Below, one piece after another: positions 1 through 64,000 of a stretch of 64,000 bases of DNA (positions are counted from its first letter, which is position 1; each line of letters opens with the position of its first letter). The notes beneath the pieces are model-generated. The model made no database searches, was not told the DNA's origin, and saw only the letters and a program-made list of their open reading frames with translations. The translations under genes and the position numbers were made by a program. The stretch comes from Eucommia ulmoides (taxonomy: Eukaryota; Streptophyta; Magnoliopsida; Garryales; Eucommiaceae), in the NCBI GenBank assembly GCA_016647705.1, contig CM028334.1, positions 5,704,046 through 5,768,045 on the forward strand. The letters run 5' to 3'.

Positions 1-479
1 TCATTCTTCAATCCCTCTCTCCCTCTGCAAATTGCATCTGGAATAAACAGATGACCGTGTTGACCGCGTTGTTTTGATCGTTGTTTCCATAGCTATCGCC
101 GCCTAACACGTTTATGCAATTAATACGAATAAATGCGAACACATCCTTGTTATCCCTCGGTGACGATCCATTTCGGGTTTTTTTCTCGGTGTGGAGCTCA
201 GTTCGTAGTTTCCGGTAAGAAATTCGTTCTATATATTCAATTTTGCGTGTCTGTGTGTATATATGTATTGGCATGTAGGAGGATTTTTGAATTTTGATTG
301 AGATTTTGAATTGCTCTTCATTTTTAACCTTCTCGTACGGTCAACTTGCGAAATTTAGAAGAAAATAAGAAGGAATTTTGATTAAGATAGAGATTCTGAG
401 CTTATTTTTTTGCTGTTACAGGAGTTGATGAAACTTTGGGATTCGGTGGATAGATGATTGGGTGCTTGCTTTGGAGATA
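1..479 (+). promoter_or_regulatory. 5' leader of the EMB2759-like gene, with a probable leader intron
   Basis: This is the sequence upstream of the first ATG. A good donor (CCG|GTAAGA, at 215) and a T-rich acceptor (TTACAG, ending at 421) suggest that an intron of about 207 bp interrupts the 5' UTR. The second leader exon then runs from 422 to the ATG at 480. The minus-strand open frame over 8-274 has no recognisable content and is treated as chance. The transcription start may lie before the window. Confidence 0.5.
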
Positions 480-3276
480 ATGGCATTGGCAACTCATCAG
501 TTGCAGGTAGTGAAATGCATTCTGGTTTTTATTTCATTTTGTTGTGACATGTTATTATCATTTCTATGACAAAAAATGAGCAGAAGTTAAGATTGTTTAT
601 TGCTTTCTGCTTTCAAAAATTGCCTTTGTTGTTGGATTCACATTTTTAAAAATTTAATGTTTTGGACCGATATGGTTAATTCATTTGTCGTTTAATCATA
701 GGAATGATATGTCGCCATTTATGTTTTCATTATAGTTTTTGTCGCTATGTTTTTCCTAAAATCAATTATATCTGCAACGTATCCGGGAAGGGAAAAGATA
801 GGTACTTACGAATTTAAAGTAGCAGAAAAACACTGAATCTCATTCGATATTATAATTAATGCAAGCAATGCATGCAGTGACTGCTGATCAAAGCGGGAGG
901 GAATATGTGAATGGTTTATTTTTTTTGTATGTTTGTTGATTATAAACATTTTTTAATGCTTAATTGAGCTCATAGATGCTCTTGTTTCATTACTGCGTTG
1001 TTGCAATTGAACTTCAGAATTTGTCTTGATTTTTTCTTCAGGGTTCTTATGCATCAATTTCCTCAAGGCCTTTATCATTGAGAAGAGGGAAGGAGCTTAA
1101 GCATTCAACGCTTCGCGTTGTCAGGAAAACAGATAATAACAATTTGCTGAGGTGGAGATTTTGCTTAAAGTGAGTAGTTGTCCCCTTACCAAATCATCCT
1201 GCAATGTCTAGAGATACTTTTACTCGCCATGATTGTTTTAACGTGCTGCTTATGTTTTCTTGAAAAATCAGCTTTGGAATTGCTCTTAACTTGAATTTAA
1301 TGAATTTAGAACTTAATGTTGCCTGAGCTTTCATGTATCAATTTAATGCACCATCTAAATTTATACAGTTCTGACCCTCTACAACACTCAGTTAGACCTA
1401 GGATCAATCTTATTCTTCGATTGCACATTTGACCTTGTTAGTATGATTAATAAAACAATGCAGCTGGAAAAAATGGTGCTCTTCTACTAGTAATACAACA
1501 AGGAAGTGAAGCCATTAACTTTGTTATGCAACTAAATAGACTACCTCAACAATCATTATCCACTCAAACTGTATTGCTTTTTTTGGGGGTGGGTGGACCC
1601 GGGGGGGGGGGGGGGGGGGGGGTGTAGAGTGAACCGTTACCAGTATCAATGTCTTCCTTCGTGTGAAATATGAATGTCCACTCTTGGAGAACAGTGGTTT
1701 TGGAAGCACTCATGAAAATTCTAATTTGTTAAATATTGTCTGCTATATATAATGCTAGCAAGTGCCCCTAAAGGCACTATTTTATTTAAAATTTTAATTA
1801 ATTAATTAAAGAATCAACTTTCCTACATTAGGCTATATAATCCCTGTTCAATTTTCTTCTAATTCTGGATTGTGGAATAGATCTGAGACACTTGTTTCCA
1901 CAGTGTAGGAATTCCACTTGTTCATGGACCGAAAAGGAAATCATTAAAGATATCGGCCTTCAAAGGTATTAGCCCAAACAATGAACTAGGTGGCGAGGCT
2001 AGAGGCTCAAAGGCGCCAAAGAATTCTGTACAACTTTCTTATCTACCACAAGGGAGTGAAGAGTCAGTTTCTGAATCTTCAAAGCTGCACACCGTTCCTG
2101 TTCCCTGTACTCCCGATGCAGATGGGACCACAATGAGATCTCGGGCTATAAAGAATTTGTTTAAGCATTGGTTGACTTTGTTGCGCACTCCATCAGAAAG
2201 TCAAGTTGTGGATGAAACACCGAGAGAAACCTCTGGAATGGCTATATCAGAAGCACACAAGGAAATGCAAAAGAAAGAAACAGTGGGCATCCTAAATACA
2301 GTCTTGTGTTACTTCCTCCACCTGGATGCAACAATAAAGATTCCCTTATCGATATTGTAAGTATGATTCCTCTCCCCCCTCTCTTTATATATGTAATCTA
2401 TGTACCAAATCAATTGTATGAAGCATGAGAAGCTTTCTCTTCATGAATTTTAATTTTTTAGATTTTTTATTTTTTAATGATGTGTTATCTTCATAAACAT
2501 ATTTGAATTTTTTTCTTTAAAAAATGAATATCTGGATATACACACTTCTGTCTCCATTTCTGTTCTCTCTTGTCTCCCAACGCACAAGATGTTTTGGTTA
2601 CATTGTGCACCTTTAAATATAGATATAATGATCTTTTGCAACTAAACTTTTTGATTTTATCATATTACATTCCCAAAAAAAAGTCATTTGTTTCATAATA
2701 TTGAATCATGTAATCCTTTGGGAAAAATTAAGTTATAATTATGCTTATTTCACCTTTATAAGTGCATAGCACGGGACAAAACTAGTATATGTATATATAT
2801 GTATCTCTGTGTGTGTAGTTCAGTTGCATCTAACTTTTGTGCTATGGTTTGCACTTTGCAGCGTCCCTTTGTTCCTGGCTGTTAATGTAACTTATGGAGC
2901 TGAAGTCTCAAAGGAGTTAACACCACTATGGGTTTTGGGACCTCTAATTGTTGCACTGTACGTGAAGTTGTTCCAAGGCTTATGTGCACTTTACGTTTTT
3001 ACCTTCAAGCAGACGGTCAAAGTAGCGAAGAACTTGCCTCCCTACTGCCTACTGGCCTATGATTATATTTTTCGCGGGAAGCTCAAAGAGGAGGCACATG
3101 CTTATTTGTGGCAACGGCTGGTGGGCTCTAAGGATGCTAATTACAGAGAATTATCAAAAAGAATGCTGAAATTTTTGCGAGACTGGGTGTTTGAGAAGTA
3201 CCTGGATTTTATGGAAGCAATATGGCCCTTTTACTGCAATGTAAGCAGGATTCTTAAGAAAGCACGTCTCATATAG
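480..3276 (+). CDS. EMB2759-like plant protein, probably plastid-targeted (4 coding exons)
   Basis: Joining 480-506, 1042-1169, 1904-2356 and 2862-3276 at GT-AG borders gives one open frame of 340 codons plus stop, with phases that agree at every junction. The N-terminus (MALATHQLQGSYAS...) is rich in Ser, Arg and Lys with few acids, like a transit peptide. The middle is a polar linker. The C-terminal third has hydrophobic stretches around residues 203-216 and 224-255 (TPLWVLGPLIVALYVK), followed by a basic, aromatic-rich tail. It resembles the plant-specific protein I remember as EMBRYO DEFECTIVE 2759, whose biochemical role is unknown to me. The identity is from memory, so the symbol is left blank. 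Intron 2 carries a 22-base G run and intron 3 a Helitron-like terminus. The gene converges with the LRR gene, with 428 bp between the two stop codons. Confidence 0.72.
1601..1622. repeat. 22-base G homopolymer
   Basis: An uninterrupted run of G follows GGACCC inside intron 2 of the EMB2759-like gene. It overlaps a Pro-rich minus-strand open frame (1524-1709) that is an artefact of the run. G tracts this long are rare in plant DNA and can form quadruplexes. Confidence 0.9.
2762..2785 (+). mobile_element. Helitron-like 3' terminus in intron 3
   Basis: A short hairpin (GTGC-ATA-GCAC, 2762-2772) is followed nine bases later by CTAG and then T. This is the Helitron 3' end pattern of a hairpin plus CTRR before a target T. 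No convincing 5' TC end was found, so only the terminus is called. Confidence 0.5.
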
Positions 3277-3704
3277 GGAGTGAGGATTTGGCCCTATTTT
3301 GGTAGAGAATTGCAAGGGTAGAATCGACATTCCCCCCCTACCTCCTCAGCCCACTTCTCTTAGTGAAATTTTTCTATTTGACAGAGATTGAGAAACTCCG
3401 GTTGCTCTTTTTGGATTGGGGATCTTAATCTCTTGAGATTGAAACAGATTAAAAGTACTGTACAATTAATTACATTTTCCCATTGATATATTATATATTA
3501 TTGTTTGATACCTTCTATATTTCCTTGAAGTAAATGAAGTCTATACAGATGAACAATTGTTATGATGTTTTTCTTCTTCCTCTTCTTCTTGGGGCATCAT
3601 TTTTTTTTGCAGGGAAAAAAAAGAATGAATGGGAGTGAACAAAAGAGAAGAAAGTGTACAAAGAAAAACAGAGGCAACCCGTTTCTCCGTTTCTTCTTCC
3701 TTAC
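3277..3704. other. Shared 3' region between two convergent genes
   Basis: The 428 bp between the two stop codons must hold both 3' UTRs. It contains T-rich and A-rich stretches on both strands, but no gene. Overlap of the two transcripts in this space is likely. Confidence 0.5.
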
Positions 3705-6536
3705 TTATCTGGAGCTGAAAAAATGCACTTTGTCATGGAAATCAACCTCCCCCGTGAAGGTAGAGAAACTCCTTATCTCCTCTCCATAAACCCATTTCTC
3801 CTCTCCTCCTTTATTACGTTCATTCCTTCCCGCTTCTGAGCTTGAAACCGTTACTTTCCTCCAGTTACACCAGATTCTCAGCATAATATAGAGCAAAACC
3901 AAGCATATCACTGTAGATGTGAAGACTATCCCCACTATTATCCCTGAAACTTCACTGTTTGGCATCCATTTCCTCTTTTTTCCTTTCTCTCCCAAACACT
4001 GCCCTAACGGTATACCGCACAGCTTATCATTCCCCAAGAAAGAACTATTTGGAAAACCTGAAAAAGTTGATGGAATTCGGCCTTGGAGATGGTTATTTGA
4101 CAGGTTTAGCCTATGGAGACTTGACAATTTTCCGAGTGAAGATGGAATTTCTCCCCAGAGATGGTTGAAAGACAGGTTCAATCTCTCTAACTTCACTAGA
4201 TTTCCGATTGAGAAAGGAATTTGACCCGAAAGTTGGTTTTGGCTCAGGTCAAGAATCACTTGCAATTCGGTCAGCATTCCTATCTCAGACGGTATGAGAC
4301 CTGTCAGTGAGTTTTCAGACAGCCTCAGCTCGTACAGCTTCTTGCACTGCTGGATTGTTGAAGGGATTGATCCGGAAAGATTGTTTCTTTGAAGGTTGAG
4401 GAGATTCAAAGAGGTAAGATTTCCAATTTCTTGTGGTATTTCGCCTGAAATATTGTTGCTGTGAAGAGAGAGTTTAAGCAAATTGGAACAGTTCCCAATT
4501 TCTTTAGGAACTGTTCCATTGAAACCATTGGATGAAAGATCAAGCTCTCCTAGTTGATCTAACGTCCCTAGCCAGATTGGGATCCTGCCCGAGAATTGAT
4601 TGTTGTTGAGAAGAAGGTGACCGAGTTTTTTCAAATTCGAGAGCTGGTTCACTAGCTCTCCTGTCAAGCCATTGAATGATAAGTCAAGAAAGTTGATCTC
4701 CTTGAGCTGCCCGAATTCAGAGGGGATGTTTCCGGTCAGGTGATTATGGGCAAGCCTTAAACGGGTCAGATTTTTTGACAGGGCTAATCTCAAAGGAATC
4801 GAACCTGAAAAACTGTTGTTTGTCAAGTCGAATACAGTCAGAAAATCAGAACCAGAGAGTGGAGAGATTGTTCCAGTGAACCTATTATGGGAAAAATTGA
4901 TGATTTGGAGATTTTTCAAGCGAAAAAATGATTCAGGTAGAGGACCTTCTAACGAATTGTTGTAAAGGGTGATGAGAAAAAGCTCAGAAAGAAACCCTAA
5001 TGTGGGAGGTAGTGAACCAGAGAGCTTGTTATCAGCCAAGACCAGTCTTTCTAGCCTTCTGCAGTTGCCCAATCCAGGTGGAATGTTACCCGTCAACCCG
5101 TTTTGCCTCAGCTGGAGAATGACTAGGTTTTTAAGTTTCCCTATCGTTGAAGGAATGGGACCCACGAAATGGTTCCCGAAAAAATCGATCTCGGTCAGCC
5201 CGGAACAGTTTGTTAACTCCACGGGAATGTTCCCAGACATCTGATTGTCGTAAAGATAAAGAACACTCAGCTTCTGTAGCTTCCCTATCTCAACCGGGAT
5301 TTCACCTGTCATCATGTTATCAAACAGGTAAAATGTTCTCAAATCTGTTAAATTTCCTATTTCGGGCAGTAGATTTCCATTAAAACTGTTGTTGTTGAGC
5401 AGGAGATCGGTGAGATTTTGCAGCTTGTCAATGCTTGAAGGTATCCTCCCTTCGAATTTGTTGTTTGAAAGGTCCAGCTCTTGGAGAGACGAACAGGTTG
5501 TCAGCTCTGTCGGGAAGCTGCCGGAAAGATTATTCCCGGCAAGAAAAAGTTGGTGTAAATTCGAATTCCGGTTGCAGAAACCGGGTGGAATTCCACCTGT
5601 CAGAAAATTATCTGAAAGAACCAAAACCTCGAGATTAGTATTGAGCAATTTGATTGTTCCCGAGAGGTTGTTCTTTGACAAATCAAGCCTCTCGAGAAAA
5701 ACCAATTGATTCAATTCAATTGGAATTTCTCCGTTCAATTGATTTCCAAGCAAATTCAAGTAGTGGAGATTTAAGAGACTGCCCAATTCGATTGGGATTG
5801 ATCCGGATAAACTGTTATTCGCCAAGTTGAGGATTTGAATCGATTTTAGAGCAGCCATTGATGAGGGGATTTCACCTTCAAGCTTGTTGTTTGAAGCTGT
5901 AAACTTTTCAAGCTCTGAGCAGCCACTGATTTCTGAAGGTATGACACCGGTGAAACCGTTTTGCTGCAAATCAAGTGAATTCAAGTGCATTAAATTGCCA
6001 ATTTCAACTGGAATACTTCCATTGAATTGGCAATAACCAAGAGCCAAAACTCGCAATTCGGTCAATTTTCCGATTTTTGGTGTGATTTTGCCTGTGAACA
6101 TGTTGTCTCCTATTCTCAGTACTTGCAGGTTCTTCAACAAACCAATCTCTTCTGGAATCAAGCCCGAAAGAGAATTGGAATACAGAAGCAACTCTGTCAA
6201 GTTATGAAGCAGTTTGATCTCTATAGGAACTGGCCCGGTGAAAGAATTCATCGATAAATCGAGTTTCTGGAGCGATTTCAGGGCTGAAAAATCCGGAGAA
6301 AGTGAGCCCGTTAGGCCCGAATTAGACAGATTCAGGCCCACGATTTGGGTTCCATCGTCAGAACAGGTGACTCCATTCCACCCACATGTGTCTGAACCTG
6401 GAACCCAGTTTTGAAGAACACCGAACGGATCTGAAAGTTGCGATTTTATCTTCAGAAGCAGATTCAAATCGGGTTTTTCATCTGCCAGAACAGATATGAA
6501 GAACAGAATAAAAAGGAAAATTTGGGTTCTACCCAT
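3705..6536 (-). CDS. Leucine-rich repeat receptor-like protein without kinase domain
   Basis: This is a single-exon frame of 943 residues. It has a signal peptide (about 1-18), an N-terminal LRR cap with paired cysteines (DTCGWNGVTC, about 49-58), and roughly 30 plant-type extracellular LRRs (LxxLxLxxNxLxGxIPxxIGxL). A C-cap (NDKLCGIPLGQC) comes before a transmembrane helix at about 863-886 and a 57-residue cytoplasmic tail. The ectodomain resembles large LRR-RLKs such as GSO1/GSO2. The tail has no kinase motifs, and the next gene's stop lies only 428 bp beyond, so no kinase exon fits. It is expected to act at the plasma membrane, signalling through co-receptors as LRR-RLPs do; the ligand is unknown. 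The start was chosen for the signal peptide. The tail is more acidic and serine-rich than usual, so loss of an ancestral kinase end is possible. Confidence 0.9.
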   Translation of the reverse strand: MGRTQIFLFILFFISVLADEKPDLNLLLKIKSQLSDPFGVLQNWVPGSDTCGWNGVTCSDDGTQIVGLNLSNSGLTGSLSPDFSALKSLQKLDLSMNSFTGPVPIEIKLLHNLTELLLYSNSLSGLIPEEIGLLKNLQVLRIGDNMFTGKITPKIGKLTELRVLALGYCQFNGSIPVEIGNLMHLNSLDLQQNGFTGVIPSEISGCSELEKFTASNNKLEGEIPSSMAALKSIQILNLANNSLSGSIPIELGSLLNLHYLNLLGNQLNGEIPIELNQLVFLERLDLSKNNLSGTIKLLNTNLEVLVLSDNFLTGGIPPGFCNRNSNLHQLFLAGNNLSGSFPTELTTCSSLQELDLSNNKFEGRIPSSIDKLQNLTDLLLNNNSFNGNLLPEIGNLTDLRTFYLFDNMMTGEIPVEIGKLQKLSVLYLYDNQMSGNIPVELTNCSGLTEIDFFGNHFVGPIPSTIGKLKNLVILQLRQNGLTGNIPPGLGNCRRLERLVLADNKLSGSLPPTLGFLSELFLITLYNNSLEGPLPESFFRLKNLQIINFSHNRFTGTISPLSGSDFLTVFDLTNNSFSGSIPLRLALSKNLTRLRLAHNHLTGNIPSEFGQLKEINFLDLSFNGLTGELVNQLSNLKKLGHLLLNNNQFSGRIPIWLGTLDQLGELDLSSNGFNGTVPKEIGNCSNLLKLSLHSNNISGEIPQEIGNLTSLNLLNLQRNNLSGSIPSTIQQCKKLYELRLSENSLTGLIPSEIGMLTELQVILDLSQNQLSGQIPFSIGNLVKLERLNLSFNHLWGEIPSSLGKLSSLHRLNLSNNHLQGRIPSTFSGFPNSSFLGNDKLCGIPLGQCLGEKGKKRKWMPNSEVSGIIVGIVFTSTVICLVLLYIMLRIWCNWRKVTVSSSEAGRNERNKGGEEKWVYGEEIRSFSTFTGEVDFHDKVHFFSSR

Positions 6537-6943
6537 TTTTTTTTATGTGGAGATTTTGAAGATGAAAGAATCAGACAACATGAAATCAGAAGACTCTTTT
6601 AAGGTATGTATGAATTCTCTTTTAGTTGTGGCAGACATGGACAAGTAAGGAGCTCAACATGATCAGACAAAGAGGAAGATGGAGAGAATATTGAGGAATT
6701 TTGAATGAAAAGTGACATCAGTTTTAGATTGCTGAAATGATGGGAGCTTCCAGGTATATATATATAATATAATATTGATAAAAAGGTGGATTTCTTATTG
6801 TGTTTTAAGTAAGTTAATACTGATTATGCATGAAAAAGTAACTTCACTTTTTTACTGAATAATTAATTTCATTATGCTGAAAAGGTATTTTACAGAAAAA
6901 GATAATTTTACAGTTGCAAACCAGACAGATTTATTTATTTTTG
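6537..6943 (-). promoter_or_regulatory. Promoter and leader of the LRR receptor-like gene
   Basis: On the minus strand an AT tract with TATATATA (about 6755-6770) lies 220 bp upstream of the ATG. That spacing suits a TATA box with a leader of about 180-190 bases. The rest is AT-rich and I see no further conserved motif. Confidence 0.4.
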
Positions 6944-7714
6944 GGTTAATTGCCTTTTACTCCCTTATAGTTTGATCTTGTTTCATTTAGGTTTTTGCAC
7001 TTTGCACCCCTGAAGTTTCAGAGAAATCCCACTTCAGTCCTTGTACTTTCAATTCATACACATTAAACCCTAAAGTATTCAAATCGTGTCAAATCAGTCC
7101 AAGTTGGTAATTCCGTCATTTTTTATGATATAAATCAGACACATGTCAAACACAGAATCACCTTCATGGATGAATTCTGTCATAAAAAATTACGGAATGA
7201 CTGATTTGATGCACTTAAAATTAAAAAGACAGGGACTAAAGTTGGATTTGTGACTTGACACAATTCAAATTGAAAAGACACGGACTAAAGTTGGATTTCT
7301 CTAAAACTTCAGGGGTGCAAAGTTCAAAAACTTCATATTATGCCCTCTAGTTTAGAAATTTATACTTTACCCCTTTTTACTTGTAATAAATTGTAAAGCT
7401 AACATTTTTTTGTTCAAGTCAAAGGAATATATTAAATGGGATGAAATTATTTTTTTCATCTAAATTTTACATAAATGAACAAAGTACCTTTAATTTTAAT
7501 TTTATTTGTCTTTATTAAAAAATAAAGTAAAAGTAGAGAGAGAAAACATTAGTTTTTCCCTTTCATTACTTTTAAATAATAAAAATAAAAGAAAATTAAG
7601 TTTTTTTTTTTTTTTTTTTTGAATAAAATGTGAGTTTCTACTCTTTAATCAAGAGTAGAAGGGAGCAATGTGTAGATTTTTAAAGTAGAAGGGCGGATAA
7701 AAGACAATTAACCC
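6944..7714. mobile_element. Non-autonomous TIR element (MITE), family A copy 1
   Basis: The ends are inverted: the left end begins GGTTAATTGCCTTTTAC and the right end read backwards gives GGTTAATTGTCTTTTAT. Both are flanked by nearly the same T-rich string (TTATTTTTG left, TTATTTTTTG right), probably a TSD. An inner inverted repeat (about 6989-7042 with 7281-7331, sharing ACTTTGCACCCCTGAAGTTT) shows a second, smaller palindrome inside. There is no coding capacity. Confidence 0.6.
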
Positions 7715-8114
7715 TTTATTTTTTGTGATTTTTTGGGGTAGGTGTTATTCTTAAAGCAATGATAGAAATATGGAGCATGTTTTAGTAGCCTTTTGTTTTT
7801 AGGATGGGGAAATGTATGGAGATAAGACATAGTGATTGCTATGCTGAAAAAAAAGAGGAGAAAAAGGGCAATGGGAGAGACCCACTTGGCCTCTCATACA
7901 AAATTCTATATTGTGGGGCTATCTCTACCTTGAGTAGTTTTTAGGGTTGCCACCTCCTATGAAATTGCTAATTTTTATTTTATTTATTTATTTATTTATT
8001 TTGGATTTGGATGAAATTAAAACGTGGAATCAATTGAAAAAAAAGATTTTGGTTGGGTTTGACTTTGGATTGATGTGGTCACTCGTTTTTCAACTAAATT
8101 GGTATAATCCCATT
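7715..8114. other. Intergenic AT-rich DNA
   Basis: Only T runs, A runs and short TTTA repeats are seen here. No gene or structured element was recognised. Confidence 0.6.
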
Positions 8115-8308
8115 ATCTTAATGGGACTTTTAATACACTATAGTTCCATAATTTGGGTGTGTATATATATATATATCTTAATGGGACTTTTAATACACTA
8201 TAGTTCCATAATTTGGGTGTGTATATATATATATATCTTAATGGGACTTTTAATACACTATAGTTCCATTATTTGGGTATAATTTGGGTATATATATATA
8301 TATATATT
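8115..8308. repeat. 60-bp tandem repeat, three copies
   Basis: Three head-to-tail units start at about 8115, 8175 and 8235, each TCTTAATGGGACTTTTAATA... ending in (TA)n. The first two copies are identical and the third differs by a few bases before a longer TA run. A short open frame over it repeats the same 20 residues and is not a gene. Confidence 0.93.
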
Positions 8309-11300
8309 CAGGCCATATTTTACATCTGAGACATTTTAGATATGTGGGTTGGAGGCATTTTCAGTCGTTTATTTAGATTTGGTTGAAAATTTTAATAACA
8401 AGCTCTCAACAAAATCTATATAAAGTATGATATGTTTTACATATGAGACATTTTTCATTATTGGATGGTTGAAGATATCTGCAATCGTTGATTTAGATTT
8501 TATTGAGAAAGTAAATAGTAAACTCTTAATATTTATTTATTTATTTTACGATTAATGTATTTAAACTAACTATAAGATATGCACTTATATTCAAATTAAT
8601 GTATTGGATAAAAATTAGTGTCTTTAGACACGAGATATATACTATTCTATTTTATAAAACAAGAAATTTTTCATTTGTGAATATTTTTTATCGTTGAATC
8701 AACTTTAGATCAAACGATTGAGATTAAACACTATTTTAAATTCTTATAATCTTGCATCATATTATGTCTAACAAACTTACAGCCCATCTCAAAATATCTC
8801 ATAAAAATTTTATGCATATATTTTTAAAATAGTTTATTCGAGATATTTGTATGAGATATTTGAATAATCAATTTTTCTACAAGATATTTGAATAATCAAT
8901 TAACAAAAATGTATGATTTTGTTAAAAAAAATCTTTACAATTTTTTTTTTTTTTTTTTTTCAAATCAAATTTATTCTTCAAATACCTCACACAAACATTC
9001 GTCAAGTCTTCTAGTCATCACCGATTTTGAAGTTTATCATTCCATCATTTGATTTTAGACCGAAATCTCGAAAAATTATCAACATTTTAACTTCTTTTGT
9101 CAAAATAACATTGCAATTTTTAAAAGAAATTCCATTAGTTTCTTAACCTCATAGCCTAACCCTAAACTTAAAACTTATCTTTACTTTTTCTAAGAATTTA
9201 TATAAATGAAAAATCTCATCTTCTCCCAACCAAATCCCACCTAATACCAAATTAAAATACAAGAAGAAAACATATGAGATTGAAACTACCACCTTTGATT
9301 AACTTGTTATACAACCAACCAAAGCCCCCCATGTGAACTTTTGTTCTTTAATTGGCCTATTTTTAGTTGTAAATTTAGAGGCAGGCAGAGAGAATTTCAA
9401 GGCTCATTATATGTTTTGGAGGATTCTTCCTTAAGATGGACACAAACATGCGAGGACAAATACATATTTTTTTATTAATTATTTTTAATTTTATTTATTG
9501 AAATATATAAAATAATATATCATTTTTTAAACTAAACAAGTTGGGGTCAAACGCTTATTAATTAAATAAATCGGGTTTGAATTTGAATAAACTGAGATAA
9601 GTGTTCTGTAATTATTAGTAAAAAATTTACCGCCCATGAAATTTGTGACAGATTTAGAAAAATGGGTTAAGAACGAAGAGAATAAGATTAAAATGGTAAA
9701 ATTATATATTTTTAACAAAATCAAATAAATATATAAGAACCGAGAGACGTTAGTCTGGTTGGGAAGGGAAGGTGTCCCTTTACTTGTCAACCAGGGCTCA
9801 ACTTTCTTGGGGAATAATTCAGTAATTAAATCTTGAAATTAATATTAAATGTATGTCTTAGGATTTCCAGGGAGGTGATTAGTTGAGATGTGCGTAAATC
9901 GACACATACCTTACTGTATTTTTGTTTTTTAAAAAAAGATAATTATATAAGGATCGGTAACAGAAAAGCAAAAATGAAACAATTATATTTTTGAAATTCA
10001 AAAGATTATTTTTTTTTTGTTTATTAAAAAACAAAAACAAAAACACAACTTAGTGCTTGCTTATATCTTTAGGAATCCCATACAAGAAGCAATGTATTTT
10101 ACCTTTGTGGACCATTGTTACCCTAGTACTCCACTCACTCTCTCTTTCTCTCTTTTCGCATGCAATTTGTGACAAAAACATCCATTAAAAGGGTAAAATT
10201 TCATCATTGGTCCTTCAAGTTCAAAAATAGTGTTAAATTGATCATTAAATTTTGAAAATTGCATGAAAAATGATCATTCGGTTTTTCATATATGTAACGG
10301 ACAGTTATAAGTCGTAATAACTCCCGAACTCAAGTTGCTTCCGAGCTGAAACACCCTTAGGCCATCCTTGGTTTTCCAAGGGTGGGACTGTAAGGAAACC
10401 AAGCATGGATTCAAGTCAAGATACTTCATATTCGATTCGTGAGGTATTCGATACTCTACTCGCTACCGGCAATGTCATTGGTTACCATTAGTAGTTTTGG
10501 GCCCTCATGTTTGGCACGTGATTTTGACTCGCATGTAGGTCACGTGAAATTATTCTTCCACATGGCAACTTTGGGGATTGGTCAGGAAAATTTCCCATTA
10601 GATACAATATTTAAAGTTTAGAGATTTAATTATGTAAATTTACGGACCAATTTGACATCAACCTAAAACTTTACAACCCATTTGTAAATTTAGCATGAAA
10701 GGACCATGACATTATCAAGGTATCAATATACTTTAAAGATAATTCTCTTCCATTCTTCAATTAACCTAGAATTTGAAGACATTTTGATTTTGACATTCTA
10801 CACCTTTTGCTTTAATAACAATTATAGATAAAGACATAATGGTTAGTTTTAAAAACTAATTTAGAAAATTCAATCTTTTTTTTTTTTTTAAACTAAATTA
10901 AAAAAAGAAGAAGTAATATTGTATTTTAAATTGCAAATTAAATGGACCATTAATATTTTTTTTTAAAAAAAAATTGTATTTCATGAATCACACAACACAA
11001 GTGGAACACCAACTCTTGGATTTACAATGAAATGAGAGGAGGTTTTAGATTAAAGTATTGCAGAAGCAAGAGACAATGGAGATTGAATGTTTAAACATAA
11101 ATCCAAAGGAGAAGGTGCATTATTGACCATAACAAACACATACTATTCTTTTTAATGAATATAATTATGGAATATGACAATTTAAATAAATAAATAAAAT
11201 AAAATAATTTTGTTTTGAATTCCTTCTTAATAAACAATTATGCGGGTTTCACTATCGAAGACAATTTTAAAAACATCGGGCGGAAACCTAATACAAATAG

Positions 11301-11471
11301 ACAATACTTTAACATCAATAGATAATACTTTAACATCGAAAGATGCAGATAAAATTATAGGGATAATGGGCGAAAGATCTCAAAAATCGTACTAAATTAA
11401 TAAAAAAATCTAAAACCAAATAAGTATTTTTTTCATTCTCATCTATTAGAGTTCATACAAACTAACATTCT
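8309..11471. other. Long AT-rich intergenic spacer, mostly featureless
   Basis: No gene is recognised. Two similar stretches near 8310-8360 and 8430-8480 (catattttacat...gagacattt) look like a diverged duplication. The segment 10194-10725 has weakly inverted ends (TCATTGGTCCTT versus a distant complement) and a GC-richer middle, so it could be an old MITE, but I cannot define its ends. The remainder is A/T runs. Confidence 0.5.
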
Positions 11472-11932
11472 AATTAAAGTTGCATTGTCAACCGCTGCCC
11501 CACCACTGTTGGCCATCAGACTCTACTAGTTCGATTCCGACCACCGAAGTTGCCTGATTTTTTTTAGTTACATTACTAATTTTTTAGTTATATTTTTTAA
11601 TATATGTTTAAGCTACATTTAAATAATTTTTTTATTTTCAATCGCCAGAATGTTACATGAATGTAACTAAAAAATACATTGAAAATTATAGCAAAAAAAA
11701 TGTACTAAAATATAATTAAAAAATATACTTAAAATGTAACTGAAAAAATACACTAAAAAATAGTTACATGTAACTAAAATATATACTAAAAATGGATAAA
11801 TGTAATTAAAAAAAAAATCGGAAGTCGGTGGCCAAACTTCGTGACCGGAATCCTATGGTCTGACAGTAGGACAGAACTGGAGTGGCCGCAATGAAGGGTG
11901 TCGTCGGTGATCAGCGATGCAAACCTTAATTG
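11472..11932. mobile_element. Foldback MITE with arms of about 100 bp
   Basis: The left arm (from TAATTAAAGTTGCATTG through the ACCGCTGCCCC...GATTCCGACCACCGAAGTT part) is complementary, with mismatches, to the right arm that ends GCATCGCTGATCACC... on the other strand near 11932. The loop is a run of GTTACAT/GTAACT-type repeats. There is no coding content. Confidence 0.6.
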
Positions 11933-12528
11933 AAGAAATATAAGAGAACATTGACCATGGAACTAATTAGACTATATAATTAGTATTGTTGATCAATTTT
12001 CTTTAAAATTATTATATTAAACTATAATTTCAATAATTTGATTGACTATTTTTCTACCGAGTCGGACTACAAGGGCGGTAAAACTCTCCCTTCCAAGTTT
12101 TAATACAGCTGCATTCTTAAGTTTCGAATCAAGGAACTTGGTTAAGTTAAAACAACCCCTCATTAGCTGATTTACGCGCTCGGTTACGAAAGTATCTCAT
12201 ACTAAACTCACAATTTAGAATGATGTTCCTAATGTTTTAGAGTTGACTTTATCAATTATTTAAATTTATAATTATTTAATTATAATTTTTTTAAAGAAGT
12301 TGACTGAATATTGGGTATAAAAATCTTTGGGCTTTTGGTAGCCAACTCTTTTAAGTATGATGTTCATCATACTTTTGACCCTTTAAAATACAGAAGAAGA
12401 TGTATTAATAGTGGATCCTCTTCTGGAATTTGTTGACATGATTCCCTAAATCTATTTCATCAAGATTCTTATTGTTCTTTTTTCTTTTTAATAGTTTCTG
12501 TTTTGTTAGGTATTTTAATTTGATCTAT
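11933..12528. other. Intergenic DNA
   Basis: This is AT-rich with no recognisable gene. A short open frame that starts at 12472 runs into the SINE and is not coding. Confidence 0.5.
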
Positions 12529-12708
12529 AAAGGGCAATCCGATACTACAAAAGCTCCCGCTATTCGCAGAGTCTTGGAAAGAGTCAAACTATTTAAATTT
12601 ATTATACGTAGCTTTACCTTACTTTTTACAAGAGGTTGTTTCCACGACTCGAGCCCGTGACCTCCAGGTCATATGGATACAACATTTACCGTTGCACCGA
12701 AACTACCC

Positions 12709-12710
<2 letters not shown>
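12529..12710 (-). mobile_element. Au-type tRNA-derived SINE
   Basis: Read on the minus strand, the element starts AAGGGTAGTTTCGGTGCAAC and carries a pol III B box (GGGCTCGAGTC at 12645-12655, fitting GGTTCRANNCC). It continues with the family's typical GTGGAAACAACCTCTTG and GGTAAAGCTACGTA blocks and ends GCGGGAGCTTTTG...GCCCTTT. This order and these blocks are those of the widespread plant Au SINE. It is a dimorphic remnant, and I see no clear target duplication. Such elements are copied by pol III transcription and LINE enzymes. Confidence 0.85.

Positions 12711-12713
<3 letters not shown>

Positions 12714-12747
<34 letters not shown>
12714..12747. repeat. (AT)n microsatellite
   Basis: This is a dinucleotide run directly beside the 5' end of the SINE. 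Confidence 0.95.
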
Positions 12748-12754
<7 letters not shown>

Positions 12755-12811
12755 AAAAAAATACTTGCGCTCTCTCATTTTTGAGTAGAGATATGAATAT
12801 ATCTTATTTTG

Positions 12812-13252
12812 AATAAATTATTTTTTACCCTCATGATTTTGTTTAATTATCATTTTATATCTCTCCGCTTTAAAAAAAAACTACATTCTACCTACTTTTA
12901 CTTTAAATTAATGCAATATACTTAAAATTGGATGAAGTTTAATTTTTCATCTAATTTTTTAATGAAACAGACGAAATTGTTCTTTTATCTTAATTTTGAT
13001 TTATTTTTTTATCATAAATGTTTTTAAAAATTAAATTAAAATTAAAATAAAAGGATATTTTTTTCTATTTTATCCAAAAATTGGATGAAAATTTAATTCC
13101 ATCAAATTTTAATCATATTTTGTAAATTTAAATGGAAAAAAAAATAGTTTCTTACTTTGTTTAAAGTAAGTGTAGGTAAAGTGTAGTTTTTTGAAGTGAG
13201 AGTAAAGTGATAATTAGGCAAAATAGAAAAAGATAAAAGACAATTTACCCTT
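12812..13252. mobile_element. Non-autonomous TIR element (MITE), family A copy 2
   Basis: The left end (TAAATTATTTTTTACCC then ...AATTATCATTTTATATCTC) is matched by the right end on the other strand (GTAAATTGTCTTTTATC...AATTATCACTTTACTCTC). The two flanks share TTATTTTG (12804-12811 and 13253-13260). The terminal sequence resembles the element at 6944-7714, so the two belong to one family. It is non-coding. Confidence 0.6.
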
Positions 13253-14114
13253 TTATTTTGTTTAACTATCAACTAGGGCCGGTCTTGAGAAATAAGAGGA
13301 TTTAAGCGAAATTTTAAAATGGGATTACTTATAAGTTTAAATATTTTTTTGGAATATCATAATTCTTTCATAAATTCAAATATAAAAAAGAAAAGATAGT
13401 TTATATAGTGCTTGAAACAAAATAAAGATTTTTTTTATGAGGTAATGTTTACAAAAAAATATAAGGATTAATTTGTAAGGTCCAAAAATTTGGGGCCTAA
13501 CATCCTAGGATTTTGTTCTAAACTAATCCTACATGAAATTAAATTGTCTGCAAGGTTGCATTTTCTTGTTTTTTTGGTACGTAGAAAAATGAGAAAAGCA
13601 CAATTACAGACGCCTATCAAAAGTCTCTACTTTTATATCTAAGAAAAAAAAAAAAAAGTTATCAAGATCTTGAGGTTTCTCTGAGAAAAGCAAGTTTGTC
13701 AAGTCCATTCTTCCTCTTTCCCAGGTAGTTAGCGCATTTGTTATTGTACTTGGGTGAACTGCAATAAGTGGTTAGTTGCCTCCAAAAGCCTCTTCCAGTC
13801 TCAATACAAACTTTAAATCTATTTGTGTCTACACTTTCTTCAAATATGAGCTTTATTGCTTCAGTCACATCCATCTCTATTACCATCACAGACACCACAA
13901 CTATTCCCATATGCATGCATCTAATCTCTACTTCCAGAGCCGTGCATGAAAAAATATGCCGATAATAGTCCACCATCCAAACTCTGAGTTGGTAAGTGCG
14001 AAGCCCTCCACTATAAGGTCACATATTTAAACCCCCAAGAACAATCAATTTGTGCATGTAATGCAAATATTAAAGTTGTGTTATTGTGTAGACCCTCACT
14101 ATATAGTGAGGATA
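13253..14114. other. Intergenic DNA with one unrecognised short frame
   Basis: A minus-strand frame of 104 codons (13662-13976) and its plus-strand shadow lie here. The protein has no domain that I recognise and no supporting signals, so I do not call it a gene. The rest is AT-rich. Confidence 0.4.
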
Positions 14115-14348
14115 AAAGGGGGTAATGTTTGTTTATTGTTTATGTTCCTAATAAACTTGGAACAAAAACAAAAAAACTCAAAACAATTTGGGAAAAAGTA
14201 CATTTTAAATCCTCTAACTATTTATACATTTCTAAGTAGTCCTTATAAGTTTTCGCGTTTCATTTTAAACTCTTTACGTATCAACATGTTTTTAAATAAC
14301 AATTCTATCAAAAATTCCGTCCAAAGTAACAAAATGAAGGGGCAAAAT

Positions 14349-17100
14349 TGTCATAACCCGTCCCGGACACCCGTCATCCCGAGGCGGGCGTGACTACAAC
14401 GTGACATCACCAATACCCAAATAACCAAACGAATGACAATATACACCTACTGTATAATACAAACATCTACTATGGGGGACACACCTGTCTCGAAATTTTC
14501 ATTAGCTAAAAGTATTTACCCATGAACCTTTTTTATAGGTTCGCTCTTGACAGCTTCTCTCAAACGCCTATATGATTTCATCACGTAGCTCTACCTAGTG
14601 CCAGTAGGGGACCGACTCCAAGCTGTTGTACCTGCGAGTGTACTGCCTTCTTAGTAAAACATTTTTAAAATATTAATACGTTCTAAATATATCCACAATT
14701 TAGTATAGATCAAGCACAAGTATATAAGCAATGAAAATAAAGTGGTATAGATAAGTTCCATCTAGTATAAAATTATACCAGTCATCATAATAAATAATAT
14801 CAAATCAATCAATATACTTAAAATACCACATCTCAAGCACCAATCTCAAACACACACCTCCAACACACACACACTGGTCAGCCCTAGTGATCGTTTTAAC
14901 CTCACGATCGGGAGTTTACAACGGTACCGTACCATCCATAGGATATGCCTTCCTACGAACACCCATCACTCCGCCGAAGCGGATAATCACTACGCAGTAT
15001 AAACGTCTAACATCACTCTGTCGAAGCAGATAAATATCACTCCGCCATAGTGGATAACATCACTCCGCCGAAGCGGATAATCTCACTCTACCGAAACAGA
15101 TAAATACTAGGGTATCGTCAAATCAAATACAACATCATCGAATCACAACTCAACAAATATCATCTACTCAACATCGTCAAATCACCATGTCTATCTCTTT
15201 TCCTTAAAACCAACTTTTAAGTCCAAAAGCACATTTCACACTTTTCTTTTTAGAGAAAACGTCTGATTCTTTCAAAACTACTTTTCCACCTTTTATTTTT
15301 CTTTTGAAAACTAGACATTTTTAGGAAGACAGATGTTTTCTATTTTCTTTTAAAAACACCGTATGATTTTACCAAATTCAACAAAAAATCATTTTCAGTT
15401 TCATTTTGGAAACCATCGAAATCTTCCAAAAACCCAGTTTACCAACTCACCCAAATCTTGCTTGATCCATATCATTTATAAATTCATACAATTTAAGTAA
15501 ACACATATTTTATCATATATATATATAGAGAAAAATAGTTTTGTAAGAAGACAGTACACTCACCTGAATATCCGTTTTTGTAGACTCAATCGCTTATTCC
15601 CTACCGGTACTCCGGTGCCTGCGAACCTAATAGCGACAGAGCCTAAATTAATATTTTGTATAAAAGAACACCCTAATTTTTTTATTTCCCGTCTTTCCTT
15701 TTAGAATATCATTATTAAATTAACCTTGCTCCATTTCTGTTCACTTTTATCAACTTTATTCATGTGAACGGTCCCACTACTTCCTATCATTATTTCAATT
15801 TAAACAATTAAATACATATATTAAAGAAGTTCGAAATTCTACCTTTTCCGGATTTTCCAATGGCTGTGAGATTGGATTTTTATTTATGCTGTGGTGGTTT
15901 GTGCAAATTCCCCTTTTCCTCTTTTTTTTTTTTTTTTTCTTTTTTTCTTCTTCTTCCCTTTTTCCTTTTCTGTTTTGCGTTACTGTTTTTTTTTTTTTTG
16001 CTTTCCCCGTCACGCCACCGACGACGAGATCTCGCCGTCGAACACGCCTCGCCGTCCCACCAACAGAACACATGCACCACCGGACAACCGAACCCATACA
16101 CCACCACGTTTACCCCCCATGCACACCCACCAATCCCCCACACGACACACACAGTAACACACACACACACACGATGCTCTCTCTCTCTAAACTTATCGCC
16201 GGCGAACATCCGGCGACCTCTGAAACTCACACACTTTGAAACACACTTCAAACCTACCCACTCAATAAAACACGACGCCACCGCCACTGACGACAAGGCA
16301 ACGACAGGCCCTCTCCCTCTCTTCACTCCGGCGACGATCAAGACACGCACCACCACCACTGATCAGAACACCCACTCACACCACCACATTCAACAACCAC
16401 CACCCGCACAGCCGACCAACACCTGGCAACGATCACCTGTCGACAAACAGCCCCTACCGCCGAACCGGACTTTTCTCTCTCTCTACCCACTCCGGCGATT
16501 CACCCTTGGCCGGAGCAACATACCCACATATTCGGATCAATTGGGCACGCACACACCCACCCCGAACACCCTCACACACAGACCCACATCCCCTGTTGAC
16601 GATCACCCTCCGTCGGCCGATGACACCACCTCCGATCCTCTGCCTCTCTTCTCTGCTCTGTTTTTTTTTCTCCTTTTTTGTGTTTTTTTTTTTTTTCAAT
16701 TTGTACAGTGATTTTTCCTATATATATGCATGAAAGAAGTGGTGTGAGCTTGATCCTTGCCCTGCCATGTCCGTCCCGTTTCTCCGATCGTGCGTAGGGG
16801 ATGATCTCAGCCTTCGATCGTGTTTCAGCCGGCACATGCGTGTGTGTGTGTATATATCTATATATCTATCTATCTATCTATCTATATATATATTAATCTT
16901 TTTTTTTTTTTCCTAATTACATTATCCACCCCTTAATTTTATTTAGGTTTAGTTAAACCCAAATTCAAATTTTAATCTTTTGCCAATCTCAAATTGACCC
17001 CTAAAATTTTAAGTTTAAATAATAAATAATACCATCTACCTCGTTATTTCTAAATGTGCTAAAATACGTCAAAAAATAAAATAAAAATCAGGGTCTTACA
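14349..17100. mobile_element. Solo LTR or LTR-like insertion of about 2.75 kb (TSD AAAAT)
   Basis: The insertion begins TGTCATAACCCG and ends GGGTCTTACA, with imperfect inverted TG...CA termini. It is flanked by the 5-bp direct repeat AAAAT (14344-14348 and 17101-17105). Removing it with one TSD copy joins the two halves of a palindromic foldback element correctly, which is independent proof of the insertion. It holds a minisatellite (14959-15112), a T-rich tract (15920-15955), a GC-rich region with many CACCAC repeats (16000-16640) and TATA-like TATATATA near 16720. No gag or pol frame exists, so this is a solo LTR or a coding-free derivative. The long open frames inside are composition artefacts. 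Confidence 0.85.
14959..15112. repeat. Minisatellite of ATCACTCCGCCGAAGCGGATA units
   Basis: About five degenerate units of 20-28 bp are seen, each with a TCACTC-CGCCGAAGCGG-ATAA core whose CCGC...GCGG part can pair with itself. It lies inside the solo LTR. Confidence 0.8.
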
Positions 17101-17252
17101 AAAATAGTAATTTTACTTTTAAAAAAAAATATTTTAATCATTTTCTCTTTTTCTTCTCTACTTCTCTCTCTCTCTCTCTCCCGCTCAACTCTCTCTCCCT
17201 CCCTTTCTCTCTCTCTTCATCCCTCCCTCCCTCTCCCCCTCCTCACCGAAAA

Positions 17253-17398
17253 GCGTAACAGGGGGTGTTTCACCCCCGTGTTACGGGGGGTGAAATACCC
17301 CTTGCAAGACTGCAACAGGGGTGAACACCCCTTGTTACGAGGGTGAAGTATTTCACCCCCTGTTGCAGGGGGTGTTCACCCCCTGTTGCGCTTTCTAG
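17253..17398. repeat. GC-rich nested hairpin at the centre of the foldback
   Basis: The block contains repeated, mutually complementary short units (AACAGGGGGTG, CACCCCCTGTT, GGTGTTTCACCCCC) bounded by AAGCGTAACA and TGTTGCGCTT. It is strikingly G/C-rich against AT-rich surroundings and forms the turn of the whole palindrome. Confidence 0.8.
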
Positions 17399-17848
17399 TA
17401 GGGAGGGAGAAAGAGGGAGAGAGAGTTGCGCGCGCGCGAGAGAGAGGAAGAGAGAGAGAGTTGAGCGAGAGAGAGAAGTGGAGAAGAAAAAGAAAAGAAA
17501 AAAATGATTAAAAAATTTTAAAAATATAAAATTGTTATTTTACCTTTTCATTTTGTTACTTTGGATGAAATTTTTGACAGAAAGACCATTTAAAAATATA
17601 TTGATGCGTAGAGAGTTTAAAATGAAATGCGCAAATTTAGAAAAACTACTTAGAAACGTATCAATAGTTAGAGAATTTAAAATGTACTTTTGCCAAACAA
17701 TTTTATTTCGTTACAAAAACAAAAATCTCAAGAACAACTTTATTTCATTCCAAAAACAAAATCTCTAGGAACAAAAACAAAAATACGAAAAAATAATCGC
17801 TAAATAAATACCACCATAAGTACCTGTCAAATAGTAAGAGACCAAACA

Positions 17849-20150
17849 AGAGTTGTTTTCGAAAATATTATATTTTTTTTAAAAAAATTACTAAGAACAT
17901 GCCCTTTTGAACTTAGGGTATTAAAACCCGGGGTTCACAACCCCAGGTACAATTTTATTTTATTTTTTTGGTCAAGAATAAACCCGGGGTATTGTAACCT
18001 GGGTTCTAAACAGTACCTGGGGTACTGTTTAAAAAAACCAAAACCAAAAAAAAAATCAAAGGAGATATGAATTAATTAATATTTTTGGCAATTTTGAATT
18101 AATTATCGATGGTCTATCGGTATTTAAAATAATCCTAATTTTTTTGTGTATAAATTACATTGAAAATACTCCATAATATTTTTTACAATACTAAAAACGG
18201 ACAAGTGAATAATTTTTAAAAATCGTCAAAATTGGTCAGATGAGTTGTTTCAATGACAGCGAAATATTTTCGTCAATTTGGAGTTAACAAAAGATGGTCT
18301 ATCCGTAACAGAAATGAAGCCAATTTTTTTGTATACAAATTATGTTCATTACACTACATATTAAAACTTAGAACGCTAAAAATGGATTAATGAATAATTT
18401 TTAAATAATCGTCAAAGTTGGTCGGATGAGTTGTTTCGATGATAATGCAGTTTTTTTTGGAAACTTTGAGTTAATAAAATATGGCTTATTCGTAATAGAA
18501 ATGAACCTATTTTCTTTTTGTATACAAACTAAGTTCATAACCTTAACTAATAAAATCGAGAACACAAAAAACGGACTAGTGAATCATTTTTAAATAATCG
18601 TCAAACTTGATCGAATGAGTTGTATATATGACATAGTTTTTTTATATAAACTATGTCTGTCTTCTCCTAGTCGTCAAGTCACTTTTTTTTTTATAGTATT
18701 AAGTCAGTTTTTTTTTTTTTTTAATTTCAAATCATAGGCTGCAAAATTCCAAAAAATCCAATGTAGTTCACTCCTTTTATCATATGTGTTCAATTTTCGT
18801 ATTGTTATTTCTGTCACTATTCTTTATTTTTAAGGGAGAAAATGGGTATATCTTGTGGTTCACCTTGACAATTGAATCATCTCTATTAATTTGAAACATC
18901 TATTTTGTTTTAGGCCTTAAATTCCAAAATATTTTATTACTCTTCAAAATTTCAAAAACATTATATTGCTCTTCAAAGTTTGAATGGACATAACTTTGCA
19001 CTCGGTGATCTGTTGGGGACAATTTTTTTATTTTTTATTTTTGGTATTTTTTCGAGATCTAGGCGTGGCAAACATCCATAGGCGGTTTGGTCAAGTATTT
19101 TTTTTCAAATAAAACCCGTTTTCATCTTCAATTTTGAATTTGAAGTGTTGGGTGACTAAATTTATAATCTTTATCGCGAACATATGTCTTGTTCCGTTAG
19201 TAAAATTGAAATCTTTGAAAGTCAGAGTGATGACTCATATCAGACCCAACTTTTAAATTAGCATTGAAGGGTAAACTGATTATTTAAGAGATTTTTGTTG
19301 GTTAATTATTTGTTAAATATTATGCTTCATTCGACCAAGTTTGACGATTATTTAAAAATTATTCACTAATTCATTTTTTGTGTTCTCGATTTTATTATTT
19401 AGTGTTATGAACGTAATTTGTATTAAAAAAAAAAAAAAAAAAAGTTTGTTTCTGTTACGGATATGCCCTATTTTATTAACTCAAACTTTCCAAAAAAATT
19501 GCATCTTCATCGAAATAACTAATCCGACCAACTTTGATGATTATTTAAAAATTATTCATTAATTCATTTTTAGCGTTTTAAGTTTTATTATGTAATATTA
19601 TGAACATAATTTGCATAAAAAGAAAAGAAAAAATTAAAAAAAAAAAATAAAAAAATAAAATTAAGCTAATTTCTGTTATGGATAAGCCATCTTTAGTTAA
19701 CTCTAAATTGACGAAAAAATTACGCCGTCATCAAAACAGATCATCTGGCCAACTTTAACGATTTTTTAAAAATCATTTACTTGTCTGCTTTTAATGTTCT
19801 AAAAAATATTATGGAATGTTTTCAATACAATTTATACACAAAAAAATTAAATTTATTTAAAATACCGTTAAACCACCAATAATTGATTCAAAGTTGCAAA
19901 AAATATTAATCAATCCACATCTCCTTCGGTTTTTTTTTTTTTTTTTTTTTTTTTTAACAGTACCCCGGGTACTGTTTAGAACCCGGGGTACAATACCTTG
20001 GGTTTATTCCTGACCCAAAAAAAAAAATTGTACCCGGGGTTGTGAACCCCGGGTTTTAATACCCGGAGAATCCATTCTGGTAAATAAATTCAAAAGGGCT
20101 TGTTCTCAATAATTTTTTTTTAAAAAATATAATATTTTCGAAAACAACTC
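17849..20150. mobile_element. Large Mutator-type foldback element with arms of about 1.1 kb (9-bp TSD)
   Basis: The exact 9-bp repeat GACCAAACA flanks it (17840-17848 and 20151-20159). From the ends inward both arms read GAGTTGTTTTCGAAAATATT, then AAAACCCGGGGTTCACAACCCC, then a poly-T and GGTACTGTTT block, then sequence rich in AT. Each arm also contains about three head-to-tail subrepeats of roughly 180 bp (ATAATCGTCAAA-TTGGTC, GGTCTATCCGTAACAGAAATGA). The arms meet near 19000. This is foldback architecture and it has no coding capacity. The right end lies 14 bp (TSD included) beyond the DPH7 stop codon. Confidence 0.85.
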
Positions 20151-20173
20151 GACCAAACAGTTAGTACTAAAGA

Positions 20174-23100
20174 CTACAACTTTTCAGGCACCCATAACCG
20201 AAGCGAACGGTCATAAAACGAGCAAGTTGCAATCACACTACTCTTTGAACTCCCCCTCCTTTGCCAGTCGGCTCCATAGGCAAGCGAACCATGCTTACTA
20301 TACGTTTCGACAACTTCAATTTTATCACCATTCACATTCACAACCGCAAAACCGTTGTGCATACGTGCCGCCAAAACAAGGCTCGATTCAATGGGATGAT
20401 GCTTGATTCTCCAAACTCCACCGCCCAATGAGATCGAATTTTTTTCCGTAACAGGTTTTGAGATCGATCTTGAATCCCATATTCTCAAGTGTTCGTCGTA
20501 GCTTCCGGTGAGTATAGTGTGGGGATCGCTTGGGCTCTTTGCGATACAACAAACACCCATTTTGTGGGTTTTTGTGTTCTGGAATGCCAATCTCGAAGGA
20601 TCCTCTCGCAAATCCCAGCAACTGAGAAAATTCGGAACGGAAACATGAAAACAAAAACAAAAAAAAAATGTTTTCTGCATTTTCTTGAAAAAAGAAAAAG
20701 AAAATAGGAATTAGTAGCTCTAAGGCCCGTTTGTTGCTTCTTTGTTTTATGCTTCTGTTCCCAGTTTTTCTCTCTTTTCCTTTTTTTTTTTTTTTTTTTT
20801 TTGGTTCTCCAAAAAATTGGGAAGATGAATAGAAATATGGAAACAAAAGTAAACTATTTGGGTTCGGCTCCCAGATTTTTGAACAGATTTTAGAGAGCAG
20901 AACGAAATTGCCCCCATATTTCCTTTTTGTTACGAGAAAAACTGGAAACAAAAACTGAAATATGGGTCTAAAACACTAAACAAACACCACCTAAGGTGAT
21001 ATATGTTTCGGTTACAATTTTTTTTCTCTCTGAAACATAAATATGGAAACAAAAAAAAAAACAAAAAAAACTATTCTGAAATTTCTATTCCAAGTATTTT
21101 GACAATAGTAACAAAAAGAAATTAAACAAGCACCACCATAGTTTTATTAACAAAAAAGGGGGAACAATAAACAGTGGCCACCTAGATTAGAAACATTGAG
21201 GTGGTTTTTGATTAAAGTTTCTGCTTTTCTGTTTTTACTCCCAATAAAATGGGATGAGAATTCTGCTTGTGTTCTGAAGTATTCTGAGAACAAAATCGCG
21301 TTCGATAACGATAATTATTCTTAAAATGTTTTTACAACAGAAACAAAAAAATGTGTTCATGGGCGTGAATAGGAATCAATTTTTTTTTTTTTTTTTTGTT
21401 TCTCAAATTCTTAAGAAATTCCGGAATTACTCCTACAAATTTGAGAATATTTGGGAACAAAAACAATTTTACCAAACACATTTCTGTACATTAATCTCAA
21501 AAGTTTGCGAGCAGGAACATAAATTAGGGAATGGAAACACTAAACAAATGGGGCCTAAGGTGACGTGTGTTTAGTGTATCTCTTCCAAGATTCATGTTTA
21601 TGTGCCAATTCTTTCTTTGGGAGCAGAAAAATAAATAAAAGGCAAACCAGTGATCGAAGGCTTCCAACATTGTGAGTCAAGGAAAAAAATTGATTCTGAT
21701 CTATTTCTAGATTATAAAAAAAAAAATTCAGAAAAAAAAAATATTCCAAAATTTATGTTCCAAGTTTTCTGGGAACAAAAACCAACATAAACAACATTAA
21801 AAGCACCATCTAAATTTCTTTAACATAAATAAGGGAACAAAAAATGTTTTTGCTTTGTCCCCAAAAATTTGTTCTTAGGAGCATACCAATAGGTGTTTTT
21901 TTAATACATTTACGTTTCTGTTCCAGATTTTTCAAAACCGAAGACCAAAAAAAAGAATAAAAGGAAAAAAGAAACAAGAACACCATACCTGAATTTGCAG
22001 TCATCTGAACCAGTGTAAACAAGTTGAGGTTGGTGAATGTCGAAGGAAGTTGCCCAAAGCTCAAATTCATGTGCTTTCCACAATTGGGTTGTGTTTAGTT
22101 TGGACTCACAGAAGGAGATAATGGAGACCGAGCCATCGGAGAGACCCACCGTGAAGGACGTGGCTGAGGGGTTCCAGTCAAGGCACAGGCACATTGATGA
22201 ACTAACTTCTTCACCATTCACTTCTGTCAAAATGTAGTCTGCATTTAAAGGAAAACATCCCAATTTTTATTTTTTATTTTTTTTTAAGTTCACCATGAAG
22301 TAAATACATAGATGATTAGGGTAGCATTTTTTATTGTTTTTCTGATTTTGGTCCCAGAAAACTTGAAACAGAAACAGAAATCTGGGAGCATTTATGTTAC
22401 GTTCTCAAAGATTTGTTAACGGACCCGAAATAATCTTTTTGTTTCTTACACATTTCAGTTTCTGTTTCCTTTATTCTGGAAACAAAAACACTAAACAATG
22501 GGGCATGGGGGCCTAGATTGCCATTGCTCAAGTTTAACGGTTAATTACACTGTTTGTCCATAAAGTTTAGTGATAGAATCAATTTGGTTCTTGATCTTTC
22601 AATCTTTTCAATCAAGTTCCTAAAGTTTTACCGCCATTCCAATTTGAATCCATGAAGCCATTTTTCGTTAAATCAACTAACTGACGTTAGTCACATGCGT
22701 TTCAATCAAGTCCCCTAAAATTTTGGAAAATTTGTTCCATTAAGTCCCTTAAGTCTCAAAATCATTCATTTTGGTCCTTCGTGCGCTTCACACATACTCA
22801 ATTCCATTAGTGGAAGCTAATCACAAAGACCAAATTGGAACAATTTTAAAACTTTGAGGACTTCGTTGAAAAAATTGAAATATCAAAGACCAAATCGACA
22901 CTGACACAAAACGTTACGGAGTAACAGTGTAATTAAAATTTCAATTGTTCATATGCCAATTAAAAAAAAACTCAACAAACATACCTTGGCATTCGGATTC
23001 ATCAAGACGATGAATCCTCAAGCAACCATCAGCATCAGCTTGAGCAATCATGGGACCAACATTGCAACCAACCGGGCTCCATTTTATGTCGAAAATACCC

Positions 23101-23300
23101 GCTGTTTCAATCCTATGAATCAATTCCAGTCGACCCAAATCGGCATCAACATCAAATAGCGATATGCTTCCGGATCGACTGGGCTGATCACCTTCTTGTA
23201 GAGTGTAAGTAGAGGCGGCAAGAATGTGATTAAAGGAGTCATGAGGGCAGAACTCAACAGCATCAGCATTTCCATCTAGGTAGCAATTTGCCACATCCAT
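20174..23300 (-). CDS. DPH7: DPH7-type WD40 protein (diphthine methylesterase of diphthamide synthesis)
   Basis: The coding exons are 23300-22985, 22238-21989 and 20621-20174, joined at GT-AG sites with matching phases, giving 337 residues. The sequence is WD40-like throughout. DPH7 signatures are KTHKMGVC (about 206-213), GSYDEHLRIWD (228-238) and GGGVWRIKHHP (255-265). In yeast and animals this protein (RRT2/WDR85) removes the methyl ester from diphthine on elongation factor 2, allowing the last amidation step; it acts in the cytosol. The length is shorter than the human protein but suits the plant form. An untranslated first exon ends at 24069, followed by an intron up to 23306. Introns 2 and 3 are filled by MITEs, and the stop codon is 14 bp from a 2.3-kb foldback element. 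Confidence 0.88.
20724..20991. mobile_element. Tourist-like MITE in DPH7 intron 3
   Basis: The ends are GGCCCGTTTGTTGCTTC and, backwards, GGTGGTGTTTGTTTAGTG, flanked by TAA on both sides (20721-20723 and 20992-20994). This is the pattern of PIF/Harbinger-derived Tourist elements. The inner arms (CTTCTGTTCCCAG / CTGGAAACAAAAACTG) also pair. Confidence 0.75.
20995..21140. mobile_element. Degenerate Tourist-like MITE in DPH7 intron 3
   Basis: It starts GGTGATATATGTTTCGG directly after the preceding copy's TAA and ends AAACAAGCACCACC. The right target duplication is not preserved. Confidence 0.5.
21200..21555. mobile_element. Tourist-like MITE in DPH7 intron 3
   Basis: The left end is GGTGGTTTTTGATTAAAG. 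The right end AACACTAAACAAATGGGGCC is followed by TAA. The left flank is TGA, so the duplication is imperfect. Confidence 0.6.
21559..21810. mobile_element. Tourist-like MITE in DPH7 intron 3
   Basis: It starts GGTGACGTGTGTTTAGTG and ends AACATTAAAAGCACCATC, with TAA on both sides (21556-21558 and 21811-21813). It abuts the previous copy and shares its TAA. Confidence 0.65.
21811..21988. other. Rest of DPH7 intron 3, with fragments of the same MITE family
   Basis: GGTGTTTTTTTAATACATTTACGTTTC near 21891 and a short piece around 21820-21870 resemble family ends but do not form a complete element. The intron ends with the donor CAG|GTATGG at 21988. Confidence 0.5.
22316..22515. mobile_element. 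Tourist-like MITE in DPH7 intron 2
   Basis: It is an inverted arrangement of GGTAGCATTTTTTATTG...TTTTGGTCCCAG with CTGGAAACAAAAACACTAAACAATGGGGC at the other end. This is the same family as the copies in intron 3. Confidence 0.55.
22541..22936. mobile_element. TIR MITE in DPH7 intron 2
   Basis: The left arm TTAATTACACTGTTTGTCC...CAATTTGGTTCTTGATC pairs with the right arm, which reads TTAATTACACTGTTACTCC...CGATTTGGTCTTTGAT on the other strand. The arms are over 100 bp with mismatches. No target duplication was seen. Confidence 0.7.
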
Positions 23301-23700
23301 TTTACCTTAAAAGAATCAAAAACTCAATTAAAGAAATTACTGATTTGGGCATTTCATTGAACAAGCAATGAACCCCAAGACACACCTATTTGTGTGTGTG
23401 CTCGCGTGCGCGTTTTGTTTATCTGATATTCAAAGTGTAGTAATTCACCACATCCATTTATCTAAACGGGAACAAAGAGAATGAACTCAATGGATGAAAT
23501 AACACATTTGGGCATTTCATCAAACAAGCTATGGACGCAAAGAATCACATCTGTGTGTGTGTGTTTGTGTGTGTGTATCTAATATTCAAAGTGTAGCAAT
23601 TTTCGACCTTCATTTACTTAAAAAGAATCAAAGAGAATAAGCTCAATTGAAGAAATAACTCATTTGGGCAGTTCGTCGAACAAGTTAAGGACCCAAAAAT
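23281..23700. repeat. Partial tandem triplication of the first coding exon border of DPH7
   Basis: Three head-to-tail units start at 23281, 23438 and 23594 (period 156-157). Each begins TAG(C/T)AATT and contains the CAT that reads ATG on the minus strand, the splice-acceptor area, a (GT)n run and ATTCAAAGTG. The first unit is the working exon start (MDVANCY). In the second the same frame reads MDVVNYY and in the third MKVENCY. Units two and three lie in the leader intron. Confidence 0.8.
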
Positions 23701-24068
23701 CTAACTAAAATATGAAATCACCCTACTGATAAAACCTTAAAAAAATTAAATCTAATGAAGTGTGAGAAACCTGACTGAACCAAATCATGTGTTAATCTAG
23801 CATACAGATAAATCAAGCATCAAATAAGAAAAAATAATCAAGGTAAAATACGATTCTTATGATTTTAGTAGAAAGCCAACACATGTTTGGGAAAAAAACG
23901 ACTATTATACAAATGAATCATCTATATAGTTGAGTGCTTATACCTTCGATCTCCCTTATTTTCCCCAAATTTCAATCATTAATTAAAACTATGTTCAACA
24001 AAATCCTTAACCTTCAATCACTACTAAAACCCTAATTCCTCAAATTTTGAATAAAATATGCAACTAAC

Positions 24069-24240
24069 CTGTAGGGTGGTGTCCCGGAGTGAACAGTGAC
24101 GGCGGCTGGTACGACGAGGTGAGTGCGGCGACGGGCTGGTGGTGGCAGACACAACAATTCTCGCGCGCGCGCGCGCGAGAGAGAGAGTCGAGGATTTGGG
24201 GGGTATTGTTTGGCGGGAAACTTACATTGAAGGGTGGTAA
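24069..24240 (-). other. 5' untranslated exon of DPH7
   Basis: On the minus strand a GC-richer leader (with a (CG)n/(GA)n stretch at 24157-24192) ends in CTACAG|GTTAGT at 24069/24068, a good donor. The matching acceptor is TTTTAAG, ending at 23306, five bases before the ATG. The upstream limit is approximate. Confidence 0.55.
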
Positions 24241-25190
24241 GTGATTTTGTTTGTCTTCTGGGAAAATTGCACTTTTATCCCTTTTAAATTTGGGATGAAT
24301 GTTCAAGCGGATCCTGTATACGAGTAAGAAATTTGTACCAAGAGGTTTTTACTTTCATTTTAATTTGGTATAATCGAAGAAGCATATTTAAACAGAAAAG
24401 GCCACGTGCAGAGCACGTGACATGTTCAAAAAGTCCAGTAAAACTCACACTCAAAATCTCTTCTGGTATTATTTAGGGCTTACAAAGTTCTGAAAAAAAT
24501 ATTGAATTTTCTAAGTTTATACGAAAGGGATGAATTTTTTTTTAGAGAATACTGCATTAGAGATGTTCTCTGGTGAAGAAGGAGGAGGAGATAAAAGAAG
24601 GAGATGGGTGAGGTGTTCTCCAACGAGAAAGGAGATGGGTCGGGTGTTCTCCGGCGAGGAAGGGGTGGGGCGGGGGAAATGAAGAAGACAACAAGCGTAA
24701 AGAAGAAGGAGGTGAGTAGAATCTTAGGGATATTATTGTAAAAAAATAAAAGAAGAAAATATATAACAAAAATTAAGGAATTATTTATGTATTTTAATTT
24801 TTAATTATTTTTAAATGTTTAAAGATAAAATTGTCACAATAAAAATTTAAATTGGTTTTTACCTATAAGGAAACTAGGTGACATTTGATAAAAAATTATA
24901 AGAGTTGATATTTATAAAATGATATAAGAGATATTTGATTAATGGTAAAATAATAAGAGAGGTACTAAGTGATATAAACCTTTAGTGCATATTTAAAAAA
25001 TTAATGGATAAAAAAATTAAAAATTAAAAAAATATTTTTAAAATTATTTGGATTTTTTTTTTTTTAAAATAAAAATTTACATTTGGGGTAAAAAAAAGGT
25101 ACATATAGAATAATTTGAAAAGGACTAAAGCGTAAATTTTTAAAGTGGGGGCGATAATAGTGATATTAAGGCAAAGCGGGTAGAAGGCCT
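24241..25190. promoter_or_regulatory. Divergent promoter region between DPH7 and FAM32A, partly repetitive
   Basis: The two genes point away from each other. A degenerate GA-rich minisatellite (GAGATGGGT-GGTGTTCTCC-GGCGAGGAAG, about 24555-24685) lies inside, and a minus-strand frame over it is an artefact. A GGCCCAT box (25189-25202 region, the TCP 'site II' type common in plant housekeeping promoters) stands at the FAM32A leader. The middle is AT-rich with no gene. Confidence 0.45.
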
Positions 25191-25194
25191 TTTG

Positions 25195-26784
25195 GCCCAT
25201 GCCCTTGCCCTAAATTCAGCCGTCCAGCCGCATCTCGACGTCGTTCACGCTCCTCGACCGCCTAGATCTTGTCGTCGACTCGCCGTTGACCCGTTTTTCG
25301 TTCGTACTTCTCCGTGGTTCGATTACGCCCGTCGATCGTCCAGATCTCTTCGTCGATTCGACGTGGACTTGTGGCTCGTTTGCTCTTCGGATTCGCCCGT
25401 TCTCTCGCAGATCTCCTATCTGTCTTCATCTTCTTCTAGTTTCTATACATGTATGTTACTGACTTTTTGGTTAATTTTTTATCCTCTCAGATCTCCTCTC
25501 CATGCCCGTATTTATGCTAATTTTTATTTTCCTGCCGTTATTACTTTTCTGCAATTTGATTATTTGTTAATTGAGAAACTCCCTTAAAATTGTTGAATTA
25601 TTTGTCAATTAATTAAAATGCTAATTGTTTGTGTCTAATATTCTTGATAATCATTGTAGGTATTGTTTAGGAAAATGAGTAGTTCGGAGGGTTCTATTGT
25701 CAATGAATATGAATTTATCCTGGCCGTGCCCGTATTCTAATTTTTAAAACTTTGTATCCCAAACATCTAAGCTGCCTAGGATTAATTCTGTTGCGTAGAA
25801 GAAAATTTTAGTTTTTGATTGTCATTTGTTGTCAATGTTCTATTTCATGACCAAATCAAAGTGTGAGCCAGTTAAGAAGTTGAAGTTCTGTTCCTGTTTC
25901 CTAGAAATTGCTTGGGCTTAAAATCTTGGAATTGGAAATGAGTGCAAGTGAAAGACGGAAAATATGCGCATATTAGTTGCCAACTACAATTCATTTTTCA
26001 AGGCGTCAATATTTCACTTTCAATCCTTACTTTAATTAATTCATACGGGGTAGGGTACTAAAGATTTTATTCACAATTTCGCCTTGTAGGATATACCCCA
26101 TATGAATTTGGCAATCTTAGAAGAGTACTCTGTGTGTGTGTGTGTGTGTGTGTTGTGTTATGGTTTACAATAATCCCTTTTCTTCCAAGAAAAGATGCAA
26201 GTTATATCTCATGATCTTAGAATTTAAAAAAAAAAATTAGTTTGGTTGAAGTATACTACTAATACAACTTGTAGTTGAAGTTACTACAATTATTTTTCAT
26301 GGTTTATGATTTTCCTCCACAATTGTGAAGGACTGATTCAGATAGGAAGCTAAGTTGGCTACTTTTGGTTCTCTGTAAAGGTAGAATGATAGTGATAACC
26401 TTATGAAGTGATTATTATTTATTGGCATTCGATGAATTAATCAGAGATATAGTCGACTCTTTTTTTTTTTTTTAAACGGTTTTTTAAGGTCTTCCATGGA
26501 AAATTCTCTATTTTGGGATCAACCATGGTGAATAATATATTAGAAGATAAATAAGGCTCTAATTCTGATTAAGAGTTTGCTCATGATATTCATTTGGGTT
26601 CCACAGTGGAATCCATTTGAACATCTATTATTAGATTAATTTTGAATTGCTTAATCTTGCGCTGGGCAGGCTATTTTTGTTTTCCTTTTTGCCTTGTGAT
26701 CAGCATACTATTTCTGGGAATGGGACTACACGTTTCTTTTTTATTTTGTTACGAATGACCATGTCTATTTCACTTTCTTTACAG
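25195..26784 (+). other. 5' leader and leader intron(s) of FAM32A
   Basis: A GC-rich transcribed-looking leader starts near 25200 (CCCTAAATTCAGCCGTCC...). The coding exon's acceptor TTTACAG ends at 26784, so at least one intron lies between. A short upstream frame ATGAGTAGTTCGGAG at about 25675 (21 codons) follows a possible acceptor and may be a uORF or part of an alternative first exon. The open frame at 25192-25587 has no recognisable domain. Confidence 0.45.
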
Positions 26785-26789
26785 CAAAA

Positions 26790-27892
26790 ATGTCTGCATA
26801 TGAGAACGTCGTTGGTGGGAAGTTAAAACTAAAGGGAAAGGCCTTGGATGTGAAAGCTCGTGGGATGAAAAAGAAGAAAAATAAAACTAATACGGATCAA
26901 ATTATTAAAACCACAGGAGATGAGCTTTCAGCAGGTACTTAAAGCCATGTTGAAATTTTATGAACATATAGTTGCTGTTTGGTTTAGTTTTTGAAAGCCG
27001 TTTTTAAAAATTTTGAAATCAGTTTTTGAAAATGTGAAAAGTTGATTGTCTTAGTTTTGAAAAAAAAAATATCTATTAATAATTTGTTAAACATTAAAAA
27101 GTAAAAGTGATGTGATTGATGGAAAGATGATTTTGAAAAATAGAGAGAATGCTGACGTTTGTTGGGTGAATGCGTGGTAGAGAAAAAATTTAGAAAAATA
27201 AAAAAATAAAAATATAGATAAAAAAAGTTAAAATTAAACTTATAGAATGATAAAATATTTTAGAAAAACATTAAAAGTATGTGTTGTGATAGATTGAGCA
27301 TTGTGAAAATTGATTTATGCAAGTGTTTTTTGAGTTGCATTGTACTATTATTGAGTTTTTGAGAAATGAAACAGTATCTGAGTAGCACGCCAAGCTTGAC
27401 CATAACATTATGGCTCTGTGTTTTTTATTTTTTAAATGTGTTCTTGTTTGGGAATGGGAAAAAACGGGGTTATACTTAAAGCAAGTTATTAAGATGCTGT
27501 TTGGTTTTGTTTTTTAAAACACTTTTCGAAAACTTCGAAACGTTTTTTGGAAATGGTGAAAAGTTATTTGGTTTAGTTTTGAAGAGAGAATATTGAGAAC
27601 ACTAGTCCAGTGCGTTACCTAATAGTTTGGTGCTTTTTTCATATGTGAAAATTCAGAGGCTTTGTCTGATGGAAAAGATACACCGAGTGATACGGGTAAA
27701 ATGAGTGCTAGTCAAAATGATGATACTCTTACCCCAGCGGAGAGGCTGTATATGGAGCAAAGGGAAAAAATCGACATAAAAAAGATGGCGAAGACGGCTA
27801 ACAAATCACACCGGGACCGGATTGAAGATTTCAACCAGTATCTTGCCAACATGAGTGAGCATTATGATATTCCTAAAGTTGGCCCTGGCTAA
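26790..27892 (+). CDS. FAM32A: FAM32A-type spliceosomal protein
   Basis: Two coding exons (26790-26934 and 27657-27892) are joined by a GT-AG intron in phase 1, giving 126 residues. The N-terminus has the family's KLKLKGKAL block and a run of lysines (MKKKKNK). The C-terminus has the conserved KSHRDRIEDFNQYL...EHYDIPKVGPG. Human FAM32A is a small nuclear protein that reaches into the active site of the late spliceosome and helps dock the exons. The plant version is expected to be a splicing factor too, which is inference from the family. Length and domain order are normal. The intron contains TTTTGAAAA-rich inverted pieces (about 26975-27330 and 27490-27600) that look like MITE remains. Confidence 0.9.
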
Positions 27893-28424
27893 ATAAAATG
27901 CAGCCAGGTAAAACATCCATCAACTTTTCATTTCATTTTTCTTGAAGGCCAAGAATTGTAATCTATTTCTACTTTTCTTTTTCTTTTCAAGTGTGGTGTT
28001 TGGCTGACAATTATCAAATGCAATTTGCAGGTGTCTATAATATGGTGTTTGTTTAGTGTTTATGTTCTATTTTTTGTTCGCAAACTTCAAATCTAATTTA
28101 ATAAGATAACTAAAACTGGAATGAGTTTTCCGCTCATATTTTCCCGCCATCTTTGAGGTTTTTTTTCTTTTAATCTTTAATTTAGTAAATGTGAATGCAT
28201 TCAAGTGTTCTTTTAGTGGCACTAATGGGTTTTGGTCCATGTTCATTTCTTTACAAGCTAATTTTCTTCAAATTATACATACATACATACATGTGTGTAT
28301 ATATATATATATTAGTGTATGTCACGTTGGTAGAAGACGTCAAGACAGAGATTTTGATGGACGGAAATAATTCTTCTACCGTGGTTATTTTTTTTTGAAA
28401 GAATGGTTTGGTTTGATCAAGATT
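27893..28424. other. 3' region of FAM32A and spacer
   Basis: It contains the 3' UTR and one Tourist-like end (GGTGTTTGTTTAGTGTTTATG near 28043) without a clear partner. A (CATA)n/(TA)n run at 28277-28311 and the AGATT target site of the copia element at 28420-28424 complete it. Confidence 0.5.
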
Positions 28425-29355
28425 TGTTGAAACAAATGAATTTTAATTTAATTCTAATTTTTAGAATAGAAAGTGCCAAATGTGTAAAATTGATTTTTTC
28501 TTCAAAATCTTTTGTCTCATATTGGTTGGGAGAGGAAAAATTAAAGTGGATATCTAGGGGTATGTGAGACACTTGGGGTGTGCCCCAAGGGGTACCCACA
28601 TTTTGTGGAGGGGAGAGGAGTTATATCCCTATCGGTTTATCACGCGCGCCGCCGCCGCCGTCCGTCCGGCCGTGCCGAGTCGCGCGTGTGATGAGGTGGA
28701 ACTTATTTATTTATTTTTGGATAAAATAGTTTAATTAAAAAAAAAAAAAACAAAACGTTTTTTTTTATTAAATATTTCAAACGTTTTAACTGAAACGTTT
28801 TGAAACGTTTTAATAAATTATTTAAAAACGTTTTTATTTATTTATTTTCGGTTTTAATTCAAACGTTTTTTTATTTTTATTTTTTTCTCCTATAAATAGT
28901 GTTAATTTTTCAGCACAGAATATAGAACAAAAACAGTGTTCATTTTTTCTGTTTCTGCTCCGATTTCATTTCTGTTTCTGTTTCTGTTCCAGATTCGTTT
29001 CTGTTTCTGTTCCGGTTTCAGATCTGTTTCTGTTCCGAAACAATTTTTTTGATCTTCCGGAATTGTTCCGATTTGTTCCGGTACTGTTTTGTCAGTCCGA
29101 TTTTGGTTTCCGAGCAGTTTGTTCGTTTTGCGAACAGTGTGTGGGGGTGTTTGGTATTCGGGACTTCTACAGTGCAAAGAACGTCCTAGACAGAGGAGAA
29201 TTTTGGGTTGTTTTATCTTGGGGACGACGGGGCTAATACACTGCTTGCACGTTCTTGGGCAGAGCCGCGAAACGTCTTAAAGAGAGCGACCTAGTCCGCG
29301 ACTCATCCCAAGAAATTTTGGTAAACTCGTTCTTTACTTATTTTCTGCAACAACA
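28425..29355 (+). repeat. 5' LTR of copia element 1
   Basis: It is 931 bp, with TATAAATA at 28891-28898. An array of AAACGTTT palindromes (about 28753-28865) lies upstream of the TATA box. Downstream is a run of GTTTCTGTTCCG-like repeats (28950-29040). Confidence 0.95.
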
Positions 29356-30873
29356 ATTTTAAGACGTTCAATATCTGCTAAGATATCTGCTGATCACGAT
29401 TTTAAACAAGTAACTGTTGATCTCAACAAACCCTTTCGTTTCGAAGGGTTTCATTTTAAAAGGTGGAGACAGAAAATGTTATTTTTTCTTACTATCGAAA
29501 AAGTAGCATATGTCTATACAACCGAAAAACCACAATTACCTCAAGTTCCTACAGACGCTCAGATTCAAGAAGTTAAGTCTTGGGAGGAAAATGATTTCCG
29601 TTGTAAGAATTTTATTCTTAATGGTATGTCTGATGATCTATATGATTATTACTGCGCTAACAAAACTGCGAAGGAAGTTTGGGATGCTCTTTCGAAGAAA
29701 TACGACACTGAGGAGGCTGGAAGTAAAAAATATGCTGTTAGTCGGTATCTGAAATACCAAATGACCGATGACAAATCAATGGAGGTTCAGTCTCATGAAC
29801 TTCAGAAAATCGCTCACGAAATAATTGCTGAAGGTATGTCCCTTGATGAACAATTTCAAGTTGCTGTTTTAATTGACAAATTACCCCCCTCTTGGAAAGA
29901 TTTTAAGAATACTCTGAGGCATAAAACTAAAGAGTTTTCTTTAGAAAATTTGATCACTCGTCTTCGGATTGAGGAGGAGGCCCGAAAACAAGATCAGAAA
30001 GATGAAGTGCTTGTTGTTTCTAACAACGCTCACAAAAAATCATCTTACGCTATTCTGAAACCTAAAGGGAAAAATATGAAAAATCAAAATCAGAATCGCA
30101 ACCACAATAACCAGAACAGAAATGTGCATCAAAATCAGAATAGAAACAAACTCCTTTCAAGAAATAATTCTGAACAGTTTACTTGTTATAACTGTGGGAA
30201 GGCGGGCCATTTGGCTCGGAACTGCCGGCAAAGACGTCGTCCTGTTCCACAGGCGAATCTTACCAAGGACCAACTTATAGCTATGATTTCTGAAATCAAT
30301 ATAGTTGGTGGATCCGAAGGGTGGTGGGTAGACACTGGTGCTTCACGCCATGTCTGCTATGATCGAACCATGTTCAAATCTTATTCTGAAAGTGAAGACA
30401 AGAAAGTGTTGCTGGGTGATTCTCACTCCACTATTGTTGCCGGTTCTGATGAAGTGGAATTAAAGTTTACCTCTGGAAAGACAGTCATCCTTAAAGATGT
30501 TCTGCATACTCCAGAGATGAGAAAGAATTTGGTTTCGGGCTATCTTCTAAACAAGGCGGGGTTCACTCAAACTATTGGGGCTGATTTGTACACCCTAACC
30601 AAAAATAATATTTTTGTTGGGAAGGGATATGCAACTGATGGAATGTTCAAACTGAATGTTGAAATTAATAAAATTTCTTCTTCTGCTTACATGTTGTGTT
30701 CTTTTAATATTTGGCATGCTAGACTTTGTCATGTTAACAAACGCATTATTAAAAACTTAAGTAACTTAGAACTAATTCCTAAATTATCTTTGAATGATTT
30801 TGAAAAATGTGAATTTTGTAGTCAAGTTAAAATTACTAAAAAAACAAACAAACAAACAAAAGAGATTACGTAG
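29356..30873 (+). pseudogene. copia 1 gag, protease and N-terminal integrase zinc region
   Basis: The frame is open from the end of the LTR. The first ATG (29476) is late: gag-like sequence (ADHDFK...RFEGFHFKRW) is already readable upstream, where ATA codons stand at 29371 and 29383 in likely start positions. Domains in order are copia gag (UBN2-like), a CCHC knuckle (CYNCGKAGHLARNC), the aspartic protease site WVDTGASRHVC, and the HH-CC integrase zinc finger (HARLCHVN...CEFC). The frame ends where a deletion has removed the start of the integrase core. Confidence 0.9.
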
Positions 30874-33055
30874 TGATAGAGGAACAGAATATGATTCCGA
30901 TATTTTTATTGATTTTTATAAATCTCATGGGATTATTCATGAAAAAACTGCACTGTATTCTCCTGAAATGAATGGTAAGGCTGAAAGGAAAAATAGAACT
31001 TTTGCTGAATTAGTAGTTGCTATTTTACTTAATTCCGGTGCAGCTCCTCACTGGTGGGGTAAAATTTTATTAACGGTTTGCTACGTACTTAATAGAGTTC
31101 CCAAATCGAAAAGTAAAATTTCACCTTATGAAATTTTCAAAAATAAGAAACCAAATTTGTCTTATTTTAAAACTTGGGGTTGTTTGGCGTATGTTCGAAT
31201 TCCTGACCCCAAAAGAAGAAAACTTGCCAGTAGAGCTTATGAATGTATTTTTATTGGTTATGCGGTAAATAACAAAGCATATAGATTTTATGATTTGAAA
31301 GATGAAGTTATCATTGAATCAAATGATGCTGATTTTTATGAAGATAAATTTCCTTTCAAATTGAAGAATAGTGGGGGCTCGACTTCTAGTAATTAACCTA
31401 TCATTAGGATTAATGAATCTAATAAGGAATTAGATATTGAACCTAGAAGGAGTAAACGACCTCGTATAGCTAAAGACTTTGGTTCGGATTTCTATGCATA
31501 TACCTTAGAGGAGGATCCACTTACCCTCCAAGAGGCATTATCCTCTATAGATGCCAGTTTATGGCAAGAGGCTATAGATGACGAGTTAGACTCTCTCGAG
31601 TCAAATAGAACTTGGCATTTGGTAGATTTACCTCCTGGTTGTAAAACAATAGGATGTAAATGGATTCTAAAGAAGAAATTGAATCCCGATGGAACCATTG
31701 ATAAATACAAGGCTCGTCTTGTAGCCAAAGGGTTTAGACAAAGAGAGAATGTAGATTTCTTTGATACTTTCTCACCTGTCTCTAGAATTACATCTATTCG
31801 TGTACTTTTATCTCTTGCTGCAATTCATGATCTTATTGTGCACCAAATGGATGTTAAAACTGCTTTTTTAAATGGTGAATTAGAAGAAGAGATTTATATG
31901 GACCAACCTGAAGGATTTGTTATTCCTGGTCTAGAAAACAAAGTATGCAAATTAGATAAATCTCTTTATGGTTTGAAACAAGCACCTAAGCAATGGCATG
32001 AGAAATTTGATAATTTAGTCATTTCACATGGTTTTAAAGTAAATGAAAGTGACAAATGCATATACTATAAATCTGAAAATGATGTTTGCACTATTATATG
32101 TATTTATGTGGATGACTTGCTAATTTTTGGTTCCAATATTCATGTTGTGAATAATGTAAAAACCATGCTATGTGCTAATTTTGATATGAAAGATCTTGGT
32201 GAAGCAAGTGTAATCCTTGGTATTAAAATAACTAGGTCTAAACATGGAATTTCTTTGGATCAATCTCATTATATAGAGAAGATTCTAAAGAAATACAATT
32301 ATTTTGATTGTAAACCAGCATGTACTCCTTATGACCCTAGTGTGAAGTTGTTCAAGAACACCGGTGACGGTGTTAGACAAACTGAGTATGCGAGCATCAT
32401 TGGCAGTCTCCGATATGCCACTAACTGCATTAGGCCCGATATAGCGTATGCTGTGGGATTACTATGCAGGTTTACAAGTAGACCTAGTATTGAGCATTGG
32501 CATGCTATTGATAGGATTATGAGATATCTAAAGAGAACTATGAACCTTGGATTACATTATCAGAAGTTTCCCGCTATTCTGGAAGGATATAGCGATGCTG
32601 ATTGGAACACCCTTTCAGATGACTCCAAGGCAACTAGCGGTTATATATTTAGTATAGCTGGTGGAGCTGTTTCTTGGAAATCTAAGAAACAGACTATTTT
32701 GGCTCAATCTACCATGGAGTCTGAGATGATTGCACTAGCTTCGGCTAGCGAGGAAGCAGGGTGGTTAAGGAGCCTGCTTTCTGATACCCCTTTATGGGAG
32801 AGACCGATTCCAGCTGTCTTGATCCATTGTGATAGTATCGCGGCTATTGCAAAGATTTAGAACCGTTATTATAACAGAAAGAAGCGACAAATACGTCGCA
32901 AACACAGCACCATTAGAGAGTATATCTCTACAGGGGCTGTGAGAGTGGATCATGTACGGTCTGATGATAACTTAGCCGATTCTTTGACGAAAGGATTAGC
33001 TCGAGAAAAGGTTTACAAAACCTCGAAAGGAATGGGACTCAAGCCCATAAATTGA
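30860..33055 (+). pseudogene. copia 1 integrase core, reverse transcriptase and RNase H
   Basis: It is in the +1 frame relative to gag. It starts at RLRSDRGTEY (the second catalytic Asp) and continues to the integrase Glu (NGKAERKNR), so about 80 residues containing the first Asp are missing beside an (AAAC)n tract. RT follows with YVDDLLIFG, then RNase H. In-frame stops stand at 31394-31396 (TAA) and 32858-32860 (TAG), both one transition from Gln codons. The reading ends at 33053-33055. Confidence 0.9.
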
Positions 33056-33602
33056 CGAGTCACTTGTGAGGGAAACCCAACCTATAGACTGGAGATCCCA
33101 AGAAATAGGTTCAAAGGGTAATAACAACTCATGAAGTGATATGAGAAAAATCATGCTATAAATTTGAGTTCTATTTCATAAATGTGTTGTTTGAAGCATG
33201 ATATCTTGAAGCGATAGAAGGTTGAGTTTTTATTAACTCTTAATGAGATCTATACTCTATATTTGAGTGGAGTACCTAGCTACAAGAGTACTCTTGATAG
33301 ATTCACCTATGTGAATGTGGAAGTGTGGCCGCTTCCTATGGAATTTTGGGCAAAATTCTCTAGAGCATTCACTATACTGGGATACACGTGCATGGCCGTA
33401 AAGCACGGGCTTTTGGACTACACCCTGATAGGGTTGTGTGTGTGATGTTGTTAGAGATAGAGTTCAAAACTACGAGTTACTCTAGTATAATCTAAAGCAT
33501 CTTCACTATGTAAAGGTTCAAGTCGATAGACACCTTTTCTTATGCACGATGAATTATACTGCTCGATGAAAAAAATTGTTTTTAAAAATTCAAGTGGGGG
33601 AT

Positions 33603-34602
33603 TGTTGAAACAAATAAATTTTAATTTAATTTTTAGAATAGAAAATGCCAAATGTGTAAAATTGATTTTTTCCTCAAAACCTTTTGTCCCACATTGGTTG
33701 GGAGAGGAAAAATTAAAGTGGATATCTAGGGGTATGTGAGACACTTGGGGTGTGCCTCAAGGGGTACCCACATTTTGTGGAGGGGAGAGGAGTTACATCC
33801 CTATCGGTTTACCACACGCGCGCGCCGTAGCCGCCGTCCGTCCGACCGTGCCGAGTCGCGCGTGTGATGAGGTGGCACTTATTTATTTATTTTTGGATAA
33901 AATAGTTTAATTAAAAAAAAAAAAAAAACAAACAAAACGTGTTTTTTTTTTTTTTTGGAACCGTTGAAAAAAAAAACAAAACGTTTTTTTTTATTAAATA
34001 TTTCAAACGTTTTAACTGAAACGTTTTGAAACGTTTTAATAAATTATTTAAAAACGTTTTTATTTATTTATTTTCGGTTTTAATTCAAATGTTTTTTATT
34101 TTATTTTTTTCTCCTATAAATAGTGTTAATTTTTCAGCACAGAATATAGAACAAAAACAGTGTTCATTTTTTCTGTTTCTGCTCCGGTTTCATTTCTGTT
34201 TCTCTTTCTGTTCCAGTTTCATTTCTGTTTCTGTTCCAGATTCGTTTCTGTTTCTGTTCCGGTTTCAGATCTGTTTCTGTTCCGAAACAATTTTTTTGAT
34301 CTTCCGGAATTGTTCCGATTTGTTCCGGTACTGTTTTGTCAGTCCGATTTTGGTTTCCGAGCAGTTTGTTCGTTTTGCGAACAGTGTGTGGGGGTGCTTG
34401 GTATTCGGGACTTCTACAGTGCAAAGAACGTCCTAGACAGAGGAGAATTCTGGGTTGTTTTATCCTGGGGACGACGGGGCTAATACACTGCTTGCACGTT
34501 CTTGGGCAGAGCCGCGAAACGTCTTAAAGAGAGCGACCTAGTCCGCGACTCATCCCAAGAAATTTTGGTAAACTCGTTCTTTACTTATTTTCTGCAACAA
34601 CA
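33603..34602 (+). repeat. 3' LTR of copia element 1
   Basis: It is 1000 bp and closely similar to the 5' LTR. It is longer mainly through an extra A/T-rich duplication of an AACGTTTT-containing piece (about 33925-33985) and one additional GTTTCTGTTCCAG repeat (about 34198-34225). TATAAATA lies at 34115-34122. Confidence 0.95.
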
Positions 34603-34632
34603 AGATTATATTATTGTTATAGCACAAATAAG

Positions 34633-34671
<39 letters not shown>

Positions 34672-34684
34672 TAGTTTTGGTTCG

Positions 34685-37547
34685 GTCGCATTCCGTTTGA
34701 AGTAATCTATGATATATGATTTCTTTAATTGTAATTATAATTATAGTTAGTAAGCCAAAAATAATGGTATAAAAAAAAAATTGGAATATAAAATACAAGG
34801 ATAAGTATATTACCATCAATTTTGCATTCTTCATATATGGATCATGAGTAGAGTGAGATTGCAAGGAATTGAAATGTTTTGAAGAACCTGATTCTGTCTC
34901 GAAAACCAATAAACTCCAATCACATGGCAACTTTTTCCGACCAGGAGTGTTGATTGGGAATAACATAAAAGGACAACGTTTAGAAAGTCTCTCTTCTAAT
35001 TTTTTGTCCAGTTGCTTTTTGATCATTGCTTCTCTTTTCTCATTCACTATTGTCTGTTTAATTGCATACAATAAAAAAATAGTTTGCATCTGGTTTGATA
35101 TTATCTGATGTTTGGTGGTTATTTGTTAAAGCAGTAGAAAGTAGGAAAACAAATTATACTATTAGATTTAGGAGAAATTACTCAACTTAAACTTAGCATA
35201 ATTATGATTTTTTTATGAACCTGACTTGTACTTTTTGTCCTTATTGTCATTTTCTTTTGTTCTCTCACTGTAACTATCAATCACCTACACCATATCACAT
35301 ATAAAAATTAGTTGATCGGATAATATATTTAGTAATAATGAGAAATTTTACCCGGTTCGTTAATTGTTGGTCCTCGATGATATCAATTAAGTCGTGCAAT
35401 TTGACACTGGAAAAGATGTCGCGTCCGGTCCATACATTGATGTTGTTGAATAATTTGTTAGATTTCAATGATTTAGAAAAAATAAAAAATAAAATCCAAG
35501 TTTAGTTAGGTTATAAATTCTTACTCATGTTTTGCGTTCTTGTAAATGTGCCTAAGTTTCTCTTAATCATTGTCTGACATTGCATTCCACCCACAACAAA
35601 TTTTTGTCGGTTTGGAAATGTTTTTGGCTTTTCCTTGGGCAACCTTTCTATTAAAAGAATATCATCAACATCAATAACTTCCTCTGAAATATTTGTGCGC
35701 CGCATTTTCTTTTGTGGCTCGTAGACAAAATCGCTTTTGACAACTCTTTTCTGATTGCGACCTCTAATTTTACGTACTAGAGATGATTCTTCTTTGGTAG
35801 GCTGTGTTATCTTGGGAGGACTAGAGACATTTTCAATCATATTTTCTTGTTCATTAAATGATGTTGATTGATTTGAAAAGCCGCTTGAATCTAGTTTCTC
35901 ATCTTCAAGTTGAAACTCTATGTTTGATTTTCGAATTCTTTCCTTCAAACGTCTGTTTTCTTCTTCTACCGCTTTGATCATATTTTTTTTAGTGGACAAT
36001 TCAGCTCTTAGCTCATCTCTAGTAGATATATGTTTTTTCAACTGCATGTTTTCATTGTGCAGTCGCTCATTTTGTAACTGAGTTTCATCACACTTTTTCT
36101 CTACTAAAGTAATATTTATTTTTAGATTTTTGATCTCTTGGTCTCGTTCAACTATTGTGTCAGACAAAACACAGTTTTCAGCTGCCAATTCATCTCTTTC
36201 GCTTAATTGTAGATGCGCCCGTTGTCTTCTTGTTTCAAATTTCTTGGAAACTTTAGAGAAATTTGATGTTGATGGTTTACTTGGAGGACATATTGGAGGA
36301 GTTTTTGATTTTATCTTTTCATTTGTTGTTTCGGATGGGTAACATACACTTGGATTGACAGATGTTGTGTCCTTGGCCTGAAAATCCTTGCTAGCATCAA
36401 CAAATGCATTATGGTTAATATCTTCTTGTGTTAATCCAATACTAAAAGACGGAATTGCAGAAGAATATTTTTCATTCATAATTTTTTGACAATAACTTGT
36501 AGGTTCTGCCACATTTGACATGCTTTGTGTTTTTAATGTGCTATGTCGTCTTACACGTGGACTTGACCTTGTCGGTCAAAATGCACTATTGTTGCTTTAC
36601 TCTTGTAAGATTGATTGACCTTTTTGGGGGTGTTTTCTTCCTTTGCAAATGCCCGGTTAATCTATTGGTTGTGGGGCTAGGCCTTTCTTTACCAAGTATT
36701 TGTACCTCCTCAACAATGCTTGGATTTAATTCGTTTTCATTGACCTACAATTCATATTCATTAGATGCCAAGAAAATACAATATGCCTAGCAATATACAA
36801 ACATGGAAATTAATTAACAAAATTTGTTATTTGATTTCAAACAAAAATTTTCACAGCAAACCTAAGTATGCTTTGTTACTTACAACCATTTAATACTGTA
36901 AATATATTGCAGTAGATTTTTTGCAGTAAATATTTGAAACAGCAAATATTATAGCAAGAAATTTACTGTCTTATCCACAAGTTATATGTATGAATGAAAT
37001 TTAAAATAGTAATAACAACCCTAAAAAATGTTTGAATTACCGTCTTAGTTGTGATTTTTTGAAGAGCTTCATGGTTCAGTTTCCCTCTTAAGGAAGTGAG
37101 ATTCCATTTCACAAACCGAGGCACTCCAACTAACGAAGCATCGTCCGATAACTCCTCTATTTGATCAACTTTAGGTGTCAACAATGATGTATGCTTACAA
37201 ACCATGTACTGACAAGTAAGATTTGCTTAGAAACAAATTTAATTGACAAACTAATAACAATATATAGATGACTTATTACTTACCAATAACGCAATTATAT
37301 ACCCTTTTATTTGGAAAGGCTTGCTATGTTGTTTCTTGATTGAAGAAATCAGGTAGGTGTAAATAGCAGTGGCCCAAGCAAATGATTTCATTGATGGTAG
37401 ATTCTCTCCAAAGTGCACTAATCCCCAACTTATTGTTGTTCCCGTAGTTGCGAAGAAACATGTGACAAACGATAAGAGACATAATATTCTTACAATGTCT
37501 TCAACGTCAACTTTATCATCACTGTTGATTATATTTTGCATTACTTA
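34685..37547 (-). pseudogene. DUF1985/Ulp1 transposon gene, inverted partial copy (left arm)
   Basis: Exon-like blocks in minus-strand order are: 37541-37251 (DUF1985-like, ILCLLSF...TAIYTYLISSI), 37205-36990 (GVPRFVKWN), about 36750-36600, 36521-35511 and about 35460-35340 (start of the Ulp1 fold). The last, 35089-34818, has CDWSLLVFE...KHFNSL. The 336-codon block at 36521-35511 has a long leucine-rich coiled coil followed by a basic tail. Family C48 proteases need His in the HW motif; here the position reads Asp. The catalytic Cys part is absent because the arm ends before it. Genes of this kind travel in plant Mutator-type elements. Confidence 0.75.
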
Positions 37548-40350
37548 TATTATGTCTCTTATCTTTTGTCACATGTTTCTTGGCAACGACGGGAACAACA
37601 ATAAGTTGGGGATTAGTGCACTTTGTGGAGAATCTACCATCAACGAAATCATTTGATTGGGCCATTGCTATCTACACCTACATGATTTCTTCAATCAAGG
37701 AGCAACATAGCAAGTCTTTCCAAATAAAAGGGTGTATACTTGCATTATTGATAAGTAATAAGTTATCTATATATTGTTATTAGTTTGTCAATTAAATTTG
37801 TTTCTAAGTAAATCTTACTTGTCAGTATATGGTTTGTGAGCGTACATCATTATTGATGCCTGAAGTTGATCAAATAGAGGAGTTATCAGACGATACTTTG
37901 TTAGTTGGAGTGCCTCGGTTTGTGAAATGGAATCTCAGGTCCTTAAGAGAGAAACTGAACCCTGAAGCTCTTCAAAAAATCACACCTGAGACGGTAATAC
38001 AAATGTTTCTTTAGGGCTGTTATTACTATTTTAAATTTCATTCATACATGTAACTTGTGGATAAGACAGTTAATTTCTTGCTATAATATTTGTTGTTTCA
38101 AATATTTACTGATTAAAATATTTACTGCAGAAAATCTGCTACAATATATTTACAGTGTTAAATGGTTGTAAGTAACAAAGTATACTTAGGTTTGCTGTGA
38201 AAATTTTTGTTTGAAATCAAATAACAAATTTTGTTAATTAATTTCCATGTTTGTATATTGCTAGGCATATTGTATTTTCTTGGCATCTAATGAATATGAA
38301 TTGTAGGTCAATGAAAACGAATTAAATCCAAGCATTGTTGAGGAGGTACAAATACTTGGTAAAGAAAGGCCTAGCCCCACAACCAATAGATCAACCGGGC
38401 ATTTGCAAAGGAAGAAAACACCCCAAAAAGGTTAATCAATCTTACAAGAGTAAAGCAACAACAGTGCATTTTCACCGACAACGTCAAGTCCATGTGTAAG
38501 ACGACATAGCACATTAAAGACACAAAGCATGTCAAATGTGGCAGAACCTACAAGTTATAGTAAAAAAAGGATGAATGAAAAATATTATTTTGCAATTCCG
38601 TCTTTTAGTATTGAATTAACACAAGAAGATATTAACCAAAATGCATTTGTTGTAGCAAGGATTTTCAGGCCAAGGACACAACATCTGCTAATCCAGGTGT
38701 ATGTCACCCATTCGAAACAGCAAATGAAAAGAAAAAATAAAAAACTCCTCCAACATGTCCTCCAAGTAAATCATCAACAACAAATTTCTCTAAAGTTTCC
38801 AAGAAACTCGAAACAAGCAAACAACGGGCGCGTCTACAATTAAGCGAAAACGATGAATTGGTAGCTAAAAACTGTGTTTTGTCTAACACAATAGTTGAAC
38901 GAGACCAAGAGATAAAAAATCTAAAAATCAAGATTACTTTAGTAGAGAAAAAGTGTGATTTACAAAATGAACAACTGCACAATGAAAACATGCATTTGAA
39001 AAAAGGTATGTCTACTAGAAATGAGCTGAGAGCTGAATTGTCCACTAAGGAAAATAGGATCAAAGTGGTAGAAGAAGAAAACAGACATTTGAAGGAAAGA
39101 ATCCAAAAATCAAACATAAAGTTTCAACCCAAAGATGAGAAACTAGATTCAAGAGGCTTTTCAAATCAATCAACATCATTTGATGAACAAGAAAAAACGA
39201 TTGAAAATGTCTCTAGTTCTCCCACGATAACACAACCTACCAAAGAAGAATCATCTCTAGTACGTAAAATTAGAGGTCGCAATCGGAAAAGAGTTGTTAA
39301 AAGCGATTTTGTGTACGAGCCACAAAGGAAAATGCGGTGCACAAATATTTCAGAGGAAGTTATTGATGTTGATGATATTCCTTTAATAAAAAGGTTGCTC
39401 AAGGAAAAGCTAAAAACATTTCCAAACCGACAAAAATTTGTTGTGGGGAAAGCGATGTCAGACAATGATTGGGAGAAGCTTAGGCACATTTACAAGAACG
39501 CAAAACATGAGTAAGAATTTATAACCTAGCTAAACTTAGATTTTTTTTTTTTTAAATCATTGAAATTTAACAAATTATTCAACAACATCAATGTATGGAC
39601 CGAACGCAACATCTTTTCCGGTGTCAAATTGCACAACTTAATTGATATCATCGAGGACCAACAATTAACGAGCCGGGTAAAATTTCGCATTATTACAAAA
39701 TATATTATCCGATCAACTAATTTTTATATGTGTTTGATGTAGGTGATTGATAGTTTCAGTGCTATACAACTATCAAAACAAAAGAAAATGACAACAAGGA
39801 GAAAAAATACAAGTCAGGTTCATAAAAAAAAAACCATTGATTATGCCAAGTTTAAGTTGGATAATTTCTCCTAAATCTAATAGCATAATTTGTTTTCTTA
39901 CTTTCTACTGCTTTAATAAATAACCACCAAATATCAGATAATATGAAACTAGATGCAAACTAATTTTTTATTGTATGCAATTAAACATACGATAGTGAAG
40001 GAGAAAAGAGAAGCAATGATCAAAGAGCAGCTGGACAAAAAATTAGAAGAGGGACTTTCTAAACGTTGTCCTTTTATTTTATTCCCAATCAATACTCCTG
40101 GTCGAAAAAAGTTGTCATGTCATTGTAGTTTATTGGTTTTCGAGACAGAATCAGGTTCTTTGAAACATTTCAATTCCTTGCAATCTCACTCTACTCATGA
40201 TCCATATATGGAGAATGCAAAATTGATGGTAATATACTTATCCTTGTATTTTATATTCTAATTTTTTCTTTATACCATTATTTTTGGCTTACTAACTATA
40301 ATTATAATTACAATTAAAGAAATCATATATCATGGATTACTTCAAACGGA
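34685..40350. repeat. Large diverged inverted repeat, two arms of about 2.8 kb
   Basis: The left arm (about 34685-37487) is the reverse complement of the right arm (about 37549-40350), with a spacer of about 60 bp. Every coding block of the Ulp1 gene occurs on both strands in mirrored order. The innermost bases pair as ...GAGACATAATA / TATTATGTCTC.... The arms carry many substitutions and small indels, so they are not identical copies. Confidence 0.93.
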
Positions 40351-40700
40351 ACATGACCACACCACATTTCACAATGAAAGATATAGAACCAAAACTTGAA
40401 GTCATGAGAAACAACCCCATCTAATCTGACAACATGTGAGTGAAAAAACAAAGAATGATTTGATTTGTTCATTCATTTATTACATTTTCGTTAATTACAA
40501 TTTTTTGTTACGTTTCGGACCAGATTGTGGACCTATTGTGACATACATAATGCGGCAATATTGTCTTAGAAAGCAAAAAAATATTGCACATTTAGATGGC
40601 AGAAAGATAGCAATACAAGAGAGATGTCAACTCATTCATGACATATTGAACAACATTGTATGCACGAGGATTCACAACCATCGTCCTCGCGGTAATTGAC
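37549..40700 (+). pseudogene. DUF1985/Ulp1 transposon gene, right-arm copy with catalytic end
   Basis: The blocks are 37580-37780, 37829-37996, about 38308-38437, 38529-39514 (coiled coil, frameshifted near 38660), 39560-39680 and 39953-40215, as in the left arm. The last is outside the inverted repeat: GPDCGPIVTYIMRQYC (about 40515-40560), the catalytic Cys region of Ulp1/C48 proteases. In this copy the HW motif reads HC, so His is kept and Trp lost. Ulp1 proteases cleave SUMO from proteins; the role of the transposon version is not known. Missing N-terminus, frameshifts and stops make it non-functional. Confidence 0.75.
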
Positions 40701-42270
40701 TTCTCGCAAGTATACGAGGTCTAGTTTTAATATAATAGATCTTGTAAGATCGAATATCGTTCCACTGGGAATGGCAGGTAATTCGGTTGAGTATTGCGAT
40801 TTCAATAGTTTCATATTATCTCGACTAATCAAATTTTGTTTGTTTTCTATTTAATATACTAAGATAAACGACAACTATGAAGTTAGTTCTAATTACACTA
40901 ATTACGTAGGTATTGATTTCTTTCACATAATGCATAATCAACATCATTAAGTTAGCTATAATGGTTTTTTATCTATTCCGACAATCTCTGTATCGATAAC
41001 TTCTCCGCTACCTCTCCCGAGTGTAAGACGGGGGATTACACGACTTCGCATCAACGAAGAAGTCCTCTTCAACGCCTTTACGACCCTAGGTCGCATGAGT
41101 CTTTAGCCAACGTCATGGATTGCATACGTTCTAACGCCCTCCCGGATCGTTAGAACGTCACGTTGTATTTACCCTAGTCCAAATCTAGAGTTACCTCTCC
41201 CGAGTGTCAAACCTCGTATTCTTGGTTTATCGATACAAGCATAATATCAAGAATAATGATAAACACAATCGGATTTAGACAAACAACACATCAAAGTAAC
41301 ATTAATTCATTCAACTTAACAATTACATGATTTCAACTACACCTAAGTAACATTTAACTAATACTATAAGATCTCATCCATATACCATACAAAATAAGAG
41401 GGATTCAACATTCTTAGATATGAAAAAGTGATTACAAAGATAAAAACAAGAGAGAAACGATCAAATCTGGAAGTGAAACGGTTCACTATCGCTAATGATC
41501 GATCCGCAAGTGATCCTTCTTTGTTCGAATGATGAACCTCCTTCTTGATCTTCAAAATATATAACTTAAGAGCTCTCTACTAGGGTTAGGGTTCTTCAAC
41601 AACTGGTTTCAGACGTGGGATATGGGTATATATAGGCCTAGGGGTTCAAAAATATCTAAACAGATATTTTGGGCTGTTCTGCGAATTTCGCCTAAGCGGT
41701 AGAATCTTCGCCTAGGCGGAGTTTAAGTCGGTTAGAATTCTGCCTAGGCGACGGTTTCTTTGCCTAGTCGGAGGACTAACTTCTTGGTCCTCTTTCTTTC
41801 TGACGGAATTTCGCCTAGGCGGTAGCTACTTCGCCTAGGTGGATTTACAACAGTACAGCTCTTCCAGCAGTTCAACACTTCCAGCGTTCTGATGGATTTC
41901 CACCTAGGCGGTAGAAACTTCGCCTAGGCAGATTTCAATATTTCAGCCCTTGCAACCTTCTGACAGATTTTCGCCTAGGCGGTGGAAACTTCGCCTAGGC
42001 AGATTTTAACTTTTCAGCATTTGCAACTTTCTGATGAATTTCCGCCTAGGCAGTGGATACTTCGCCTAGGCGGAATTGCTCTGTTCTTTTGAAACCTCAT
42101 TTTTTCATCTTTTTTGCTACCCTTTTCTCCACCATTTCGCTCGGTTTGTCGATTGTTTACGTCCCTTCTCCTGACTAATAAAAACAGCGAAAAAGATATT
42201 CAAACTTCAATAAAATACTTGAAAACTGGCAAATTCGGTTTAGAATTAGATAGGTATTTTACACCTATCA
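40690..42270. other. Non-coding segment with a CGCCTAGGCGG array, probably inserted
   Basis: After the Ulp1 end the sequence changes character. It has GC-richer blocks such as ATCGTTCCACTGGGAATGGC, CTCTCCCGAGTGTAAGAC and CTCTCCCGAGTGTCAAAC, and it ends near the small palindrome GATAGGTATTTTACACCTATC (42250-42270). Short open frames show no domain. Ends and target duplication are not clear, so the element type is left open. Confidence 0.4.
41685..42080. repeat. Array of palindromic CCGCCTAGGCGG-type motifs
   Basis: About twelve copies of TTCGCCTAGGCGG or close variants are spaced alternately about 18-20 and 45 bases apart, in units such as 'TTTCGCCTAGGCGGTAGAAA CTTCGCCTAGGCAG'. Each core is self-complementary. 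Confidence 0.9.
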
Positions 42271-43785
42271 AACATGCATAGGAGCTATCTAGTAAGAATT
42301 TTTTTTTTTTTTCGAAAAACCAATACTTCTTAATTTCTAGCTTGCAAGCCCATCTATCTATTGAGTGATAACCTCAAAACATATTGTTTTTACATGAAAA
42401 AAAAATTTAAAAAAATCCATATATTTTGCTTGCTATATTGTAATTGAACATTCTCTTTCACAAATTGTTCCTCTGTTGGTCATCAATAGAACAGTTAGTC
42501 ATTGCATTAGTTAACTGTTTAAAGGAAAAACTGTTGACAACATGGTTTATATGTTATGCCCGTAAAAAATGAAATGACCTGCGAAAAATTAACTTTCTTC
42601 AATAAAAAATCAAAATTTTCCAAAAGAGTAAGACAATAAGTTTTTCTCTAAAATTTGTTGTGCTATAATTTTACATTTGTCTAGAGATGATCATTGATTT
42701 GTTAAGTTAAACAATTGCAGGCCTGATCGAGGACAAACTACAAAGAGATCAGACATGATCAACGCGAAAAATGTCTTAAATCTTAAGAAGAGAGAAATCA
42801 CATGTAGGTTGTGAGACATTGTATGGAAAAAGAAAAAAAAAACACCAAGGCAATTCAAATGTACATAAAAAATTGTAAATGGTGTTGATAGTGTTTCTAT
42901 TGAACAGTTGGATTCAAAGTTATGGATTTATAGTAGTCAGATGTCTACGATTAAGTTGTGTTTGGGTAAAAGGGATTTTATTTGCCTAAATACAATCTTA
43001 TTTTTTTCAGTCAATATCTTCCAATGCCATTTCTCGAGAGTTTTAATTTGGAGATATTTATATTCATGAACAATATTAGATTTGAGTAAAAAATTTAGAA
43101 TACAAATCCAAATATGAGAATTCGAATGATCATAATAAAAAGAGTCTCTTGTTTGTTAAAATAAAAAATGAGTAATTTTGCACTCTAAATTTAAGTTGTT
43201 TCCCAAAATTTGAGTTTGATCAACTGATGATTAATTAGCATTCTATAATTTTCGCTTGTTAATTAAAATTCCATGATGACATTCCATCATTCATACTGCT
43301 ATATTGTATGAAAGCCAACTTTTGAAAGATGTTGAATATGGGTGAAATTGTTAACTCCCTTATCCTTTACCTACTTTCTAATAGATTACAATATATGTTC
43401 CTCTTTTTGTAACACCCATTTTTTTAAACATATTGAAACCAGAATACATTTTACAAAATGCACTCCACCAAATTAGGAAGAAAGCAATTTATCAACCCAC
43501 CAAATAAGACAGTACGTTCAATAAAAAAAATTATTGCAGTAAGTTCTAAAAAAATTTACTGTGTGACAATTTCACAAACTGATTAACAACTTTCAGGACA
43601 CAATATTTTATTAGAGAAGTATATATATCATAATTGTTTTTAAGAATACATGGATTAATATTTAACTGCAAAATAATAATAACATTGACAAATAATATAA
43701 AACTATAAATGACTACACAAATTAATACATAGAATTTAATACAAATAAATGAAAATAAATATACAAATTATATGCAAACTAAAAA
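42271..43785. other. Non-coding interior of the Mutator-like element
   Basis: This is AT-rich DNA between the convergent Ulp1 and transposase genes. No further frame or repeat was recognised. Confidence 0.5.
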
Positions 43786-46481
43786 TCAAATTGGCTCTTT
43801 ACAAGTCTTCCTATTATGACCAGTATCACTGCAGCGACTACACTTAATTTTCTTCTTATTTATCACTTCACCTTTTCTTGGTAACCTGCTTTTCCTTGGA
43901 CTTCCACGTGGTCGCTTTGTCACTAGAGGTAAAATCTCAATTTCTTCATCTGCTAATATATTTTTTCCCACCGTCGGAACAACAAAAATGCCATCATCAT
44001 AACTTAACCGATAATAACTCATGTAAAAATACTCTTCAATGTACAAATTCAAGTCTCGATTCGAACTCGATATAGCCGCACACACATGAGCATAAGGGAA
44101 ACCATTAATTTGCCATCTAAAACAAGAACATGTTAAATTACCAAGATCAACTAATACAAAACGGATTGGAATGTACCTCAAATTTATCATGTCCAGATTC
44201 ACTAACAAACTATGTCTTACATAGATCCAACTTATTAATCATTTGTTCCTCATAAAAAGGGCACAATACATTATTCAATTCCCTTGCCTTGTTACATCTC
44301 AAAGATCTTTACTCCATAAGATCAACACGGATTCTGTCTATTGCCTTATGAATTGGTAAATGTGTAGCTTCATTGATCCAACCATTAAACGTTTCCTCTA
44401 AATTGGATGTCAACTCTCCATATATTTTTCCTTTAAAAAAGGCATTAGCCCATCGATCTTTAGGAATTTCATTTAGCTAATCAACCACAATTTCACTAGC
44501 CTCTTCCTTGAATTTTTCAAATAACAAATCAAAAATAGCAACTGTAGGAGCATGACAACAATCACGAAACAAACCAATCAATCTATTCTTCACAATCGGT
44601 GATCGACCACCCAATTTTTTCCTAAGATTCATTAATAAATGATGCAAACAAAATGAATGGTATGAATCAGGAAATACAATACTTACAGCTTTCATTAATC
44701 TCGGATGTCGATCAGATACGAAAGTCAATACACGACTAAGATCTAATATAATTGATAACTGACGCAAAAACCATTCCCAATTATCCTCATTTTTCGAATC
44801 CACAATTCCAAAAGCTAATGGAAACATTCCTAAAAAAGAAAAAGAAAAAATTAATAATGACCAGAACAAAAAATAATAACAAATAAAAGTCACAACAAAT
44901 TTGAATAAGAAAGTTTACTGTATTTATGTAAGACAATCATAAAAGAGAAAAAAACACATATAAAAATAAATTTCAAATAATAAGAAATATATTATATAAT
45001 CTTCATATGCAAACAAATAAAGAACATACTTTTATTTCCCGGTTGCACCAAGCAACATACCTTTATATTTGCCCTTCAAAAAAGTTCCATCTAAAAACAA
45101 CATTGGTCTAACATATTTAAAACTAGAAATCGATGCAGCAAATGCAACAAAAACACAAGAGAAATATTTTGTTTCATTGTCACACTTCAATACAAACTTA
45201 CTACAAGGATTTGTTTCTAACAACATTTGCTTATACCACCTCAATTCATCATAACCAACACGATGATCATCAAAAACATATTCCCTTGCCTTCTCTACTC
45301 CTCCCCATGCATGATGATAGCTTATATCAAAACCATAATTTGTTTTAAACTCATTATTAACATCAATAGGGTGCTTCAACGATTGAGCTTTCAATGATTG
45401 TTTAATGCAACCCGCAACAACTTTGCAAGTCATCCTTTCATTTCTCCGTATACGACATGCAAAGCCACATGTATGAACGTTACAAATATCTTTAATATAA
45501 AAAAAAATAAAAATTGTTCATGTGGTCTACAGCAACACGAACGTACCATGGACATCCTCGTTCTAACTTAAAAGCCCAACAAGCAACTACTCTAGTAGGT
45601 TCATTCTTAATATAGTTGAACCTGAATCCTACTTCAATTGAGTATTTCACAAGAGATTCTCTAAGGTGGCGTTTGGTACGCGGGATTCAAGATGAGATTG
45701 GAATGACCATTGGAATGGTCATTCCATTCCTATGTTTGGTACATGGGATTTAATCCCATTTCTATTATTAAGGAATCCCTAATCCCACAAAGCATGGGAT
45801 TAACCAATACCAAGTTAAACTTGGTATTGGTTAATCTCAATTACATGAGATTAAATTTTAATCAATAATTGGCCAAAAAATGAGATCAAATACAAAACAA
45901 ATATTTTAATTCGAATGAAATTTAATTAAATTAACTATTATATTATTTGAAAATTCAATTAAATTACTATTTTACCATTTGTTGTTATTCCAATACCACT
46001 TGTAATCCATTTCGTCACCAAACATAGGAATGGCAATAATCATTCCATTCCATTACCATATTAATTCCAATCCTATTGTCATTTCATTTCTTTTTATTCC
46101 ATTCCAGCGTACCAAATGTAGCGTAAATTCTTTTACACCTCCTTTGAACACTTGCCCTTTTTCATAAATAAGATTCTTCCACTCTGAAGATTGGGCAGAC
46201 TCAAAATTTACTGGAAAAAATGTCAATAAATAATATCATCTTGGCTATCATTAACGGAAACATTATTTAAAGTAGCACTAGATTGATCAACTACCGATAC
46301 TTTGCCCAAATTTATGCAACTTTATGTTCAAATCTACACATTCCAAATTCATGCACTTGGCAATTTTTCGGAGGCTAACAAATGACTCTTCATCTCTCAA
46401 ATAGCAATCCTCATGATTTGGAATAGAATATGATAAATTGAATATACCAAATTGCAAAACCATCATACTTTGAAAGAACAC
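43786..46481 (-). pseudogene. Mutator-like (MURA) transposase, decayed
   Basis: In minus-strand order: an N-terminal piece (46481-46287); the DNA-binding region (about 45660-45430, GFRFNYIKNEPTRVVACWA...CPWYVRVAV...HTCGFACR); the catalytic block (45433-45032 and 44893-44477) with LDGTFLKGKYKG, VSDRHPRLMKAV and FCLHHLLMNLRK; and the C-terminal block (44208-43786). The last has a SWIM finger (CSCFRWQINGFPYAH, one Cys replaced by Tyr) and a knuckle (CSRCSDTGHNRKTC). An intron-like gap lies at 44894-45030. Stops, frameshifts and a MITE inserted at 45665 prevent function. It converges with the Ulp1 gene, the usual two-gene layout of large Mutator elements. Confidence 0.88.
45665..46123. mobile_element. 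MITE with 3-bp TSD inside the transposase gene (family B copy 1)
   Basis: The ends are GGTGGCGTTTGGTAC and, backwards, CGCTACATTTGGTAC, flanked by TAA (45662-45664 and 46124-46126). The inside repeats GGAATGACCATTGGAATGG and CATGGGATTAACCAATACC. A second copy lies at 59648-60099. Confidence 0.8.
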
Positions 46482-46940
46482 GTTCCTTCAAACTAGCCAA
46501 ATCTGATTCACAATCAATGTTGAATATGTGTGTAACTCCCATGTGCTTACAAACTAACAAAAAGCTAAAGAAATTGTCAATAATCTGTAAAATTCAAAGA
46601 AACAGTAAGTTATTAACTCGTTGTACAGTAACAAATATTTATTTTCAATGAAATTTTATAGGAGAATTTAAAAAAAAAACTACTTCACTCGAAACATAAC
46701 TGCCGACATATTAGTAACAGTAAATATCTTAGTACTACATAACACGTAATACAATTTCACTGGCAATTGCATTGAAAATAAATCAAGCTATTAATGACAG
46801 TAAACATATTTTAAATCCATATCATGTAATACAAACACACTGCCAACTAAATATATATAAACTTACTGTCAAACTCACTGTCCATATATATAAATAAAAG
46901 AAAAATAGAGAGAACGTACCCACACACACCCACACACATA

Positions 46941-46978
<38 letters not shown>

Positions 46979-47560
46979 AGATAGAGTATCAATGGTATAA
47001 ACATGCAACATCAATAGAAAAAATAGAGACAAAAGGCATGAAATCCATAAATCAAACCACTGTTGCACTCGAAATCGGATTGAACAGAAAAAACAAAAAA
47101 AACAAAATTGTTGATTGATCAAACATATTTGTTACCTTGAATCAGAATTAAATTGAACAGATAAAGCAAAAAACAGAGCATTACCTTGAATCAATTAAAT
47201 CACAAAAAAAAAAAAAAAAAAAATTACCTTAAATTGAGGGGTTTTTTGGCACAGATAAATCCGGCACGACACTGCAGACATGAATCGTGAATCATCACGA
47301 TGCATGACCAACGGTAAATTCGTTGATAGATTGAAGCCACGATCTGGTAACTCTTGAAAATCCACAAATTGTACAAGAAATATGGCCACTCCTTCCAAGA
47401 GCGGGTGTAAGACAATAATGGGCCTCCCATAAAATAAAAATAAAAAATAAAAAAGTGTTGACTTTGGTTGGGCTTAAATTAATGGGGTCCATTATTATTT
47501 ACACTTTATATCTGGGTCTAACAAAAAAAAAATCATTTTTTTAAAAAAAAAATGATTGAT
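46482..47560. other. Promoter-side end of the Mutator-like element
   Basis: It is non-coding and includes a (TA)n run at 46942-46975. Blocks around 47225-47400 may be the untranslated leader of the transposase gene. I could not find the partner terminal inverted repeat, so the outer boundary is unknown. Confidence 0.4.
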
Positions 47561-48597
47561 TCCTATATAGTAGGGCTATCATGGTATTGTAAAATTCTAT
47601 GGGTTTAAACTTATTTTCAGTTGAGCTTTTGGGGCCCATGCAAAAGATCCCTATTTTTAATTAGAGTAATTAGAAATTTCTATAATTATTTTAAAATTTT
47701 TTGTATATTAATTAGTTGAAATTGTTTCTAATTACGAAAAATTATTTCTAATTAGGGAGAATTAGAATTTTCTAGAATTATTTCTATAATTTTCTTATAT
47801 TAATTAGTGAGAATTATTTCTAATTAGAGAGAATTAATAAAATTTATTTACGTGTATTAATTAGGGAGAACTATTTCTATAATTTCCATATGCTAATTAG
47901 GAGAAATTATTTCAAATTAGGGAAGGTTAGAAATTTGTATAATTTTTGTATATTAATTAGTATAAATTATTTCTAGTTACGGGGAAATTATTTATAACTA
48001 AGGGAATTAGAAATTTTTATAATTGTTTCTATAATTTTCGTATATTAATTAGTGAGAATATAAGAACATAAGGTGTTTACTTAAAAATATAAGAATTTTA
48101 ATTGAATTCTCGTTGAAATATAGGATAAAAGTTTTCATTCTCAATAAAATGTATGAATACAAGAATATATTTTAAAGAAAAATAATATTACAACTACAAG
48201 GAAAGAGAGAAACGTCTAAAATAATAAAAATGCCCCGAAACTAATATATTCAGTCCAATATCTTTGCAGAATATTTGATTATACCAAATTGAAGCTAAAT
48301 TAAAAAATACGAGAGATCAAATGTGTGATCTCTGAAATCTTAAAGAGTCATTTAAACACCACTCCAAACTCATAGAGATAAAATTAACAAAAATAACCCT
48401 TCACTAGCGAAATTTCATATAATTTTGTTAACAAAAATTGAAATTGGATTATGTTGAAACGAAAATAAAATTAATTTGATAGACAAATAAACAACTCTAT
48501 AAATTTCATATAAAAATAATTTTTTTTTCCTTTATTATTTTTTAACTTTTATAAATTTAAAAATCGATATAGTGCCTTAAGGCACGTGAAATCCCTA
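47561..48597 (+). mobile_element. AATTAG-rich degenerate tandem region with a Helitron-like 3' terminus
   Basis: From about 47650 to 48060, units of roughly 65-100 bp repeat (AATTATTTCTAATTAGGGAG, TATATTAATTAG). The perfect hairpin GTGCCTTAAGGCAC (48572-48585) is followed eight bases later by CTAG and T, a Helitron 3' signature. The 5' end suggested (TCCTATATAGTAG at 47561) is weak, so the full extent is tentative. Confidence 0.45.
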
Positions 48598-49208
48598 GTG
48601 CTAACATAAGTTTATCTCTGCTCCATCCCTATTCGGAGTTGCCGACAACGTCTCAAAATCTCGAAGTTAGTTCGTCGAAACAAAATGATGTTGGAGTTAA
48701 TTTCAAAATGATTTTATTTTTTTAATTAAATGTGCAGAGTCGAGTAGCTAATGTGCAGACTTGCTAACTTATTTTCACCTTTAAACGAGTCAAGCTCAAC
48801 ATATAATGTTAGAGTTTGACTCATGTAAATATACATGAGCTCGAGGTCGGTTGAAAACATAGGCAAGCTCAAATTCAACTCGAGCTGGAAAACAAAATTA
48901 TGTATCTTTAAATTAAAATATAATATAATATTTATAAAATTATTATTTATATAATTTGCTCGTGAACACATTAGAACTGTTGACGAACATATCAGTTCGC
49001 CAAACTCTTCTAATAAATAAACAAGATTTTTTACCTCAAGTCTAGCTCGAGCTGGACCATATTCCAGTTGTAATCTCAATGATTAAGGAATAAATTATTA
49101 TTTATTTTGATATAAAAAAATTTGAAACTGAAACAAAAAATATGGAGAATTTAGAAGTAAATTTACTGTTCCAACAATACTCTGAAAGAAAATTTTTTGA
49201 CAAAATAA
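48598..49208. other. Intergenic DNA
   Basis: A 117-codon minus-strand frame (48726-49079) has no domain or supporting signal. The rest is AT-rich. Confidence 0.5.
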
Positions 49209-49945
49209 TCTTATACTATATATAATAGTAGAAGACATGTCCTTATATTCAAGTATACATAATCTTCTTCATCTCCTTCATTCTCAATTCATTGCCGTTG
49301 ATCTCCACCATCATCTTCATCTCTTACAATAAATTCCAAAGTTCTTCATCTTCTACAATAAATTCCAAAGGTCTTCATTTTTTTTAATTGTCCGTTATTT
49401 TATTTTTTTTAATATATTTCTTACATTTTTTTTTGTTTTTTAATATATCAAATAATGGGTGACCTCATTTAATTTTTTAATCTTTTTTATTTTAGTTAAT
49501 TTATATGATTAAATTTTCTGATCCACATTTTATGTTATTTAAAAAATAAAGTGTAATTGAAAAATTATTTCTACCAAAAAAGAAATTTGATACGATATAA
49601 ATTAATTAAATTAACATTTGCTTTGCTAGACTTACAAAAATTGAATTGTAATTTATGCCCATTTGTGTGTTATTTTATAGTATTTTATTAAAAAATAATT
49701 TGTACATATATTATTTCACTTTTGAAAATATATATTTTCACCCCTTTATTTTTAGAAAAAAATAATTAGAATATTTAAAATTTCATATACTCATCCTCTA
49801 ATTTATATAAATTTCAATTGAACTCTTAAAAAAAATTATCCTATATGTAGATAAAAATCAAAATTATAATATCAAAGTATTCAAATTAAAAAAAAATATA
49901 TTAATATTTTTTTTAGACCTACATATTATGCGGGTCTAAAACTAA
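49209..49945 (+). mobile_element. Short non-autonomous Helitron
   Basis: It starts TCTTATACTATATATAATAG, typical of plant Helitron 5' ends, directly after an A, and ends GCGGGTCTAAAACTAA directly before a T. This fits insertion between A and T with a CTRR terminus. At 737 bp it has no Rep/helicase frame. Its 3' end is within about 50 bp of the first RNase T2 pseudogene. Confidence 0.7.
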
Positions 49946-49994
49946 TATATATGAAAACGCCATTACAATCTCCACTACAAATTCATGCCAAGAA

Positions 49995-50536
49995 ATTGGC
50001 ATGTCATGGTTCAAGTGTTTTTCTCTTGTTCACTGGTTCACTGACCTCCCAAACTCTAAATCACCTCCAGTTGGTGAAAACTTGGACGCCAACCTTTTGC
50101 TCGTTGCCGGATGTGCGACATGTAAGTCTCTGGCTCCGACATTCACCACCCATGGATTATGGCTTGCCGATTCAAATGGGTTTACGATTAGGTTATGCGA
50201 TATACCCTAGGATCCTTCAGTTAGTGATGTTAAGAACTAGGTAATCAGTGATATCAACTTTCTAATTAATGATTATGTACATTACTGATTTTATTATTTC
50301 GGGATTTAAATTATTTCGGGCGGATATCGGGGAGGCTTCATTTTGGGCTCACAAATAGTTCGAGCACGGGAGTTGCTTACATATGAATACGCCAGACTAC
50401 TTCATGTTGGCATCCTCGCAGCAAGACGACTCAATTTTTTGGCCATCCTGTTGGCAGCCAACGTTGTTCCAAGCATGAATGTTGGTTACCTGACCACTGA
50501 TTTCCAGACAACGATCCGACGGGTGATCGTGTGTGG
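49995..50536 (+). pseudogene. RNase T2 (S-RNase-like) pseudogene, plus-strand copy
   Basis: A hydrophobic leader (SSVFLLFTGSLT) is followed by LNHLQLVKTWTPTFC, the first conserved T2 block. After a frameshift comes TFTTHGLWLADSNG (50142-50183), with the first catalytic His in THGLW. A probable intron starts at 50240 (CTAG|GTAATC). The second active-site block FWAHK-FEHGSC (about 50330-50376) carries the second His and has a TAG where a Trp codon is expected. RLNFLAILLAAN...TTDFQTTIRR follows after another frameshift. T2 RNases are secreted or vacuolar enzymes, and S-RNases are the pistil determinants of gametophytic self-incompatibility. Class I/II versus S-type cannot be settled by eye. Frameshifts and the stop make it non-functional. 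Confidence 0.8.
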
Positions 50537-50539
50537 AGT

Positions 50540-51070
50540 TAAGAGGTTGACAAGAAACATAAACCCTTAGGGTCACACCAATTAACGGTTGGATCGCTGC
50601 CTGGAAATCAGTGGTCCAATAACCGATTTTTATGCTCGAAATAACATTGGCGGCCAACGGGATGGCCAAAAAATTGAGTCTGCTTGTAACGTTGATGCCG
50701 ATGATGAAGTAGTCTGTCACATTAATTTGCGAGTAACTCCCATGCTCAAACCATCCGTGAGCCCAAAATTAAACCTTGTAGAAAACCATGCTCTCATCAG
50801 GTCCGGACACAAACTATTAAGCTTCACAGTCCAATAAAGAAGAATAGTAATTATAATCCCCAAAAACCAAAATCGCTAATGTAAATAATCATCAACTAAA
50901 AAGTTGATATAAATAATTACCTTTTACTTAACATCACTAACAGTGACGAGCAAAACGTCGACATCCAAGTTTTTATCAATTGGGTGTGATTTAAGTTTGG
51001 AAGGTCACCGAACCAGAGAACAAGAACGAGAGAAAAAACACTTGAACCAAAGAACCATCAAGATTAAATC
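50540..51070 (-). pseudogene. RNase T2 (S-RNase-like) pseudogene, minus-strand inverted copy
   Basis: It is tail-to-tail with the previous copy and colinear with it when reversed. A signal-like leader (QVFFLSFLFSGSV) comes first, then LNHTQLIKTWMSTFC (about 51050-50945). Next are the intron sequence (AAAAG|GTAATTA) and a continuous stretch, EHGSYS (50747-50730) to LNFLAIPLAANV...TTDFQAAIQPLIGV. It ends in VYVSCQPLN, the C-terminal Cys region. A deletion of about 110 bp has removed the first His block, and the second block has Tyr for Cys. It lies directly downstream of the F-box gene on the same strand. Confidence 0.78.
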
Positions 51071-51071
51071 T

Positions 51072-52040
51072 TCAGAAGACAGAAACCAGGCTTCCCTTAT
51101 AACCAAAAACATAATAGCAGGGACCACGACTTTTAATAAGTTTCTTCATTTTTTGGGTTTTAGGATCATACATGACCACCTTCGACCTTCTGGTTTTTAT
51201 TATAATTTGATCATTCTTCCAAACACCGAGCGGCAAAAGAAGCACTTCTGTAGAAAAAGGTCCAACAGTTAATAGCTTCGACCATTTCCCCTCCTATTTC
51301 ATCACCCACATCTCCATTGATGTCTCACTCACAAGATCATCATAAAGGAAGAGACCAATAGAACCATTGTGCATTGCAAGACAACATTGAGTCATATCAG
51401 GATTACATAACACCCGCTCTTTCACAAACACCTCTTTGCTCATGTTAAACAAAAGGATATAGAAACTTACATTATTATTGGCAGGGAATAGCCAATAGTA
51501 TACTCCCTTAACATAGGGTCTGTTCATTTCATAATGCTAGAAAGTTAGTATCCAAACCACTTTGTAATGGTTGCTCGTAGGGTCAAGTCCAAGGCCAAAT
51601 GCATGAGAATGGTAGGGATTGGGAAAGTCGAGGCAGGGTTTAGGGAGTGGCTTCAACAACCCAATGGCAGGGTTCCACAGAGTTACCTCATCCATCCCAT
51701 CATTATGCAGACAGAATAAGCCATCCAAGGGATCGGCCACAACAGCTGCCTTAACTGGTATCTTCAAATAATTAGGTTCTAGGAAATATGAAGACTCCCT
51801 CTCAAGTGCTTCATCGGGGAACAATGAAGGAGCATACCTATACCTATAGCAACCATCTTAGTAACGATAAATAAGTAGTTGTCCATCGTTTTTGACACCC
51901 TTCTCAGTGTGTTTGCGGATAAAATAAGGACTTTTGATTATGGCGTACCATAGCTTACAGACGCTCTTGAATCGCAATAGGTATTTCACAGGAAGCCATG
52001 ACAAAATGTCAACAACTACATCCTCAGGGATATGACACAT
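51072..52040 (-). pseudogene. F-box protein with FBA domain (SLF/SFB-like type), three in-frame stops
   Basis: One continuous frame of 322 codons runs from ATG at 52040 to TGA at 51072-51074. The N-terminus has an F-box (IPEDVVVDILSWLPVKYLLRFKSVCKLW, about residues 3-30, the Skp1-binding module of SCF ubiquitin ligases). The rest is an FBA region: DGLFCLHNDG...LWNPAI, GLGLDP...HYKVVWIL, YYWLFP, FNMSKEVF, MEMWVMK, GKWSKLLTVGP, and a final GYKGSLVSV. Stops lie at 51858-51860 (TAA), 51537-51539 (TAG) and 51294-51296 (TAG), with no frameshift. Pollen SLF/SFB proteins belong to this family, but so do hundreds of other plant F-box proteins. A copia element begins 73 bp upstream of the ATG. Confidence 0.85.
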
Positions 52041-52118
52041 CTTCGAAAGGTCTTGACATTATATGATCAAAATATTGGGATCATCATAAAAGTTCAACAA
52101 AAACAATGAATCAATATA

Positions 52119-52313
52119 TATTAAAGCAAAAGTGGTAAAAATATCTCTTCTCATTGAGAACTCAAAATTATATTTACAAGAGAGGTTGGAGTGCTATTTA
52201 TAGACAATCAGAATAGCATCTCAACTAACTAAATTAGTTACAAGAATGAATAACTGAAAATCTAACTAACTAACAGAAATAACTAATTGCAATTAACTAA
52301 ATATGGTTTAATA
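52119..52313 (-). repeat. 3' LTR of copia element 2
   Basis: It is 195 bp and nearly identical to the 5' LTR, beside the F-box gene start. Confidence 0.93.
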
Positions 52314-52373
52314 TTCCCCCTCAAGATGGACTGTGAAGATCCTTAACAGCCATCTTGGATAGAAGTGGTACCA

Positions 52374-55300
52374 TCAATGCCGAGGGAAAAGCCTTTGTAA
52401 AATATCTGCAAGTTGATGTTGAGTTCTAATGGGCATAAGTCGAATAACTCTGTCAGTAACTTTATCCCGAATAAAATGACAATCGAGCTCAATATGTTTG
52501 GTCCTTTCATGAAAAATGGGATTTGAAGCGATGTGTATGGCAGCTTGATTATCACAAAACAAAAGAGCTGGAGATGAGATATCAATCTAAAAATCATGTA
52601 ATAATTGCCGAAGCCACACTAATTCACTGGTAGCAGATGCTAGTGCACGATATTCCGCTTTAGCTGAAGATCGGGATATAGTTGTTTGCTTTTTAGCCTT
52701 CCAAGATATTAAAGAATTACCAAGAAACACACAAAATCCAGTAACAAATTTCCTTGTATCCAAACATGATCCCCAGTCAGCATCTAAAAAAGCCTTGAGT
52801 TGAAGAGAAGAATGGGCAGAGAAGAATAATCCTTGACCAGGATTTGATTTGAGATATCTGAGCAAATGATGAGCAGCTTGCATGTGAGGAATTCGAGGAT
52901 GAGCCACAAATTGACTAAGTTTATGCACAGCAAAGGTAATATCAGGTCTGGTAATGGTAAGGTAAAGTAATTTACCAATGCGTCTGCGATACTGAGAAAT
53001 ATCAGCAAGCAGTTCACCATCACTGCCATTCAATTGAGCTTTGGGATCTAAAGGAACCTGAGTAGGTTTACAGGCTAAGTAGCCAGTATTTGCCAGTAAC
53101 TGAAGCGTATAGTGGCGTTAAGAAAGCACCATGCCATGAACAGATCTTGCAATTTCAAGACCAATGAAGTATTTTAGTTGTCCTAGGTCTTTAGGTTTGA
53201 ACTGGCTATAGAGAAATTTCTTCAAAGAATTTATAACTTGACCATTAGAACTAGCAATGATGATATCATCAACATATACTAGTAATGCAACAAAAGATGA
53301 ACCTGATTCTTTTGTGAACAAGGAGTAATCGGCTTTTGATTGAACAAAACCAAATTGGATAAGAACATGAGCAAACTTGGAATTCCACTGTTGTGAAGCT
53401 TGTTTAAGTCCATATATAGACTTATGAAGCTTGCAAACAAGTCGTGTGCCTATTGTAAAACTCTTCCCCTTTCGACTATAACCAAGAGGAAGATCTATGT
53501 ATACATCTTCAAACAAATCGCCATTAAGAAATGCATTATTAACATCTAATTGATTTAGATGCTAATGTTGACTTGTAGCAAGTGCCAGTAAGACTTTGAC
53601 AGTGACTAACTTTGCGACGGGTGAGAAAGTTTTAGTGAAATCAACACCTTCTTGTTGAGTATACCCCTTAGCAACTAAATGTGCTTTATGTCCCTCTAGA
53701 GTACCATCAGAATGATACTTAATCTTGTAAATCCATTTACAACCAATAGAGTGTGTGCCTTGAGGCAAAAGAACAATGGACCAAGTTTTGTTGGATTCCA
53801 TTGCATCTAATTCAGCTTGCATAGCTTCTCTCTATTGTGGCAACTTGACAGCTTGATGATAATATTGGGGCTCATAATGAGAAGAAACTGTTAGGACAAA
53901 TGCCCTGTGCGATGGAGATAAGGAATCATAAGACAAAAAACTTGGATAGAGGATAGGGTGTATTGGAGGATGGAAACTTATGATGCATCAATAAACTGCA
54001 ATGATAATCATGAAGATAGGAAGGAGGTTTAGAAACTCATGAAGACTTTCGAGTAGGAAGAACATCAGAAGAAGCTAAGTCTGGAATAACAGAGGTTTCC
54101 GTTTCTAGGACGGGTGAAGAATTAGGGAAAATAGATGAAGGTGGATCATGATATGTAATAGGAATGTCAGGAGAAGGAACAGGTAAGATAAGGTCAAGAA
54201 AAGGATCAACGAGGGTATCAGGAGCTACAACGGAATGGAATGGATAGATGTTCTCATGAAAAATGAGATCTCTTGAGATGAAAACCTGTTTAGATTGAAT
54301 ATCATAGAGTTTGTAGCCTTTTATACCCGGAGGATATCCCAGAAAAATGCAAATCCTAGACCTTGGTTGGAACTTGGTACGATGAGCCTTAAGAGTGGAG
54401 GCAAATGCAAGGCATCCAAAAACTCTAAAAGAAGAGTAATCAACGGCATGGTTATGAAAAGCTTCATAAGGAGTCTTTTGATTTAACAGAGGTGGAGAAG
54501 TGTGATTGATGATATATGTGGCCGTAAGAATGCACTCAGTCCAAAATTGGATGGGCACACGAGACTGGAAGAATAAAGCCCGAGCAACATTGAGTAGATG
54601 CTGATGTTTTCTTTCGACGACTGAATTTTGTTGTGGGGTGTCCACACAAGAAAATTGATGAAGAACTCTTTTGTCATTAAAAAAATCAGGAAATACTAAC
54701 TCCCGCGCATTATCAGATCGAAAAACCTTGATATTAGTATTGAATTGAGTTGCCACCATATTAAAAAACCTGGGAATCACACTGCTTACATCAGATTTGT
54801 GCTTGAGTAAAAATATCCATGTGAACCTTGTACAATCATCAACCAAAGTAATAAAGTACCGATAGCCAGCATAGGATGAGATATGGTAAGGCCCCCAAAT
54901 ATCACAGTGTATCAAATCAAATGGAGATGAAGACAAATGATTATTAGAGATAAAGGATAATCTTCTTTGTTTAGTTAAAGAACACAGATAACAAGGAGCC
55001 TTTTTAAACGTCGAAGTATCACAATGTAAACAGGCTTGCAAGCCATCTAACTGCCGAGATGATAAATGGCCAAGTCGATTGTGCCATGTATGAGCAGATA
55101 AGTGGTTGACATACACTGTTGAAGGAGTAGGTGAAGTTCCAGTATCCATAACATAGAGACCATCAATGAAATCACCCTTGCCAATCATTTTCTTATTGAT
55201 AAGATCCTGAATCATGAAGCCATTACAAAAAAAACTAACAGTAAGATGATAGCCGTTTGTAAGAGCATCCACATAAATCAAATGCAGCCTGTGGTACAAA

Positions 55301-55717
55301 TAACACATATTTGAGAACGAGGAAAGAATTCAGCCGAACATCTCCACCATAGCTAACTGGTATACGAGTGTGGTTTAGTAAGGTGACAAATGAATTTGGA
55401 ATAAACTTCATAGAGATAAAGTTGGCAGCATTGGAACATATGTGTCGAGTGGCTCCAGAATCGACTATCCAATATTGATTGGAAGAAAAGACAGGATTTA
55501 AAGATACTGAGAAACATATACCTGTAGTGTAAGCAGTAGAAGGAACTTTCTCATTAGTGGGCATCGCAGTGGCTGTCAACTTACCTGAAAGTAAAGAAAG
55601 TAAATGCTGACATTGATCACTGTTGAGATTTTGTAAGAAATTCTCAACATTTGCTTGCGGATCAATCTTAGCCTCTAAATTACAAGGAGGTTGACTAGAA
55701 ACTTGATTAATAGCCAC
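52374..55717 (-). pseudogene. copia 2 protease, integrase, reverse transcriptase and RNase H
   Basis: In order: the protease site WIVDSGATRHIC (about 55475); the integrase finger (H...H...CYLC); the integrase core with HCDIWGPY, RSDNARE and VVERKH (55308-54037); RT with KWIYKIK (53822-53562) and YVDDIIIAS (53516-53118); RNase H (53033-52587); and a terminal block [23 protein letters not shown] ending at 52374. At least four stops or frameshifts separate these blocks, and several stops are one transition from Trp or Gln codons. Confidence 0.9.
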
Positions 55718-56686
55718 TGTATGAGTTGGTGAAAATTTTTCTGTCTGTCATGTCTTAAAACCAGGAGGATAGCCATGAAGCTTATAACAACGCTCAAAAG
55801 TATGACCATGGAGATGGTAATGTGTGCAAAATGGCTTATCCTTTCTTTGACCTCTATAACCACCAGAAAAACCACCAGTAGAACCACCAAAGTGCTGAGG
55901 CCCGCGAGTATATCATTTATTGTTACGATCAGTCTGAATAGCAAAAACCATACTGTTGGTTGCAGCAGATCTAATAGTACTGTGAACTTCAAGTTGTCGC
56001 TGCTGTTCCTCTTGAGATACAAAACCAAATACCTTATTGATTGATGGAATGGGATCCATGAGTAGTATTTGGCTACGGACTGGAGAAAAAGAATCATGTA
56101 GCCCCATGAGAAAGGACATGATGTACTCCATCTGGTAGTGAGAATTTAAAGCTTTTACTCCACCACAAGTACAATTACCACAAGTGCATTGAGGTCTGAA
56201 ATTGCTTAACTGATCCCAGATAGCTTTCGGTTTAGTGAAATAAACGTTGATAGAAAGTTGATCTTGAGCTAAGGTCATTAATTCACGCCTTAATTGAAAA
56301 ATCCGAGGGCCATTCTTTTGTTGAAATCGTTCTTTCAGATCAATCCAAATCTCATGAGCAGATTCAACATAAAGCACACTGGCAGATATCTCTTTGGAAA
56401 TAGAATTAAGTATCCAAGAGATGATAACATTGTTATTCCTCGTCCAAGAATTAAGGAGATTAAGATCGTTACCTTCAGGTTTGGGGATGGATCCATTAAT
56501 GAAGCCCAGCTTGTTCTTCACAAATAATGCAATTAGCATGGCTCGACTCCAGGAGGCATAATTATCTCCAATCAGAGCTTACGACACCAATATAAGTCCG
56601 GTGCTATCGGAATGATGAAGGAAATAAAGACTCAAGTATTCATCTATGGTGGTTGATGAAAAAGTCTCTGCTCCAGAAGATTCCAT
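55700..56686 (-). pseudogene. copia 2 gag
   Basis: It begins at ATG 56686 (MESSGAETFSS). A TAA at 56579-56581 interrupts just before GDNYASWSRAML, the conserved start of Ale/Retrofit-type gag. The frame then runs to 55913. The knuckle (CTHYHLHGHTFERC, about 55830-55790) is in a shifted frame. Confidence 0.85.
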
Positions 56687-57191
56687 AGAGGCCATTAAGG
56701 ATAGATCAACAAATTTTGAGATCTATTATGAACAGAGACGATCGCAAATGCCAATAAACGATCCTTCAATTCTGATTGACTCACTCTGGCGAGCTAATCG
56801 ATCGACGACAATGAAGATCGAAGTAAATCAAAAGCTTAGACGTCGAAGAAAAATCCAGCTGAGTTGACAATCGAACGTGGATAATCGTCGATAGGCGATA
56901 ATCGAAGATAAAAGTAAATAAATCGTCAATCGTCAAGAACGATTGAGGAGCAGCGAAACAGAAGCTTCAATCGGTCGTCAAACAAATCAAGAAGACAAAC
57001 CGAGAAGAGGCAATGAAAAAGAATTGACAAACAAGAATTAGATCGATGATGTACCTGGAGGAACAATATAGATCTGAGCTCAATCATAGATCTGATTTTA
57101 CGATTGATGAAAAGAAGTAAGCGAAAGTGGAAGAGGAGGAATTAGATCTGGAACTCAACCGTGCATTCCCCAAGAATTTCATCTGATACCA

Positions 57192-57386
57192 TATTAAAGC
57201 AAAAGAGGTAAAAATATCTTTTCTCATTGAGAACTCAAGGTTATATTTACAAGAGAGGTTGGAGTGCTATTTATAGACAATTAGAATAGCATCTCAACTA
57301 ACTAAATTAGTTACAAGAATGAATAACTGAAAATCTAACTAACTAACAGAAATAACTAATTACAATTAACAGAATATGGTTTAATA
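57192..57386 (-). repeat. 5' LTR of copia element 2
   Basis: It is 195 bp. Between this LTR and gag lie about 500 bp of leader with ATCGTC-rich sequence. Confidence 0.93.
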
Positions 57387-57473
57387 ATATAGTCTATTTC
57401 TACATAACACAATAGAACGCATACTTGGATACACACACATATTTGTTATGAGGTTTCAACATAAACCATATGG

Positions 57474-57761
57474 TGTCAAGTGGAGTAACTCATTTTATAT
57501 ATAGACTATTTTGAAAAACCTCACAAATTCGATATTGGTTTCTAACACCCACCCTTACGTGCAACACCGCCTTGCACGTGATGCGATCAAACAAAAAAAG
57601 AGACGAGATAAACTTTCAAACAATCGGAGACAAACAAACATGATTTCCCAAACCTACCTTTGATACCATGTCAGGAGGTCCCAATTTAAAACTTAGAGTA
57701 ACTCATTTCATCTATAGACTACTTTTGAGAAGCCTCACAAATTCGATATGAGATTCTAACA
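57474..57761 (-). mobile_element. TRIM (miniature LTR element) of 288 bp
   Basis: Two direct repeats of 93 bp (57669-57761) and 74 bp (57474-57547) share GAGTAACTCATTT, TATAGACTA, CCTCACAAATTCGATAT and the end TTCTAACA. In the minus-strand direction each starts TGTTAGAA and ends TGACA. The primer site TGGTATCAAA (57668-57659) directly follows the 5' repeat, and a purine tract (AAGGGTGGG) precedes the 3' one. The interior is about 120 bp and non-coding. Flanks (TATGG and AATAT) do not match, so the target duplication is lost or one end has moved. Confidence 0.75.
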
Positions 57762-57892
57762 AATATTGACAGTTAAAATTTGACATAATTAAAACAAATT
57801 CTAATTAGGAAAAATTAACGTAATGATTCCATTCACTAAAAGATGAATAGATGCGTCATGTCAAGTTCTTTAAAATTGTAGCTTATTCTTTA

Positions 57893-59369
57893 GAAAGACC
57901 TTTTTGGTCATTGAGAAATGTCTTCGGTGTCCAATTAGCCCCTAAGAAATGCAATTCGACAATTTAACCCTTGACATTTTAAAATAGTGTCTAATTGGCC
58001 CTTCAAGCGAATTCCGTTAACAAAATTGGGAGAAAATGGATAGAAAAAGTCACGTAACAAGCATGTGACATTTGGTCAAGGGTACATGCGTCATTTCATT
58101 CTTACTAATAGATTAGGACCTATTTACAAATTTTGTTAAACTTAAGTGATTAAAAATGTTTTTTTTCTTTAATTTTTTTTCCCAGATCATCTTCTTACTC
58201 TCCGCCGCTGCTCTCTGATCCTTCGTTCACATCTGATCCCTCTGCCACGTTGGCGACGTGTGCTCCGATCCTTCATTCACCTGCGTTGTCTTCATCTTCT
58301 TCGCCATCTTAGTCTTCGTCTTCTGCGTCTTCATTCACCTGCGTCGTCGTTTGAGTCTTCTTTGGTTTCGATTAATTAAGGGAAGTGGAGGCTAGGGTTT
58401 CGATTAAGGGAAGTGGGGCTAGGATTTCGTTTGGGTTTCGATTTCAAAATCGAAACCCAAATCAATTCGATTTCAATTTCGAAATCGAAACCCAAATCGA
58501 AACAGGGTTTCGATTTCAAAATCGATTCGGTTTCGATTTGGGTTTCGTTTTGGTGGTGATGTTCGGCGGTGTTCTTCGATTTTGAAATCGAAACCCCTAG
58601 GTTCGATTTCGATAGTGTTCATCGTTTTGGTGGCGATGTTCGGCGGTGCTCTTCGATTGCGAAATCGAAATCGAAACCCAAAGGTTTGATTTCGGAGGTG
58701 TTCTTTGGTGTTGATGTTCGTTTTGGTGATGGTGTTCGTTTTGATGTTGATATTCGTTTTTGTGTTGATGTTATGTTTTAATATGGGAGCGAAAAAAAAT
58801 ATATGATTATGTTCTGCTCTCTTATTTTTAGCACAAAATTCTTAGAATATAATGTAATTGCTCTTATTTCTTCTTTCATAGAGGTTTGTATTTGGTTTGG
58901 TTGGATATGTCATTCTTTTTGTATTCTTTGAGGTTTTTAATTTTATTTTTAATGAAAAAAAAAAATCAAATAATATTTTCAAAAAAAAATGTTATTTTGT
59001 TCCCATAAATTTGTTGTTCCCATAATTAAAAAAATAAAATTGTTGTTCCCATAATTTGTTATTCAATTGAGAAAGAAAGACCAAATTAAAAAAAAAATGA
59101 TTATGTTCTTTCAATTGAGAAAGAAAGACAAAAAAAAATATTTTGGCCCCTTAACTTTAGATGACTTTTCAAAATTAACCCCATTGTACGCATAAAGACT
59201 AAAATACCCTTAATGAAACGTTGACCATTAGTTGACTTAACAGAATTCGCTTGAAGGGTCAATTGGACACTATTTTGAAATGTCAATGACCAAATTGTCG
59301 AATTGCAGTTTTTTAGGGACCAATTGGACACCCGAAATATTTTTCAAGGACCAAAAAGATCTTTATCCC
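57893..59369. mobile_element. Mutator-type TIR element (9-bp TSD TATTCTTTA)
   Basis: The flanking repeats at 57884-57892 and 59370-59378 are identical. The TIRs of over 120 bp share CTTTTTGGTC, GTGTCCAATT and CAATTCGACAATTT, and TTCAAGCGAATTC (one end's complement). The interior has a GC-richer CTCTCCGCC...CTTCATTCACCTGCG block and a repeat array, but no domain-bearing frame. Confidence 0.85.
58385..58700. repeat. Array of GGGTTTCGATTT / AAATCGAAACCC motifs
   Basis: TTTCGATTTC and its complement GAAATCGAAA alternate many times, so the stretch can fold on itself repeatedly. It creates a Phe/Arg/Asn-rich open frame that repeats FRFQNR; this is not a gene. Confidence 0.8.
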
Positions 59370-59647
59370 TATTCTTTATCTTGGGATGAATAAATCAGTA
59401 TTTAATCATCTAGAGATATAATCAGGCAATACAAGTGCTACAATGGATACTCTGACTCCGAATATATTTTGGCATCTCATCCATCTAAATCCCAGATTTG
59501 ACATCTCTATTCCTCAAATTTCAATTTCGATCCGTTTACGTAGCAAGTCCCTTTATTTCACTCTTAATTTTAAAAAAGTCACATACGCAATTGCAACTTG
59601 TGTTTTAATCCCACGTATTAAAAAAGGCAAAAAGTCTAATACTCTCA

Positions 59648-60099
59648 CGCTGCGTTTGGTACACGGGATTCGAGACGGGATTGGAATGGCCATGGGAATG
59701 GTCATTCCATTTCTAATTTGATATATAGAATTAAATCTCATTCCCATTACCAAAGATTCTCTTATCCCACAAAAATATGGGATTAACCAATACCAAGATT
59801 ATCTATTGGTTAATCCCAGTTACATGGGACTAGATTTTAATTATTCATTGGCCAAAAAATGAGACCAAATACGAACTAAATATTTGAATTGGAATAAAAT
59901 TTAATTAAATTAAATATTATACCTTTTGAAAATTTAATTAAATTATTATTTTATCTTTTAATATCATTTCAATATCACATGTAATCTTTGTTGTCACCAA
60001 ACATCAAACATAGAAATGGTAACGACCATTCTATTCCATTATCATAGTAATTCTAATCTTATTGTCATTTTATTCCATTCTAACGTACCAAACGTAGCA
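59648..60099. mobile_element. MITE with 3-bp TSD (family B copy 2)
   Basis: The ends are CGCTGCGTTTGGTAC and, backwards, TGCTACGTTTGGTAC, flanked by TCA (59645-59647 and 60100-60102). It is alignable with the copy at 45665-46123 throughout (GGGATTAACCAATACCAAG, GGCCAAAAAATGAGA). Confidence 0.8.
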
Positions 60100-60102
60100 T
60101 CA

Positions 60103-61620
60103 GCTACATTTACATGTATCTAAAATATTTATTAGATGTAACAAATATTACCAAAATACGCATGTAATTTGTAACATGTAATATTACATAGGTAAATGTG
60201 ACTAATATTATACAGAGTGAGCACATGCACGCTAATACACAAGCAAAAATCAATTTAAGAAATTAAATCAAAACTTATAGTTTAAATAGAATTAATAACA
60301 TATTACCTGTGCTATTTAGGATTAATCACCGATTATCCCTGGATTTTATATCTCAAATTTCAAGCAGTTGAGAGAGAGAACAATGAGAAGATTTTTCAGA
60401 TCAGAAATTTTAAAAAATTGAGATTAAAAAAACAACTGGTGTCCAAAATTTCAGATTTAAGATTCGCACTACAAAAAATAAGAGAGGTCGAGGAAGAAAG
60501 CGATGGAGAGAGAAACAAACAGCAAAAGACGAATAAAGAAAGGGAGACCACGTCGAAACACCAAACCAGTCAACGAACGGAAGAAGAGAGGAGACTGGGA
60601 GAGATGAGTATACCTGTAAAAATCACAGATGGATTGAAGGAGATCGAAGATGGCGGCAAACGTCTTTGGCACGTACTAAATACCCAAGTGGGTTGGTCTG
60701 ATTGGTAAGGAGATAGATTCGTTTCCTTGTCAACTAGTGATCATCGCTTGTGTTACGTGATCCTGAGCTATATATTAAGTATATGGCTATACCGAATCGA
60801 GCTGAGTATTAAGTGGTCAAGTTTGGTTTGTTTATTTTCCTTATTATTCGAGTTCGAGCCTGAAATCTTTTGTTGAAACTTGATTCGTTTAATAATCAAA
60901 TTGTTTACGAGCTTAATCGAGTATTTTTTTAAAATTGTTTATTAATGAGTTTATACCAACGACCTCTTTTATTTTTTTTAAATTGTTTAATTGTTTATTA
61001 ATTGTTCATTATGTTTACAAAAATAAAAAATAATTTTTTTAAAATAACATAAAGACATTTATGTCATAAAAAGGGTAAATGGTCATTAACCAAAATTACA
61101 AGGGACTAACTGATATTTGTAAAATGACAAGGAAGATATCTGGTATAAGGCCAAAAGATAAGAGAGGTCGTTGGTACAAACCCATTAAAGAAATTCAAGA
61201 GTTTATTTTATTAATTTTTATATGAAAAATAATATATTTTAATTTTATATTAATGAGTTAAGTTCGAACATATGATTTTTGTTTATTTAATAAATGAGCT
61301 TACTTAAAAAAAAAAAAAAAAAGAGTTTTGTTCATTTATTTAATAAACGAGATATTATCGAGTCGAACTCGAGTAGTTCACGAATGACTTAATTTGTTTA
61401 ATGACTTGATTTGTTTATAGTCCTAATAAAGTTTAGGGCAATTCTCCTCTTTCATGGCATCTTTTGAAAGTGAGTTAGGTCCACTGGGTTTTTATAACTA
61501 ACGTTCGATCTTCCTAAGAGCACTCCATCGGTAAAAATCCTGAACGGACAAGATCGATATGGAGAGTGCACCCTTAAAATTATCTGGTAAGATGATTAAT
61601 CAAGCGACCCAAAACACACC
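60103..61620. other. Intergenic DNA
   Basis: A 96-codon plus-strand frame (60418-60708) is rich in Lys, Glu and Arg and has no domain I recognise. The region 60930-61200 repeats TTGTTTATTAAT-like strings. No gene is supported, and no further exon of the DC1 gene was found here. Confidence 0.5.
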
Positions 61621-62658
61621 TTATCGTCTAATAAAAAAATAGTTTAATGAATTCAAAACAAAGAAAATTAGATTGGGATTACCATGAGTAGTTGTATTCC
61701 GTTTCTCAATTGCACAATTCACATGTGCAAAGTACCGGCATCCACCACGGCTGTACAACCATCTCTTCTCCTCCATTCTATCACCGCATATGTTGCAAGG
61801 ATACTCAAACCTCGAATACTCTTCGGGAAAAGCATATTCAAGAGTGAGGGGGTGACCATGAAGATTAGGGCTTTCAATGGTGGTCGGCAACACAGCACAA
61901 TCGTGGTGAACCCAGAATCGATGGCATAAGGTGCACAGATAGGAGAGGCCATCGTCGTGTTCTGTGCCGTTGCCATTACATTTGAACGAGGCGGGCAGAG
62001 GCACATGAGTCAAGGGGTGCTGGTGACTTGGGTGCTTCATCTTGTGGCTGCTTGGGTGCTTCATCAACTCAGTGGCACAGTCTGCGTGGAGGTCAAAGCC
62101 ACAGCGTTCACAATGGTAGACCAAACCCCCGCAATCTCTGTTGCAGGCATCGCACCTGTTACAATCCTCAGGAAGCAAAAACATGGTGAGGGGGTGATGA
62201 GGGTGGAGTGGGTGCTCTGTGATCTCGCCTGGCAAGTCGCGGCACCATTTGTGGAACTTAAATTCACAGCCATGGGTGCTGCAACTGTACAAAGGATTGC
62301 CCGTAAATATGGGTAACTCACACAAGCGGCAGTACCAAACGCTCTCGTTGACACCATACTGCTTTTTTTCGTCAATGAACACCAATGAATCGCGATGGTT
62401 ATACAAATGGTGGCGTGGCTGCTCTGTTTTCTTGCTTGAATCGTCGCGGCACTGTTTGTGGAGCTTAAATCCACAGCCATGTCTGCCGCAACTGTACACT
62501 AGATCGCCCGATTTTATGAGACCACCACACCACTCGTAGTAACATTCTTCGTCACCGTACTTGTGTTGTGCTTCCACCAATGAGTCGCGATGGTTTAACA
62601 AATGGTTCAGGTTCCCGATGTACAGGTACGGCATCCTGAATCTCCTGATGAACTGCAC
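61621..62658 (-). CDS. DC1 (cysteine/histidine-rich C1) domain protein, possibly 3'-truncated
   Basis: The 345-codon frame begins MQFIRRFRMPYLYIGNLNHL and holds about five C1/DC1-type zinc modules. Each has H-x-H-P-L...C-x2-C...Y-x-C-x2-C-x-F-x-L/H-x3-C, for example DCNRCDACNRDCGG...CGFDLHADCA (about 165-200), SYLCTLCHRFWVHHDCA and PCNICGDRM...YFAHVNCA. DC1 proteins are a large plant family linked to stress and redox or hormone signalling; the ligand is unknown. Full members usually have more modules. A good donor (CATG|GTAATC, 61682) lies before the last 20 codons, so the true exon 1 may end at 61683 with later exons missing. The CT-rich tract upstream could be its promoter. Confidence 0.75.
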   Translation of the reverse strand: MQFIRRFRMPYLYIGNLNHLLNHRDSLVEAQHKYGDEECYYEWCGGLIKSGDLVYSCGRHGCGFKLHKQCRDDSSKKTEQPRHHLYNHRDSLVFIDEKKQYGVNESVWYCRLCELPIFTGNPLYSCSTHGCEFKFHKWCRDLPGEITEHPLHPHHPLTMFLLPEDCNRCDACNRDCGGLVYHCERCGFDLHADCATELMKHPSSHKMKHPSHQHPLTHVPLPASFKCNGNGTEHDDGLSYLCTLCHRFWVHHDCAVLPTTIESPNLHGHPLTLEYAFPEEYSRFEYPCNICGDRMEEKRWLYSRGGCRYFAHVNCAIEKRNTTTHGNPNLIFFVLNSLNYFFIRR

Positions 62659-62697
62659 GATGTAAATATGGGTAACAAATAGCGATAGCGCTCTATC

Positions 62698-62995
62698 ATT
62701 TTTTTTTTCTTTTTCCCTTTTTTCTTTTAAATTTCTTTTTCTTTTTCCTTTGCCTCTTCAACAAATTGATAAGAAACCAAAGAATATTAGTGAATCCTAG
62801 ATTTCATTTTTGGTATCATTTTTTTTTCTTTTTCTCTTTTACTTTTCCTTTTTCTCTTTTTCTTTTTCTTTTCTTTTCTTTTCTTTTTATTCTTTTTCTT
62901 TATTGCTTTTTCTTTTTCTTTGTTTTTATTCTTTTTCTTTATTTCTTTATCTTTATTTTTTTTCTTTATTTCTTTTTCCTTAGATACATTATCTT
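62698..62995. repeat. Polypyrimidine tract (CTTTTT)n upstream of the DC1 gene
   Basis: Almost pure T/C on the plus strand runs in two blocks separated by ordinary sequence near 62755-62815. The Phe-rich open frame at 62766-63017 is a by-product. Confidence 0.9.
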
Positions 62996-63639
62996 TTTGC
63001 CATCTTCACATAATTAATAAGAAAACAGAGAACATTAATGAATCCTAAATTTGATTTAAACTGCTATTATGGATTTACATATTTTCCCACTAAAATGGTA
63101 AATTAATTTAATTAAATTCTTAATCTATATCTCTTAGTAGCGTGATAAAACAATAAAAGTATTCCCATTAGAAGGTCACCGTGCTGAGCACAGTCCATTT
63201 TTCATCCAAAATTATTAAATAAATATATATATATATATATTAATTTTGTGCAATTGAAACAAATATGAAACTTGAGGGATTAAATATATAATTTAAAAAA
63301 TCTTTAGGTCCATATAGTCAGCCACCCCTTATTTTAGGGACGAAAAATATAATTTTCTCCAATTTTAATGTAAAAAATGCACTTATGATCCTTAAAGTTT
63401 TAAGAGTTTTTTATTATATAGTCCCCTATAGAGAGATCATTGAGAAAAAAAATCTTTTTTATATGTTTCTTTAGGATTCAGATCAAATAGTATAATTAAT
63501 TAAATTTTTAGTCCTCCAAAAAAATAAAAACAACACTAAAAAGACATATGTACCCCTGAACAAACTCTCTCTCTTATTTATATTAACTATCACTCACCCT
63601 CTCTCTCTCTCACTCTAAGTTCACTCTCTCTCTAAAGTT
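62996..63639. other. Intergenic AT-rich DNA
   Basis: It holds a (TA)n run at 63221-63240 and a (CT)n run around 63569-63610. No gene was recognised. Confidence 0.6.
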
Positions 63640-63880
63640 GAGCGTTAACACAACTAAATGTGTTGAGCGTTAATACAACTAAATGTATTGGGTTTGTAAT
63701 TGCGTTAACGTTAACACAATTATGTTAAGTGTGCTAGATTGTAATTGTGTTAACGTTAACGTAATAAAATTAAATGTGCTGGGTTGTAATCGCGTTAACG
63801 TTAACGTAATTAAGTTAATGTGTTGGGTTGTATTTGCATTAATATTAATGCAACTAACATTAACGTTAATGCACACAAAA
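63640..63880. repeat. Minisatellite with GTTAACGTTAACG cores
   Basis: Units of about 45 bp (GGGTTGTAATTGCGTTAACG...) start near 63690, 63736, 63781 and 63824. They are preceded by two 24-bp units of GTTGAGCGTTAA(C/T)ACAACTAAAT. The GTTAACGTTAAC core is self-complementary. Open frames on both strands reflect the repeat only. Confidence 0.85.
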
Positions 63881-64000
63881 CAAATAATGAAAGAGATGGT
63901 AATATGAAACACAAAAAAAAAATGCATTAACGTTAACACACAAAAAAAAAAATGATAAATATTCAAGAAAAAAAATATACAATACGTCTGGTGATAAAAT

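Follow-up and report, generated by a model that had tools for sequence, protein, structure and literature searches.

A duplicated and decayed RNase T2/F-box segment of Eucommia ulmoides, probably a fragment of an S-like linkage group

In the 946.7-Mb genome of Eucommia ulmoides, a 64-kb stretch of contig C10 (C10:5704046-5768045, hereafter the window, within which positions are numbered) carries a palindrome of RNase T2 sequence abutting an F-box/FBA pseudogene. This locus is probably a non-functional, segmentally duplicated fragment of a linkage between S-like T2 RNases, of class III intron layout, and FBA-type F-box genes. As such, the window locus is best read as a piece of an S-like linkage group and not as the S-locus itself.

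The RNase portion is a long inverted repeat (50007..51049) whose two arms share 76.7% identity across 412 aligned columns and meet tail to tail near 50530, with an inner spacing of 53 nt. Arm 1 (50001..50540, plus strand) opens with an ATG at 50001, comprises exon 1 to about 50238, an intron at about 50239-50330 and exon 2 to about 50540, and is interrupted by in-frame stops and frame breaks. Arm 2 (50528..51050, minus strand), inverted with respect to it, has no start codon of its own and has lost the THGLW stretch while retaining the intron and exon 2; the 3' end is missing from both arms. All three diagnostic blocks named in the initial annotation are legible on arm 1 (QLVKTW..TFC at 50068-50100, THGLW at about 50148-50162 and FEHGSC at 50359-50376), and arm 2 reads QLIKTW..TFC and FEHGSY; the arms further differ in their deletions, arm 1 lacking the segment with the W of 'WPSL', which arm 2 has kept. 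That annotation's blocks and pseudogene state stand in the main, and its two separate RNase genes are replaced by a single inverted repeat of two partial copies. An ATG at 51058, considered as a start codon for arm 2, was discarded, as it sits in the 3' flank common to F-box copies on other contigs. A search of the 64-kb window at E 0.01, using two F-box and four T2 proteins as queries, detected no further pieces of either family.

With the pieces of each arm joined in sequence order and X standing for stops and breaks, the score against the Pfam profile Ribonuclease_T2 (cut-off 26) is 55.7 bits for arm 1 (E 9e-15) and 33.7 bits for arm 2 (E 5e-8). Since the pieces score weakly when taken singly, one of seven giving a T2 match of 15.3 bits, under the cut-off, the 67% DNA match of the arms to a C8 locus with a T2 RNase (190 nt, E 3e-11), which involves no joining of pieces, constitutes an important independent check; in a tblastn search of the window, the C8 RNase recovered arm 2 at E 4e-13 and arm 1 at E 1e-10. 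Similarity between the arms is 85.4, 81.0 and 78.2% in the exon pieces as against 80.0% in the intron, and the differences are spread over codon positions 1, 2 and 3 (14/63, 11/63 and 16/61, respectively), so that the arms have diverged without visible constraint.

The F-box/FBA pseudogene (51072..52040, minus strand; ATG at 52040, stop at 51074-51072) abuts arm 2 on the same strand and is recognized by the profiles F-box (42.1 bits), FBA_3 (24.7 bits) and TIGR01640 (75.4 bits). The adjacency first described, with RNase T2 sequences immediately downstream of an F-box/FBA gene, is borne out, with the amendment that the F-box is a pseudogene too: three stops interrupt its frame, and about 105 nt retained by both other copies on C10 are missing from it. 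Its 3' flank (51051..51071, minus strand) is homologous to the F-box copies on C8, C1, C4 and C17, and this homology stops at 51051-51053, where that of RNase arm 2 starts.

Palindrome and F-box occur together three times on C10, once in the window and twice further along the contig (about 5.773-5.785 Mb and about 5.856-5.858 Mb), the copies matching in blocks of 85-97% identity; the places listed by a DNA search of the genome with the palindrome are all on C10. Homology to the second copy spans 47389..63403 of the window, in blocks mostly of 85-97%, and homology to the third was traced to about 60674, as far as sequence was compared. In the second copy, the palindrome is split by an insertion of about 9.4 kb. 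The RNase is broken in all three copies, two of the stops in arm 1 being common to them, and the F-box lesions are different in each. Just upstream of the window F-box lies a Copia-type LTR element (52118..57386, minus strand) with 196-bp LTRs identical at 188 of 196 positions; its absence from the other two segment copies indicates that it inserted later into the window copy. Rough Jukes-Cantor ages, under assumed rates of 6.5e-9 to 1.3e-8 substitutions per site per year, are 11-21 My for the arms, 3-6.5 My for the C10 copies and 1.6-3.2 My for the Copia element. Elsewhere in the window, an LRR receptor-like open frame of 943 aa, in which no kinase domain was matched, lies at 3705-6536. A second Copia-type LTR element (28424-34603) has an open gag frame and LTR-like ends that agree at about 89%, and a 5.7-kb palindromic stretch (34678-40364) matches its own reverse complement at about 91% and includes a 336-aa open frame for which Pfam gave no match.

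A comparable pair is present on C8, where an F-box (73.129-73.130 Mb, minus strand) faces a T2 RNase (73.128 Mb, plus strand) at a distance of about 0.9 kb. The C8 F-box is 75% identical to that of the window, and the C8 RNase is the best DNA match to the arms among the 28 compared T2 loci, which hold 39 of the genome's 61 T2 matches (most of the others lie in an array on C17); in the tree, too, it is nearest to them. Because this convergent layout is also that of arm 1 and the F-box, arm 1 probably occupies the old position and arm 2 would be an extra, inverted copy; on C4, by contrast, the RNase and the F-box next to it share one orientation. A plausible course of events would begin with an ancestor in which RNase and F-box were adjacent, as on C8 today; a partial inverted RNase copy would have come to be placed between them, generating the palindrome; the RNase would have died before the segment (about 7-11 kb, not counting later insertions) was copied, giving three on C10; each C10 F-box would then have decayed separately, and the Copia element would later have entered the window copy. 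At present the locus yields neither a working RNase nor a working F-box protein; its ancestor may once have served in pollen rejection.

Linkage of this kind is recurrent in the genome. A DNA search with the window F-box listed places on C8, C1, C4 and C17 besides C10, together with short matches on C11 and C4. The families comprise 61 PF00445 (T2) matches and 109 F-box matches, the latter from a protein search with an open C4 F-box, and all 109 were merged into 79 loci for a co-location count in which tandem clusters make the counts non-independent. Within 200 kb of a PF00445 match, a zone that makes up 0.92% of the genome, lie 17 of the 27 F-box loci scoring at least 110 bits (20 of 27 if the three C10 palindromes are counted as T2), compared with 7/23 at 60-110 bits and 4/29 below 60 bits. 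Places with both families are found on C4, C8, C11 (5.4, 8.8-9.9 and 13.95 Mb), C15 and C51, and on C10 through the palindromes. Close F-boxes without a T2 match within 200 kb are those at C17:41.9 Mb (two loci), C1:41.70, C1:34.4 and C11:20.7 Mb, that at C1:41.70 being about 0.6 Mb from a T2. On C4, a T2 gene lies 42 kb from a window-like F-box and has another F-box beside it in the same orientation. Directly beside the F-boxes on C4, C17 and C1, no RNase remnants were found at E 0.01 in about 1-1.5 kb of flank, searched by tblastx with the arms and by tblastn with four T2 proteins. On C4, C17 and C11 there are F-box relatives that look intact, and on C11 also RNases that do.

Several of these regions have features of their own. 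At C11:8.80-9.93 Mb, seven T2 places are accompanied by about 11 F-box places of the window's wider group, and two or more of these F-boxes are open. For two RNases of C11, open models with a single intron (248 and 247 residues, pI values of 8.46 and 8.28) were picked among several splice options by their GTAAGT donor. At C1:41.00 Mb (L036), a T2 RNase of the window clade reads TQGLW for THGLW and has lost the first catalytic histidine, and the copies at C1:41.118 and 41.126 Mb (L046) have THGLW intact. The array at C17:1.62-2.08 Mb holds 24 of the genome's 61 T2 matches, and in several of its copies the KHGTC site has become HGRYG, HGRHG, HGVYS or similar, with the cysteine gone.

The gene structure of the window RNase also bears on its assignment. 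A single intron lies between CD..DPSVSDV and LNSLCPDL, fitting position 5, with position numbers assigned to residues by inference and position 9 perhaps uncovered, the 3' end being missing; exon 1 runs unbroken through QLVKTW, and class I genes of this genome on C9 and C13 are interrupted just before QWP. As described in PMC5598434, class III genes have intron 5 either by itself or together with intron 9, class I genes with intron 5 alone were observed in grasses only, and S-RNases have one intron at position 5 (two in Prunus) and none at class I position 2. The window RNase has this S-RNase layout and lacks the class I intron at position 2. As the RNase tree is unrooted, it is the intron layout that speaks for class III. 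This tree comprises 25 rows (18 from the genome, five from PDB and the two window arms), with one row for each multi-gene locus and with L049 (too short), L007, L032, L035, L042, L045, L046, L047, L050 and L051 omitted. In it, the arms group together (98/92, starred), are joined by C8 and C1 (99/94, starred) and then by C4 and C11 (99/97, starred), and the Nicotiana SF11 S-RNase groups with RNases of C51, C15 and C16 (95/97, starred); the window clade, the SF11 clade and class I form separate groups. Placement of the arms inside the clade of SF11 with C51, C15 and C16 is rejected (p-AU 4e-5, SF11 being the sole S-RNase reference). The phylogeny called for in the initial annotation accordingly puts the RNase in a clade of its own, outside that of SF11 and not firmly in class I/II; neither a firm class I/II placement nor an F-box outside the SLF clade without linked partners, the two outcomes named there as fatal to its proposal, was found, in a comparison that for the F-box covered sequences of this genome.

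An intact C11 RNase scores higher with the PDB RNases NGR3 (73.5 bits), MC1 (68.2), LE (65.1) and NW (62.3) than with the S-RNases SF11 (53.1) and S3 (47.0), which, at the level of sequence scores, tells against an S-RNase reading. The joined arm pieces, which are pieces of broken genes, have pI values of 8.97 and 8.76; S-RNases are given as 8-10 (PMC4451870). Amino acid pattern 4, absent from S-RNases, was not seen by eye in arm 2, in a region that is damaged. The intact gene expected of an S-RNase is lacking, all three C10 copies being broken.

As for the F-box, a tree of 11 rows (the window and 10 others of the same genome, chosen from the 109 matches) places the window with C4, C17 and C1 (100/100, starred) and then with C11 (100/99, starred). 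At the next step, C51 joins the window group against C5, C2 and C3, giving a split of eight F-boxes from three others that has 93/92, unstarred; two long branches meet in this tree. Within this comparison inside one genome, the split is suggestive of a kinship with F-boxes linked to the SF11-type RNase clade. On C51 (1.075 Mb), the SF11 clade is represented by three near-identical T2 RNases, accompanied by 14 F-box places, of which six are open over about 355 residues, in an arrangement that looks tandemly repeated. By clade, C51 would be a better S-locus candidate than the window. Its RNases end in HDEL, a signal of the ER-retention type, and have pI values of 6.11-7.06 in models with a GTAAAG donor, judged the most plausible of seven splice options per RNase. 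Since these ends are combined with a pI below the 8-10 of S-RNases, even the candidate favoured by clade is not a clean S-locus.

These results bear unequally on the three explanations initially offered, namely a degenerate S-locus, a duplicated fragment of one, and a chance pairing of two large families. That the window locus is a true S-locus relic, its RNase once an S-RNase and its F-box once an SLF deciding pollen rejection, would agree with the class III intron layout, the basic pI of the surviving pieces, the F-box partner with its linked copies, and the position of the RNase-linked F-boxes on one side of the F-box tree. Yet the rejection of the arms from the SF11 clade (with its single S-RNase reference), the F-box grouping with C51 at only 93/92, unstarred, and the better claim of C51 by clade, with three RNases beside SF11 and six open F-boxes, make such a strict reading unlikely. 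Chance neighbourhood could draw on the sheer size of both families and on the many class I and II RNases that also have F-box genes within 2 Mb (Ramanauskas and Igic, PMC5598434). It is, however, poorly compatible with the same pair standing within 1 kb on C8 and with the strong co-location of the window's F-box group with T2 RNases at the 200-kb scale; recurrent linkage makes chance very unlikely, to the point that it can be nearly disregarded. The duplicated fragment agrees with the threefold segment on C10, F-box/T2 linkage at several places and the class III intron layout, and is the reading preferred here.

Two further explanations would assign a present function to the palindrome or to its relatives. 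As a working hairpin-RNA locus, the palindrome would give rise to small RNAs silencing related RNase genes, in keeping with its strong fold: 501 nt fold at -265.5 kcal/mol against -132.1 (sd 6.5) over 100 shuffles (z -20.4), and 1061 nt at -476.4 kcal/mol, computed without shuffles. In addition, the best 21-nt window has two mismatches in four of the 14 T2 loci tested (3-5 with one shuffle per locus); on C1 (L036 and L046) these windows fall in the QLVKTW coding stretch, and on C8 and C11 outside the coding pieces found, so that palindrome-derived action in trans on T2 loci may be envisaged from sequence complementarity. Inverted gene copies, however, fold well without any function, and the palindrome of the second copy is interrupted by its insertion. 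Comparison of copy 1 with copy 3 shows changes at 58 of the 410 aligned pair columns; counting Watson-Crick pairs only, none of the changed columns is paired in both copies, 45 are paired in one and 13 in neither, and with G-U pairs 15 (plus transcript) or 18 (minus transcript) are paired in both and 31 or 36 in one. Compensatory change was not seen, none of the four two-sided columns being paired in both copies with or without G-U, and a comparison of two copies in full, which has little power, gives no sign of selection on hairpin pairing. A working hairpin locus is, on this balance, highly improbable. It also seems rather improbable, if somewhat less so, that more than one intact RNase/F-box cluster (C11, outside the SF11 clade, and C51, ER-tagged) still works as a pollen-pistil recognition or detoxification system in a role other than self-rejection, with the window as a fossil offshoot whose palindrome would perhaps be a source of small RNAs against the same RNases.

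The significance of a duplicated S-like fragment is shaped by the biology of the species. Eucommia ulmoides, the only species of Eucommiaceae (PMC7246395), is a dioecious asterid in which self-incompatibility is reported absent, and dioecy is the ground on which its class III RNases have been judged improbable S-RNases (PMC7994793). On the same contig as the window, C10:33723266-33723397 is a 98% match, over 132 nt, to a published ddRAD read of a putative male-specific locus, MSL1 (PMC7246395). A second read from that study matches repeats on many contigs at 91-95%, and a third had no match among the 40 scored of 3985 candidates. Among top-ranked full-text results, no literature on an S-like locus in Eucommia was found. 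The linkage of T2 RNases and F-boxes at several places, intact-looking or dead, renders testable whether self-incompatibility preceded dioecy here and, moreover, whether duplication of the locus ended it, a route by which other eudicots are proposed to have lost self-incompatibility (PMC8774079). In addition, the window copy provides a dated example of the decay of an RNase/F-box pair.

Comparison with known systems places the locus among several partial analogues. Inverted-repeat small-RNA loci, such as persimmon OGI and Brassica Smi, likewise contain an inverted copy of part of a gene from which a hairpin could form; unlike them, the window palindrome is known from sequence alone, and conservation of pairing was not seen. 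In the account of the E. ulmoides T2 family EURNS, class III makes up 90% of T2 genes, the term 'F-box' is absent from the main text and no such pseudogene was seen among the EURNS described there (PMC7994793). The putative or relictual S-loci proposed for Citrus, Theobroma, Gossypium and Phaseolus, where multiple F-box loci accompany class III RNases (PMC5598434), of which Citrus has since been assigned an S-RNase system (PMC11022811), resemble the present regions in having class III-type RNases near F-boxes, more than one RNase and in-frame stops in some F-boxes; they differ in that E. ulmoides is dioecious and that the same F-box group accompanies several of its T2 clusters. The closest counterparts are S-like loci, in which class III RNases and linked S-like SLFs, some degenerate, lie outside the S-locus (PMC8774079). 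As in the type-1 locus on Antirrhinum chromosome 7 described in that source, the window has a T2 RNase, here of class III intron layout, beside an F-box/FBA gene, in a duplicate removed from the S-locus and partly pseudogenic. It differs from that locus in that two partial RNase copies form a palindrome, C10 carries the segment threefold, RNase and F-box are both dead, and the RNase belongs to a clade of its own, with closeness to an S-RNase of its own family not established. Physical linkage to F-box/FBA genes, as expected of type-1 S-like loci, is present in the window, which fits this already known kind of locus.
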